From positions 1-41,861 of the forward strand of contig CAMDBU010000034.1 of the NCBI GenBank assembly GCA_945889495.1: DNA of 41,861 nt, in the 5' to 3' direction. Within the stretch, counting starts at the first letter, position 1. Each line of letters starts with the position of its first letter. This DNA comes from Syntrophobacter sp. SbD2. Lineage in GTDB: Bacteria > Desulfobacterota > Binatia > UBA9968. Below, piece by piece: positions 1 to 41,861 of the stretch. The notes below the pieces were generated by a model. It saw only the letters and a program-made list of their open reading frames with translations. It made no database searches and was not told where the DNA came from. The translations under genes and the position numbers were made by a program.

Positions 1-150
1 CTTCGGCTTCGGAGTTGTGGCTTACTCCGACACGGTCTTTCACCGTGCTGATGCAGCACCCTCATGGGCGCACTCATACCCGCGAAAGCGGGTATCCAGG
101 CTTAATTCAACGCGGAATAAACCTGGATTCCCGCCTGCGCGGGAATGACA
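1..150. repeat. Cluster of intergenic palindromes (REP-like)
   Basis: A run of short perfect hairpins fills this stretch: 9-14 with 25-30, 31-36 with 42-47, 45-50 with 54-59, 76-83 with 88-95 (8-bp stem, GAAA loop) and 128-134 with 139-145 (7-bp stem). The last two carry the 'CCCGC...GCGGG' core seen in dispersed REP-like elements of many GC-rich proteobacteria, and they are linked by complementary TCCAGG (96-101) and CCTGGA (122-127), so the whole can fold as one large structure. No convincing gene lies in 1-327. Confidence 0.6.
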
Positions 151-221
151 GATCGAGTAGATGAGCCTGAGGCGGTTCTTCAGTCGTTTCCATTAACTTT
201 GGGCGTGCGCCAGATCATGAA

Positions 222-262
<41 letters not shown>

Positions 263-327
263 CAGCCCCGCGCCAGTTGCCAAAATCCCACCTGCATGCG
301 ACTACTTGAAAGCAGCGCAGACGAGCC

Positions 328-1434
328 ATGGCACCGTTACTGAACATCGCAGAAATCCACGGGCATATCTCCAACCGCCTCGACCCGTCGACCATGGCTG
401 GGAAAATGGTCGCCGGCATCATCGGCGATGGGCCGTCGCACTATTCCAAAAGCCCGGCCCTGTGGAATGCCGCGTGCGCCCAGCTCGGCATGAACGCGGT
501 TTACCTACCCTTCGATGTCGACGACGCCCATGTGCGCGATTTACTTCGGCTGTTTCGCGATTCCGAGCAGTTCATCGGCGTCAATGTTACGGTACCGCAC
601 AAAGTGCGGGTGATTGATTTTCTCGACGACCTCGACGCTGGCGCGGCGCGCATCCACGCGGTCAATACCATCGTGCGCAACGACAACGGCCGGCTGATCG
701 GCTACAACACCGACGGCGAAGGCTTCATCGACAGCCTGCTACAACCTAGCCCCGAACAGCCGCAACCGTTCATGAGGTCGCTGGACGGCATCGATGTGCT
801 CTTGCTCGGCGCCGGCGGCTCGGCGCGCGCCGTGGCGTTTCACGTCAGCGACCAGATCGGCCAGGGCCGTTTGATCATTTCCAATCGCACCGTCGCCCAT
901 GGCCAGTCGCTGGCCGATGAAATCAAAAAACTCGGCCGCAACGCGTTGGCCATCGATGAAGAGGGAATTTCCACCTGGGCGCCGAAGGTTGGGCTGATCA
1001 TCAACAGCACGACCAAGGGCCAGGGCGGCATCCGCAAGTTAAACAACGGAATGGCAACCCTGCTCGCCCCCTACTCCGCCCTGGCGCCGGCCAATCCGCC
1101 AGCGCTCAGCGCAGAACTCGGCGACGATTTCGAAGCGCACTGGAATGAAGCGGCGAGAGGGGACATCGAAGCCAACCAGCGCCACTCGGAAACGTTTGCC
1201 GCAAACATTCCTAGCACGACGCGCTTCTACGATCTGATCTACCATCCCGAAGAAACCGTCTTCTTGCGCCACGGCCGACAAACCGGCCACCGCACCATGA
1301 ACGGCAAAAGCATGATCGTCCGCCAGGCGGTCCGCGCCTTTCGCCGTATCTGCCAGCCGCAGCTCGCCCGACTGGGCAAGGACATCGATGAAACCTTCGC
1401 CCAAGTGACCGAAGTGATGTCCCGCGCTTGGTAG
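328..1434 (+). CDS. aroE: Shikimate dehydrogenase family protein
   Basis: Predicted to reduce 3-dehydroshikimate to shikimate with NADPH in the aromatic amino-acid pathway (cytoplasm). Visible family motifs are the substrate-binding SKSP (residues 40-43), NVTVPHK with the catalytic Lys (about 86-92), the NTDGEG loop (127-132), a Rossmann GAGGSAR (161-167) and NRT (186-188). The C-terminal segment from FYDLIYHPEET onward matches the usual AroE end. At 368 aa it is about 90 residues longer than typical AroE. There is extra sequence at the N-terminus, an insertion of roughly 40 residues between the NST motif and FYDLIY, and a C-terminal tail. ATG codons at 394 or 406 would fit the normal AroE start better, so the true start is uncertain. 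It could serve quinate or another related substrate. It stands alone and is flanked by repeats. Confidence 0.85.
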   Translation: MAPLLNIAEIHGHISNRLDPSTMAGKMVAGIIGDGPSHYSKSPALWNAACAQLGMNAVYLPFDVDDAHVRDLLRLFRDSEQFIGVNVTVPHKVRVIDFLDDLDAGAARIHAVNTIVRNDNGRLIGYNTDGEGFIDSLLQPSPEQPQPFMRSLDGIDVLLLGAGGSARAVAFHVSDQIGQGRLIISNRTVAHGQSLADEIKKLGRNALAIDEEGISTWAPKVGLIINSTTKGQGGIRKLNNGMATLLAPYSALAPANPPALSAELGDDFEAHWNEAARGDIEANQRHSETFAANIPSTTRFYDLIYHPEETVFLRHGRQTGHRTMNGKSMIVRQAVRAFRRICQPQLARLGKDIDETFAQVTEVMSRAW

Positions 1435-1510
1435 TTAGGAAAACGATCAGTGCCGCCAAAGGTCCAGGCGCTTCCACGACTGCGACTGATTGAGATCAAG
1501 CCAGAATAAT

Positions 1511-1589
1511 TTTCACCACAGGGACCACAGAGAAAACCATTTTCCGAACCCTCTGTGTTCTCTGTGCCCTCTGTGGTGAAAAATCTTTC
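1511..1589. repeat. Dispersed 'CTCTGTG' palindromic repeat, copy 2
   Basis: The left arm TTTCACCACAGGGACCACAG is nearly the inverse of the right arm ending CCCTCTGTGGTGAAA, so the element can form a long imperfect hairpin. The right arm matches the copy at 222-262. It sits between the convergent aroE-like and ThDP-enzyme genes and might act as a bidirectional terminator. Confidence 0.65.
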
Positions 1590-1644
1590 TGTCCTTTGGT
1601 TGCAATCATGCCGCGCGACGTCATCTCCAGCGAACCAGCATTGA

Positions 1645-3288
1645 TCACTCCCGCATCCGTGACGCCGCGATCTCCCGGCAGGTGACGAATTCCAACAACG
1701 CCGCCTTGCCGTCGTCGGTGACTTTGCGCGCGCGCTTGAAGGCTGCGACGATTTGATTGGGATCTTCGACCCGTTCCGACCAGCCGCCTAGCGACTTCGC
1801 GAGGTCGGCATAATTGCCAAGGATATTCATGGTGCCGTAGCGCTCGTGCGAGGCGTGCATGGCGTGGGTCTCGGCCGCCATAAAGTTGTTGTTCAAGACC
1901 ACGGTCAAGATCGGAATGTTGTTGCGCACCGCGGTTTCGAAATCGAGACCGGTCATGCCGAAGGCCGCGTCGCCCATGAAGTTGACGCAAAATTTTTCCG
2001 GCGCGGCGAGCTTGGCGCCGATGATCAATCCCAAGCCGCCGCCGAGCGCGTGCGACTTGCCCCAGCCGAGATAGCTGCGCGGCACCGGCGCTTGGTAAAA
2101 CGGCACTAATTGATTGCGCGGGCTGCCCGAGTCATGGGTGACGATGACTTCCCGGCGATCGAACAGATTCATGAACTCCCACATCACCCGGTAAGGCGTC
2201 ATCGGCGTTTCGCTGGAGGTGAGCTTGGGCAGCCACTCCGCCAGCCATTCTTCTTTGCCTTTTTTGATCTCCGCCGCCACCGCACCGTCGGCGTCGCGCT
2301 TCTTGCCGCCGAGCAAATCCTTCGCCGCTTCGACAAACTGGCGCAAGACTAATTTGGCGTCGCCGAGGATCGGGTAATCGCAGGGGTACTGCTTGTTGAT
2401 ATCGCGCTCGTCGTTGGTGGCGTGGATGATGATTTTGCCGGCGGGGATCGCCGCCGCCGTGATGTTGTGCTTGGTCAAGCTCGTGCCGATGGCGAGAATC
2501 ACATCGGCCTTTTGCAAAAACGTATGCACCGGCCGCGGCATCACGCCGGCGCCGGTGCCGAGGGACAGCGCATGGTGCTCGGGAAAAGCGCTCTTGCCTT
2601 CCAAAGTGGTGGTCACCGGCAGCTGCGCCAGCTCGGCTAGCTCGATCAATTCATCGGTCGCCTCCGCCCACAGCACGCCCTGGCCGGCGACGATCATCGG
2701 ACATTTCGCCTGCAACAAGACCTTGGCCGCCTCGGCGACATCGCGGACATTGGCGCCGCTGGTAGTGCCCTTGACGGGTGTGTACTTGACCGCGCCGGCA
2801 AATTCTTCAAGCGCGACATCGCCGGGGATCTCCACCATCACCGGCCCCGGCCGGCCCATTTTGAGATAAGTGAACGCACGCCGCATGACTTCGGAAACTT
2901 GATCCGCCGCGGTGAGTTCCTCGATCCACTTGGTAATCGGCGCATAGGACTCCACCGAGCGAAAAAAGTGAAACACCTGAGAGGAACTGCGCGGATGCCC
3001 CACCGGCAAGCACAGCATCGGCACGGAATCGGAATACGCCGTGGCGACGCCAGAGAAAGCGTTTTCCGCCCCCGGCCCCGCCTGCATGGTGAACACGCCA
3101 ATGCGCCGGCCGTTGGTGACGCGAGTGAAGCCGTCGGCAATGCCAACGCCGACCCGCTCCTGCCTGCACACGATGGGACGAATCCCGGCGGTCGCCGCCG
3201 CCTCGATGAGCGGATTGGTCGGATAGCAACTCAGAAACTCGACACCCTCGCGCTTGAGGATTTCACAGATAGCATCGACGACTTTCAT
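1645..3288 (-). CDS. ThDP-dependent enzyme, acetolactate synthase-like family
   Basis: This 547-aa protein has the three-domain layout of thiamine-diphosphate enzymes of the acetolactate synthase, benzoylformate decarboxylase and glyoxylate carboligase group. The N-terminal Pyr domain carries the cofactor-activating Glu in RQERVG (E44). The middle domain is Rossmann-like. The PP domain has the metal/ThDP motif NFMGDAAF (GDA at about 439-441) followed by LNNN (about 465-468). The start at 3288 has GGAGG five bases upstream. The substrate cannot be read from the sequence; genes of this type annotated as 'thiamine pyrophosphate-requiring protein' are common near amide, nitrile or aromatic-acid catabolism genes. 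The first ~30 codons and about 350 bp of upstream DNA are duplicated at 4923-5367. Confidence 0.85.
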   Translation of the reverse strand: MKVVDAICEILKREGVEFLSCYPTNPLIEAAATAGIRPIVCRQERVGVGIADGFTRVTNGRRIGVFTMQAGPGAENAFSGVATAYSDSVPMLCLPVGHPRSSSQVFHFFRSVESYAPITKWIEELTAADQVSEVMRRAFTYLKMGRPGPVMVEIPGDVALEEFAGAVKYTPVKGTTSGANVRDVAEAAKVLLQAKCPMIVAGQGVLWAEATDELIELAELAQLPVTTTLEGKSAFPEHHALSLGTGAGVMPRPVHTFLQKADVILAIGTSLTKHNITAAAIPAGKIIIHATNDERDINKQYPCDYPILGDAKLVLRQFVEAAKDLLGGKKRDADGAVAAEIKKGKEEWLAEWLPKLTSSETPMTPYRVMWEFMNLFDRREVIVTHDSGSPRNQLVPFYQAPVPRSYLGWGKSHALGGGLGLIIGAKLAAPEKFCVNFMGDAAFGMTGLDFETAVRNNIPILTVVLNNNFMAAETHAMHASHERYGTMNILGNYADLAKSLGGWSERVEDPNQIVAAFKRARKVTDDGKAALLEFVTCREIAASRMRE

Positions 3289-3641
3289 AGGGCCTCCAGA
3301 ACTTGGAATTCGCGCGAGCCGGGAAAGCCCGCGCGGAACCGAACAGGATTCTCATAGCACCGAACCGCGGGCGAGCGCCATGAGAAAATCGCCGTGATCG
3401 GCCGGCTGCCCAGCGCGAAGTCGCCGAGGTCATGTTTGCGAATTGGAAACAGCGGGAAGATTGCCGGGCTCGACATCGTGCCGATTCGGGTCGTCGTCGG
3501 TGATATTCGCCTATTGATCGCAAGGATCGTCAAACGGTGCAGCTATCTGGGAGTATCTAATCTCGCTCGGCGTAGTGTTGTTTATCGCCTCCGCTACGGT
3601 CGATCCTTCGTCAATTCAACTTTGTCCAGCTAATCAACAAC
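3203..3641. repeat. Direct repeat A: 5' end and upstream region of the ThDP-enzyme gene
   Basis: This ~440-bp stretch covers the first ~28 codons of the ThDP gene and its upstream region. It aligns in the same orientation with 4923-5367. Long shared blocks include the start-codon region, 'CATAGCACCGAACCGC', 'GAGAAAATCGCCGTGA', 'GACATCGTGCC' and 'GGGAGTATCTAATCTC', with scattered substitutions and small indels. By eye about four in five bases agree. The two copies abut the two ends of the DUF1016 module. Apart from the gene start and this repeat I see no gene in 3289-3646. Confidence 0.85.
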
Positions 3642-3646
3642 GTCCC

Positions 3647-4807
3647 CTAATTTCGTCCCTTGCCCATGATTTCCTGATGCTTGGCATGAAGGAATTTCTC
3701 CAGCTCCTCCTTCGTCGGCAGTTCCACCGCGTATTTGGAGACGAAGAGGCGGTTGTCCATGCTGGCAATGGCGTATCACACCAGCGCGTGATCCTTGCCG
3801 GTGCAGAACAGCAGGCCCACCGGCGGATTGTCGCCCTCAGCCATCATGTGCTGGCGATACCAGGTGACGTAGGTATTGATCTGGCCGAGATGTTCATGTT
3901 TGAAGTCGTCCACCTTCAGCTCCACCAGCACATGGCATTTCAAGACGCGGTGGTAAAAGACCAGGTCCACAAAGCCGCGCGTCTTGCCGATGAGAATGCT
4001 TTTCTGCTGCGCCTCCAAACAAAAACCATGCCCCAGCTCAAGCAGGAACTCGCGCAGATTCTCAAGCAGCGCCGCCTCGAGATTGGATTCCGTCATGGCA
4101 TCCTTGGCGCGCAGACCGAGGAACTCGAAGATATAGGGATCGCGGATGGCAAGTTTTGGCTCTGAGGCCTCCACTCCCTTGTGCACCATCGCCGCCAGCT
4201 TCTCCTTGTCCTTCGACAGCCCGGAGCGCTCGAAATACAGCGTGGCGATCTGGCGCTTCAGCGCCCGCACGGACCAATTGCCACGAATACACTCGATCTC
4301 GTAAAAGGCGCGTTTCAGCGGGTCTTCGATCTCGATCAGTTCGGCGAAATGGCTGAAGGACAGGCTGTCGACAAGCTTTTTCCCTGTCAGGGCGAATTGT
4401 GGAGACGCTGTCTCCCGAATGGCCGGGACGAAAAGCAGCGCGGAGGTGAATTCGGGAGACAGCGTCTCCCGAAACAGCGGGTAGGACAGGTAAAAGGCCC
4501 GATACCTTCGCAACTCGCGCTCATCCATCCTCCGAAGTCCTATCTTTTCGAGTCGTTCGGCGAGCCTGGCCAGTAGTTCATCGCCGTACTTCGCGCGGTC
4601 TTGGCCATTCAGTTCGTAGTGGTGGATGTAGCCGCCGATGATCCAGTTGCGAAGTGTCAGCGTGGTGTTGACTGCACGGTTTACGGCGGCGGCGCTATCC
4701 TCATGGACCCGTTGGATCGCCTTCACCAGTGCGGCGAAATCCAAAGCTCCGACGCTGCCCCTAGCGAAGCGGGGTCTTGTGACGGGGGTCTTCTTCTTCG
4801 CGGACAA
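3647..4807 (-). pseudogene. DUF1016/YhcG-type PD-(D/E)XK nuclease gene with internal TGA
   Basis: YhcG-type proteins pair an N-terminal DUF1016 helical domain with a C-terminal PD-(D/E)XK nuclease fold and commonly sit in restriction and mobile islands. Here the N-terminal domain is recognisable (WIIGGYIHHYELNGQDRAKYG and following) and the nuclease core is present: FVDLVF with D281 and VELK with E296/K298. Translation starts at TTG 4807, with GGAGG about nine bases upstream inside the preceding ORF, and stops at TGA 3776-3778 after 343 aa. The same frame continues for 42 more sense codons to TAG 3647-3649. These encode YAIASMDNRLFVSKY... and ...TKEELEKFL..., which is the normal C-terminal helix of the family. 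One substitution (for example CGA to TGA) would explain it. The truncated product keeps all catalytic residues and may still fold. Confidence 0.8.
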
Positions 4808-4810
4808 GGC

Positions 4811-5008
4811 TCAGTCCTCCGCTTCGCTTTGCGTGTCGCGGCCGAGGCGGTATTTGATGTCGTAGTTCAGGATGAAATCCAAATCCTCCGCCATGAACCC
4901 GTAGTGCCCCGCCAGCACCGCGTCGATGAGCGGATTGGTCGGATGGCAGTTTAAGAACTCGACACCCTCGCGCTTGCGAATCTCACAGATCGCATCGACG
5001 ACTTTCAT
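4811..5008 (-). pseudogene. Chimeric 65-aa ORF: ThDP-enzyme N-terminus fused to a DNA-methylase-like tail
   Basis: Residues 1-30 copy the start of the ThDP enzyme (MKVVDAICEI... CHPTNPLIDA). From about residue 32 the sequence switches to GHYGFMAEDLDFILNYDIKY, which I recognise as resembling the extreme C-terminus of Eco57I-like or N6-adenine DNA methylases; that assignment is from memory. The join is at about 4917-4923, the edge of direct repeat B. A GGAG ribosome site precedes the ATG at 5008. The TGA at 4811 lies three bases before the TTG start of the DUF1016 gene, whose ribosome site is inside this ORF, so the two would be translationally coupled. It is probably non-functional as a protein but may act as a leader for the nuclease gene. 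Confidence 0.6.
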
Positions 5009-5367
5009 GGGGCTCCAGGAATTGCAATTCACGCGAGCCGGGAAAGCCCGAGCGAAACCGAACAGGAATCTCATAGCACCGAACCGCTGGCGAGCGCCAT
5101 GAGAAAATCGCCGTGAGCGGTCGGTTGCCCACCGCGAAGTCGCCGAGGTCATGTTCGCGAATTGGTAACAGGATGGAGATTCATCATACAGGCAGTCGAC
5201 ATCGTGCCTGCTCTGGTCGTCGTCGGTGATATTTGGCTATCGATCGCACGGATCGTCAAGCAATGCAGCTAGCTGGGAGTATCTAATCTCTTTCGGCGTA
5301 TTGTCGTTTATTGACTCCGATGCGGCCAACTCTTCGTCACTTCAAAATTGTCCCGGTAATCAACAAC
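4923..5367. repeat. Direct repeat B: diverged copy of the ThDP-gene 5' region
   Basis: Second copy of the ~440-bp block at 3203-3641, in the same orientation. It holds a complete start codon at 5008 with an SD-like GGAG, and the upstream sequence that probably carries the promoter of the ThDP gene. At its low end it joins a methylase-like tail; at its high end, near GTTGTTGATTA (reverse strand), it joins an HsdR-like relic. Nothing else that looks like a gene is visible in 5009-5367. Confidence 0.85.
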
Positions 5368-5487
5368 TTCGTCTGGTTGCTGCTTTCTTGCAAAGTCGCC
5401 AATGACCGCCCGCGTGCTCGCGTCCATCTGTTCGATGGGCGTGCCGCTAAAGTCGATGAACAACGAATTCGCTGAGTCATCCCGCCG
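5368..5487 (-). pseudogene. Relic of a type I restriction HsdR-like helicase
   Basis: In one minus-strand frame, bounded upstream by TAA (5488-5490), the sequence reads DSANSLFIDFSGTPIEQMD followed by ASTRAVIGDF. The 'F.GFTGTPIE.TD..TRAVFGDYI' pattern is characteristic of the helicase region of HsdR subunits of type I restriction enzymes. Only about 35 codons remain. There is no start codon, and the frame runs straight into direct repeat B. I read it as a decayed fragment left by deletion. The family assignment rests on the motif alone. Confidence 0.5.
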
Positions 5488-5502
5488 TTAAGTCGCGAAA
5501 CG

Positions 5503-7377
5503 CTATTGTAGATTGGCGAGAGCCCTCATTTCGGTAAACCAACCGATCACATGGCCATCGGGATCGACTTGATCCAGACGAGCTTTAGTCATCGAGGAAG
5601 ATGCGTGCTCGTTGAGGATGCGCTTAGCCTTTGAGACCTTCTTGCCACGCGTTTCTAAGTCGAGTGCAGCCCATGCGTTAGGACTCCCTGATGCAGCGTG
5701 GACCATTTCAGCAATCTTGATAGGAACGTCATCAAACGCAGCGAAATTCGCCGCCAAGCCAAGCTTGATGTCACAAACCCGAGCGTAGGCTTCGTTAATC
5801 GCATCATGATGAAGGTAATTCTCCATCTCCTTTTTCCCGGTCACGACGGCTTTGCATCGTGCCCTGAGGTTGATCGCGTCGGCTTCGGCCTGATACTTTG
5901 CGACTGCTGGTGGCAATTCATCCCTGTCAAATAGATGGAATTCAGGCCGCGCCAATCGCTCAAGCCGGGAGGTCCAAAGCGCCAACGACGACCCACCCAA
6001 GGGGAAGAAAATCAATCCCCCCTCCAGTTCCATCTTTTCCAAGTCGAGCACGTCGCAACCAGCTTCCTGGAGCATCTTTGCCATGTGCTTCAGGAAAGTG
6101 ATATCGTGCCGCCCCTCCACACCGACGAACAGCTTGATGGAGTTATCGGGCAGCACGCCCAGCGATGAAGCACACAGCTTGTTGGTTTCTCCGCCTCCGG
6201 GGAGAACTTCCCGCGACTTATCAGGTTTCAGGTGAATATATCGCAAGCATTTGTCCGGGAGAGTGCGTGCCAACATTGGAGTATGCGTCGTGATGACCAC
6301 CTGATTGTCAGTGGCCAAATCCATCAGTGCGGTGATAAGAAGACGTTGATTGTGCGGATGCTGACTCGTCTCTGGTTCTTCGATGCCATAGATCACTGGG
6401 GCGTTATTCCTCTCACGGGACTGCTGTTCAGCTTTTGCTCGAAAGAAATTCAGCAAGACTAACCTCTTCACCCCGCTTCCTCGCTTGTTAATGGGAATGT
6501 CTTCGTCACCAGTAATGCTGACGTTGAACAGCGTGTCCCATTTCTTGAGGACAATTTGAGGGTTCAGTTGCTGCGCAAGAGATTCATCCATCTCTTTAAG
6601 CTTATCCAACGTCGCCTGTGCAATTCGGCGAACTTCAGTTTCGACGTGCGCGGCGATCGCGTTCAGTTCGGCTTCTCGCTGCTTGATTGCCTCTTTGACC
6701 GCGGACTTCAAAGGGTCCTGCGCTTCGGGATCCTGGTCGGTACTAGCACGGTCAGATTTGAACAGCGCCAATAGGGGCACATGAATCTTAATCTTGTCCC
6801 ACGATTTATTCGTTTTGTCCTCGTTGAGAGGAACAAGAACCGGGCTGAGTTTCAAATCGCCAACCGTCTCGCGGATACGCTGCCTCAATTGAGCGTTCAC
6901 CTTTTGGTCGATGCCAGTCAGGTCGACTTTCAGCTTTTCCGCTTGCTTTTTTAACTCCGGGTTCTTCAGTTGTAGCAGGTCTGCAACTCCGTCAGCAGTT
7001 GGATGAACAGCAAAGGCGGCGACGCTCGTGCACTTCGGCGTCGAGAGATGGTCGCTGAATGTCTTGTGAATCTCCAATCTCCCAGCCTCATTGAGGAGAT
7101 ACTCTACCGAAAATGATGTCGGGTTGTCTTCGTCGATAACCACGCTGGCAGGAAGATCAGCAAACTCACAGATGATTGTAAGGTCCTTGCCATCGCCATC
7201 CTTCGATGCGTCGTGCTTGTCCGGCGAACCTTCGTTCAGGAATATGTCGAGGGCATCCATCACGGTTGACTTGCCGACATCATTCTTGCCGACGAAGGCC
7301 GTCATGTCGTCGAAATCGAATACGGCTTCATTCTTGTAACAGCGGAAATTCCTGATTCTAAGGCGTGTAAGTTTCAT
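5503..7377 (-). CDS. OLD-family ATP-dependent nuclease (AAA15 ATPase plus TOPRIM)
   Basis: This 624-aa protein has an N-terminal SMC/RecF-like ABC ATPase: MKLTRLRIRNF opening, Walker A GKNDVGKST (30-38), Walker B region IEEPE (332-336) and switch THTP (364-367), with a coiled, charged middle. A C-terminal TOPRIM nuclease half follows, with VEGRHD (420-425) and FDRDE (D484, D486). OLD-type proteins cleave or degrade DNA and act in phage defence (P2 Old, Gabija GajA). No UvrD/GajB helicase is adjacent, so a class 1 OLD is more likely than Gabija. A fused PARIS-like AriA/AriB arrangement is an alternative I cannot exclude. The gene starts ten bases after the stop of the BsuBI/PstI-like ORF and appears intact, unlike its neighbours. 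Confidence 0.8.
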   Translation of the reverse strand: MKLTRLRIRNFRCYKNEAVFDFDDMTAFVGKNDVGKSTVMDALDIFLNEGSPDKHDASKDGDGKDLTIICEFADLPASVVIDEDNPTSFSVEYLLNEAGRLEIHKTFSDHLSTPKCTSVAAFAVHPTADGVADLLQLKNPELKKQAEKLKVDLTGIDQKVNAQLRQRIRETVGDLKLSPVLVPLNEDKTNKSWDKIKIHVPLLALFKSDRASTDQDPEAQDPLKSAVKEAIKQREAELNAIAAHVETEVRRIAQATLDKLKEMDESLAQQLNPQIVLKKWDTLFNVSITGDEDIPINKRGSGVKRLVLLNFFRAKAEQQSRERNNAPVIYGIEEPETSQHPHNQRLLITALMDLATDNQVVITTHTPMLARTLPDKCLRYIHLKPDKSREVLPGGGETNKLCASSLGVLPDNSIKLFVGVEGRHDITFLKHMAKMLQEAGCDVLDLEKMELEGGLIFFPLGGSSLALWTSRLERLARPEFHLFDRDELPPAVAKYQAEADAINLRARCKAVVTGKKEMENYLHHDAINEAYARVCDIKLGLAANFAAFDDVPIKIAEMVHAASGSPNAWAALDLETRGKKVSKAKRILNEHASSSMTKARLDQVDPDGHVIGWFTEMRALANLQ

Positions 7378-7387
7378 ACTGGTGCGC

Positions 7388-7984
7388 TCATATGTTTTTC
7401 GGCATCACATCCGCATACGGCCCAAGAAACCGTTCGCCGTTGAAATGGATCATGTGGTCGGGGTCTTCAGCGATCCAGACTTCGGATTCCCAGGCGATGT
7501 GCGAGACGAAGGTCTGCATGGTGCGGCGGTTTTCGAAGGCGGTGACGAACACGAGTCCCGCTTTGCAGCCAACGAACAGGTCTTTGAGTTCCTTGCGCCG
7601 CTTGCCGTCCACCGGGCCGGCGCTGGTGACGGCTTCGATGAGCAGCAGCCAGTTCTTGGCGCGGTAGTGGACGATGACATCGGGAATCTTGGCGGCGGAA
7701 TCCAAGGTGACGCCGAGCGCCGCCAAGGCTTTTGAATTGAGATGGACAACCTTGCTCCTGGCATCGCGGATGCCGAGGATTGCTGCACCGGGAGTCCAGC
7801 GGGCGCTGAATACCTCAATGATGGCTTTCACGAGAAGCCCCCAACGATCTCTTGAAGTGCTGCGGCTAGCGCCCCGGCGCGGCTGGCTCAATGACGCCAT
7901 GAAGTCAGCCACAGGTGTCGCGGTGAGAAACTGCCCGAGTTCCTCCTGGCGACTTCTGGGCTTTTCTATGGCCGCGATTTTCAT
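7388..7984 (-). pseudogene. Chimera: methylase N-terminal stub fused to BsuBI/PstI-type nuclease domain
   Basis: Residues 1-35 (RQEELGQFLTATPVADFMAS region) look like the start of a type II N6-adenine methylase, whose usual opening is 'ELGQFLTP..VA.FMASLF'. After a low-complexity join (SQPRRGASRSTSRDR) the rest matches the C-terminal catalytic domain of BsuBI/PstI restriction endonucleases: KIPDVIVHY, NWLLLIEAVTSAGPVDGKR with an ExV-type active-site strand, GLVFVTAF and HFNGERFLGPY. The helical N-terminal domain of that nuclease family is missing. A deletion joining adjacent methylase and endonuclease genes would produce this. Without a methylase in the window an active nuclease would be self-toxic, so loss of function is likely, though the C-terminal catalytic domain itself looks complete. 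Confidence 0.65.
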
Positions 7985-8087
7985 GTCGTCATGCTACCAA
8001 GCTGAGTTCCGTCTCGCCAGCGAACAAACGGGCAGCGTTCGCAGAATCGAGCGTGGCCAGGTGCTTCGGGGCGCCGCGACCGAGGTC

Positions 8088-8525
8088 TTATGATTTCCTT
8101 TTACGTCTTGGCTTCTGCATGATCTGTTTATCTGCCCAACCAACGACGGTTTTCGCCATGGCGACGGCGACACGATATTCCTTCTCGCTCACGGGTTCCG
8201 TAACGCCGGGATACCGCGTTTCTACGGCATAGTCGCTAAGATCGACGGCTTCCCAGATTTCCCCAGGAATCGGATCGCCGCCGGAATTCAACAGGGTCAA
8301 GAGCTCTCTAAGATCGTGGGTTTTGCGAAACTCAAGCTGACGGAAAACCAAAACAGCCTTGATCGCTTTCTCTGCCGCCTGTTGCGCGTCAAAACAGAGG
8401 TCTTCCCAGAAAGCCTCCTTGGGCTTTTTCTGCCTGGCCCTTGCTAGATTGCCTTTAGCCCGTCGCAGCCAGTCCTCCGGTTTGCCGGTGAAACCGGTCC
8501 TAGGCGGCATAAAGAACCTTTCCAT
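8088..8525 (-). CDS. HEPN domain protein (partner of MNT nucleotidyltransferase)
   Basis: A 145-aa all-helical protein with the HEPN signature features WLRRAKGNLARAR, CFDAQQAAEKAIKAVL, THDLRELL and YAVETRYPG. In HEPN/MNT modules the HEPN protein is the toxin (often an RNase) and the MNT protein inactivates it by nucleotidylation. I do not see a clean R-X4-6-H RNase motif, so activity is uncertain. The start at 8525 lies inside the end of the MNT gene (26-bp overlap). A second ATG at 8510 is possible. It belongs to the defence and toxin cluster that includes the OLD and RM relics. Confidence 0.8.
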   Translation of the reverse strand: MERFFMPPRTGFTGKPEDWLRRAKGNLARARQKKPKEAFWEDLCFDAQQAAEKAIKAVLVFRQLEFRKTHDLRELLTLLNSGGDPIPGEIWEAVDLSDYAVETRYPGVTEPVSEKEYRVAVAMAKTVVGWADKQIMQKPRRKRKS

Positions 8526-8817
8526 CTCTCAGCGCCGGACGATAAATGAGACCTATCGAATCTCTGTAGCGCTCGATGTCTTCCGGTTTCGCTACAATGA
8601 TATCTATGGGAACACCGATGCCAAAGAGCTCGCGCCGAATCTTCCGAGCGGTGTTCCGGCGATGATCGCAAGCCGCGACGACCAGAATATCAAGGTCGCT
8701 GTCCGGTCCCATCTCGCCGCGCGCCGCGGAACCGAAGATGATGATACTCTCCGGCTTGGCCGCCTTCACTATGCGCCGGACGATTTCATCAAGCACCTTT
8801 TGATTTACTTTCGCCAT
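8500..8817 (-). CDS. MNT-type minimal nucleotidyltransferase
   Basis: A 105-aa polymerase-beta-fold nucleotidyltransferase. The signature GSAARGEMGPDSDLD contains G29-S30 and D41/D43 in exact G-S-x10-D-x-D spacing. It is probably the antitoxin of the HEPN gene that overlaps its 3' end, acting by transferring nucleotides to the toxin. The ATG at 8817 is chosen because homology begins there (MAKVNQKVLDEI); the frame is open further upstream but that extension is not family-like. Confidence 0.85.
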   Translation of the reverse strand: MAKVNQKVLDEIVRRIVKAAKPESIIIFGSAARGEMGPDSDLDILVVAACDHRRNTARKIRRELFGIGVPIDIIVAKPEDIERYRDSIGLIYRPALRDGKVLYAA

Positions 8818-8915
8818 TGTCTTTCTCCCGACACAGCGATCATAGCATACATAATTCGATTGTCCTGCACTGACGACGACATGGAGCTCCGCCGCCGGGA
8901 GGAGTCTGACATTTT

Positions 8916-9269
8916 CTAGTGTTGGTGGGCGTCCGTCTTTGGCTGGCTCTTTTCCGCTTGGCCTTTTGCCGGAAGGTCGGAGGATTTTTTCTCCGGTGTC
9001 TCGACAGCCATTTTCTCTTTCATCTTTTCCATCATTTTGGCCTTCATTTCGGGCGTCATTCCACTTTTCATCGGCATGTCTCCCTTCATCTCGCCCATCT
9101 TCTCCATCCCCTCGCAGCATTTCATGGCGTCGGATTTCGCCGGCACATCGGCTTTCGTCGCCGGCGCTTTCGGTGCTGCCTTAGGCGCTTCATGTTTATG
9201 TTCTTGCGCGACCGCCGTGCCGCTCGTCCAGACAAGACTCAACAGCACAGCCATGGATAAATTTTTCAT
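8916..9269 (-). CDS. Secreted Met/Lys/His-rich protein, probable periplasmic copper binder
   Basis: A 117-aa protein with an N-terminal signal peptide (MKNLSMAVLLSLVWTSGTAVAQ, cleavage near AVA-QE). The mature part is low complexity with many Met residues (CCEGMEKMGEMKGDMPMKSGM, MKAKMMEKMKEKM), a CC pair, His in QEHKHE and a DAHQH tail. Such Met-rich proteins bind Cu(I)/Ag(I). AAGGAG lies about four bases before the ATG. It is last in the cusCBA-type operon, 17 bp after the end of cusA. Function is inferred from composition and neighbours. Confidence 0.75.
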   Translation of the reverse strand: MKNLSMAVLLSLVWTSGTAVAQEHKHEAPKAAPKAPATKADVPAKSDAMKCCEGMEKMGEMKGDMPMKSGMTPEMKAKMMEKMKEKMAVETPEKKSSDLPAKGQAEKSQPKTDAHQH

Positions 9270-9286
9270 CTGCGCTCCTTATCGTC

Positions 9287-12200
9287 CTATGCCGGCTCAC
9301 CCGGCGCCACGGTTTGGTCTGTCGACTGAGATCTTCTCAAGCTCCAGCCACGCCAGACTTCGTAAATCGCCGGATAGACCAGCAGCTCGAGGATGAACGA
9401 GGTCGTCACCCCGCCGATCATCGGCGCGGCGATGCGCTTCATCACGTCGGCACCGGCGCCATGGCTCCACATGATCGGCAGTAAGCCCATCAGGATCGCC
9501 ATGATGGTCATCACCTTGGGCCGGATGCGCTTGACCGCGCCTTCGACGATCGCCTCCTTCAAGTCTGCGAGATTGCGCATGCGCCCATCCTGGCGCGCTT
9601 TGTCGTAGGCGTGCTCCAGATAGAGCAGCATGATCACGCCGGTTTCGGCGTCGACGCCGGCCAAGGCGATGATGCCGACCCACACGGCGACGCTCAGGTT
9701 ATAATCGAGCAGATAAAGTAACCAGACCGCGCCGATCAGCGAGAACGGCACTGCCAAGAGCACCAGCATGCAGCGCGCCACCGACTTGAAGTTGACGTAG
9801 AGCAAGAGAAAAATAATCAGCAAGGTCAAAGGCACGACGTAAATCAAGCGCTCTTTGGCGCGTTGCATGTATTCATACTGGCCGCTCCATACCAGTGTGT
9901 AGCCGACCGGAATATTGACTTGCGCGGCAATCTTTTTTTGCGCTTCTTCGACGTAGCCGCCGATGTCCCGGCCGGTCATGTCGACGAAAACATAACCGGC
10001 CAGTTGACCATCCTCGTCCCGGATCATCGCCGGCCCGGAGGTGAGTTTGATGTCGGCCAATTGGCCGAGCGGAATCTGCGCGCCGTTCATCGTTGGGATC
10101 AGCACCCGTGCCAACTTGCCGATATCGTCGCGCAGCTCGCGGGCGTAGCGCACGCTAACCGAGTAACGCTCTCGGCCCTCCACCGTTGTCGTGATGCTCT
10201 CGCCGCCGATGGCGGTCTCGATGACCATCTGCACCTCGTCGAGCGCCAGACCATAGCGGGCGATCTCTTCGCGCTTCAAGTCGAAGTCGAGGTAGTAACC
10301 GCTCATCACCCTTTCGGCATAGACCGAGCGGGTGCCCGGGATGGTTTGCAGGTGCGCTTCAATGTTCTTGCCGATCTCCTCGATCTTGGCCAAGTCGGGG
10401 CCGAAGATTTTGACGCCGACCGGGGTGCGAATGCCGGTGGAAAGCATATCGATGCGGTTCTTGATCGGCATGGTCCAGGCATTGACCACGCCGGTGAGCC
10501 GAACCTTCTTGTCCATTTCGGCAACCAGCTCGTCCCATGTCAGCGCCCGAGCGGGGCTCAAAATCAGTTCGCCGAGATAACGAAAAGGTTGCGGCCAGTG
10601 CGACCGATCGACGGGCACTCGGCGCCACTGGGATTCCGGCTTCAGCATCACCGTGGTCTCGCCCATGCTGAAGGGCGCCGGGTCGGTGGAAGTCTCCGCC
10701 CTGCCGCTCTTACCCAAAACCCATTCCACCTCGGGGAAACTCTTTAAGATCCGATCTTGGATCTGCACCAGCATGGCCGCTTGTGTGGTCGATATTCCCG
10801 GCAGCGTCGTCGGCATGTAATAGATCATGCCCTCGTTGAGCGGCGGCATGAACTCGCTGCCCAAGCGCATGAACGCCGGCACGGTCAGGATGAGCGCGAC
10901 CAGCGCCAACGCGATGGTGCTCTTTCTAAACCGCAGCACCCAATGAATCGCCGGCATGTAGAGGGCGATCAGAAACCGGTTGACCGGATTGTTGGCTTCC
11001 GGGCGAATCCGGCCGCGCACCAGCGTCACTAACAGCACCGGCGCCAAGGTGATCGACAGAAACGCGGCGAAGAACATGGCGAAGGTTTTGGTATAGGCCA
11101 GCGGTTTAAAAAGTCTGCCCTCCTGGCCCTCCAAGGTAAAGATCGGCAGAAACGACACGGTGATGATGAGCAGCGAAAAAAACAGCGGTTTGCCGACTTC
11201 CTTGGCCGCGTCGATGAGCACCTCGGTGCGGTCGCCGGGCCGGCCCTCTTCCTCCCAGCGCTCGAGCTTTTTGTGGGCGTTCTCGACCATGATGATCGCG
11301 GCGTCGACCATGGCGCCGATGGCGATGGCGATGCCGCCGAGCGACATGATGTTGGTGGTCAAGTTGAGAAAATGCATGGCGATAAACGAGCCGAGGATGG
11401 CGATCGGCAACGTGATAATGACGACCAGGGCGCTCGGCAGGTGGAACAGAAACACGATGATGACGACGCTGACGATGACGATTTCCTCGATCAACTTTTC
11501 TTTGAGAGTGGCGATGGATTTAAGGATCAGATCGGAACGGTCATAGGCGGTGACGATCTTTACGCCGGGCGGCAAAGAGGGCTCGATCTCGGTGATTTTT
11601 TTCTTAACCCGTTCGATCAGATTGAGCGCGTTCTCGCCGTAGCGCATGACCACGACGCCGCTAACCACCTCGCCTTCGCCGTTTAACTCGGCGATGCCGC
11701 GCCGCATATCCGGCCCGAGGGCCACCTGACCGATGTCGCGCACCAGGATCGGCGTGCCACGGTCACCACCGACGGCGATCATCTCGATGTCTTTGATGGA
11801 TTTTATATAGCCGCGGCCGCGCACCATGTACTCCGCGCCGCTCAGTTCGATGGAACGACCGCCGACGTCGTTGTTGCTCATGCGAATGGCATCGGCGACA
11901 GTCTTGACCGGCAGCCGATAAGCCGAAAGTTTGTTGGGATCTAAGTTGACCTGATATTGGCGCACAAAGCCGCCCAGACTGGCAACCTCGGCGACGCCTT
12001 CAACGGCGCCGATTTGATAGCGCAGGTACCAATCCTGCAGCGAGCGTAGTTGCGCCAGGTCGTGCTTGCCGCTCTTATCCACCAGGGCGTATTGAAAGAC
12101 CCAGCCAACCCCGGTGGCATCCGGCCCCAACGTTGGGGTGACGCCGCGGGGCAGCCGGCTCTGCACTTGGTTCATGTACTCGAGCACGCGGCTGCGCGCC

Positions 12201-12514
12201 CAATAGATATCCGTGCCGTCCTCGAAAATGATGTAGACGTAGGAGAAGCCGAAGTCGGAAAAGCCGCGCACGAACTTGACCTTGGGCGCCGAGATCATGG
12301 CGCTGACGATCGGGTAAGTGACCTGGTCTTCCATGATCGTCGGGTTGCGTCCCATCCAGGTGGTATAGACGATGACCTGGACATCGGAGAGATCGGGCAC
12401 CGCGTCGAGCGGCGTGTTCTTCAGCGCCCAGATTCCGCCGGCACTGAGAAAAAACACCATGAAAAAAACCAGAAACTTATTTTTCGCGCTGCCGGCGATA
12501 ATTTTTTCAATCAT
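9287..12514 (-). CDS. cusA: Heavy-metal RND efflux pump, inner-membrane subunit (CusA-type)
   Basis: A 1075-aa HME-RND transporter that would pump Cu(I)/Ag(I) from periplasm or cytoplasm through a CusB-CusC channel using the proton gradient. Seen: TM1 near residue 15 followed by DAVPDLSDVQVIV, two large periplasmic loops, and the central TM motif GAMVDAAIIMVENAH (near residue 405) with the Asp needed for proton relay. Also present are the Met-bearing pore segment EGMIYYMPTTLPGIST and a matching second TM half (GVDAETGVIMLLYLEHAYD). Length and motifs match CusA/SilA rather than CzcA. Its ATG lies ten bases after the cusB stop, with an AAGG element at that stop. Confidence 0.92.
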   Translation of the reverse strand: MIEKIIAGSAKNKFLVFFMVFFLSAGGIWALKNTPLDAVPDLSDVQVIVYTTWMGRNPTIMEDQVTYPIVSAMISAPKVKFVRGFSDFGFSYVYIIFEDGTDIYWARSRVLEYMNQVQSRLPRGVTPTLGPDATGVGWVFQYALVDKSGKHDLAQLRSLQDWYLRYQIGAVEGVAEVASLGGFVRQYQVNLDPNKLSAYRLPVKTVADAIRMSNNDVGGRSIELSGAEYMVRGRGYIKSIKDIEMIAVGGDRGTPILVRDIGQVALGPDMRRGIAELNGEGEVVSGVVVMRYGENALNLIERVKKKITEIEPSLPPGVKIVTAYDRSDLILKSIATLKEKLIEEIVIVSVVIIVFLFHLPSALVVIITLPIAILGSFIAMHFLNLTTNIMSLGGIAIAIGAMVDAAIIMVENAHKKLERWEEEGRPGDRTEVLIDAAKEVGKPLFFSLLIITVSFLPIFTLEGQEGRLFKPLAYTKTFAMFFAAFLSITLAPVLLVTLVRGRIRPEANNPVNRFLIALYMPAIHWVLRFRKSTIALALVALILTVPAFMRLGSEFMPPLNEGMIYYMPTTLPGISTTQAAMLVQIQDRILKSFPEVEWVLGKSGRAETSTDPAPFSMGETTVMLKPESQWRRVPVDRSHWPQPFRYLGELILSPARALTWDELVAEMDKKVRLTGVVNAWTMPIKNRIDMLSTGIRTPVGVKIFGPDLAKIEEIGKNIEAHLQTIPGTRSVYAERVMSGYYLDFDLKREEIARYGLALDEVQMVIETAIGGESITTTVEGRERYSVSVRYARELRDDIGKLARVLIPTMNGAQIPLGQLADIKLTSGPAMIRDEDGQLAGYVFVDMTGRDIGGYVEEAQKKIAAQVNIPVGYTLVWSGQYEYMQRAKERLIYVVPLTLLIIFLLLYVNFKSVARCMLVLLAVPFSLIGAVWLLYLLDYNLSVAVWVGIIALAGVDAETGVIMLLYLEHAYDKARQDGRMRNLADLKEAIVEGAVKRIRPKVMTIMAILMGLLPIMWSHGAGADVMKRIAAPMIGGVTTSFILELLVYPAIYEVWRGWSLRRSQSTDQTVAPGEPA

Positions 12515-12523
12515 GGTGTGGCC

Positions 12524-14062
12524 TTACTGAGCGGTAACCGTAAACTTTCCCTGCACCGGTTTTTGCCCTGGGCGCTGCACCGAGACGGCGATCTCCCAGG
12601 CTCCCGCCATGGCGAGACTGACACTCGCCTGGTAAACACCGTCTTTGACATGCTTCGCCAGTGCCTTACCGGCGGCCATGCCCGGCATCGCCATCGTCGA
12701 GGTGAGATTGACGGTGGCGTCTGACACCGCCGCGCCCTTGGCGTCGCGAATCTTGATGCGAATGACGTTGTCGCCGGGCTTCGGCTTGACCGGTTGGGAT
12801 TCAAGAGAGAGCGTCAGGTCGCCGGCCTTTCTCTCGGTTACGGCGGCGGCGGCTGGCGCTTTCTTTGGCGTCTCGCCCATATCCATACCCGCCATCGCGC
12901 CCATCGCCTCGGTGAGCCGGCTTTCCGAATCCAGCAGGAAACTTGCGCTCGCGATAATTCGTTCTCCTGCAGAGAGGCCTCCGAGAACTTCGTAGTAGCC
13001 GTCGAATTTGCCGCCGAGCTTGACCTCGGCAGGCGCGTAGCGCCCTTCGCCTTTGTCGACAAAGACAATTTTTCGGATGCCGGAATCCAACACCGCCTCA
13101 TCGGGGATGGCCAACTTTTTGCCGCCGTCCACTTCGATCTCGACATTGGCGTACATTTCCGGCTTGAGCTTGAAGTCGCGATTGGCGAACTCGAGACGAA
13201 CCTTGGTGGTGCGGGTTTTTTCATCGAGCACCGGCGCGACCCACGCGACCTTCCCGGAAAATGTTTGGCCGGGAAAGTAGGACAGGGAGATCGTCGCCCT
13301 CTGACCCAAACGGATATTGGCGAGCTCATATTCGTAAATATCCGCATTCACCCAAACCGTGGACAGATCGGTGATGGTATAGAGCTCCTTGTCCGGCATG
13401 ACCTTCATTCCCTGGGCCGCGTCTTTCTTGATCACGAAGCCGCTGATTGGCGAAAAGAAAGTGAGCGTGCGCTGCGGTTGACCATTTTTTTGCAGCTCGG
13501 CAATCTGTGCCTCGGAAATGTCCCAGAGCGCGAGCCGGCGGCGCGCCGCTTCGAGCAACGAAGCCGAGCCCAGGCTGATCTCCTTGAGCGAGCTCGATCC
13601 GAGGGTTTCTTGGGCGCGCAGCGCCAAGAGAAACTCTTCTTGAGTTGAAACCAACTCCGGGCTGTAGAAGGTAAAAAGCGGTTGTCCCTTTTCCACCAGC
13701 TTGCCGGTGTAATTGACGAACAGTTTTTCAATCCAACCGTCCACTTTGCTGAACACCTGCGCCACTTTGGTCTCGTCATAGGTAACGATGCCGACGGTTC
13801 TGATTTTCTTGACTAGGGGTCGGGCCTCCGCTACCGCGGTGCGGATGCCGACCAGCTGCTGCTTTTCCGGACTGACGGTGACGCCGCCCGACGACATGTC
13901 GTGCCCGGCCATCGCGTCGTTTCCAGGTTTCGACTCGGCCGACGGCTTCGCTGCGGATTCCATCGCGCGGTCGGCGGAAACATGGCTCTGGCCGTTCCAG
14001 TAGCCGATGGCGAACACGCCGACTAGGATGACCAGCAGCCCGAGTATTTTTACGCTTTTCAT
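12524..14062 (-). CDS. cusB: RND periplasmic adaptor (CusB-type) with C-terminal FixH/YtkA-like domain
   Basis: A 512-aa membrane fusion protein anchored by an N-terminal segment (residues 5-22). The CusB core runs from about 60 to 390: VSPEKQQLVGIRT, YDETKVAQVFSKVDGWIEKL (barrel-sandwich), coiled hairpin (STQEEFLLALRAQETL), FVIKKDAAQGMKV and beta-barrel (SYFPGQTFSGKVAWV). After a linker containing MAGMDMGE comes an added ~90-residue beta domain (KPKPGDNVIRIKIRD, AMPGM, MAGAWEIAVSV). It resembles FixH/YtkA-like domains and carries Met residues that could bind copper. Ordinary CusB lacks this tail. A MAGHDMSS stretch near residue 52 is also Met/His-bearing. GAGAGGGG precedes the ATG. Confidence 0.9.
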   Translation of the reverse strand: MKSVKILGLLVILVGVFAIGYWNGQSHVSADRAMESAAKPSAESKPGNDAMAGHDMSSGGVTVSPEKQQLVGIRTAVAEARPLVKKIRTVGIVTYDETKVAQVFSKVDGWIEKLFVNYTGKLVEKGQPLFTFYSPELVSTQEEFLLALRAQETLGSSSLKEISLGSASLLEAARRRLALWDISEAQIAELQKNGQPQRTLTFFSPISGFVIKKDAAQGMKVMPDKELYTITDLSTVWVNADIYEYELANIRLGQRATISLSYFPGQTFSGKVAWVAPVLDEKTRTTKVRLEFANRDFKLKPEMYANVEIEVDGGKKLAIPDEAVLDSGIRKIVFVDKGEGRYAPAEVKLGGKFDGYYEVLGGLSAGERIIASASFLLDSESRLTEAMGAMAGMDMGETPKKAPAAAAVTERKAGDLTLSLESQPVKPKPGDNVIRIKIRDAKGAAVSDATVNLTSTMAMPGMAAGKALAKHVKDGVYQASVSLAMAGAWEIAVSVQRPGQKPVQGKFTVTAQ

Positions 14063-14097
14063 AAACCCCTCTCCGTTAGTGCGCTCGCCCGCGGTTG

Positions 14098-15390
14098 TTA
14101 TTGCAGCTCCTTGCCGACGATGCGCTCCAAGTCGGACAAGTTTTGAACCAATGCCACCGTCGCTTTGTAGTATCCCATGCGCGCCTCGCGCAGGGCGCGC
14201 TGGGCTTCTAACAACGTGACGAATTCCACCCGGCCGGTCTGATAGGCGGCCATGGCCGAGCGAAAGGATAACTCGGCCTGGGTCAACAGCCCCTCATTGA
14301 AAAGCGTCATCGAGCGCCGCGCCGCTTGCGCTTTCGCCTGGGACTCCGCCACTTCTCGCACCGTCAAGTTTCTCATCGCATCCCGGTTCGCCTTGGCGGC
14401 GCGAATTTCGGCGAGGCTTTCATCAACTTCGTGGTTGCGCCGGCCGATGGTCCAGGGCGAGAACGGAATGGTGATATTGACCATGGCGCCGTAGCGGTTT
14501 TTTTTCATTTCCATCGGCATCCGCATGTAATCCCAACCGACCATGAAGTCAGGGAATTTACGGTTGCGGTCCGCCAGCTCATAGATTCTTTCGCCGCGAA
14601 CGATCTCCGCCTCCGCGCTTTTCAATTGTGGGCGATTAGCCAACGCCAACGTATCGAGACCGGGGAAATTCAGATCTACGCTCGGGGTCGCGAGGTCTGC
14701 CGGTAACTGAACCGGCGATCGCGGCGAACGATACATGGCGCTGTTCAATTTCGCCTGGGCGGCGCTGCCTTCGGCTTCGACACCGATCAGTTGATTCATG
14801 ATCTCGCTCTGTTCCAACAACGCTTTGAAGACATCCTGTTGCGTGACCCGGCCGACCTGATAACGCGCTTCGGTGGCGCGGATGATCGTTCCCATGATCT
14901 CCAACTGTTCACGCAATATCTCGCCGGCCTTTTGCGCCATGAACAGATCGGCGTAGGCCATTTTGACCATGGAGATAATCTCTCGCTCCTTGGCGCGCAG
15001 CTCCTGCTCCATCACCCGCACATCCTGTTGGGCGATTTTTTCTTTCAAGCCCAGTTTGCCGAAAAACGGCAACTTCTGGCGGATGCCGATGGAGTTGGTA
15101 TCGGAACCATTAAAGTTCGTTGGATTCGCCAGCGGCACGCCGCCAAGCTGAAAATTAATCTCCGGGTCCTCCAGATACGGCGCCTGCTTGGCGCGCGCCG
15201 ACACCGCTTCCAAGCGCTGGCGCAGGAACTGAATCTCGGGATTTTTTTCGACCGCTTCTTGAACCGCCGCGGCGAGTTTCAAATGACCGTCGGCTTGCGC
15301 ACCCCAAGCCCAAGATGAACCCGATGCGCCTATTGCGGCCAACATCAGATTAAAAAACACTCTGACCAAACTTACCCGCGCTTTGATCAT
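14098..15390 (-). CDS. cusC: TolC-family outer-membrane channel (CusC-type)
   Basis: A 430-aa outer-membrane efflux protein with an N-terminal signal peptide and two TolC repeats: EAVEKNPEIQFLRQRLEAV and DLNFPGLDTLALANRPQLKSAEAEI each start a repeat. It has long amphipathic helices and ends in VQNLSDLERIVG. It should be the exit duct for the CusA/CusB pump encoded just downstream. GGAGGTTCTT precedes the ATG. The 35-bp gap to cusB fits one operon. Unlike many CusC proteins no lipobox cysteine is visible. Confidence 0.85.
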   Translation of the reverse strand: MIKARVSLVRVFFNLMLAAIGASGSSWAWGAQADGHLKLAAAVQEAVEKNPEIQFLRQRLEAVSARAKQAPYLEDPEINFQLGGVPLANPTNFNGSDTNSIGIRQKLPFFGKLGLKEKIAQQDVRVMEQELRAKEREIISMVKMAYADLFMAQKAGEILREQLEIMGTIIRATEARYQVGRVTQQDVFKALLEQSEIMNQLIGVEAEGSAAQAKLNSAMYRSPRSPVQLPADLATPSVDLNFPGLDTLALANRPQLKSAEAEIVRGERIYELADRNRKFPDFMVGWDYMRMPMEMKKNRYGAMVNITIPFSPWTIGRRNHEVDESLAEIRAAKANRDAMRNLTVREVAESQAKAQAARRSMTLFNEGLLTQAELSFRSAMAAYQTGRVEFVTLLEAQRALREARMGYYKATVALVQNLSDLERIVGKELQ

Positions 15391-15454
15391 AAGAACCTCC
15401 GAACCGGCTCCCCGGCGAGAGCCGGTCCATCGACTACGATAGTCAAGCGAACTC

Positions 15455-15805
15455 TTACTTCGCCTCAGCCGCCATTTGCCGATGCGCTTCGACCATCCCC
15501 AAGTTATCCTTCGCCGCCTGCTCGTAAACCCGAATCAAGCCCTGGCAATGGCTGATGAGACTCGAAGCCTGCTTGCCATAGAAGCCCTTATTAGCCTCAT
15601 ATTGGGCGAGCAATTTTTTGTGCTCCGCGGCCTTGGCCTGCATGTCTTTGGCGGCATCGTCATAATGCTTGGCCAAACTATCGTGGTCGCTCCGGGTCTT
15701 GGCGCTTTGCACCGCTTGGGTCATATCCATCGGGTGCGGGTTGATCGCGCAGGAGCCCAAGAAGCCGAGACTCGCTACCAACATCAAAGCAGTTAAAGTT
15801 TTCAT
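15455..15805 (-). CDS. Small lipoprotein of metal-resistance cluster
   Basis: A 116-aa protein with a lipoprotein signal peptide ending LGSC (Cys at residue 19), then a helical, Lys/Gln-rich body (AKHYDDAAKDMQAKAAEHKKLL, YGKQASSLISHCQGLIRVYEQ). A strong GGAGG lies six bases before the ATG. Similar short lipoproteins occur beside cus genes, but I know no assigned function. It would depend on Lgt, which is encoded further upstream in the same island. Confidence 0.75.
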   Translation of the reverse strand: MKTLTALMLVASLGFLGSCAINPHPMDMTQAVQSAKTRSDHDSLAKHYDDAAKDMQAKAAEHKKLLAQYEANKGFYGKQASSLISHCQGLIRVYEQAAKDNLGMVEAHRQMAAEAK

Positions 15806-15901
15806 AACATCCTCCTTTTGCCGACTGCTACCGAACCGTATTTCGCACCATTGGTTATCTGCCGGTTATCAGCTGCACATAATCAACCACCTCCCTCTTA
15901 A

Positions 15902-16555
15902 TTACGCTTCCCGGCTCCGCCATGACGCTCCCAACCGTGGCACAAACGCCGGAGTCGAAAGCATGTAGCGCCGATACTTCTCACCGAATTCAGACAGCAC
16001 GCCGTTTTCTTCATGTCGCGCCAAGCGAACGTACATAAAGACCAAAATGGGAAACATCACCAACGTAATCAACGTCGGCCACTGCAACAAAAAGCCCAGC
16101 ATGATGAGAATAAAGCCGTCATATTGTGGATGGCGCACATGGGCATACGGTCCGGTCGTCGCTAGAGTGCCTGAGCGCTGCGCTTCGTAGAGCACTTTCC
16201 ACGCGGCGGAAAGCACAATGAAACCGCAAAGGATAAGTATGTTGCTTAATATATGCAGCGGGTCGAAGTGCGCATTCATTTTCCATCCAAGCAGCGTGTG
16301 CAACAGATGCCCATTATCGTGAGAGAAAAAATCTACTCCGGGGTACATTCGCACTAACCAGCCGGACAACAGATAGATAGTGAGTGGGAAGCCGTACATT
16401 TCCACGAAGAGCGCGACGATGAACGCTGAGAATGCACTAAACGAGCGCCAGTCTCTTTTCGTCTGTGGCTTGGCGAAGCTAAAAGCAAAGATGATAAATA
16501 CTAGCGAGTTGATTACCACCAAAGACCATAAGCCGTAGGCTGATTCCTCCGTCAT
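15902..16555 (-). CDS. Isoprenylcysteine carboxyl methyltransferase-like membrane protein
   Basis: A 217-aa integral membrane protein with about five TM segments. The C-terminal ICMT/PEMT-type motif is clear: GPYAHVRHPQYDGFILIMLG, then LARHEENGVLSEFGEKYRRY. These residues form the SAM and substrate site of this methyltransferase superfamily. In bacteria the substrate is generally unknown, and such genes are frequent in copper-resistance clusters. It overlaps the DUF2933 gene by four bases (ATGA), indicating coupling. Confidence 0.8.
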   Translation of the reverse strand: MTEESAYGLWSLVVINSLVFIIFAFSFAKPQTKRDWRSFSAFSAFIVALFVEMYGFPLTIYLLSGWLVRMYPGVDFFSHDNGHLLHTLLGWKMNAHFDPLHILSNILILCGFIVLSAAWKVLYEAQRSGTLATTGPYAHVRHPQYDGFILIMLGFLLQWPTLITLVMFPILVFMYVRLARHEENGVLSEFGEKYRRYMLSTPAFVPRLGASWRSREA

Positions 16556-16776
16556 CGCGGGTCTCCTTCCTGCTTGCGATCGTGGCCACCATCACCGCCA
16601 CCATGCCCGCGGTGAAATAGATGCATCAGTGGGCAGAGCAACAGTAAGCCGTATGGGAGAATTCCCAGTAGATGCGCTTGGTGTTCTTCCCAGAGAAAAA
16701 ACGCCGCAATAGCAAGAAACCCAAGCAGCACCCAGACGCTTCTCGATCGCAACCATGAACCTTGTTCGGAACTCAT
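16552..16776 (-). CDS. DUF2933 family small membrane protein
   Basis: A 74-aa protein with two hydrophobic segments (SVWVLLGFLAIAAFFLWEE and AHLLGILPYGLLLLCPLMHLF) followed by a His/Gly-rich tail (HRGHGGGDGGHDRK). This matches the DUF2933 pattern, including LLCPLMHLFMH-like residues. GGAGG sits five bases before ATG 16776, which decides this start over earlier in-frame ATGs at 16788 and 16818. Its stop overlaps the ICMT-like gene. The Cys, Met and His residues in the second helix and tail could contact metal. Confidence 0.8.
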   Translation of the reverse strand: MSSEQGSWLRSRSVWVLLGFLAIAAFFLWEEHQAHLLGILPYGLLLLCPLMHLFHRGHGGGDGGHDRKQEGDPR

Positions 16777-16824
16777 GCTTTCCTCCATAGTTCGTGAATA
16801 TGCATGATCGCCTCCCACGCTCAG

Positions 16825-17244
16825 CTACTTCGATGTCTTCATACCCCGCCCCATGCGCTCCGACATCTGCTTCATCATGCCGGACATATCGCCCATCATC
16901 TTTGACATGTTGCCCATCTCCTCTGGTGTCAATTGACCGCTTCCCATCATGTTGCCCATATCGCTCATCATGCCCGACACTCCGCCCATCATCTTCCCCA
17001 TCTCCCTTGTCTCTTCGCCCTTCATCATCCCCTGACCTTTCATCATGCCGCCCATGCCCTTTTGCATCTCTCCCATTCTTCCCCGCATCTCGTTCATCTT
17101 GCCCATCGTCATGCCACCGCCCTTCAGTGCCTCGGCCTTCATGGGCATGGCTTCTTTCATAGGCATATCTTTTTTCTCCTGGGCGATCAGAGGAAATACG
17201 CCGATAGTTCCCGACAGGATCGCCGCGATGAGTAGTTTTTTCAT
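16825..17244 (-). CDS. Secreted methionine-rich protein
   Basis: A 139-aa protein with signal peptide MKKLLIAAILSGTIGVFPLIA and a mature chain in which about one residue in four is Met (GKMNEMRGRMGEMQKGMGGM, GKMMGGVSGMMSDMGNMM). Extreme Met richness with no enzymatic motif suggests a Cu(I)/Ag(I)-sequestering periplasmic protein. ATG 17244 has GGGAG eight bases upstream and begins the signal peptide, so the longer frame from 17289 is rejected. It is unrelated by simple alignment to the Met-rich protein at 8916 apart from composition. Confidence 0.8.
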   Translation of the reverse strand: MKKLLIAAILSGTIGVFPLIAQEKKDMPMKEAMPMKAEALKGGGMTMGKMNEMRGRMGEMQKGMGGMMKGQGMMKGEETREMGKMMGGVSGMMSDMGNMMGSGQLTPEEMGNMSKMMGDMSGMMKQMSERMGRGMKTSK

Positions 17245-17382
17245 GTTAAGCTCCCTTTTTGATTTATTGATTCGTATCTCACTTTTCACAATTCAGACTC
17301 GCGCTGTGCCAGCCGCCGCTCCCAGCGAGCATTGCCGAATACAGTGCGCCCTCAGGCTTTCTGAAACCCATCGCTTGGCTAC

Positions 17383-17544
17383 TTAAGCCGTCATTGATCT
17401 GGCCTTAAGGTATAGTTCCGGCAACTGCCGGAAATTTACTTTGCAGCCATCGCAGCAAAAGTAGTAGGTCTTGCCCTTGTACTCTGCCGTCACCAGCGCG
17501 ATTTTTTCGTCAACGTCCATCCCACAAACTGGATCTTTTACCAT
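17383..17544 (-). CDS. YHS domain protein
   Basis: A 53-aa protein that is essentially one YHS domain: VKDPVCGMDVDE, then YKGKTYYFCCDGCKVNFRQLPELYL. The conserved CGM and CxxC (FCCDGC) residues are a metal-binding motif found alone or in copper ATPases and mercury or copper clusters. AAAGGAG about ten bases before ATG 17544 supports this start over the frame from 17568. It is probably a small metal carrier or sensor within the copper island. Confidence 0.85.
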   Translation of the reverse strand: MVKDPVCGMDVDEKIALVTAEYKGKTYYFCCDGCKVNFRQLPELYLKARSMTA

Positions 17545-17686
17545 TTGGAAGTTTTCTCCTTTCGGCAAACTAATTCACACGGTGAAATCGACGATACGGA
17601 AAGAATCGATCGACGCGATCATATCCGTCACCTCGTTGCCAACTCACCACTTCAAACGCCTGAGACCATGGCAAGCCTCGCCTTAT

Positions 17687-18109
17687 TCATTTCCGATCCC
17701 AGCGAAACGTCAGCTCTTTGACTCCGCCGATATCTTTGAGCACTAGCTCCAACCATTTGCGCTCCAAGGTTGGCCTGGGGAACGTCAAGACAATCTCACG
17801 ATGATGACCGCTCCCTTTGCTTTCGGCGCCGGTTGGCGCCATCGTCAGCCCTGTGTCGTCGCGTATCAGGCTGAGCGTCTTAAGATCATAACCGTCCAAA
17901 TTAACCGAGTGGGTATCCAAGACCACGGAGAATTTCGACTCATGTTCGGTCTGCGCCAGATAGGTTACTTTCACTGTGACGCCACCGCCGGATTGGGTCT
18001 GCGGCGGACCTAGCCCCTCCGCTGCGAGACCGGCACCGGCGCCAATGAAACTGGCAAGATATAGAACGACTAAGCTAACTGAGAATAGGTTCGATTTTCT
18101 TTCTACCAT
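17687..18109 (-). CDS. Exported protein of unknown function
   Basis: A 140-aa protein with an N-terminal signal peptide or anchor (LFSVSLVVLYLASFIGAGAGLAAE) and a predicted beta-rich mature domain (GGVTVKVTYLAQ, SKFSVVLDTHSVNLDGYDL, REIVLTFPRP, LELVLKDIGGVKELTFRWD). I do not recognise a named family; proteins of this general shape occur in heavy-metal clusters. The ATG is preceded by AAGGAG. Upstream, at 18137-18203, lies a cloverleaf-like inverted-repeat structure that could be a 5'-leader element. Confidence 0.65.
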   Translation of the reverse strand: MVERKSNLFSVSLVVLYLASFIGAGAGLAAEGLGPPQTQSGGGVTVKVTYLAQTEHESKFSVVLDTHSVNLDGYDLKTLSLIRDDTGLTMAPTGAESKGSGHHREIVLTFPRPTLERKWLELVLKDIGGVKELTFRWDRK

Positions 18110-18136
18110 CGTGGCTCTCCTTGCCTGTCAGCGCTT

Positions 18137-18203
18137 AACCTGAAGCCAACGCCTAACGGCTAGGCATGTTGTGCCTGCGAAGCCAGGAGGCTTGTTTCAG
18201 GTT
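18137..18203 (-). other. Cloverleaf-like structured intergenic element
   Basis: Outer arms AACCTGAA (18137-18144) and TTCAGGTT (18196-18203) are fully complementary. Between them are three short hairpins: AGCC/GGCT (18144-18147 with 18158-18161), AGGCA/TGCCT (18162-18166 with 18172-18176) and AAGCC/GGCTT (18180-18184 with 18189-18193). It lies 27 bp upstream of the exported-protein start at 18109. It lacks tRNA consensus bases. A leader RNA, terminator/attenuator or mobile repeat are all possible. Confidence 0.45.
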
Positions 18204-18226
18204 CTCCGGCTAGCCAGTGCATGACT

Positions 18227-18496
18227 TCATTCCTTCCTTTTCGCCCGCTGGCCCCCTGCCCGCGGAGCTTTCGCGTCGCCGTGAGATTGGGTCGCCATCT
18301 CACTTGAAACCGATCGCTCCGCTTCTAGCCAGTCAGCCAAATCGCCGCCAGGGCAACATCCCCGGCACTGGTAAAGTTCGTAAGCTTTTTCAGCGATGCG
18401 CTGGCGGCGTAGTTGGTCGGCACTAACGCTAAATTCACTGACTTCTTTGACCGGGACTTCTCTGCGGCCGCTGTTACTAATTTGGCTCCTGTTCAT
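18227..18496 (-). CDS. DUF2934 domain protein
   Basis: An 89-aa basic protein. The central stretch QRIAEKAYELYQ...GGDLADWLEAE is the DUF2934 motif, a short helical domain of unknown function found in many proteobacteria, often near stress or metal genes. AGGAGG lies about six bases before ATG 18496, which fixes the start. An unusual CRGCC sits inside the motif and might bind metal. The C-terminal tail is Ala/Lys/Arg-rich and disordered. Confidence 0.75.
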   Translation of the reverse strand: MNRSQISNSGRREVPVKEVSEFSVSADQLRRQRIAEKAYELYQCRGCCPGGDLADWLEAERSVSSEMATQSHGDAKAPRAGGQRAKRKE

Positions 18497-18521
18497 TGGC
18501 AACCTCCTTTTGGCGCGCTCG

Positions 18522-18803
18522 TTAACGTAAGTTGGCATGGCCCCAGCGCGCCTCTTCAAGTTTTCTGGAGTCGACTTCTCGACCGGCCCTGAGTGCCTCC
18601 AATACGTCCTCCATGGTTCGTTTGTGCATGAGCATTTTGAGCTTTGGCGCACCCGTCAGGTTGCGGGTCTTCCAGTCGCAGTCTCTGAGCGCCTCATCCA
18701 AGTGATCGATCAGCTCGATGACGGTGATGGGCTCCTGCGCAGTTCCAGCAGGGGGAATTGCCAAGGCCAAGGCGATTGCCAGCAAAATATGGTTGGTTTT
18801 CAT
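18522..18803 (-). CDS. Small exported protein of unknown function
   Basis: A 93-aa protein with a clear signal peptide (MKTNHILLAIALALAIPPAGTAQ) and a charged helical mature part (VIELIDHLDEALRDCDWKT, KLKMLMHKRTMEDVLEALRAG). AAAGGAG about seven bases before ATG 18803 supports this start. I do not recognise a family. It lies 25 bp ahead of the DUF2934 gene and is probably co-transcribed with it. Confidence 0.7.
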   Translation of the reverse strand: MKTNHILLAIALALAIPPAGTAQEPITVIELIDHLDEALRDCDWKTRNLTGAPKLKMLMHKRTMEDVLEALRAGREVDSRKLEEARWGHANLR

Positions 18804-18920
18804 GATCTCTCTCCTTTCCCACTTGAGCACCAGGCCGCGTGCCCAGGAATTTGTCTCGCACCAAGCCGCTACGTTCAGGACCGGCAAGGCCCGGAACGGC
18901 TCGGCTGTGAAAGGAGAGAG

Positions 18921-19358
18921 CTAGATGCGGAGAACCGAGTACGAATGAAAATCTAGTTTTTTGGCGTGAACGAACCTAAACCCTGGTGGCCGACAAGCGT
19001 CTAGGTTACTTGACGGGTTAGACACCGTTTCATCGATGGCGGGAGCCAGAAATAAAGCTTTGGCGCTCGGAGTCGAGCTCACCGAAGGAGCTTGGAGCGT
19101 AAGCATCTGTACCTTCATGAAGTTGCATAGCTCTTCACCGGTGTCCCGTACCGGGCGCTCTCGACTGACGCCTGCCAGCGCGCCAGAATAGCCTCCATGC
19201 TTACCTTCTAGACAGGCACACGCCAGCACAACGGCGAGGTAAGATACGATAATCGTGCTTACCGTAACGGCGACAAATCGATTCGCGGACTTTCCAACTC
19301 CGAGTCCACACCGTACCCACCATGGCAAGTTTTTTCTTTCGGGAATCATTAACCTCAT
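18921..19358 (-). CDS. Small membrane-anchored protein with VLRI tail
   Basis: A 145-aa hypothetical protein with one hydrophobic segment (FVAVTVSTIIVSYLAVVLACACLEG). Its C-terminal end (FHSYSVLRI) and middle (EELCNFMKVQ...) resemble the protein at 24980-25372 (KIHCANLFGA..., YLLHSVIRI), so the two may be diverged paralogues. An in-frame ATG at 19349 with GAGG five bases upstream may be the true start. There is no known function; location suggests a role in the metal response. No gene is convincing in the 236 bp from 19359 to 19594. Confidence 0.5.
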   Translation of the reverse strand: MRLMIPERKNLPWWVRCGLGVGKSANRFVAVTVSTIIVSYLAVVLACACLEGKHGGYSGALAGVSRERPVRDTGEELCNFMKVQMLTLQAPSVSSTPSAKALFLAPAIDETVSNPSSNLDACRPPGFRFVHAKKLDFHSYSVLRI

Positions 19359-19594
19359 CCTACCTCACCCGGATAAACAGCAAACCGAATGCCATGGCGG
19401 AAAGTTCCGATTAACGGGCTTTTGCTGGCAATGACGCAGCGCTGCGCCCAGCACTCAAGCTTTGCCGCACGATCTCGTGAGAGAAACAGACTCCTCATTT
19501 TCCATCGACGCGAATTTTTAATTGCTACCTTCCCATTTCCGCGAAACAGACCCAACGGCATCAAGTTTCTCACTTCGGTGATCTCAAACATCAA

Positions 19595-20917
19595 TTATGA
19601 CCGCTCAGGAATCGTCTCAACATAGCCGGCATGCAGAAACTTAATGAGCACCATCCAGACAACAATCAATCCGACACAAATGATATGAACATAGGTTTTG
19701 TAGCCCGCCACCGAAGCGAGACTAAAGAATAGAATGATGAACCCGGCAGTGGCATCGCCGACTCTTTCGACCACGACATCGAGGAAAGTCTTGAGCGCTT
19801 TCTTAATGTTAGCCGGCACGCCCATATAGACGATCTCCAGGCTGCTGCGGTGAACGCTGTTGCGCAGGGTCGCATCGGCGATTCGCGTCAACGTAGCGGC
19901 CAACAGACTCGGCCAGATCATGATGGCCAATGAACCGCCCATCAGGACAATCGGCGTTAAATGGAGACTGGCATTAAGACCGAGTTTACCGATCACCTTG
20001 CCGGTCAGGACGACCTGGGCAAAAAGCGTCGCTAGACTCAGCCAACCGTAATAACCGCTGAAGAATCCGGTGAGGGCCGATTTGGACGGATAGGTATCCT
20101 TCGCCGCGGTCTTGAGCTCGAAATCGATCAGGGTCGAAACCACCACCGATACCAGGATCAGCGTAGCGATAGTTTTGAGATAGGGGGAGGCGCCGAGATG
20201 GGCAAAAATATTGTCGCCGCTCACGACACCGGCACGATTGGGCGCCCCAACTTCTTGCTTCGCCGCAATTGTCGCTAACCTGCGCTGACTTACGCATATC
20301 AGCAACGAAGCCGCCAAGTACAGGCCGACAACAACCCAGAACATGTGATTGCTGTCAGGCGCAAGGTGAATCGTCCACTTAGCCCCGAATCCCGCGGCGA
20401 CACCTCCTAATGTTCCACCGGCGGCAACCAGGCCGAACAACCGCTTGCCTTGGTCCGGCGTGAATAGCTGGCCGGCGAGGGTCCATAATTGCGCCACCGC
20501 AATCACCGTCGCCATCGCCGACCAGATGTAAAACGCGTAGTGGCTCCAGCCCGGATCGATATAGGTTAGCAAGTACCAAAAACCTATGACCGTAACGACA
20601 ATCAGCCCGTTGGTCGCTAAGATGAGCCGGACCATGGAAAGCTTGACAGTATAGCGCGCGTAGGTCGCGATAATCACGCCGGCGCAGAGCGCAACCAGGA
20701 TATAAAGATAGGGCAGCTCCGACGCGGCATGGTGACCGAGGAAGATGCTATCGCGGAGAATTTTAATCAAATTGTTAGCCGCGATTAAGCAGCAAAGAGC
20801 GCCAGCCAGCACCGCCACGAGGTGTCCTTCGCCGGGGTTTATGTTGAAGTATTGCAGAATTTTCTCCACCGCCGCGTTGGTCTCTCGCCGGAGTTTTCTC
20901 TCCCGGATGGCTGGCAA
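19595..20917 (-). CDS. ATP/ADP translocase-like (NTT/Npt1) carrier
   Basis: A 440-aa polytopic protein with about eleven to twelve TM helices. The N-terminal part (EGHLVAVLAGALCCLIAANNLIKILRD, SELPYLYILVALCAG) and the GQLFTPDQGKRLFGLVAAGGTLGG segment match the nucleotide-transporter (NTT) group. Classical NTTs exchange ATP and ADP in intracellular parasites and plastids; free-living bacteria carry shorter relatives of unknown substrate. The stop of the multicopper oxidase gene is three bases upstream of this ATG, so both are in one transcript. Nucleotide exchange is not shown by the sequence. Confidence 0.75.
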   Translation of the reverse strand: MPAIRERKLRRETNAAVEKILQYFNINPGEGHLVAVLAGALCCLIAANNLIKILRDSIFLGHHAASELPYLYILVALCAGVIIATYARYTVKLSMVRLILATNGLIVVTVIGFWYLLTYIDPGWSHYAFYIWSAMATVIAVAQLWTLAGQLFTPDQGKRLFGLVAAGGTLGGVAAGFGAKWTIHLAPDSNHMFWVVVGLYLAASLLICVSQRRLATIAAKQEVGAPNRAGVVSGDNIFAHLGASPYLKTIATLILVSVVVSTLIDFELKTAAKDTYPSKSALTGFFSGYYGWLSLATLFAQVVLTGKVIGKLGLNASLHLTPIVLMGGSLAIMIWPSLLAATLTRIADATLRNSVHRSSLEIVYMGVPANIKKALKTFLDVVVERVGDATAGFIILFFSLASVAGYKTYVHIICVGLIVVWMVLIKFLHAGYVETIPERS

Positions 20918-20920
20918 AAT

Positions 20921-22351
20921 TTATCGGTGGCTTGAGTGGTCCGGCGCCGGGTTAGCGGCATTTGCGCCGACTTCGATGCCGTCCCGCCGCAGTTCCGCGT
21001 CGCTCGCCTTGAGCGCCACCGTGCCCGCTGGATGCTGATACCAGCCGGGGTCTTGGTCGTAGCTCGGCAAACTATCGCGCACCTTGAGCAGCGTCATCAT
21101 GCCGCCCATGGAAATGTAATCGCCGAAGGGGCCGGCTTTGCCTTTCATTGAAATTGTATTCTTCGGCATCGGCATGACTTCGGCCATGCGCCCCATGTCC
21201 ATGCCCTCATGGCCCATGGTCATGTAGGCGGGCAGTAAGGGCCGGACTCTTTCTTCCAAGCCACCAGGCTTCATACCAACCAGATTGGGAAACTGATGGC
21301 CCATCTGGTTCATCACATGGTGCGTCATATGGCAGTGCAGCGCCCAATCGCCGGGGGCGTCGGCGATGAATTCCAAGTCGCGGGTCTGGCCGACGCCGAT
21401 CAGCGCGGTGGTTTCCGGCCATTGGGCCGAAAGTGGAATGGCTTCGCCATCGGTGGCGGTGATGCGGAAATGATGGCCATGAATATGCAACGGATGATGG
21501 CTCATGGCACTCAGGTTGCCGACCCGCAACCGGACTTTGTCGCCGGTGCGAGCGATCAACGGCGCCGTCGACGGAAAGACTTTGCCGTTGATGGTGAGAA
21601 TATTGGCATCGTTCATCTTGAGGGTATTGGGCCGGGCCGTGCCGGCTTCGATCACCCACTCGCTGAGCAGCAGGGCGAAGTCGCGCTCGACAAATTGTTC
21701 CGGCGCCGGATTGCGCGGATGAACGACGAACATGCCGATCATGCCCATGCCCATCTGGGTCATCTCGTCATGATGGGCGTGGTACATCAGCGTGCCATGT
21801 TGGCGCAGCGTCCATTCATATTTCACGGTTTCGCCCGGTTTGATATACGGCTGGGTCAAACCACCGACACCGTCCATACCGTTTGGTAAATAGAAACCAT
21901 GCCAGTGAATCGCCGTCGCCACCGGCAAGCGATTGGTGACGTAAATACGCACCCGCTCGCCTTCCACCGCTTCGAGCACCGTGGCGTTGACCCGGCCGTT
22001 GAAGCCCCAACATTTGGCCCGCAGGCCGGCGTCGAAAGCATGGTCGACTTCCTCGGCGATCAAATGAAAAACTTTCACGCCGCCGTTGATTTTAAACGGC
22101 AACGCCGCGCCGTTGGGAATCGTCACCGGCCGGTAGTCCTTGCCGGGCAAACCCGGCGGCATCGGCTTAACATCCAACCGGCCGCCACTGTAGCTTTTCT
22201 CCCAGCGTTGCCGCACCGAGCCGCGGCTCGATCCCGGCGCCGTTTGCGCCTGTGCTTCTCCGCCGCGGTTTAACAAAAGCGCACCACCGGCCAAACCGCT
22301 GGCGGCGAAGCCGAGAATCTCCCGGCGCGAAATTTTCTTGCTCATCGTCAT
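20921..22351 (-). CDS. Tat-exported multicopper oxidase (CopA/CueO-like)
   Basis: A 476-aa three-domain multicopper oxidase. The Tat signal is SRREILGFAASGLAGGALLL. All four copper-binding motifs are present: HWHG (149-152), HAHHDE (191-196), HHPLHIHGHH (285-294) and HCHMTHHVMNQMGH (339-352), the last carrying the type-1 Cys340 and a likely axial Met350. Unusually, about 125 residues follow the last motif and include a Met/Gly-rich region (MTMGHEGMDMGRMAEVMPMP) that probably binds Cu(I). Expected role: periplasmic oxidation of Cu(I) to Cu(II). It lies downstream of a TolC-family gene. Confidence 0.9.
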   Translation of the reverse strand: MTMSKKISRREILGFAASGLAGGALLLNRGGEAQAQTAPGSSRGSVRQRWEKSYSGGRLDVKPMPPGLPGKDYRPVTIPNGAALPFKINGGVKVFHLIAEEVDHAFDAGLRAKCWGFNGRVNATVLEAVEGERVRIYVTNRLPVATAIHWHGFYLPNGMDGVGGLTQPYIKPGETVKYEWTLRQHGTLMYHAHHDEMTQMGMGMIGMFVVHPRNPAPEQFVERDFALLLSEWVIEAGTARPNTLKMNDANILTINGKVFPSTAPLIARTGDKVRLRVGNLSAMSHHPLHIHGHHFRITATDGEAIPLSAQWPETTALIGVGQTRDLEFIADAPGDWALHCHMTHHVMNQMGHQFPNLVGMKPGGLEERVRPLLPAYMTMGHEGMDMGRMAEVMPMPKNTISMKGKAGPFGDYISMGGMMTLLKVRDSLPSYDQDPGWYQHPAGTVALKASDAELRRDGIEVGANAANPAPDHSSHR

Positions 22352-22360
22352 ACCTCCGGC

Positions 22361-23785
22361 TCAGTGACCTTGGCGTTCCTGGGCCATGGGTTGGCCCTTG
22401 GACAAAACATTCTTCATGGCGCTCGATTCCGCGAGCCGGCCGGCGGCGATCTGTTCCATGTCGTTGTGCGCCAGCCAATGATCGCGCAGCGCTTCGACGT
22501 AGCCGACGGCGACTTCGATCTGCTGCTCACGAGCGCGCAGGAGCTGCACCGGCCCCAACTGCATGGCGTTGTAGTGGAGCTGGGTTTCATTGACGATGCG
22601 GTCATGGAGCGGCAGCAAAATGTCGCGGTAATAGAGCGCCCGTTCGCGCGCTTCGTCGAAGCGCTCTTGGGCGGCGCGCGCCTCGGCGCGCAGGCGCACC
22701 GCTAGGGCGTAATATTCCTGCTGCGCCCGGCGCAGTTCCGCCGCCGCCCGCGCCACCCGCCCTTGCCCTTGATCGAACAGAGGAATCGGCAGTTCGAGCA
22801 CCGGACCCACTTGCCAGCCGCCTTCGCGCTCGCCCATGCCGCCGAGCGTCAATTCCGGGATCAACGCGGACACCTTGTCGAAGCCCAACTGCTCGCCCAG
22901 GGCGGCGATGTTTTGCTGGGCCAGCACCAGATCGAGGCTACGAGTCACAGCCAACTGCTCAAGCGAACCGGCATCTAGTGCCGACGCCGGAATCTCCGGC
23001 AAGCGCGGCAAGCTACGCCAAGCAGTCTGCCCACCCCAGACACCCATGCGGATATTCAACAGTTCGCGGCTCTGACGCGCGGCCAATTCCGCGCCGCGCA
23101 GCTGCAAACGCGCGCTCCCCGCCAACGCACGCTCGCGCAGCAAGTCGAGAGCGGAAATATTTCCGGCGTCATATAATCGCTGGGTGATTTCGCCGGCGGC
23201 GTCGAGGGATTGCAAAATCGTCCGGCGCAAATCCACCAGCTGCTCGTTGGCTTGATGAGCGTAAAACGCCGCTCGGGTCTGTCCGGCCAGATCCATTACG
23301 GCGCCGACCACCCGGCTCTTGGCGGCGTCGAAGCGCGCCGCGGCGACCCGCTGGCGCAACGGCAAGTAAAGAATATCGAGAAAGCTCATGACCACGCTGA
23401 GCTCAAGATCGGGACGGCCGCCGGTTACCGGAAACATCACCGCCGCGTTGAAAATCGGATTGCGCAATAATCCGGCCTGCACCAGATCGGCCTGGGCGAC
23501 CCCCAGGTCGGAGTACAAAGCTTGCAGCTCGCGGTTATTGAGGAGCGCGATCTGCACGGCTGCGTCGGCGTTGAGCGGCGCGCTCAGCAACTCGCGCAGC
23601 TTCTCGTCGGCGGCGCGGTCGAGCTCAGTGCCGTTGTTCCAAGTAGGTTTGACACCCACGCGCGCGCCCACCGTTTCACTCACCTCTGCAAAGCCGGCGC
23701 GTAGATCGACGGCCACGCAACCGCTCAACCAGAGCGCGGCAGCCGCGCCGAAGACGGCGAGAAGGATTCCATTTGGTCTGCGCAT
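22361..23785 (-). CDS. TolC-family outer-membrane lipoprotein
   Basis: A 474-aa outer-membrane efflux protein with a lipoprotein signal (ALWLSGC). The body has TolC-type helices and repeats (LNADAAVQIALLNNRELQALYSDLGVAQADLVQAGLLRNP; later LAVTRSLDLVLAQQNIAALGE). ATG 23785 is chosen because GGAG lies nine bases upstream; the frame can also open with GTG at 23800. Its partner pump is not obvious. It sits between CusF-like and multicopper oxidase genes, an arrangement seen in copper clusters where a TolC-like gene accompanies the oxidase. Confidence 0.85.
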   Translation of the reverse strand: MRRPNGILLAVFGAAAALWLSGCVAVDLRAGFAEVSETVGARVGVKPTWNNGTELDRAADEKLRELLSAPLNADAAVQIALLNNRELQALYSDLGVAQADLVQAGLLRNPIFNAAVMFPVTGGRPDLELSVVMSFLDILYLPLRQRVAAARFDAAKSRVVGAVMDLAGQTRAAFYAHQANEQLVDLRRTILQSLDAAGEITQRLYDAGNISALDLLRERALAGSARLQLRGAELAARQSRELLNIRMGVWGGQTAWRSLPRLPEIPASALDAGSLEQLAVTRSLDLVLAQQNIAALGEQLGFDKVSALIPELTLGGMGEREGGWQVGPVLELPIPLFDQGQGRVARAAAELRRAQQEYYALAVRLRAEARAAQERFDEARERALYYRDILLPLHDRIVNETQLHYNAMQLGPVQLLRAREQQIEVAVGYVEALRDHWLAHNDMEQIAAGRLAESSAMKNVLSKGQPMAQERQGH

Positions 23786-23809
23786 AGGAAAAAACTCCAC
23801 GATCTATGG

Positions 23810-24229
23810 TCAATTCATTTTGTCGAGCTTGATGATCGCCTTCTTCGGCACATCGATGGTGAAGCGAATTCGATCGCCGGATTTCACCCCGTCCATCAGC
23901 GACGGCGGCTCGACTCGGTAGCCCATGGTCATGGCGTCCATGAAACCTTCGATCTTGCCATGCTCGACCACCAACTGCGCCGCGCTCGGCACGGCAGCGA
24001 TGACTTTGCCCTCGGCGGTCACGGTCTCCCCGCCCGGCTCCGCTGCCGCCGCCGAGCGCGGCAGAGCGGCATCCGCGCGCGTATAGACCAGCGTCTGGGA
24101 CAGCGCAGAGCGCGGCGCGACCGGCGCATCAGCGTGAGCCGGATGGTTCAAGCTCAGCGGTTGTGGCGAGTAAGCCGCGCAGGATGGCAGAGCGATACTC
24201 GACAGCACCCATAGGAAAAAATATTTCAT
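23810..24229 (-). CDS. CusF-like periplasmic copper-binding protein
   Basis: A 139-aa protein with a lipoprotein-like leader (MKYFFLWVLSSIALPSC). A C-terminal CusF_Ec-type beta-barrel spans about 70-139: GKVIAAVPSAAQLVVEHGKI, GFMDAMTMGYRV, VKSGDRIRFTIDV. The Met cluster (FMDAMTM) and preceding His correspond to the CusF metal site; the Trp of E. coli CusF is replaced by Met. It would hand Cu(I) to an efflux pump. GAGGGGG precedes ATG 24229. It is paralogous to the C-terminal half of the adjacent cytochrome fusion protein, whose stop overlaps nothing and lies 20 bp upstream. Confidence 0.85.
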   Translation of the reverse strand: MKYFFLWVLSSIALPSCAAYSPQPLSLNHPAHADAPVAPRSALSQTLVYTRADAALPRSAAAAEPGGETVTAEGKVIAAVPSAAQLVVEHGKIEGFMDAMTMGYRVEPPSLMDGVKSGDRIRFTIDVPKKAIIKLDKMN

Positions 24230-24248
24230 GATTGTCCCCCTCAACAAA

Positions 24249-24902
24249 TCACTTTTTAGCTTTAGCGATCTTGGTAATAACTCGTTTGCCGGTATCCATG
24301 GTGAAGTTGACGACATCGCCGACGTTCAACCCTTGCAATTGCGAGCGCGCCGCCAGCTTGTAACCCATGATCATGGCGTCCATAAATCCTTTGATCTCCC
24401 CGTGATCGATGACGACCTCCTGACTCTCCGGCACCAGCGCAACAATCTTGCCGACGCCGCTCACCGACTTGGCCATGGCCGGCGGCTTGAGCGAAGCCAG
24501 ATAGCTCGATAGATCGATCAACTCGCGCAGGGTCATGCGATCCAAATGCTCCTTCGACATCGGCGAGTTGCCGTCGCGGTCGCGCAGGTTTCTCGGCACC
24601 ACGGCGTTGGGATGGATCACCGACTCGGTGAAATATTCCAATGGATGCGCCGGTCCCATTTGGCTCAACTCCGGCGCGCTGTCCATCGGTTCGGGAAACG
24701 ACTCGCCATTGACTCGGTGGCAGTAGTAGCACTCGAATTTTTCAAAGACGGCGCGCCCCTTGGCGCCATCGCCCTTAGGCATGGTGAAGCGCCAATGGCG
24801 CGGATGGTGCGGCTCGGCGGACTGCGCAGCGTCGCCTACGGATACGGCAGCGAAAATGTTGAACAGCGCGACCAGCGCCGCCCACCAGAAGTGACTCGAC
24901 AT
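24249..24902 (-). CDS. Cytochrome c - CusF fusion protein
   Basis: A 217-aa exported protein. A signal peptide is followed by a class I-like cytochrome c domain with haem motif CYYCH (58-62), Met residues in the PMSKEHLDRMT region as possible axial ligands, and LIDLSSYLASL as the C-terminal helix. A linker then leads to a CusF-type domain (about 147-217; VVIDHGEIKGFMDAMIMGY, VGDVVNFTMDTGKRVI). The copper domain is closely similar to the protein encoded immediately downstream. The fusion could couple electron transfer to copper handling, for example by accepting electrons when Cu(I) is oxidised. That role is inferred. Confidence 0.85.
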   Translation of the reverse strand: MSSHFWWAALVALFNIFAAVSVGDAAQSAEPHHPRHWRFTMPKGDGAKGRAVFEKFECYYCHRVNGESFPEPMDSAPELSQMGPAHPLEYFTESVIHPNAVVPRNLRDRDGNSPMSKEHLDRMTLRELIDLSSYLASLKPPAMAKSVSGVGKIVALVPESQEVVIDHGEIKGFMDAMIMGYKLAARSQLQGLNVGDVVNFTMDTGKRVITKIAKAKK

Positions 24903-24979
24903 GGATATCCCTCGGGCCCCAGGGCCACAAGTTAAATTCGAAATGAGTTAAACGAACGAAACTAGCCGCGGGCGCGGCT

Positions 24980-25372
24980 CTAGATGCGGATCACGGAATG
25001 GAGCAGATAAAGTGGCGGTGACTGGGAAGCTAATCCACCGGGCGGTCCATGTATAAGGAGAGCGGCAGCGGAAGATGCCAACTCCGAGCCAAGGTCGAGA
25101 ACCCGATAAACCAACGAAACGACAATGCGGCGCTCGGTCGCCGGTACGACCCTAGAAGCGCTGACAAAGGCGCCGAACAGATTGGCGCAGTGAATTTTTC
25201 CGTCCTCGGGATGGTGCGGCGCCGAACTGTCGCCGTGATGGTGCGCACCGTCCTGATGATCGTCGTGATGGCTGGATGAAGCCGCTGTCAAATTATCGCA
25301 ACCGGCGAACGCCCAAACGGCGCTGGCGTAAAGTAGCGAGAGGCAAATAGCGATGGCGAGTAAGCGTTTCAT
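24980..25372 (-). CDS. Small His-rich exported protein
   Basis: A 130-aa protein with signal peptide MKRLLAIAICLSLLYASAVWA, a His/Asp-rich stretch (SSHHDDHQDGAHHHGDSSAP) that should bind divalent metal, then IHCANLFGA and a hydrophobic segment, ending YLLHSVIRI. The layout resembles short DUF2946-type proteins of copper clusters, although I cannot assign the family firmly. Its C-terminus resembles that of the protein at 18921-19358. It is encoded just after lgt (17-bp gap). Confidence 0.65.
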   Translation of the reverse strand: MKRLLAIAICLSLLYASAVWAFAGCDNLTAASSSHHDDHQDGAHHHGDSSAPHHPEDGKIHCANLFGAFVSASRVVPATERRIVVSLVYRVLDLGSELASSAAALLIHGPPGGLASQSPPLYLLHSVIRI

Positions 25373-25389
25373 TTGACTTGCCAGGAAAG

Positions 25390-26193
25390 CTAGCGCGCAA
25401 CGCCGCCAGTTTCAAGCCGGCTCCGCGCCGGACGCATGACCAGCATGACGACTCCGATAACGACCAGCAGCAAACTGATCCACTGCGCCTCGGAGAACCC
25501 GAATCCAATACTTGGATTGATGCGCCAAAACTCGACGATGAAACGCATCAACCCGGCGAGAATCAGATAGAGCCAAGTGATCGTTCCCGCGGCCAAACCC
25601 TTTTTACCCAGCGACCAGAGTATGGCGAAGACCAATGCGCCTTGAAGGAATTCATAGATCGGCGTCGGATGAACCAGCACGCCGGGGGCGTAGGGAATGC
25701 CGGTGTTGGGATCGGCCCAGCCGACGATCGCCTTGGTGTAGGCGACGCCCCACGGGACATTGGTCACAGCGCCCCAGTCGCCGTCGCCGGCGAAGTGGCA
25801 GCCGATGCGGCCGACGCCGTAGGCCAAGGCCAGCGCCGGCGTGGTCATGTCGGCGCCGATCAGCCAGGGAATTTTATTTTTCTTGAGAATCCAACTGACC
25901 GCGGCGACGCCGCCAAAAAATCCGCCGTACCAGGTAAAGCCGGCGCCGGTGAGAATGTAGTTCAGCGGCGCGGCGAGAAAGCCCTGCCACTCTTCGACGA
26001 TATAGAGCAAGCGCGCGCCGACCAGGCCGCCGATGGCGGCGGCGAAGACCAGCGTCGATGCCAACTCGGGATCGTACTGATGACGCGATAATTCGCGCTT
26101 GACCGCCCACGCCGCGGTCAAAGCCGCCAGCGCCATGAACGCGCCAAAGCTATAAATCGTCAGCGGGCCAAGTTGGAAAATGATTGGATACAT
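25390..26193 (-). CDS. lgt: Prolipoprotein diacylglyceryl transferase
   Basis: A 267-aa inner-membrane enzyme that attaches diacylglycerol from phosphatidylglycerol to the lipobox Cys of prolipoproteins. It has about seven TM segments and the Lgt signatures: TWYGGFFGG, then GRIGCHFAGDGDWG (the conserved GRxGNxxxGxxxG region) and HPTPIYEF. The start at 26193 (MYPIIFQLGPLTIYSFG) matches the family N-terminus; the longer frame to 26241 is not used. Having lgt inside a metal-resistance island is notable because several encoded island proteins carry lipoboxes. It could be an accessory copy. Confidence 0.9.
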   Translation of the reverse strand: MYPIIFQLGPLTIYSFGAFMALAALTAAWAVKRELSRHQYDPELASTLVFAAAIGGLVGARLLYIVEEWQGFLAAPLNYILTGAGFTWYGGFFGGVAAVSWILKKNKIPWLIGADMTTPALALAYGVGRIGCHFAGDGDWGAVTNVPWGVAYTKAIVGWADPNTGIPYAPGVLVHPTPIYEFLQGALVFAILWSLGKKGLAAGTITWLYLILAGLMRFIVEFWRINPSIGFGFSEAQWISLLLVVIGVVMLVMRPARSRLETGGVAR

Positions 26194-26342
26194 TGCGGCA
26201 AGACTCGATGGGTCAATACGCGGCGGCCGAGCGAAACTCAATGGACGCGGAATCGCTTACCGTGCATGGGAATCAATTATCACCGATGCCAGTCCGTCGC
26301 CAGCTCTGACGAGCCGTTGAGGGGAATTTCACCATCTCCTAG

Positions 26343-29300
26343 TCATGGGCCCTCGTTGCCAGACAACCGCGCCGCGGCTCGGCCTTCGACCCAGTCATAA
26401 AGCACCGGCAATAAGACCAAGGTCAGAAAGGTCGAGCTCAGGATACCGCCGATCACCACAGTGGCCAGCGGCCGCTGCACTTCCGCGCCGGCGCCGGCGG
26501 CGATCGCCATGGGCACGAAGCCGAGGCTGGCCACCAATGCGGTCATCAACACCGGGCGCAGGCGGGTGAGCGATCCTTCGATGACCGAGTCGCGAATGGC
26601 TTTACCCTCCTCGCGCAGCTGGTTGAAGTAGCTGATCATCACCAGCCCGTTCAGTACAGCCACGCCGCTGAGCGCGATGAAACCCACCGCGGCGGTAATG
26701 CTGAACGGCATGCCGCGCAGCCAAAGGGCGAAGGTGCCGCCGGTCAGCGCCAGGGGAATGCCGGAGTAGACCAGTAAAGCCTGGCGCAGGCTACCGAAGG
26801 CAAAAAAGATCAGCACGAAGATAAGCGCCAATGCCGATGGCACGACGACCGCCAGGCGGGTGCGCGCTTCTTGGAGATTTTTGAACTGCCCGCCGAACTC
26901 TAAACGGTAATTTTCCGGCAAACGCAGCTGCGCCTCGATGCGCCGCTCGGCTTCGCGGACAAACCCCTCCACGTCGCGTACATTCAGATTCACCATCAAC
27001 GCGGCGCGCCGCTGGCCGTCGTCGCGCCGGATCGGTTCAACCGCCTTGAGGGTCTTGAATTCCACCAGTTTGCCAAGCGCAATCAGACCGTCCTGGCCGA
27101 CCCGCACCGGCAATTTCTTGATTTGCTCATCATCCGAACGCAGCTCTTCGGCCATGCGCACGACGATGTCATAACGGCGGTTGCCGTCGACGATACTGCC
27201 GACCTCGCGGCCGGCCAGGGCCACGCCGATCGCTTTGTTCACTTCGCCAGCCGGCAAACTATGGCGCCGCAGCGCATCGCGCTTGATCTCCATTTGTAAC
27301 TGCGGCGTGCGCCCCTCGGTTTCGAATTCGACCTGGGCCACGCCCGGGGTCTTTTCGAGAATGCCCCTAATCTGTTCGGCGAATTTTTCAAGCAGGTCGT
27401 AATCGTCGCCGAAAATCTTCACCGCCAGTTCGGCGCGCGTGCCTTCGAGCATCTCGTTGAAGCGCATCTCGATGGGCTGGCCGAAAAGGATTGAATAGTC
27501 GGGGTTGATTTTCTTCAGTGTTGCCTCGATCTGCTCGCGCAACTCCGCTTTATTCGCCGGCCTGCCGGCGGTTTTCGGCCACTCGGCCAGCGCTTTATAA
27601 AATATGTAAACATCGCTCTCGTTGGGCGGCATCGGGTCGGTGGCGATTTCGCTGGTGCCGATGCGGGTGAAGACGCGGACGATCTCGGGAAATTCCTTGG
27701 CCAAGCGGTTCTCGACTTCAATGTCGGTGCGCAGCGATTCCGCCAAACTCATGCCGACGGGTTTGTAGAGCATCGCGGTGATCGAACCCTCGTCGAGTTT
27801 GGGCACGAACTCCGCCCCCAAACGGCCAAACAGCCACAGCGAGCCGGCAAAGATCGCCACGGCGGCGATCGCCACGAGCCAGCGCAGCCGTAAGGCGGTC
27901 TCAAGCGTTGGCCCATAGGCGCGCTTAGCCAGGCGGATCGCCAGGTTGTCGCCTTCGTGCATTCTGCCGCGCAGCAGCGCCGAGCACAGCACCGGCATTA
28001 ACGAAAGCGCGAGCAGCAACGCGCCGGCGAGGGCGAGCATGACGGTGAGCGCCATGGGATGAAACATTTTCCCTTCGATGCCGGTGAGCGCGAGAATCGG
28101 GATATAGACGACGGTAATGATCAGCACGCCGAAAAACATCGGATTGCCGACCTGTTTGGCGGCGCTGAGCACGGTATGGGCGCGCTCTTCGATGTTGAGC
28201 GGGCGTCCGAGCTCATGTTGGCGCTGGCCGAGCCGGCGCACGATGTTCTCGACGATGACCACCGCGCCGTCGATGATCAGGCCGAAATCCACCGCGCCGA
28301 GACTCATTAAGTTTCCCGAGATGCCGAACCTGGCCATCCCCATGAGCGCGAACAGGAAAGAAAGCGGGATCGCCGCTGCGACGATGAGCGCGGCGCGCCA
28401 GTTGCCGAGCAAGATCAGCAGCACGGCGACCACCAGCACGGCGCCTTCAAATAGGTTGGTCTTAATCGTGCCGACCGTGCGCTCGATCAGTTCGGAGCGG
28501 TCGTATTGTATCTGGATCTCGACGCCTTCGGGCAGCTTGCTCTGAATTTCGCCGATGCGCGCCTTGACGCGCTCGGCGACGTCGCGGCTGTTCTCGCCGG
28601 CGAGCATCATGATCGTGCCGATGACCGCCTCGTGGCCATCAAGGGTCGCCGCGCCGGTGCGAAATTTAGTGCCGGTCTTAACCTCGGCTACGTCTTTGAC
28701 CAGCAGCGGGCCGACGCCGGCGGCGAATTTGAGCGGCAGATTGGCGATGTCCGCCGCATTGTTCACCCGGCTCACGGCGCGGATGGTGAGTTGCTCGGCG
28801 CCGCGGTTGATGATCCCGCCGCCGGCATTTTCGACGTTCTGCGCGATCAGGTCGGCCAGTTCGCCGAACGTCATGCCCGCCGCGGCGAGGGATTCCGGTT
28901 TGGGCTGGACGACGAATTGCTTTTCATAGCCGCCGCTCTCGTTGATTTCAGCGACCCCCGGCACGGTGCGCAGCAGCGGCTTGATGACATATTCTTGGAT
29001 TTGACTCAGCTCGATCAACTGCGCCAATTCCGCCGCCGGCTTAAGCTTCGCGTCGCTACGGTAATTGACGCTATAGTAAAAAATCTCCCCAAGACCGGTG
29101 CTGATCGGCGCCAGTTTGGCGAGCGCGCCGGCGGGCAAGCGCTCCGCCACACCTTGGAGCCGTTCGGCGACCAGCTGTCTTGCCCGGTAGATATCGGTGC
29201 CATCTTTGAATTGGATGGTCACCTGCGACAAGCCGAATTTTGTCAACGAGCGCGTTTCGTCCACCCCGGGCAGGCCGGCCAGAGCGATTTCGATGGGCTG

Positions 29301-29498
29301 GGTGACGAGCTTTTCCGACTCTTCGGCGGCGAGCGCGGCTACTTCGGTGTTCACCTGCACCTGCGGCGCGGTAATGTCGGGCACGGCATCGATGGGTAAG
29401 TGCCATGCCGACCACAGGCCGCCGGCGAACAAGACGATGGCGGCCAGCAGAACGAATCCCGGCTGGCGCATGGAAAATTCGAGAATTTTATCAATCAC
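26343..29498 (-). CDS. Heavy-metal RND efflux pump (CzcA/CusA family), second copy
   Basis: A 1051-aa HME-RND transporter. The N-terminus LPIDAVPDITAPQVQVNTE is CzcA-like, and the central motif DFGLIIDGAVVIVENIVRR (near residue 400) carries the proton-relay Asp typical of divalent-cation exporters. The second TM half has GFIALSGVAVLNGLVMI. It is clearly diverged from the CusA copy at 9287-12514, whose motif is GAMVDAAIIMVENAH. It starts 12 bp after the adjacent TolC-family gene. No periplasmic adaptor gene is found beside it, so it may borrow one. Substrate (Co/Zn/Cd versus Cu/Ag) is not certain. Confidence 0.9.
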   Translation of the reverse strand: MIDKILEFSMRQPGFVLLAAIVLFAGGLWSAWHLPIDAVPDITAPQVQVNTEVAALAAEESEKLVTQPIEIALAGLPGVDETRSLTKFGLSQVTIQFKDGTDIYRARQLVAERLQGVAERLPAGALAKLAPISTGLGEIFYYSVNYRSDAKLKPAAELAQLIELSQIQEYVIKPLLRTVPGVAEINESGGYEKQFVVQPKPESLAAAGMTFGELADLIAQNVENAGGGIINRGAEQLTIRAVSRVNNAADIANLPLKFAAGVGPLLVKDVAEVKTGTKFRTGAATLDGHEAVIGTIMMLAGENSRDVAERVKARIGEIQSKLPEGVEIQIQYDRSELIERTVGTIKTNLFEGAVLVVAVLLILLGNWRAALIVAAAIPLSFLFALMGMARFGISGNLMSLGAVDFGLIIDGAVVIVENIVRRLGQRQHELGRPLNIEERAHTVLSAAKQVGNPMFFGVLIITVVYIPILALTGIEGKMFHPMALTVMLALAGALLLALSLMPVLCSALLRGRMHEGDNLAIRLAKRAYGPTLETALRLRWLVAIAAVAIFAGSLWLFGRLGAEFVPKLDEGSITAMLYKPVGMSLAESLRTDIEVENRLAKEFPEIVRVFTRIGTSEIATDPMPPNESDVYIFYKALAEWPKTAGRPANKAELREQIEATLKKINPDYSILFGQPIEMRFNEMLEGTRAELAVKIFGDDYDLLEKFAEQIRGILEKTPGVAQVEFETEGRTPQLQMEIKRDALRRHSLPAGEVNKAIGVALAGREVGSIVDGNRRYDIVVRMAEELRSDDEQIKKLPVRVGQDGLIALGKLVEFKTLKAVEPIRRDDGQRRAALMVNLNVRDVEGFVREAERRIEAQLRLPENYRLEFGGQFKNLQEARTRLAVVVPSALALIFVLIFFAFGSLRQALLVYSGIPLALTGGTFALWLRGMPFSITAAVGFIALSGVAVLNGLVMISYFNQLREEGKAIRDSVIEGSLTRLRPVLMTALVASLGFVPMAIAAGAGAEVQRPLATVVIGGILSSTFLTLVLLPVLYDWVEGRAAARLSGNEGP

Positions 29499-29510
29499 GG
29501 TCCAAGCGCC

Positions 29511-30872
29511 TCAAGGTTTCGCGGTTTTACTCTGAACCGCGTTGATGTTAAGGCCGGTGAGCAGCTCCAGTTGTTGCGCCGCGTCGAGGGCTTCACGCTG
29601 GGTTTCCCATAGCGCTTCGACGGCTTCGAGATATTGCTTCTGCAACTCGACGTAAGTGGCGAGCGGCACCGCGCCGAGCCGGTAGTGACGGTCGGCCAGC
29701 GCCGCGGCGCGGCGAAATTCAGCTACGGATTCGGCCCGCCACTTGGCCATCTCGCTAAGTTTGGTCCGATAGACCAGCGCCTTGTCGACGATTTGTCTCT
29801 CGATGTTACGCTGGGTCACGTACATGGAGGTTTCCGCCTGCTTCTGCCGGGACGCGGCCGATTCGATGTTCCCCTCGTTGCGGCTCCACAGCGGTAGCGG
29901 CACCGAGACGCCAATGCCGATTTGCCGCTCACGCTCCCCCGCTCGTTCCTGGGAAAAATAGGGCCCCACAGAAAACGACGGATAAACCTCTTTCTTCGCC
30001 AGCTCCACCTTGAAGCCCTGTTGTTCCAACTCCACCTGGCGCATCCGGAGCTCGAAATTGTTGGCCCTTGCCGCGGTCAACAAAGTGTCCAGCTCCGGCG
30101 CGGCGCTAAACGTTAGCCCCACCGGTGTCACTTTAAACGCGCTCTGCCAGGGCTGGCCGCGCAGTTGGTTCAATTCGAGCAACGCGGCTTGCTCGGCTAG
30201 CTCCGCCTCGCTGGCTTTACGCAGCATCGCGATCGCCGTCGCTTCGACGATGCGCAGCTCCAGCTCGGGAGTAATTCCCGCCAGATCCCGTTGCACGATC
30301 ACCTGGCGCAAGGCGTGAAAGCGATCGGCAACTTCGCGGGCCGCCACGGACTTCTGTTGCGACGCGAACAAACCATAGACGACTGAGCCGGTGCGCGCGG
30401 CCAGCGCGGCTTTGAACTGGCCGAACCCGAGCTCGGCTAATTGAATCTGTTGGTTGGCGATCGCCTTGCGTAGCGGGATGCGTCCGGGCCATTCGATGGT
30501 TTGCCGCACCGATACCGACCAGGCAAGCCCCTCGGCGGCCAGACCGCCGCCGGTCACGCGCTTATCGCCGACCGTCGTGGACAGTTCCGGATTGGCCCAT
30601 GCCGCCGCAGTTCGCGCTTCGCCCTTGGCGGCCGCGATCTCAGCGCTGTAGAAATTCAGTTCGGGATTATGCTCCAGCACGTCCGCGATCGCTTGATCGA
30701 GGGTCACCTGAACCACAGGCGCGCTGGCGTTGATTGCTCTCTTGGTTCTTTCCGCCCCATGGCTGTCGCCGATAAGCATGGCGCCGATCGACACCATGGC
30801 GCCGATCGCGCTGAAAGATTGAATTAGAAACTTATATTCTCGGAAAAATCCGGCACAAATGCGTCGCGGCAT
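29511..30872 (-). CDS. TolC-family outer-membrane protein (CzcC-like)
   Basis: A 453-aa outer-membrane efflux protein with an N-terminal hydrophobic leader (FLIQSFSAIGAMVSIGAMLIG). TolC repeat features are VTLDQAIADVLEHNPELNFYSAEIAAAKGE, the SVSVRQTIEWPGRIPLRKAIA groove segment, and LPLWSRNEGNIESAASR typical of CzcC/CusC-like channels. ATG 30872 is chosen because GGGAG lies seven bases upstream; the earlier frame start at 30926 lacks this. It is encoded directly before the second RND pump and is presumably its exit channel. Confidence 0.85.
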   Translation of the reverse strand: MPRRICAGFFREYKFLIQSFSAIGAMVSIGAMLIGDSHGAERTKRAINASAPVVQVTLDQAIADVLEHNPELNFYSAEIAAAKGEARTAAAWANPELSTTVGDKRVTGGGLAAEGLAWSVSVRQTIEWPGRIPLRKAIANQQIQLAELGFGQFKAALAARTGSVVYGLFASQQKSVAAREVADRFHALRQVIVQRDLAGITPELELRIVEATAIAMLRKASEAELAEQAALLELNQLRGQPWQSAFKVTPVGLTFSAAPELDTLLTAARANNFELRMRQVELEQQGFKVELAKKEVYPSFSVGPYFSQERAGERERQIGIGVSVPLPLWSRNEGNIESAASRQKQAETSMYVTQRNIERQIVDKALVYRTKLSEMAKWRAESVAEFRRAAALADRHYRLGAVPLATYVELQKQYLEAVEALWETQREALDAAQQLELLTGLNINAVQSKTAKP

Positions 30873-30966
30873 TGTTACTCCCTGGCATTTGTGAGCGGCC
30901 TCGCTTGTCGAGCGAAACCGCGCCAAATACGGCGTAGAAATATTCGCTTGGCAAAAAACTAGCGAA

Positions 30967-31413
30967 CTAAACGGCGACCGGAGGAGAACGGGGTGCTTTG
31001 GGAGTGTGATGGACTTCTAGCGATGGAGGTGAATGCTCAAGTGCGAGGAAAGCATAATCGTCGGCTGCTTGGCGGAGTAAGTTTCCATCGAGAGCTACGG
31101 CAAAAAATCGCGGTGCTTGCGAACCTTTGCCGGTCGGCAATTTGCCGATTCGGCCGGTCAGCGCGGAAAAACTACCTTGTGAAAAGTGGCCAAAATGGTG
31201 CCCGCTCACGGCGAACGATGCACGGTCCAAAGGATCGTAATCTCGCGCCGACTCGGGGAAAAGGTCGGCGTGGATAATAATATGTTGGTGCCGTGCCCCA
31301 CCCTCATCGTGGCCGTGAGACGAATGAACATGCAAAATCGGCAGGAGGAGCGCCGCGGTTAATATTAACGGCGACAGCGCGAGGCGACAGAGCTTGGTTC
31401 GCAATGGGGACAT
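30967..31413 (-). CDS. His-rich exported protein of metal cluster
   Basis: A 148-aa protein with a hydrophobic leader (LALSPLILTAALLLPILHVHSSHGH) followed by a His-rich segment (GHDEGGARHQHIIIHADLFP, SGHHFGHFSQG). Its C-terminal half includes SPPSLEVHHTPKAPRSPP. The leader, His cluster and SPP tail are shared in layout with the protein at 24980-25372. It is probably a periplasmic metal-binding or cell-surface protein, and no named family is assigned with confidence. Confidence 0.6.
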   Translation of the reverse strand: MSPLRTKLCRLALSPLILTAALLLPILHVHSSHGHDEGGARHQHIIIHADLFPESARDYDPLDRASFAVSGHHFGHFSQGSFSALTGRIGKLPTGKGSQAPRFFAVALDGNLLRQAADDYAFLALEHSPPSLEVHHTPKAPRSPPVAV

Positions 31414-31497
31414 TGGTAACGAGCATGAGAATAGTTCAATTCTCGCGAGAAGTCTAATCCAAGTTAAAACAACCCGACAACCATCGCTTGAGCGAAA

Positions 31498-32208
31498 TCA
31501 GCTCCGAGGTTTGTTTTCCAGCGAAAAAATCACATCGATCGCCTTCGTGCCAGGGTCGCGAACCGTGATGGGTTGGCCCTGCCGTCCCAACCGCTCGTGC
31601 CAGATTTCGATTTCATAGTTGCCCGGCGGGATGGCGTCGAAAGAAAACTCGCCCTTGTCATCGGTCACCGCGTAATAAGGCGCGTCGGTGACGATAATCG
31701 CCGCGCTCATCCAGGTATGGAGCACGTCGCAGTCGATGCGAATAATTCCGACACGATCGAGCCGTTTGGTCACCTGGCGCCATTTCGGCAGGCCGACGTT
31801 GAATAAAGTCTCACGACCCAAGCGCGCATGGACGGTGTGCAGGATCGGGTCGCTGTTCTTGAGCAAGAGCTCGCTGCCAACTGGCGCGATTTGGACATGG
31901 GGCGTGAAGGCGCAGCGTTGGTTATCGAGAACTATCGATGCCGGCGGGGTTGCGGTGATCGCGCCCAGCGGACGTAAAATTACCGCGGCGTTGCGCAGCC
32001 GGCCATCGCCATTTATCAGCAAAGTCTCGTTGGCCACCCGGGCGCCGCAGAAGGACCGGCTTTTGAACACCGGCAGCGGTTTCGGCTTGGCTGGCACTCC
32101 GGCAACGCTGACAACGCCTAAAACTCGGCTGCCAGCCGACACCTGCGTCGCCGCTAGAAGCGGCAGCAAAGCCGCCAAACCGTAGGTAAGCAATTTAGTC
32201 ACGAGCAT
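31498..32208 (-). CDS. Exported cupredoxin-like / carboxypeptidase regulatory-like domain protein
   Basis: A 236-aa exported protein: signal peptide (LLTYGLAALLPLLAATQVSAG), a cupredoxin-like beta domain, then a CarboxypepD_reg-like beta-sandwich (YYAVTDDKGEFSFDAIPPGNYEIEIWHERLG). Candidate copper ligands are the His in DPILHTVHA and the IDCDVLHTWM cluster (Cys, His, Met), similar to the CDIHPWM motif of this protein group but with one extra residue. Such proteins are annotated as 'methylamine utilisation' or plastocyanin-like and occur near c-type cytochromes. It is first in the minus-strand island and divergent from dtd; the 74-bp gap 32209-32282 must hold both promoters. Confidence 0.75.
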   Translation of the reverse strand: MLVTKLLTYGLAALLPLLAATQVSAGSRVLGVVSVAGVPAKPKPLPVFKSRSFCGARVANETLLINGDGRLRNAAVILRPLGAITATPPASIVLDNQRCAFTPHVQIAPVGSELLLKNSDPILHTVHARLGRETLFNVGLPKWRQVTKRLDRVGIIRIDCDVLHTWMSAAIIVTDAPYYAVTDDKGEFSFDAIPPGNYEIEIWHERLGRQGQPITVRDPGTKAIDVIFSLENKPRS

Positions 32209-32282
32209 TGATCTAATAGTTGAGGCTGGCGATTTTCTCTGCTAACAATCTCGCTGCTTAGGGATAGCGATTTAAACCACAA

Positions 32283-32720
32283 GTGCGCCTAGTAATTCAA
32301 AGAGTCAGCGAAGCCAGCGTCAGCGTCGACGGCCAAACCATCGGCCGCATTGGCGCCGGCTTATGCATTCTCGTCGGCATCGGCAAGGACGACAACCCCA
32401 ACAATGCCGCGGTTTTCGCCGACAAAGTGAAAAATCTGCGCATCTTCGAAGATGATCAGGACAAGATGAATCGCTCGCTGGTCGACAGCCGCGGCGCGGT
32501 GCTAGTCATCTCGCAGTTCACCCTGTACGCCGACTGCCGCAAAGGCAACCGGCCATCGTTCACCGACGCCGCGCCGGCGGCGTTGGCCGAGGAGATTTAT
32601 TTGGCATTCGCCAAACAGCTCAGCGATGCCGGTGTGACCGTCGCCATCGGGCAGTTTCAAGCCCACATGAAAGTCGCGTTGGTCAACGACGGCCCGGTGA
32701 CGATAATTTTGGAAGGGTAA
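32283..32720 (+). CDS. dtd: D-aminoacyl-tRNA deacylase
   Basis: A 145-aa protein, the normal length of Dtd, which removes D-amino acids mischarged on tRNA. The conserved motifs SQFTLYADCRKGNRPSF (substrate pocket) and NDGPVTIILE (C-terminal Gly-Pro, which rejects L-amino acids) are present, as is the RLVIQRVSEASVSVDG start. The start codon is GTG, immediately followed by the family N-terminus. The ribosome site is weak. trmL begins two bases after its stop, so the two form an operon. Confidence 0.95.
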   Translation: MRLVIQRVSEASVSVDGQTIGRIGAGLCILVGIGKDDNPNNAAVFADKVKNLRIFEDDQDKMNRSLVDSRGAVLVISQFTLYADCRKGNRPSFTDAAPAALAEEIYLAFAKQLSDAGVTVAIGQFQAHMKVALVNDGPVTIILEG

Positions 32721-32722
32721 AG

Positions 32723-33175
32723 ATGCAAGTCGTCCTGTTCGAACCGGAGATCCCGCCCAACACCGGCAGTGTCGCGCGCTTGTGCGCGGCGACGTTGACG
32801 CCGCTCCATTTGATCGAGCCGCTCGGTTTCAAGATCGACGACAAGCATTTGAAGCGCGCCGGTCTGGACTATTGGCCGTTTGTCGATTTGCACGTTCACC
32901 AGGGCTGGCCGCAGTTCCTCGATCAAATTAAACCGGCGCGGCTGCTCTATTTCACCAAGAAGGCGGAGCGGTCGTACACGTCGATTTGTTATAATGATGA
33001 CGACTTTCTCGTCTTTGGCCCGGAAACCCGCGGCCTGCCGGACGCCATGTGGCAAGATCTCGCGGCCTGCGCGCTGCGCATTCCCATGAGCGGCACCGGC
33101 GTGCGCAGTTTGAATTTATCTAACGCGGTTTCCATCGTCCTTTATGAAGGCTTGCGCCAGTTGGGCAAGACTTAA
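32723..33175 (+). CDS. trmL: tRNA (cytidine/uridine-34-2'-O)-methyltransferase
   Basis: A 150-aa SPOUT-fold methyltransferase that 2'-O-methylates the wobble base of tRNA-Leu. Motifs: VLFEPEIPPNTGSVARLCAA (motif 1), FGPETRGLP (motif 2) and IPMSGTGVRSLNLSNAVSIV (motif 3, the SAM-binding knot). The ribosome site GGAAGGG lies at the end of dtd. The length matches E. coli TrmL (157 aa). The 78 bp before the next gene contain a possible TTGACG -35 box (33190-33195) without a convincing -10. Confidence 0.93.
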   Translation: MQVVLFEPEIPPNTGSVARLCAATLTPLHLIEPLGFKIDDKHLKRAGLDYWPFVDLHVHQGWPQFLDQIKPARLLYFTKKAERSYTSICYNDDDFLVFGPETRGLPDAMWQDLAACALRIPMSGTGVRSLNLSNAVSIVLYEGLRQLGKT

Positions 33176-33253
33176 TTTAACAACAGGCCTTGACGGTGAA
33201 ACATAGAATGGTTAATTAACGGCAACAAATTTGTCCCGGAGGGGGTTGAACAT

Positions 33254-34483
33254 ATGAGGGTTTGGGCTGTACGAAATCGCCCGTCGGTGCTGTTCGCATC
33301 GCTTGCGCTAGTTTGGGTCGCGGCGGCTGGTTTCCTTGCCAACGGATATGCCGCCGAAGCGGACACAACTCCTCCGTCCAAGGAAACTTTCAATTTAATC
33401 TTGCCGTTCAAGAATCTCACCGTCGGCCAGGGCCAGGAAGTGACCATGGACACTGAGATCGTCAATCGGCGCAAAGATCCAGTCGAGGTTACCTTAACCC
33501 TGGATTCGGTGCCCAAGGGTTGGGAAATAAACTTCAATTCGCGCTATCCGAGCTTTCCGATCCGCTCGGTCCAGGTGCAAGGCGAAAAGTCGACCACCGT
33601 TGAATTCAAAGGCAAGGTTCCTGAAGCCACCAAGCCAGGGATCTACCAAATCAAAGTCACCGCCAAAGATAACAACGGTTCGACTCAATATGTCGAGACC
33701 ATCAATTTGAACGTCACGTCGAAAAAAGTCGAGACCGGCGGCCTCAAGCTGACCAGCCAATACCCGGTATTGAGCACCGGCTCCGGCCAGACGCTGAAAT
33801 TCACCGTCGATCTCAAGAACGAGACCAACAAACCGTTGACCACCGCGCTGGCGGCGCAAACCCCGCCGGGTTGGAACCTGCGCTTCAAACCGCAGTTCGG
33901 CGACCAACAGATATCTTCTATTCAACTAAAAGAGAGCGCCTCGGAAACCCTCAGCGTCGAGATCGACACGCCGGTAAAAGCCGACGCCAAGGAACAACCA
34001 ATCACGGTAACCGCGCGCTCCGGCGCATTTGAGGCTTCGGCGACTGTCAAAGTCAGTCTCAAGGGCACCCAGGACCTCAAGATGGGTTCGCTGGCGGGAA
34101 CTTTGAATACTTCGGTGACCGCCGGCAAAAAATCCCCTGGGGATTTCGTCGTCGGCAACGCCGGCACGGCGCCGATTCGCAACTTGAGCTTTGTCACCAA
34201 GAAACCTAGCGACAAGTGGACCGTCGAGTTCAAGCCCGACAAGATCGACGTCATCGAACCCGGCCAAGTCAAAGAGATCAAGATGGAAGTGCTGGCGCCC
34301 GACCGCACCATCGCCGGCGATTACTTACTGACGCTGACGGCGAACTCGCCGGAAGTGACCAAGTCGGTGGAATTCCGCGTCACCGTGTCGACGCCGACGA
34401 TCTGGGGCTGGATCGGCTTTGGCATCGTCGGCCTGGTGGTCCTCGGTTTAGCCATCGTATTTTTCCGCCTAGGTCGTAGATGA
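33254..34483 (+). CDS. NEW3-domain exported protein of ABC operon
   Basis: A 409-aa protein with an N-terminal signal segment (LFASLALVWVAAAGFLANGYAAEA), two to three immunoglobulin-like NEW3/alpha-galactosidase-type beta-sandwich repeats (DTEIVNRRKDPVEVTLTLD; KFTVDLKNETNKPLTTAL; DFVVGNAGTAPIRNLSF) and a C-terminal TM helix (IWGWIGFGIVGLVVLGLAIVFF). A strong GGAGGGGG precedes the ATG. It overlaps the ABC ATPase gene by four bases. Such proteins sit beside ABC-2-type exporters in many bacteria and may act as an external partner. The cargo is unknown. Confidence 0.85.
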   Translation: MRVWAVRNRPSVLFASLALVWVAAAGFLANGYAAEADTTPPSKETFNLILPFKNLTVGQGQEVTMDTEIVNRRKDPVEVTLTLDSVPKGWEINFNSRYPSFPIRSVQVQGEKSTTVEFKGKVPEATKPGIYQIKVTAKDNNGSTQYVETINLNVTSKKVETGGLKLTSQYPVLSTGSGQTLKFTVDLKNETNKPLTTALAAQTPPGWNLRFKPQFGDQQISSIQLKESASETLSVEIDTPVKADAKEQPITVTARSGAFEASATVKVSLKGTQDLKMGSLAGTLNTSVTAGKKSPGDFVVGNAGTAPIRNLSFVTKKPSDKWTVEFKPDKIDVIEPGQVKEIKMEVLAPDRTIAGDYLLTLTANSPEVTKSVEFRVTVSTPTIWGWIGFGIVGLVVLGLAIVFFRLGRR

Positions 34484-35412
34484 GCACGGTAGTCGACACC
34501 AAAAATTTAACTAAGCGCTACCGCGAGAAGCTCGCGGTCAACGCGCTTAACTTGACCATCGAGGAAGGCCAGGTCTTCGGCTTCCTGGGCCCCAATGGCG
34601 CGGGTAAGACCACGACCATTTTGATGCTCTTGGGTTTGACCGAACCGACCGCCGGCGAAGTTTCGGTTTGCGGCTTCAGCCCGACCAGTCAATCCCTCGA
34701 AGTCAAAAAACGAGTCGGCTACCTGCCGGAAAGTCCCGGCTTTTACGACGACATCAGCGCGCGTGAGAATTTGATGTACATGGCGCGGCTCAACCGCATC
34801 CCGGAAGAGGAAGCGCGCCGGCGCACCGCCGAAGTGTTGGAGCAAGTCGGCCTATCGGATGATGGCCGTCGTTTGGTCAAAGAGTTCTCCCGCGGTATGA
34901 AGCAGCGCTTGGGCATCGCTGAGGTCTTGGTCAAGAAGCCCAAGGCGGTCATTCTCGATGAGCCCACCCTGGGCCTCGACCCCGACGGCGCCATTCGCAT
35001 CCTCGATTTGATCAAGCAGCTCAATCGTGAACATGGCCTGACGGTCATGCTGTCGTCGCACCAATTGCAGCAGGTGCAGCAGATTTGCACCCGGGTCGGC
35101 ATCATCGTCAAGGGCAAACTGATCGTCCAGGGCGAAACCGATGCCTTGGGCAAAGCGATCTTGAAGGGACGCAACTGGAATTTTCTGCTCGAAGCCACCG
35201 GGAACACCGAAGGCTTCGATAGAGAACTCCAGGCCATTGTCGGCATTGATGAAGTCGAGAAGCGCGCCCATGGCTGGTTCCTGCGCTGCACCGAAGACGT
35301 GCGCGGCCAGATCGTCGCCGCGGTCACCGGCCGCGGCCTGAGTCTGCTCCAGCTTCGGTCCGAAGATCCAACTCTGGAAGAGATCTACCTGAAGTACTTT
35401 CGCGAGGCCTAA
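34480..35412 (+). CDS. ABC transporter ATP-binding protein
   Basis: A 310-aa ATPase of the ABC-2/NosF type. Walker A GPNGAGKTT (about 39-47), a Q/E-loop near GYLPESPGFYDD, signature FSRGMKQRLGIAE, Walker B AVILDEPTLGLDP and switch LSSHQL are all present. The C-terminal ~90 residues form the accessory domain common in this subfamily. The start overlaps the stop of the NEW3 gene (ATGA) and the stop lies two bases before the permease start. It energises the permease encoded next. Confidence 0.93.
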   Translation: MSTVVDTKNLTKRYREKLAVNALNLTIEEGQVFGFLGPNGAGKTTTILMLLGLTEPTAGEVSVCGFSPTSQSLEVKKRVGYLPESPGFYDDISARENLMYMARLNRIPEEEARRRTAEVLEQVGLSDDGRRLVKEFSRGMKQRLGIAEVLVKKPKAVILDEPTLGLDPDGAIRILDLIKQLNREHGLTVMLSSHQLQQVQQICTRVGIIVKGKLIVQGETDALGKAILKGRNWNFLLEATGNTEGFDRELQAIVGIDEVEKRAHGWFLRCTEDVRGQIVAAVTGRGLSLLQLRSEDPTLEEIYLKYFREA

Positions 35413-35414
35413 AA

Positions 35415-36338
35415 ATGAGCGTGGTGTTCTGGAAAGAGTTGGCGGATCACTTCAGCAGCCGCCGCTTCATGATCTTGCTGATCCTCATCGTCTTTTCCGG
35501 CCTTTGGGCAGCCTACGCCACCGGTCAGGCGATCCGCGCCAACACCGACACCGTGCCCACCCAGTATGTTTTTTTGCTCCTGCTCACCTCTAGCGGTGAC
35601 ACACTTTTTTCTCTGGCAACCTTTTTAGGCTTCTTCGGCCCGCTGGTCGGCATCACCCTGGGCTTCGATTCAATCAGCGGCGAATACGCCCGCGGCACGC
35701 TGAGCCGCGTGCTATCGCAGCCGATCTACCGCGACAGTTTGATCAACGGCAAGTTTTTCGCCGGCTTGACCACCGTCGGCGTGCTCTGGGGATCGATCCT
35801 GCTTCTGGTCATCGGCTTAGGCATCACCCTGTTGGGCTTTCCACCCAACACCGAAGAGCTCTGGCGCATGATCATCTTCACCGTCGTCGGCGTGTTTTAC
35901 GTCGGCTTTTGGTTGGCCCTGGCGATGCTGTTCTCCTTGCTGTTTCAAAAGACCGTCACCGCGGCGCTGGCCTCGATAGCGGTGTGGCTGTTTCTCTCGC
36001 TGTTTGTCGCCGTGCTCAGCGGCGCGGTAGCCAGCATGGTGGTTCCCGACGCCACCACGCCGGAATCGGTGGCGCGCAAAGCCGATATCGAAAACATCGT
36101 CGGCCGGGTCTCTCCGAGCACATTGTTCAATGAAAGCGTCGGCATCCTGCTCAACCCGGCGGCGCGGGTGTTCGGCATGGCGCTGCAAAGCCAGGCCGAA
36201 GGCATCCTGCCCACTCCCCTGGCCCTCGATCAAAGCTTAACCTTGATCTGGCCTCATATCACCACCATGTTCGCCTTGGTGGCGGTCTGTTTCGGCATCT
36301 CCTACATCATCTTCATGCGCGCCGAGATCCGCGCTTAG
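35415..36338 (+). CDS. ABC-2-type transporter permease
   Basis: A 307-aa inner-membrane protein with about six TM helices (for example FMILLILIVFSGLWAAY, LATFLGFFGPLVGITLGFD, GVLWGSILLLVIGLGITLL, LFLSLFVAVLSGAVASMVV). The conserved FDSISGEYARGTLSRVLSQPI segment after TM2 marks NosY/ABC-2 permeases. With the ATPase and NEW3 protein it forms a three-gene transporter of unknown cargo. The operon ends here; a 156-bp gap precedes ubiD. Confidence 0.9.
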   Translation: MSVVFWKELADHFSSRRFMILLILIVFSGLWAAYATGQAIRANTDTVPTQYVFLLLLTSSGDTLFSLATFLGFFGPLVGITLGFDSISGEYARGTLSRVLSQPIYRDSLINGKFFAGLTTVGVLWGSILLLVIGLGITLLGFPPNTEELWRMIIFTVVGVFYVGFWLALAMLFSLLFQKTVTAALASIAVWLFLSLFVAVLSGAVASMVVPDATTPESVARKADIENIVGRVSPSTLFNESVGILLNPAARVFGMALQSQAEGILPTPLALDQSLTLIWPHITTMFALVAVCFGISYIIFMRAEIRA

Positions 36339-36430
36339 CTAACTCCCAAACATCATCGCGGTTTACCGCCGCGCCGGGGTGCAAGTCGCATCTCAGCGCG
36401 GCGTTGTAATTTTAATTCAAGTTGGAATCG

Positions 36431-36459
36431 TTGATAGTTAAACTATTTCTGTCTAGTAT
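36431..36459 (+). promoter_or_regulatory. Candidate sigma-70 promoter for the ubiD-like gene
   Basis: TTGATA (36431-36436) and TAGTAT (36454-36459) are separated by 17 bp in an AT-rich stretch of the 36339-36494 gap. They match the -35 and -10 consensus at five and four of six positions. The gene's GGAGG (36486-36490) is four bases before its ATG. This is a visual match only. Confidence 0.45.
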
Positions 36460-36494
36460 CGAGACAATTATTTTCACCCCCCACCGGAGGATTT

Positions 36495-37922
36495 ATGGCG
36501 TACAGCGATCTGCGCGACTATGTCGCCGCGCTTGAGAAACATGGCAAGTTGAAACGGGTCACCAAGGAAGTCGACAAGGACTGGGAGATCGCCGCCGTGT
36601 GCCGCCAGCTGTTTAAAAAAATCCCGCCCAACAAGCGGCCCGCGCTGGTCTTCGAGAACGTCAAAGGTTTCACCATCCCGGTGGTCGCCGGCGTGCTCGG
36701 CGCGTCGCGCGAGATTTACGCCATCGGACTGGAAACCGAAGGGGTTGAGGGCATCAATCGTAAGTGGGATCACGCCCTCGGGCACCCCATCGAACCGCGC
36801 ATGGTTTCGGCCAAGAATGCCCCGTGTAAGGAAAACATTCTCCATGGCAAAGACGTCGACATCACCAAATTTCCGGTGCCGACCTGGACCGTCGGCGAAG
36901 ACCCGGCGCCGTTTTTCACCTCGCCATACCTGATCACCAAGGATCCCGAAACCGGCGTGCGCAACGTCGGGACGTATAGAATGCAGGTCAAAGGCCCCAA
37001 CAAGACCGGCTTGTTAATTGGCAAGCGTCAGGACATGGCCTGGCATATGTACAAGAACAACGACAAGAACAAGCCAACGCCAGTGGCGGTGGTCATCGGC
37101 GCCGACCCCTCCATCGGCTATGTGTCGGTGTCGAAGATCTCCGATGCGCTCGATGAGTTCGCCGTCGCCGGCGCCCTGCGCGGTCAAGCGGTCGACATGG
37201 TAGCTTGCGAAACCGTGCCGCTGGAGGTGCCGGCCACCGCCGAGATCGTCTTAGAAGGCGAAATCCCACCCAACGCCTTCGAACATGAAGGCCCCTTCGG
37301 CGAATACACCGGCTACATGGGCCCGGCCGGCAACGAGCCCTACTTCAACATCAAGTGCATGACCTACCGCAACCAGCCGCTTTATCAAGCGTTCATCAGC
37401 CAGATGCCACCATCGGAGTCGAGCTGCATTCGCGGCATCGGCCGGGAATGGCCGCTGTTCAAACACTTGAAAGACACCCTGCGCCTTCCGATCCGCGATC
37501 TGCGTCTCAAAGAAGCCGGCGGCAGCGGCGCCTATTTGGTCATATCGCTCAAGAAAGAATTTGTCGGCCAGGTGCGCCAGCTGATGTACGGCGCCTGGTC
37601 CCAGCGCACCGGCTTTGGCAAGATCACGGTGATCGTCGATGAGGATATCGACGTGTGGGATGATTTTGCCGTCGATTGGGCGCTCAGCTGGCATGTCCGG
37701 CCGGCGTTGGACGTCTACATCGAACGGGACGTGCAAGCGGTCGGCCTCGACCCCTCCCAGGCGCCCGCCGACGTCCTGCAACATCACCCAAGCCGCTACG
37801 TCGGCTCACGCATCGGCATCGACGCCACCCGCAAACACAAATACCCGGCGATCTCACTACCGCCGAAAGAACATTTGGATCTAGTCGCTAGCCGCTGGAA
37901 GGAATACGGCATCGAGGACTAA
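36495..37922 (+). CDS. UbiD-family (prenylated-FMN) decarboxylase
   Basis: A 475-aa protein of the UbiD family, which reversibly decarboxylates aromatic or alpha,beta-unsaturated acids using prenylated FMN made by UbiX. Typical features are the AYSDLRDYVAALEKHGKLKRV start, YRMQVKGPNKTGLLIG, the EHEGPFGEYTGYMGP motif with active-site Glu, and a C-terminal SRIGIDATRKHK tail. The substrate cannot be told; non-UbiQ members act on hydroxybenzoates, phenylphosphate products or other acids. No ubiX is in the window. It faces the coxS-like gene across three hairpins. Confidence 0.92.
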   Translation: MAYSDLRDYVAALEKHGKLKRVTKEVDKDWEIAAVCRQLFKKIPPNKRPALVFENVKGFTIPVVAGVLGASREIYAIGLETEGVEGINRKWDHALGHPIEPRMVSAKNAPCKENILHGKDVDITKFPVPTWTVGEDPAPFFTSPYLITKDPETGVRNVGTYRMQVKGPNKTGLLIGKRQDMAWHMYKNNDKNKPTPVAVVIGADPSIGYVSVSKISDALDEFAVAGALRGQAVDMVACETVPLEVPATAEIVLEGEIPPNAFEHEGPFGEYTGYMGPAGNEPYFNIKCMTYRNQPLYQAFISQMPPSESSCIRGIGREWPLFKHLKDTLRLPIRDLRLKEAGGSGAYLVISLKKEFVGQVRQLMYGAWSQRTGFGKITVIVDEDIDVWDDFAVDWALSWHVRPALDVYIERDVQAVGLDPSQAPADVLQHHPSRYVGSRIGIDATRKHKYPAISLPPKEHLDLVASRWKEYGIED

Positions 37923-37946
37923 ACGCTCGCTGCGCGAGCCGTTTAG
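37919..37946. terminator. Hairpin over the ubiD stop codon
   Basis: CTAAACG (37919-37925) pairs with CGTTTAG (37940-37946), and inside it CTCGC pairs with GCGAG around a TGC loop. The stem includes the ubiD-like stop codon and is followed by a short T-bearing stretch (TATTTC). It is probably a transcription terminator, possibly bidirectional. Confidence 0.55.
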
Positions 37947-37947
37947 T

Positions 37948-38012
37948 ATTTCAAATCTCAAATTTCAGATTTCACAGTCAGAAATCCGCTTTTGAAATAT
38001 GAGATTTGAAAT
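37948..38012. repeat. AT-rich inverted repeat between convergent genes
   Basis: ATTTCAAATCTCAAATTTCA (37948-37967) is complementary at 19 of 20 positions to 37993-38012, with a 25-nt loop. Its base composition (AT-rich) differs sharply from its surroundings. It resembles dispersed intergenic 'atttcaaatctc' palindromes known from proteobacterial genomes. Confidence 0.65.
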
Positions 38013-38022
38013 CTGAAATCAG

Positions 38023-38052
38023 AAGATGCGAGCTTTACTAAGCTCGCATCTT
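38023..38052. terminator. Perfect 13-bp hairpin over the coxS-like stop codon
   Basis: AAGATGCGAGCTT (38023-38035) is a perfect inverted repeat of AAGCTCGCATCTT (38040-38052) around a TACT loop. It includes the last codons and stop of the 2Fe-2S gene. The strength suggests a terminator for the cox-like operon, though no long T-tract follows. Confidence 0.55.
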
Positions 38053-38541
38053 CTTAGCCGCCGCCATGATCGATTCGACGATCTTCTTATAGCCGGTGCA
38101 GCGGCAGATGTTGCCATGCATGAAGTGTTTGAGCTCAGCTTCGGTGGGATTGGGGTTTTCGTCGAGTAACGCCTTGGAAGCCAGCAACATGCCCGGCGTG
38201 CAAAAGCCGCATTGGAAACCGCCATGCTCGATGAACGCTTCTTGCAGCGGATGAAGCTTGCCGTCGTCGGCTAATCCTTCAATGGTCATCACCGATCGGC
38301 CGCGCACTTCGAAGGCGAGCGTCGTGCAGGCGCTCACCGGCCGGCCGTCGACCAACAAAGTGCAGGCGCCGCATACTTGGACGTCGCAAGACCGCTTGGC
38401 GCCGGTGAGGCCCAAGCGGTCGCGCACCATATCGAGCAGCAACTCATTGGGCTCGACGTCGATTTCCTGCAATCGGCCGTTGAGAGTGAAAGAAACCGGG
38501 ATGGTCTGCACATCGGCGTGTCGGGTCATCGGTTTGGACAT
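38038..38541 (-). CDS. 2Fe-2S subunit of a xanthine dehydrogenase/CO dehydrogenase-type enzyme (CoxS-like)
   Basis: A 167-aa electron-transfer subunit with two [2Fe-2S] clusters: plant-type ferredoxin motif CDVQVCGACTLL plus SACTTLAF, and the second motif CGFCTPGM ... CRCTGY. Length and order match CoxS/XdhC-small subunits of molybdenum hydroxylases. It is the last gene of a minus-strand operon with the FAD subunit and a CoxG-like gene. The catalytic molybdenum subunit is not in the window. The stop lies in the 38023-38052 hairpin. Confidence 0.92.
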   Translation of the reverse strand: MSKPMTRHADVQTIPVSFTLNGRLQEIDVEPNELLLDMVRDRLGLTGAKRSCDVQVCGACTLLVDGRPVSACTTLAFEVRGRSVMTIEGLADDGKLHPLQEAFIEHGGFQCGFCTPGMLLASKALLDENPNPTEAELKHFMHGNICRCTGYKKIVESIMAAAKKMRA

Positions 38542-38587
38542 GAAAGTTCTCCAAGAGTCTGCGAAATATTCGTTAGTTCGGCGCGAA

Positions 38588-39439
38588 TCAGCCGACCATG
38601 CTGTTGAACGCCCGCTTCAACAACACGCCGACGATATGTTCTTTATAATCCTGGGCGCCATGCAAGTCGCTGATGGCGTCAGCGGCGCGGCCGGCGATGG
38701 CGCCCGCCTGGGGCAATAAACTCACCGCTTCAGCTGTGCTCTTGCCGTTCAGTAGCGCTTCCGCTTCGGCCACCCGCTTGGGCGCCGGTCCGGCGCAACC
38801 GACAGCGATTTTAACGTCGTTCACGGTCCCGCTGTTGAGCGTCAATGCCACCGCCACGCCGACGCTCGGCCGTTCGAGATAACCGAATTTTAGATAGGCA
38901 CTGCGGCTGTTCGCCCCCGGCGTCGGCACGCGTATTTCGGTCAACAGTTCGTCGGCTTGCAGGGATGTCTCGTAGGCGTCGACGAAAAAATTCGCCGCCG
39001 CGATTTCGCGCTTGCCGGAGCTTTTCTCGGCGACCATAGTGGCGCCCAGCGCGATCAGCAGAGTGCCGGGATCGGCGTGGGGCTCGGCGAAGCAAAGATT
39101 GCCGCCGATGGAACCGGCCTGGCGCACCCGCACGTTGGCGACGTTTTGCTCGAGCTTGACCAGCGTCGGCAGCTTCTCTTGCAGCAAAGCGGAGGTTTCC
39201 AATTGATGGTGCGTGCATAGCGCGCCGATCTTGATCGCGCCATTGTCGGCCGCCAGCGCGCTCAAGCCAGTGAGCTTCTTGACGTTGATCAAGCGCTCGT
39301 ACTGCACCAACCCTTCCTTCATCGCCAACAACAACTCGGTGCCGCCGGCATAAATCTTCGCGCTATCGCCAAAGCGGCCGAGCAGTTCGGAGACTTCCGC
39401 GGCGCTTTCCGGTTCTTCTAAGCGAAACCTTTTGAGCAT
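38588..39439 (-). CDS. FAD-binding subunit of a molybdenum hydroxylase (CoxM-like)
   Basis: A 283-aa protein with PCMH-type FAD domain features: EEPESAAEVSELLGRFGDSAKIYAGGTELL at the start, AGSIGGNLCFAEPHAD (second FAD contact), and a CO_deh_flav_C-like end (KFGYLERPSVGVAVALTL, VAVGCAGPAPKRVAEAEALL). Matches the medium subunit of CO dehydrogenase/xanthine dehydrogenase enzymes. It begins one base after the coxG-like stop and is 46 bp from the 2Fe-2S gene, in one operon. Confidence 0.92.
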   Translation of the reverse strand: MLKRFRLEEPESAAEVSELLGRFGDSAKIYAGGTELLLAMKEGLVQYERLINVKKLTGLSALAADNGAIKIGALCTHHQLETSALLQEKLPTLVKLEQNVANVRVRQAGSIGGNLCFAEPHADPGTLLIALGATMVAEKSSGKREIAAANFFVDAYETSLQADELLTEIRVPTPGANSRSAYLKFGYLERPSVGVAVALTLNSGTVNDVKIAVGCAGPAPKRVAEAEALLNGKSTAEAVSLLPQAGAIAGRAADAISDLHGAQDYKEHIVGVLLKRAFNSMVG

Positions 39440-39440
39440 G

Positions 39441-39893
39441 TCACTTGTCTCCCTCTAGGGTGGTTTTCACCGCCAGGGCGAATTCATCGAGCACCTGATC
39501 GGCCTTGCGTTTGATGATGCCGTGGCCGAGCGCGGCCAGCTTGCCCAAGATATCCACCCCGGCGATGAAGTTGACGATGGTCTTGTCGCCTTGCTCGGTC
39601 AAATTAACGTCCAGGTCGATTTTCATGCGGCTGCCGATCTTGTTGTCGGCGCCGGTGGCCTGGGCTTTGATATGGGTGAGTTCCTGGCGTTCCAAGACCT
39701 CGATGGTGGTCGGGAACTCGACTTTGAACGGGCCAACCCTCTCCACCATGATCGCCGAGTAGCGTTTACCCTCTTCGACGGTTTTGGCGTCCTTGCATCC
39801 CGGCACGCAAGCTATGAAGCGGTCGATGTCCCAGATAAACTTCCAGACCTTTTCCCGCGGCGCGAGGATTTCTATTTGTTTTTCAAACTGCAA
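39441..39893 (-). CDS. CoxG-like SRPBCC protein
   Basis: A 150-aa START/SRPBCC-fold protein: PREKVWKFIWDIDRFIACVPGCKDAKTVEEGKRY and LAALGHGIIKRKADQVLDEFALAVK. CoxG proteins accompany CO dehydrogenase-like operons and are thought to anchor or help mature the enzyme. It is first in the operon. The intergenic region 39894-40014 upstream probably contains its promoter. No coxD/E/F maturation genes are visible. Confidence 0.88.
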   Translation of the reverse strand: MQFEKQIEILAPREKVWKFIWDIDRFIACVPGCKDAKTVEEGKRYSAIMVERVGPFKVEFPTTIEVLERQELTHIKAQATGADNKIGSRMKIDLDVNLTEQGDKTIVNFIAGVDILGKLAALGHGIIKRKADQVLDEFALAVKTTLEGDK

Positions 39894-40014
39894 AGAGGTT
39901 CCTCCGATTGATTATCTAATTTTGCTATCAAATGGCGCCCAATCGCGCAAGCCAAGCGCGCTGATTTTGCGTTAATTGTCGGCTGATGAGGCTGGCAGGG
40001 TCGCGCCGTGAATA

Positions 40015-40974
40015 TCAACTGGCGCCGCTGACGTCGATGACGTCCTTGAATTCCTTGCTCAGATAGTTCTTCAACTTCTTTTTGACCCGCTCCTCGATCT
40101 GGCGCACGCGTTCGCGGCTGATGCCGTATTTCTCGCCGATCTCGCGCAGCGTCAGCGGCTCTTCATTGAGCAAACGCTCGCGGTAAATCACCAGCTCTTT
40201 ATCCTTCAGTCCCTTGGCGAACTGCTCCATCTTCTCGCGCAGCAGCTGCTGGTACTGGCTCTCGGCGTATTCCTCTTCGGGATTCTGCTTGTTATCGGGC
40301 AGGAAATGCAGCAGCGTCGCCTCGCCGTCGTCGCCGATCGGCATGTCCACCGAGAGATCGCGGCTGGCCAGACGCTGCTCCATCTCGATGACTTCGTCTT
40401 CCTTGACGTTCAAGCGCTCGGCGATCAGCTTGGGCCCCACCGTCAAACCCTCGGCCTCGATGCGCTCCTTTTCCTTTTGCAGATTGAAAAACAGCTTGCG
40501 CTGGGCCTGGGTGGTGCCGATCTTGACCATGCGCCAATCGTTCATGATGTAGCGGATCATGTAGGCGCGAATCCACCACACCGCGTAGGAGGGAAAGCGC
40601 ACGCCGCGGTAGGGATCGAAGTTCTTGACCGCTTCCATCAGCCCCATGTTGCCTTCCTGGACCAGATCGAGCAGGGTCTTGAAGGACTTTTGATATTCCC
40701 GGGCGATCATCACCACCAGCCGCAGATTGGCGGTGACCAGCTTGTAGGCGGCTTCGATATTGCCAAACTCTTTGTACTCGACGGCGAGCTTGTGCTCCTC
40801 CTCGCGGCTGAGCACGGCGAAACGGCGAATCTCACCGAGATAGCGCTGCAGCGGATCGAACGGCACCAGCGCTTTCTGGCTGCCGTCCGGCTCCTCCTCA
40901 TCGACGACTTTGGCGAGGTCAATTTCGGCGAAGGGAATTTCAGTTAGCGCGATTTTGTCTTCTTCTTCGGCCAT
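40015..40974 (-). CDS. RpoH-type sigma-70 family RNA polymerase sigma factor
   Basis: About 319 aa. The order of regions matches RpoH: region 1.2 (DPLQRYLGEIRRF), region 2 (EGNMGLMEAVKNFDPYRGVRFPSYAVWWIRAYMIRYIMNDW), the RpoH-box-like QAQRKLFFNLQKEKERI, and region 4 (LTLREIGEKYGISRERVRQIEERVKKKLK). It should direct a heat-shock or similar regulon. The start is uncertain: ATG 40974 has no ideal ribosome site (a GAGG lies about 14 bases upstream), and the frame can also open upstream with GTG or TTG as far as 41013. Region 1.1 of a primary sigma factor is absent. Confidence 0.88.
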   Translation of the reverse strand: MAEEEDKIALTEIPFAEIDLAKVVDEEEPDGSQKALVPFDPLQRYLGEIRRFAVLSREEEHKLAVEYKEFGNIEAAYKLVTANLRLVVMIAREYQKSFKTLLDLVQEGNMGLMEAVKNFDPYRGVRFPSYAVWWIRAYMIRYIMNDWRMVKIGTTQAQRKLFFNLQKEKERIEAEGLTVGPKLIAERLNVKEDEVIEMEQRLASRDLSVDMPIGDDGEATLLHFLPDNKQNPEEEYAESQYQQLLREKMEQFAKGLKDKELVIYRERLLNEEPLTLREIGEKYGISRERVRQIEERVKKKLKNYLSKEFKDVIDVSGAS

Positions 40975-41094
40975 GAGCGGCGTCACACCCTCACCACCAA
41001 AGAGCCCGGTCAAGTGGCGTGGGCGAAGGTCTCAATTTGATTTGTGCTAGTGGCACTCAAGGCTTGAATCGACGGGCGTGGGATGTTCAAGACT

Positions 41095-41289
41095 TTAGGA
41101 ATTGGGCTCGATTTTGCGGATTTTGCCGGCGGCGATTTCGCGCAGGGCAACCACCACTTCGCGATTATCGGAATCGATCAGTGGCTTGGCTCCTTTGAAT
41201 AGATGGCGCGCCCGCTTGGAAGCCAACACCACCAATTCGAAACGATTGGTAACCTTCTCTAAACAGTCTTCTACGGTAATGCGTGACAT
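41095..41289 (-). CDS. rpoZ: RNA polymerase omega subunit
   Basis: A 64-aa protein with the omega signature [27 protein letters not shown] and [10 protein letters not shown]. Omega binds the C-terminus of the beta-prime subunit and helps assemble RNA polymerase. GAGGAG lies about seven bases before ATG 41289. It is upstream of the RpoH-type sigma gene on the same strand; about 120 bp separate them. Confidence 0.95.
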
Positions 41290-41438
41290 GGCAATCTCCT
41301 CGTCAAACGTGAGCAGATTGAACCAGATTTTCGCGCTAATATCAATGAACTAGCGCCGTTGGCGGCGGAGCGAGATCCGCCAATGGAAGCATCGGATCGG
41401 AGGCGAAGGTTGGAATGAACTGGCAGCCGAAAATTAGC

Positions 41439-41648
41439 TCAGTGCTCGGTCTGGGCGTAGCACTTGCTCTTGGCGAAGGCCATGTCGAGGGCCATGCCGG
41501 TGACCACCGCCTGCCAGGCTTCGTCTTCGGACAGGCCGCGCCCTTTGATCGAGCGCCAGAGAAAAATGATCTCTTCTTCAGTGACGGTTTCAAACAGATC
41601 GGGGTCGTGCTCGCGGTTCAGCAGGGACATCTCATTGGTACGCAACAT
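41439..41648 (-). CDS. Small acidic protein of unknown function
   Basis: A 69-aa protein with a helical, acidic sequence (DLFETVTEEEIIFLWRSIKG, GLSEDEAWQAVVTGMALDMAFA) and a CYAQTEH tail. I do not recognise a family. A second ATG at 41630 gives MSLLNREHD and is possible. It is probably real because the amino-acid composition is protein-like and it is spaced like a gene ahead of rpoZ. In 41649-41861 I see no gene; an AT-rich run of A/T tracts around 41730-41770 is unexplained. Confidence 0.55.
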   Translation of the reverse strand: MLRTNEMSLLNREHDPDLFETVTEEEIIFLWRSIKGRGLSEDEAWQAVVTGMALDMAFAKSKCYAQTEH

Positions 41649-41861
41649 GTCAGTTGTAAAGCCACCTTTGGGAATTGATGGCTATTGATTGAGCAATTCG
41701 CAGGCCAATCAACTAACTAGTGCCTGACAGAAAACCCCGTTTTTTTAGAACCCGGCCTGCTAATTTTTGAGCGCAACACGCGGGTTTCGTGTTTTCATGT
41801 GCGAACGGCAAAGTTTTGGAGTTATTGCGAATCCCCACACGCGTTGCGTCAACTTCTGGAC

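Follow-up and report, generated by a model that had tools for sequence, protein, structure and literature searches.

Nobusato et al., in 2000, reportedly described restriction-modification genes that had inserted with a long target duplication. Passages of PMC3031569 and PMC4978471 cite such insertion and, as far as these passages portray it, the locus reported here is alike in holding defence and restriction DNA between long direct copies of flanking sequence. It is unlike the systems outlined there in that the copies are 16% diverged, the insert pairs an accessory nuclease with the remnant of a methyltransferase, and an empty allele was not seen; direct target copies do flank the insert, with only a methyltransferase tail and a DUF1016 gene between them and a complete restriction-modification unit absent. 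A passage of PMC5361080 proposes that effector genes of the Vibrio T6SS are displaced one after another by homology-facilitated illegitimate recombination, with one homologous anchor, one illegitimate joint and retention of the displaced gene's downstream partner; it also mentions strings of orphaned 3' regions at Rhs loci. In contrast to the displacement sketched in that passage, a methyltransferase would here have been displaced and a defence gene retained as its partner, and no parent arrangement was seen. The DNA analyzed, a 41,861-nt stretch from Syntrophobacter sp. SbD2 (the window), comes from a draft assembly of 239 contigs, and all of its features discussed below lie on the minus strand. 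With about even confidence, we read its repeat pair as an old scar, left at the edge of a defence island by a one-sided recombination, and as a readable case of the growth and decay of such an island beside a housekeeping gene.

Pairwise alignment placed copy A at 3198-3644 and copy B at 4918-5370 as direct repeats in the same orientation, with 380 identities, 66 mismatches and 8 gap columns over 454 columns (84%). This bears out the earlier note, which had described a block of about 440 bp occurring twice in one orientation and had set its left edges (3203 and 4923) correctly to within 5 bases; the copies are clearly diverged as it had stated, but the rate is about one base in six, not one in five. 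Across the whole block identity greatly exceeds chance, and the homology ends within a few bases of 3644 and 5370, stopping before the DUF1016 module instead of reaching far into it. A search of the own genome returned the second copy at E = 9.9e-140 and listed neither a third place for the block nor any other DNA match to it, which excludes chance for the repeat. We rejected the 447-bp block as a mobile element, given its two places only in the genome and the fact that relatives match its ThDP part and its RAYT part at different places. Paralogous ThDP genes were likewise rejected as the source of copy B, the best other ThDP-type gene in the genome having 38% protein identity. Deletion between the copies, which had also been suggested, is possible but would follow a weak route, as the longest uninterrupted match is 28 nt.

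Each copy contains the first 28 codons of a ThDP-dependent enzyme gene, some 110 bp of the DNA upstream of it and the decayed 5' end of a REP-associated tyrosine transposase (RAYT), with the RAYT terminus at the right edge in both copies. The earlier description of the block as the 5' region of a metabolic gene therefore holds for the ThDP start but not for the right ~180 bp, which are a transposase relic in both copies. Copy A is native and belongs to the resident ThDP gene (1645-3288; intact, 547 aa; Pfam TPP_enzyme N, M and C, and NCBIfam NF004807 above cut-off), because the nearest relative, G009, is collinear with the window over 410-1434 and 1644-3397, with 87.5% DNA identity to its contig C155 over the latter interval; G009 shares 3198-3397 of copy A. 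A comparison of A, B and G009 is possible over 200 bp, and there A and B resemble each other far more than either resembles G009 (in the upstream part, 27 sites differ in G009 only, 5 in B only and 2 in A only), so that any donor would have been nearer than G009. The G009 contigs C155 and C81 break off close to either edge of 3398-19643, which is why the empty site is not seen joined in that genome; for 3645-9120, the candidates scored (40 of 61 and 40 of 116) gave matches in G009 to the ThDP part and to one 61-bp stretch only. Ten other relatives lose similarity to the window close to the ThDP start codon (3282-3298). On the best reading, the repeat pair stands at the edge of a variable island of about 16 kb.

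The RAYT relic of copy A (3464-3649) comprises a REP-like end, GGGGACGTTGTTGATTAGC, and the start of a dead reading frame. At its 5' end, an intact 324-aa transposase (G014:C58) with Y1_Tnp (PF01797, E 3e-09) matches positions 3468-3649 of the relic at 69% DNA identity, and homology to 3464-3649 occurs in both G013 and G014. The G013 relative (C115) has its gene at 10374-11345 between inverted REPs (L042, 10490-10304 and 11336-11363, in opposite orientation). Compared with the REP-associated tyrosine transposases of a passage of PMC2817692, the relic is alike in matching the 5' end of an intact Y1 transposase, and the full G013 element in having inverted end copies on both sides; the window is unlike them in keeping just a dead 5' part with a single end. 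A tblastn search of the window with a whole RAYT under loose limits gave noise only, among the matches listed.

Between the copies lie a nuclease gene and a methylase tail, as the earlier note had proposed and as Pfam and PADLOC profile matches corroborate. The DUF1016/YhcG gene (3647-4807; PDDEXK nuclease, PADLOC PDC-S02, E 1.5e-109) begins with TTG and resembles the PDC-S02 candidate defence nucleases in having both Pfam domains (DUF1016_N, 6.9e-27; YhcG_C, 6.8e-41). It is unlike them in that an in-frame TGA (3776-3778) removes the last 42 codons, which run to TAG at 3647-3649, and in being joined to an orphan methyltransferase tail. Compared with an ortholog in L068, the frame stops at most about 2 codons away from the ortholog's end, with the RAYT terminus directly after. 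PADLOC lists PDC-S02 among known and candidate systems, and its anti-phage role is a putative one. The tail itself (4811-4924) comes from a Type IIG/Eco57I-type methyltransferase (PDLC03628, E 4.3e-11), of which it keeps the C-terminal ~37 codons with their stop, the stop lying 3 nt before the DUF1016 start. It covers positions 1065-1098 of the 1100 in the profile, the methyltransferase and nuclease body being absent, and is a remnant, not a member of the Type IIG restriction-methyltransferases. Intact relatives of this methyltransferase occur on Pelobacter and Synechocystis plasmids; the name slr6095 was dropped for the Synechocystis gene, as a passage of PMC7296061 gives slr6095 as a Type I M subunit. 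The joint from ThDP codon 28 to the tail (4913-4933) is in frame and was read directly from the sequence. ATCGA at the joint is common to ThDP and several tails of other genera, and it is against these that microhomology was judged, the closest tail (G014:C344) being without ATCGA at the joint position. In that same G014 contig the tail-DUF1016 unit recurs with different upstream DNA (84% over 366 bp).

On its other side, copy B borders further island genes. A short fragment (5371-5463) weakly resembles a Type I restriction HsdR subunit (PADLOC PDLC03040, E 0.0041; TIGR00348, E 0.067), and a search of 80 loci gave a 26-residue match in L122 at E 1e-06. The fragment is followed by an AAA_15/OLD-like ATPase of the defence island (5503-7377; Pfam AAA_15, 2.5e-74; PADLOC AriA, 9.1e-64) and by the C-terminal part of a BsuBI/PstI restriction endonuclease behind a methyltransferase-like N-terminus (7388-7984; Pfam BsuBI_PstI_RE, 2.9e-51; PADLOC MTase_II PDLC03227, residues 10-35, E 0.0014), which we infer to be an internally deleted fusion.

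Copy B is a truncated relic that has changed about 3 times faster than A. Codons 2-28 of B carry 3 amino-acid changes (L11R, S20N and Y22H, at positions invariant in 8 other sequences compared) and 5 silent ones, against 0 and 6 between A and G009, a contrast of small counts that is non-significant (Fisher P 0.21); had the copy been dead ever since the split, 3 replacements of 8 would be few (P 0.02-0.05 under neutrality). Against two intact RAYTs, A and B agree at 44 sites, with 8 changes in A only and 27 in B only. The 44 common sites may partly mirror a different RAYT subfamily.

The preferred one-sided recombination would have started from two versions of the locus, methyltransferase-DUF1016-RAYT-ThDP (version 1) and island genes-RAYT-ThDP (version 2), which may have been alleles of close relatives or a duplicate within one genome. 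A single event, with homology as the anchor at one end and a joint through a handful of common bases, perhaps ATCGA, at the other, would have put the RAYT-ThDP start of version 2 before the methyltransferase tail of version 1, with loss of the methyltransferase body. This would leave what is observed, namely copy B cut after codon 28 and fused in frame to the last ~37 methyltransferase codons, with DUF1016 behind and its end abutting the RAYT terminus of A. The nuclease gene would have kept the tail, perhaps because DUF1016 starts 3 nt past the methyltransferase stop, and copy B would have decayed afterwards. We infer this order of events, since neither parent arrangement was found in any genome compared. 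Ku was not found in this genome and is present in 10 of 25 family genomes; its absence here speaks against classical NHEJ, and Ku-dependent end joining was set aside after searches of G000, G008, G009 and G010 gave no match.

The earlier note had named foreign DNA from a relative and an old tandem duplication as sources, which proved to be the right pair of rivals, with neither proven: on the best reading, import and in-place duplication are inseparable, and the scar reflects one-sided illegitimate recombination or partial tandem duplication. A specific in-place history, to which we give appreciable but clearly lesser weight, is tandem duplication of methyltransferase-DUF1016-RAYT-ThDP (from the tail to ThDP codon 28) followed by a deletion that took away the outer DUF1016 and methyltransferase and stopped at copy B's RAYT terminus. 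Common events would then account for both the joint at codon 28 and the abutment of DUF1016 on RAYT, and the closeness of A and B relative to G009 fits, as does the end of B on the HsdR side, shortened or altered by a few bases. The second event must, however, end by accident at the RAYT terminus, and the silent excess in B (3 replacement, 5 silent) hints that B still belonged to a working gene during part of the divergence.

Insertion of the tail-DUF1016 unit (~1.27 kb) into an HsdR-RAYT-ThDP site, duplicating a 447-bp target, suits the geometry of an insert between direct copies of its target, and passages of PMC3031569 and PMC4978471 describe it for restriction-modification genes; we consider it unlikely, as the insert starts with a truncated methyltransferase and lacks a complete system, the copies are old, and no empty target was seen. 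The earlier argument against a simple recent target duplication is supported by the 16% divergence and by one copy changing faster. Long target duplication may be the same event as one-sided recombination, otherwise described. Very unlikely, in our view, is one-ended transposition, in which the REP-like end served a transposase that carried RAYT and adjoining ThDP DNA into the methyltransferase gene: both copies have their right edge at the RAYT terminus and relatives of the transposase occur in all 25 family genomes searched, but what is left of the RAYT here is a dead 5' part, the ThDP end showed no REP, and the terminus may do no more than bound the homology. Hardly any weight falls on an assembly artefact, which a draft genome of 239 contigs would allow; against it, the copies differ at 66 sites, the joint has few bases in common, and the tail-DUF1016 linkage was found again in G014.

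Orphan tails of this methyltransferase were found in 19 copies without a body in the upstream DNA examined. This count leaves out G245 and G296:C21 (84050), where a methyltransferase body lies upstream in a broken frame, G209:C550, whose contig starts 31 bases before the match, a partial tail copy at L209 5720-5758, and six weak matches with E above 1e-10 (G164 twice, G235, G040, G105 and the second in G146:C127). The recurrence resembles what is seen in T6SS/Rhs loci, where sequential displacement leaves orphaned 3' ends behind. It is conceivable, though we hold this only tentatively, that the Type IIG tail is a recurring exchange joint of defence islands, where the methyltransferase is displaced time and again and units of tail plus partner stay behind, in some cases in strings, the tail being kept for the partner's start signal or translational coupling or as short homology for further exchange; the window would then hold one such unit between two starts of a metabolic gene. 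If true, this would help explain the diversity of genes behind these methyltransferases, as has been proposed for the orphan immunity genes of T6SS arrays. The kinds of process that make the scar are known, and the recurrence of orphan tails may be a new pattern; such a tail is a searchable signature that could reveal defence genes once partnered with a lost methyltransferase. A site-specific cut in the methyltransferase was set aside, as the left edges of the orphan tails vary. Eleven of the 19 tails lie at most 40 nt from the start of a long frame, compared with 5% of random positions, and these frames encode DUF1016, SLFN_AlbA, Bro-N, Fic, AAA and one unknown; among intact methyltransferase genes of the same kind, 4 of 7 have a frame starting at most 23 nt from the stop.

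The two diverged direct blocks claimed in an earlier note are real: global alignment of copy A (3198-3644, minus strand), which lies at the resident ThDP-dependent enzyme gene (ThDP; 1645-3288, minus strand), with the truncated copy B (4918-5370, minus strand) gave 454 columns with 380 identities, 66 mismatches and 8 gap columns, with both blocks in the same orientation and no perfect match extending beyond 28 nt. A gap-free repeat search split the copies into three direct pairs spaced 1719, 1726 and 1720 bp apart, and a search of the organism's own genome (5.64 Mb, 239 contigs) found the block in these two places only. Read right to left on the minus strand, each copy comprises a REP-like terminus (in copy B a few bases of it are missing or changed), the first part of a dead reading frame for a Y1 transposase, more upstream DNA, and the ThDP start codon plus 28 codons; from copy A the ThDP gene continues intact for 547 codons. 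The last 109 bp of upstream DNA before the ThDP start are common to the window copies and to G009, the nearest relative at this locus. We identified the right part of the block as a REP-associated Y1 transposase (RAYT) because 3464-3649 matches several places in genomes G013 and G014, among them the 5' end of an intact transposase gene (324 residues, Pfam Y1_Tnp). Relatives of this transposase are present in all 25 family genomes. On G013 contig C115 the end sequence flanks the transposase on both sides in opposite orientation, the same arrangement as is given for RAYTs in PMC2817692.

Between the copies lie the last ~37 codons of a Type IIG methyltransferase and, beginning 3 nt past the stop of this tail, a DUF1016/YhcG nuclease gene (Pfam; PADLOC PDC-S02). 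The tail matches PADLOC Type IIG profile PDLC03628 at positions 1065-1098 of 1100 (E 4.3e-11); plasmid-borne full-length proteins of this profile in Pelobacter (1088 aa) and Synechocystis (1100 aa) carry the annotation DNA methyltransferase, and on the Pelobacter plasmid the gene lies directly 3' of a helicase-related gene. The DUF1016 gene has an in-frame TGA at 3776-3778, beyond which 42 more codons stay open until a TAG at 3647-3649. This stop is no more than about two codons away from the end of an ortholog in locus L068, and the RAYT terminus of copy A directly abuts this frame end. Copy B and the tail are joined in frame (...NPLI-DAVLAGHYGF), with ATCGA at the joint common to the ThDP sequence (CTCATCGAG) and several tails from other genera (AAATCGACC); this microhomology is only suggestive, since the closest tail (G014 contig C344) reads AATCAAAAG at the same place. 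Within the DUF1016 gene is also a perfect 20-bp inverted repeat (4401-4420 and 4450-4469) with 29 nt between its arms.

Copies A and B and G009 can be aligned over ~200 bp, which we split into upstream and coding parts. Upstream, 70 sites are the same in all, 27 differ in G009 only, 5 in B only, 2 in A only and 2 in all three, with 5 gap columns; the corresponding coding counts are 76, 4, 8, 2 and 1. In the RAYT part, counted at sites where two intact RAYT relatives agree, 98 sites are the same, 44 changes are common to A and B, 8 are A-only and 27 B-only; the 44 common changes may reflect decay before the A/B split, or another RAYT subfamily. With all parts summed there are 12 A-only vs 40 B-only sites (binomial P 1e-4), and these site counts place the split of A and B later than their split from G009 and make B the less constrained copy. 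Over codons 2-28, copy B has three replacements (L11R, S20N and Y22H, at positions invariant in eight other sequences compared) and five silent changes, in contrast to no replacements and six silent changes between A and G009 (P 0.21 by Fisher's test); if all eight changes were neutral, a count of three or fewer replacements would have P 0.02-0.05. The numbers are small, and the mixed pattern in B fits alleles that would have diverged slightly before B was truncated.

The paired blocks are the scar of an old recombination, partly in line with the earlier note, which named foreign DNA from a relative or an old tandem duplication as candidate sources. The mechanism we favor is a one-sided illegitimate recombination in which two versions of the locus took part, the main rival being an in-place tandem duplication followed by deletion. 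Both would require a parent version in which methyltransferase-DUF1016 adjoined RAYT-ThDP, and none was found among the genomes searched. Insertion of a restriction gene with a long target duplication was reportedly first described by Nobusato et al. in 2000. PMC3031569 and PMC4978471 also describe such insertions. The one-sided recombination favored here is of the same kind as the event proposed for Vibrio T6SS effectors in PMC5361080, which also mentions that Rhs loci can hold orphaned 3' regions in strings. Events of this kind are already known; the recurring orphan tail may be new, and a literature search for such methyltransferase-tail remnants, judged by title and abstract start, found no matching report.

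A full-length profile search of the 25 family genomes gave 16 matches, 10 of which are isolated short fragments, all at profile positions 1056-1099. The remaining six are pieces of three long frames (1059, 1028 and 589 aa) and, in a gene truncated by its contig end, positions 8-476. With the 38-residue tail itself as query, 395 phylum genomes yielded 26 matches in 20 genomes. Both counts carry a caveat: no other 34-residue stretch of the protein is as well conserved as the tail (0.88 identity between two members, with two other regions at 0.79), so tails are easier to detect than other fragments, and the phylum search was moreover made with the tail as query. Among the 20 matches kept at E below 1e-10, seven lie within long open frames (865-1117 aa), two (G245 and the first on G296 contig C21) have the body in a broken frame, one is interrupted where its contig ends, and for the last 10, window included, the upstream DNA examined contains no body. 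Combined, the two sets hold 19 distinct orphan tails, each with at least 333 bases of upstream DNA examined (333 for G013:C117, 369 for G297, 569 for the first tail of G014:C373, 680 for G022:C168 and over 1 kb for the other 15); not all 19 are independent, since six tails in four genomes have 24-nt units inserted at about one site and some copies are therefore interrelated. At loci L194, L187, L197, L192, L188 and L193, the tail contains between one and four such units, which resemble CCTTCGACTCAGCTCAGGGCAGGC.

For 11 of the 19 orphan tails, a frame of 100 codons or more has its start in the span from 19 nt before to 39 nt after the tail stop; among 7200 positions drawn at random from these loci, 391 (5.4%) had such a frame. 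These partner frames match DUF1016 (four, window included, with G013:C117 counted by similarity to G014:C373), SLFN_AlbA (two), Bro-N (two), Fic (one) and AAA_21 (one), and one has no Pfam match. Partners further off are AAA_21 at +99, DUF4258 at +80 and DarT at +118, and the other five tails have no partner frame of at least 100 codons among the frames listed; two of these five (G014:C449 and the second on G296:C21) run on in frame into other sequence. Four of the seven intact methyltransferase genes have a frame start within 23 nt of the stop and three do not. Two tails lie on G014:C373 (locus L208), one at 570-689 preceding SLFN_AlbA and one at 2661-2790 preceding DUF1016. The stretch 570-4472 of this locus, with its tails about 2 kb apart, each with its partner, and then a further frame, is an array of tail-plus-partner units. 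In locus L209 (G013:C496, 1-3081) a helicase gene is followed by ~770 bp in which dispersed repeats precede an orphan tail, an arrangement suggestive of a replaced methyltransferase body.

Right of copy B comes first a short piece resembling HsdR (PADLOC E 0.0041; NCBIfam E 0.067); it is followed by an AAA_15 ATPase, then by a BsuBI/PstI nuclease preceded by a methyltransferase-like start, and finally by a HEPN/nucleotidyltransferase pair. At 7388-7984 (minus strand) the nuclease domain directly follows the methyltransferase-like N-terminus (ELGQFLTATPVADFMASL), which looks like an internally deleted methyltransferase-nuclease fusion; at 8088-9120 (minus strand) the HEPN protein gene adjoins the nucleotidyltransferase gene, in what we take to be a toxin-antitoxin-like pair. 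The ~16 kb from 3398 to 19643, with defence and efflux-type genes, lie between two G009-matching stretches: one G009 contig aligns with 410-1434 and 1644-3397, and a second one with five more blocks between 19644 and 41600. For 3645-9120, G009 yielded nothing beyond the ThDP part and one stretch of 61 bp (40 of 61 candidates scored); for 9121-19643 it yielded a single 40-bp stretch, located on another contig (40 of 116 candidates scored). Because G009 shows few short stretches of 3645-19643, this island is variable; an empty site as one joined sequence was not seen in G009, both of whose contigs end near the two island edges. A short repeat around CTCTGTGCCCTCTGTGGTGAAA occurs in both orientations at 221-268, 1505-1537 and 1547-1594, as well as in other loci of the same genome (e.g., L024 and L028).
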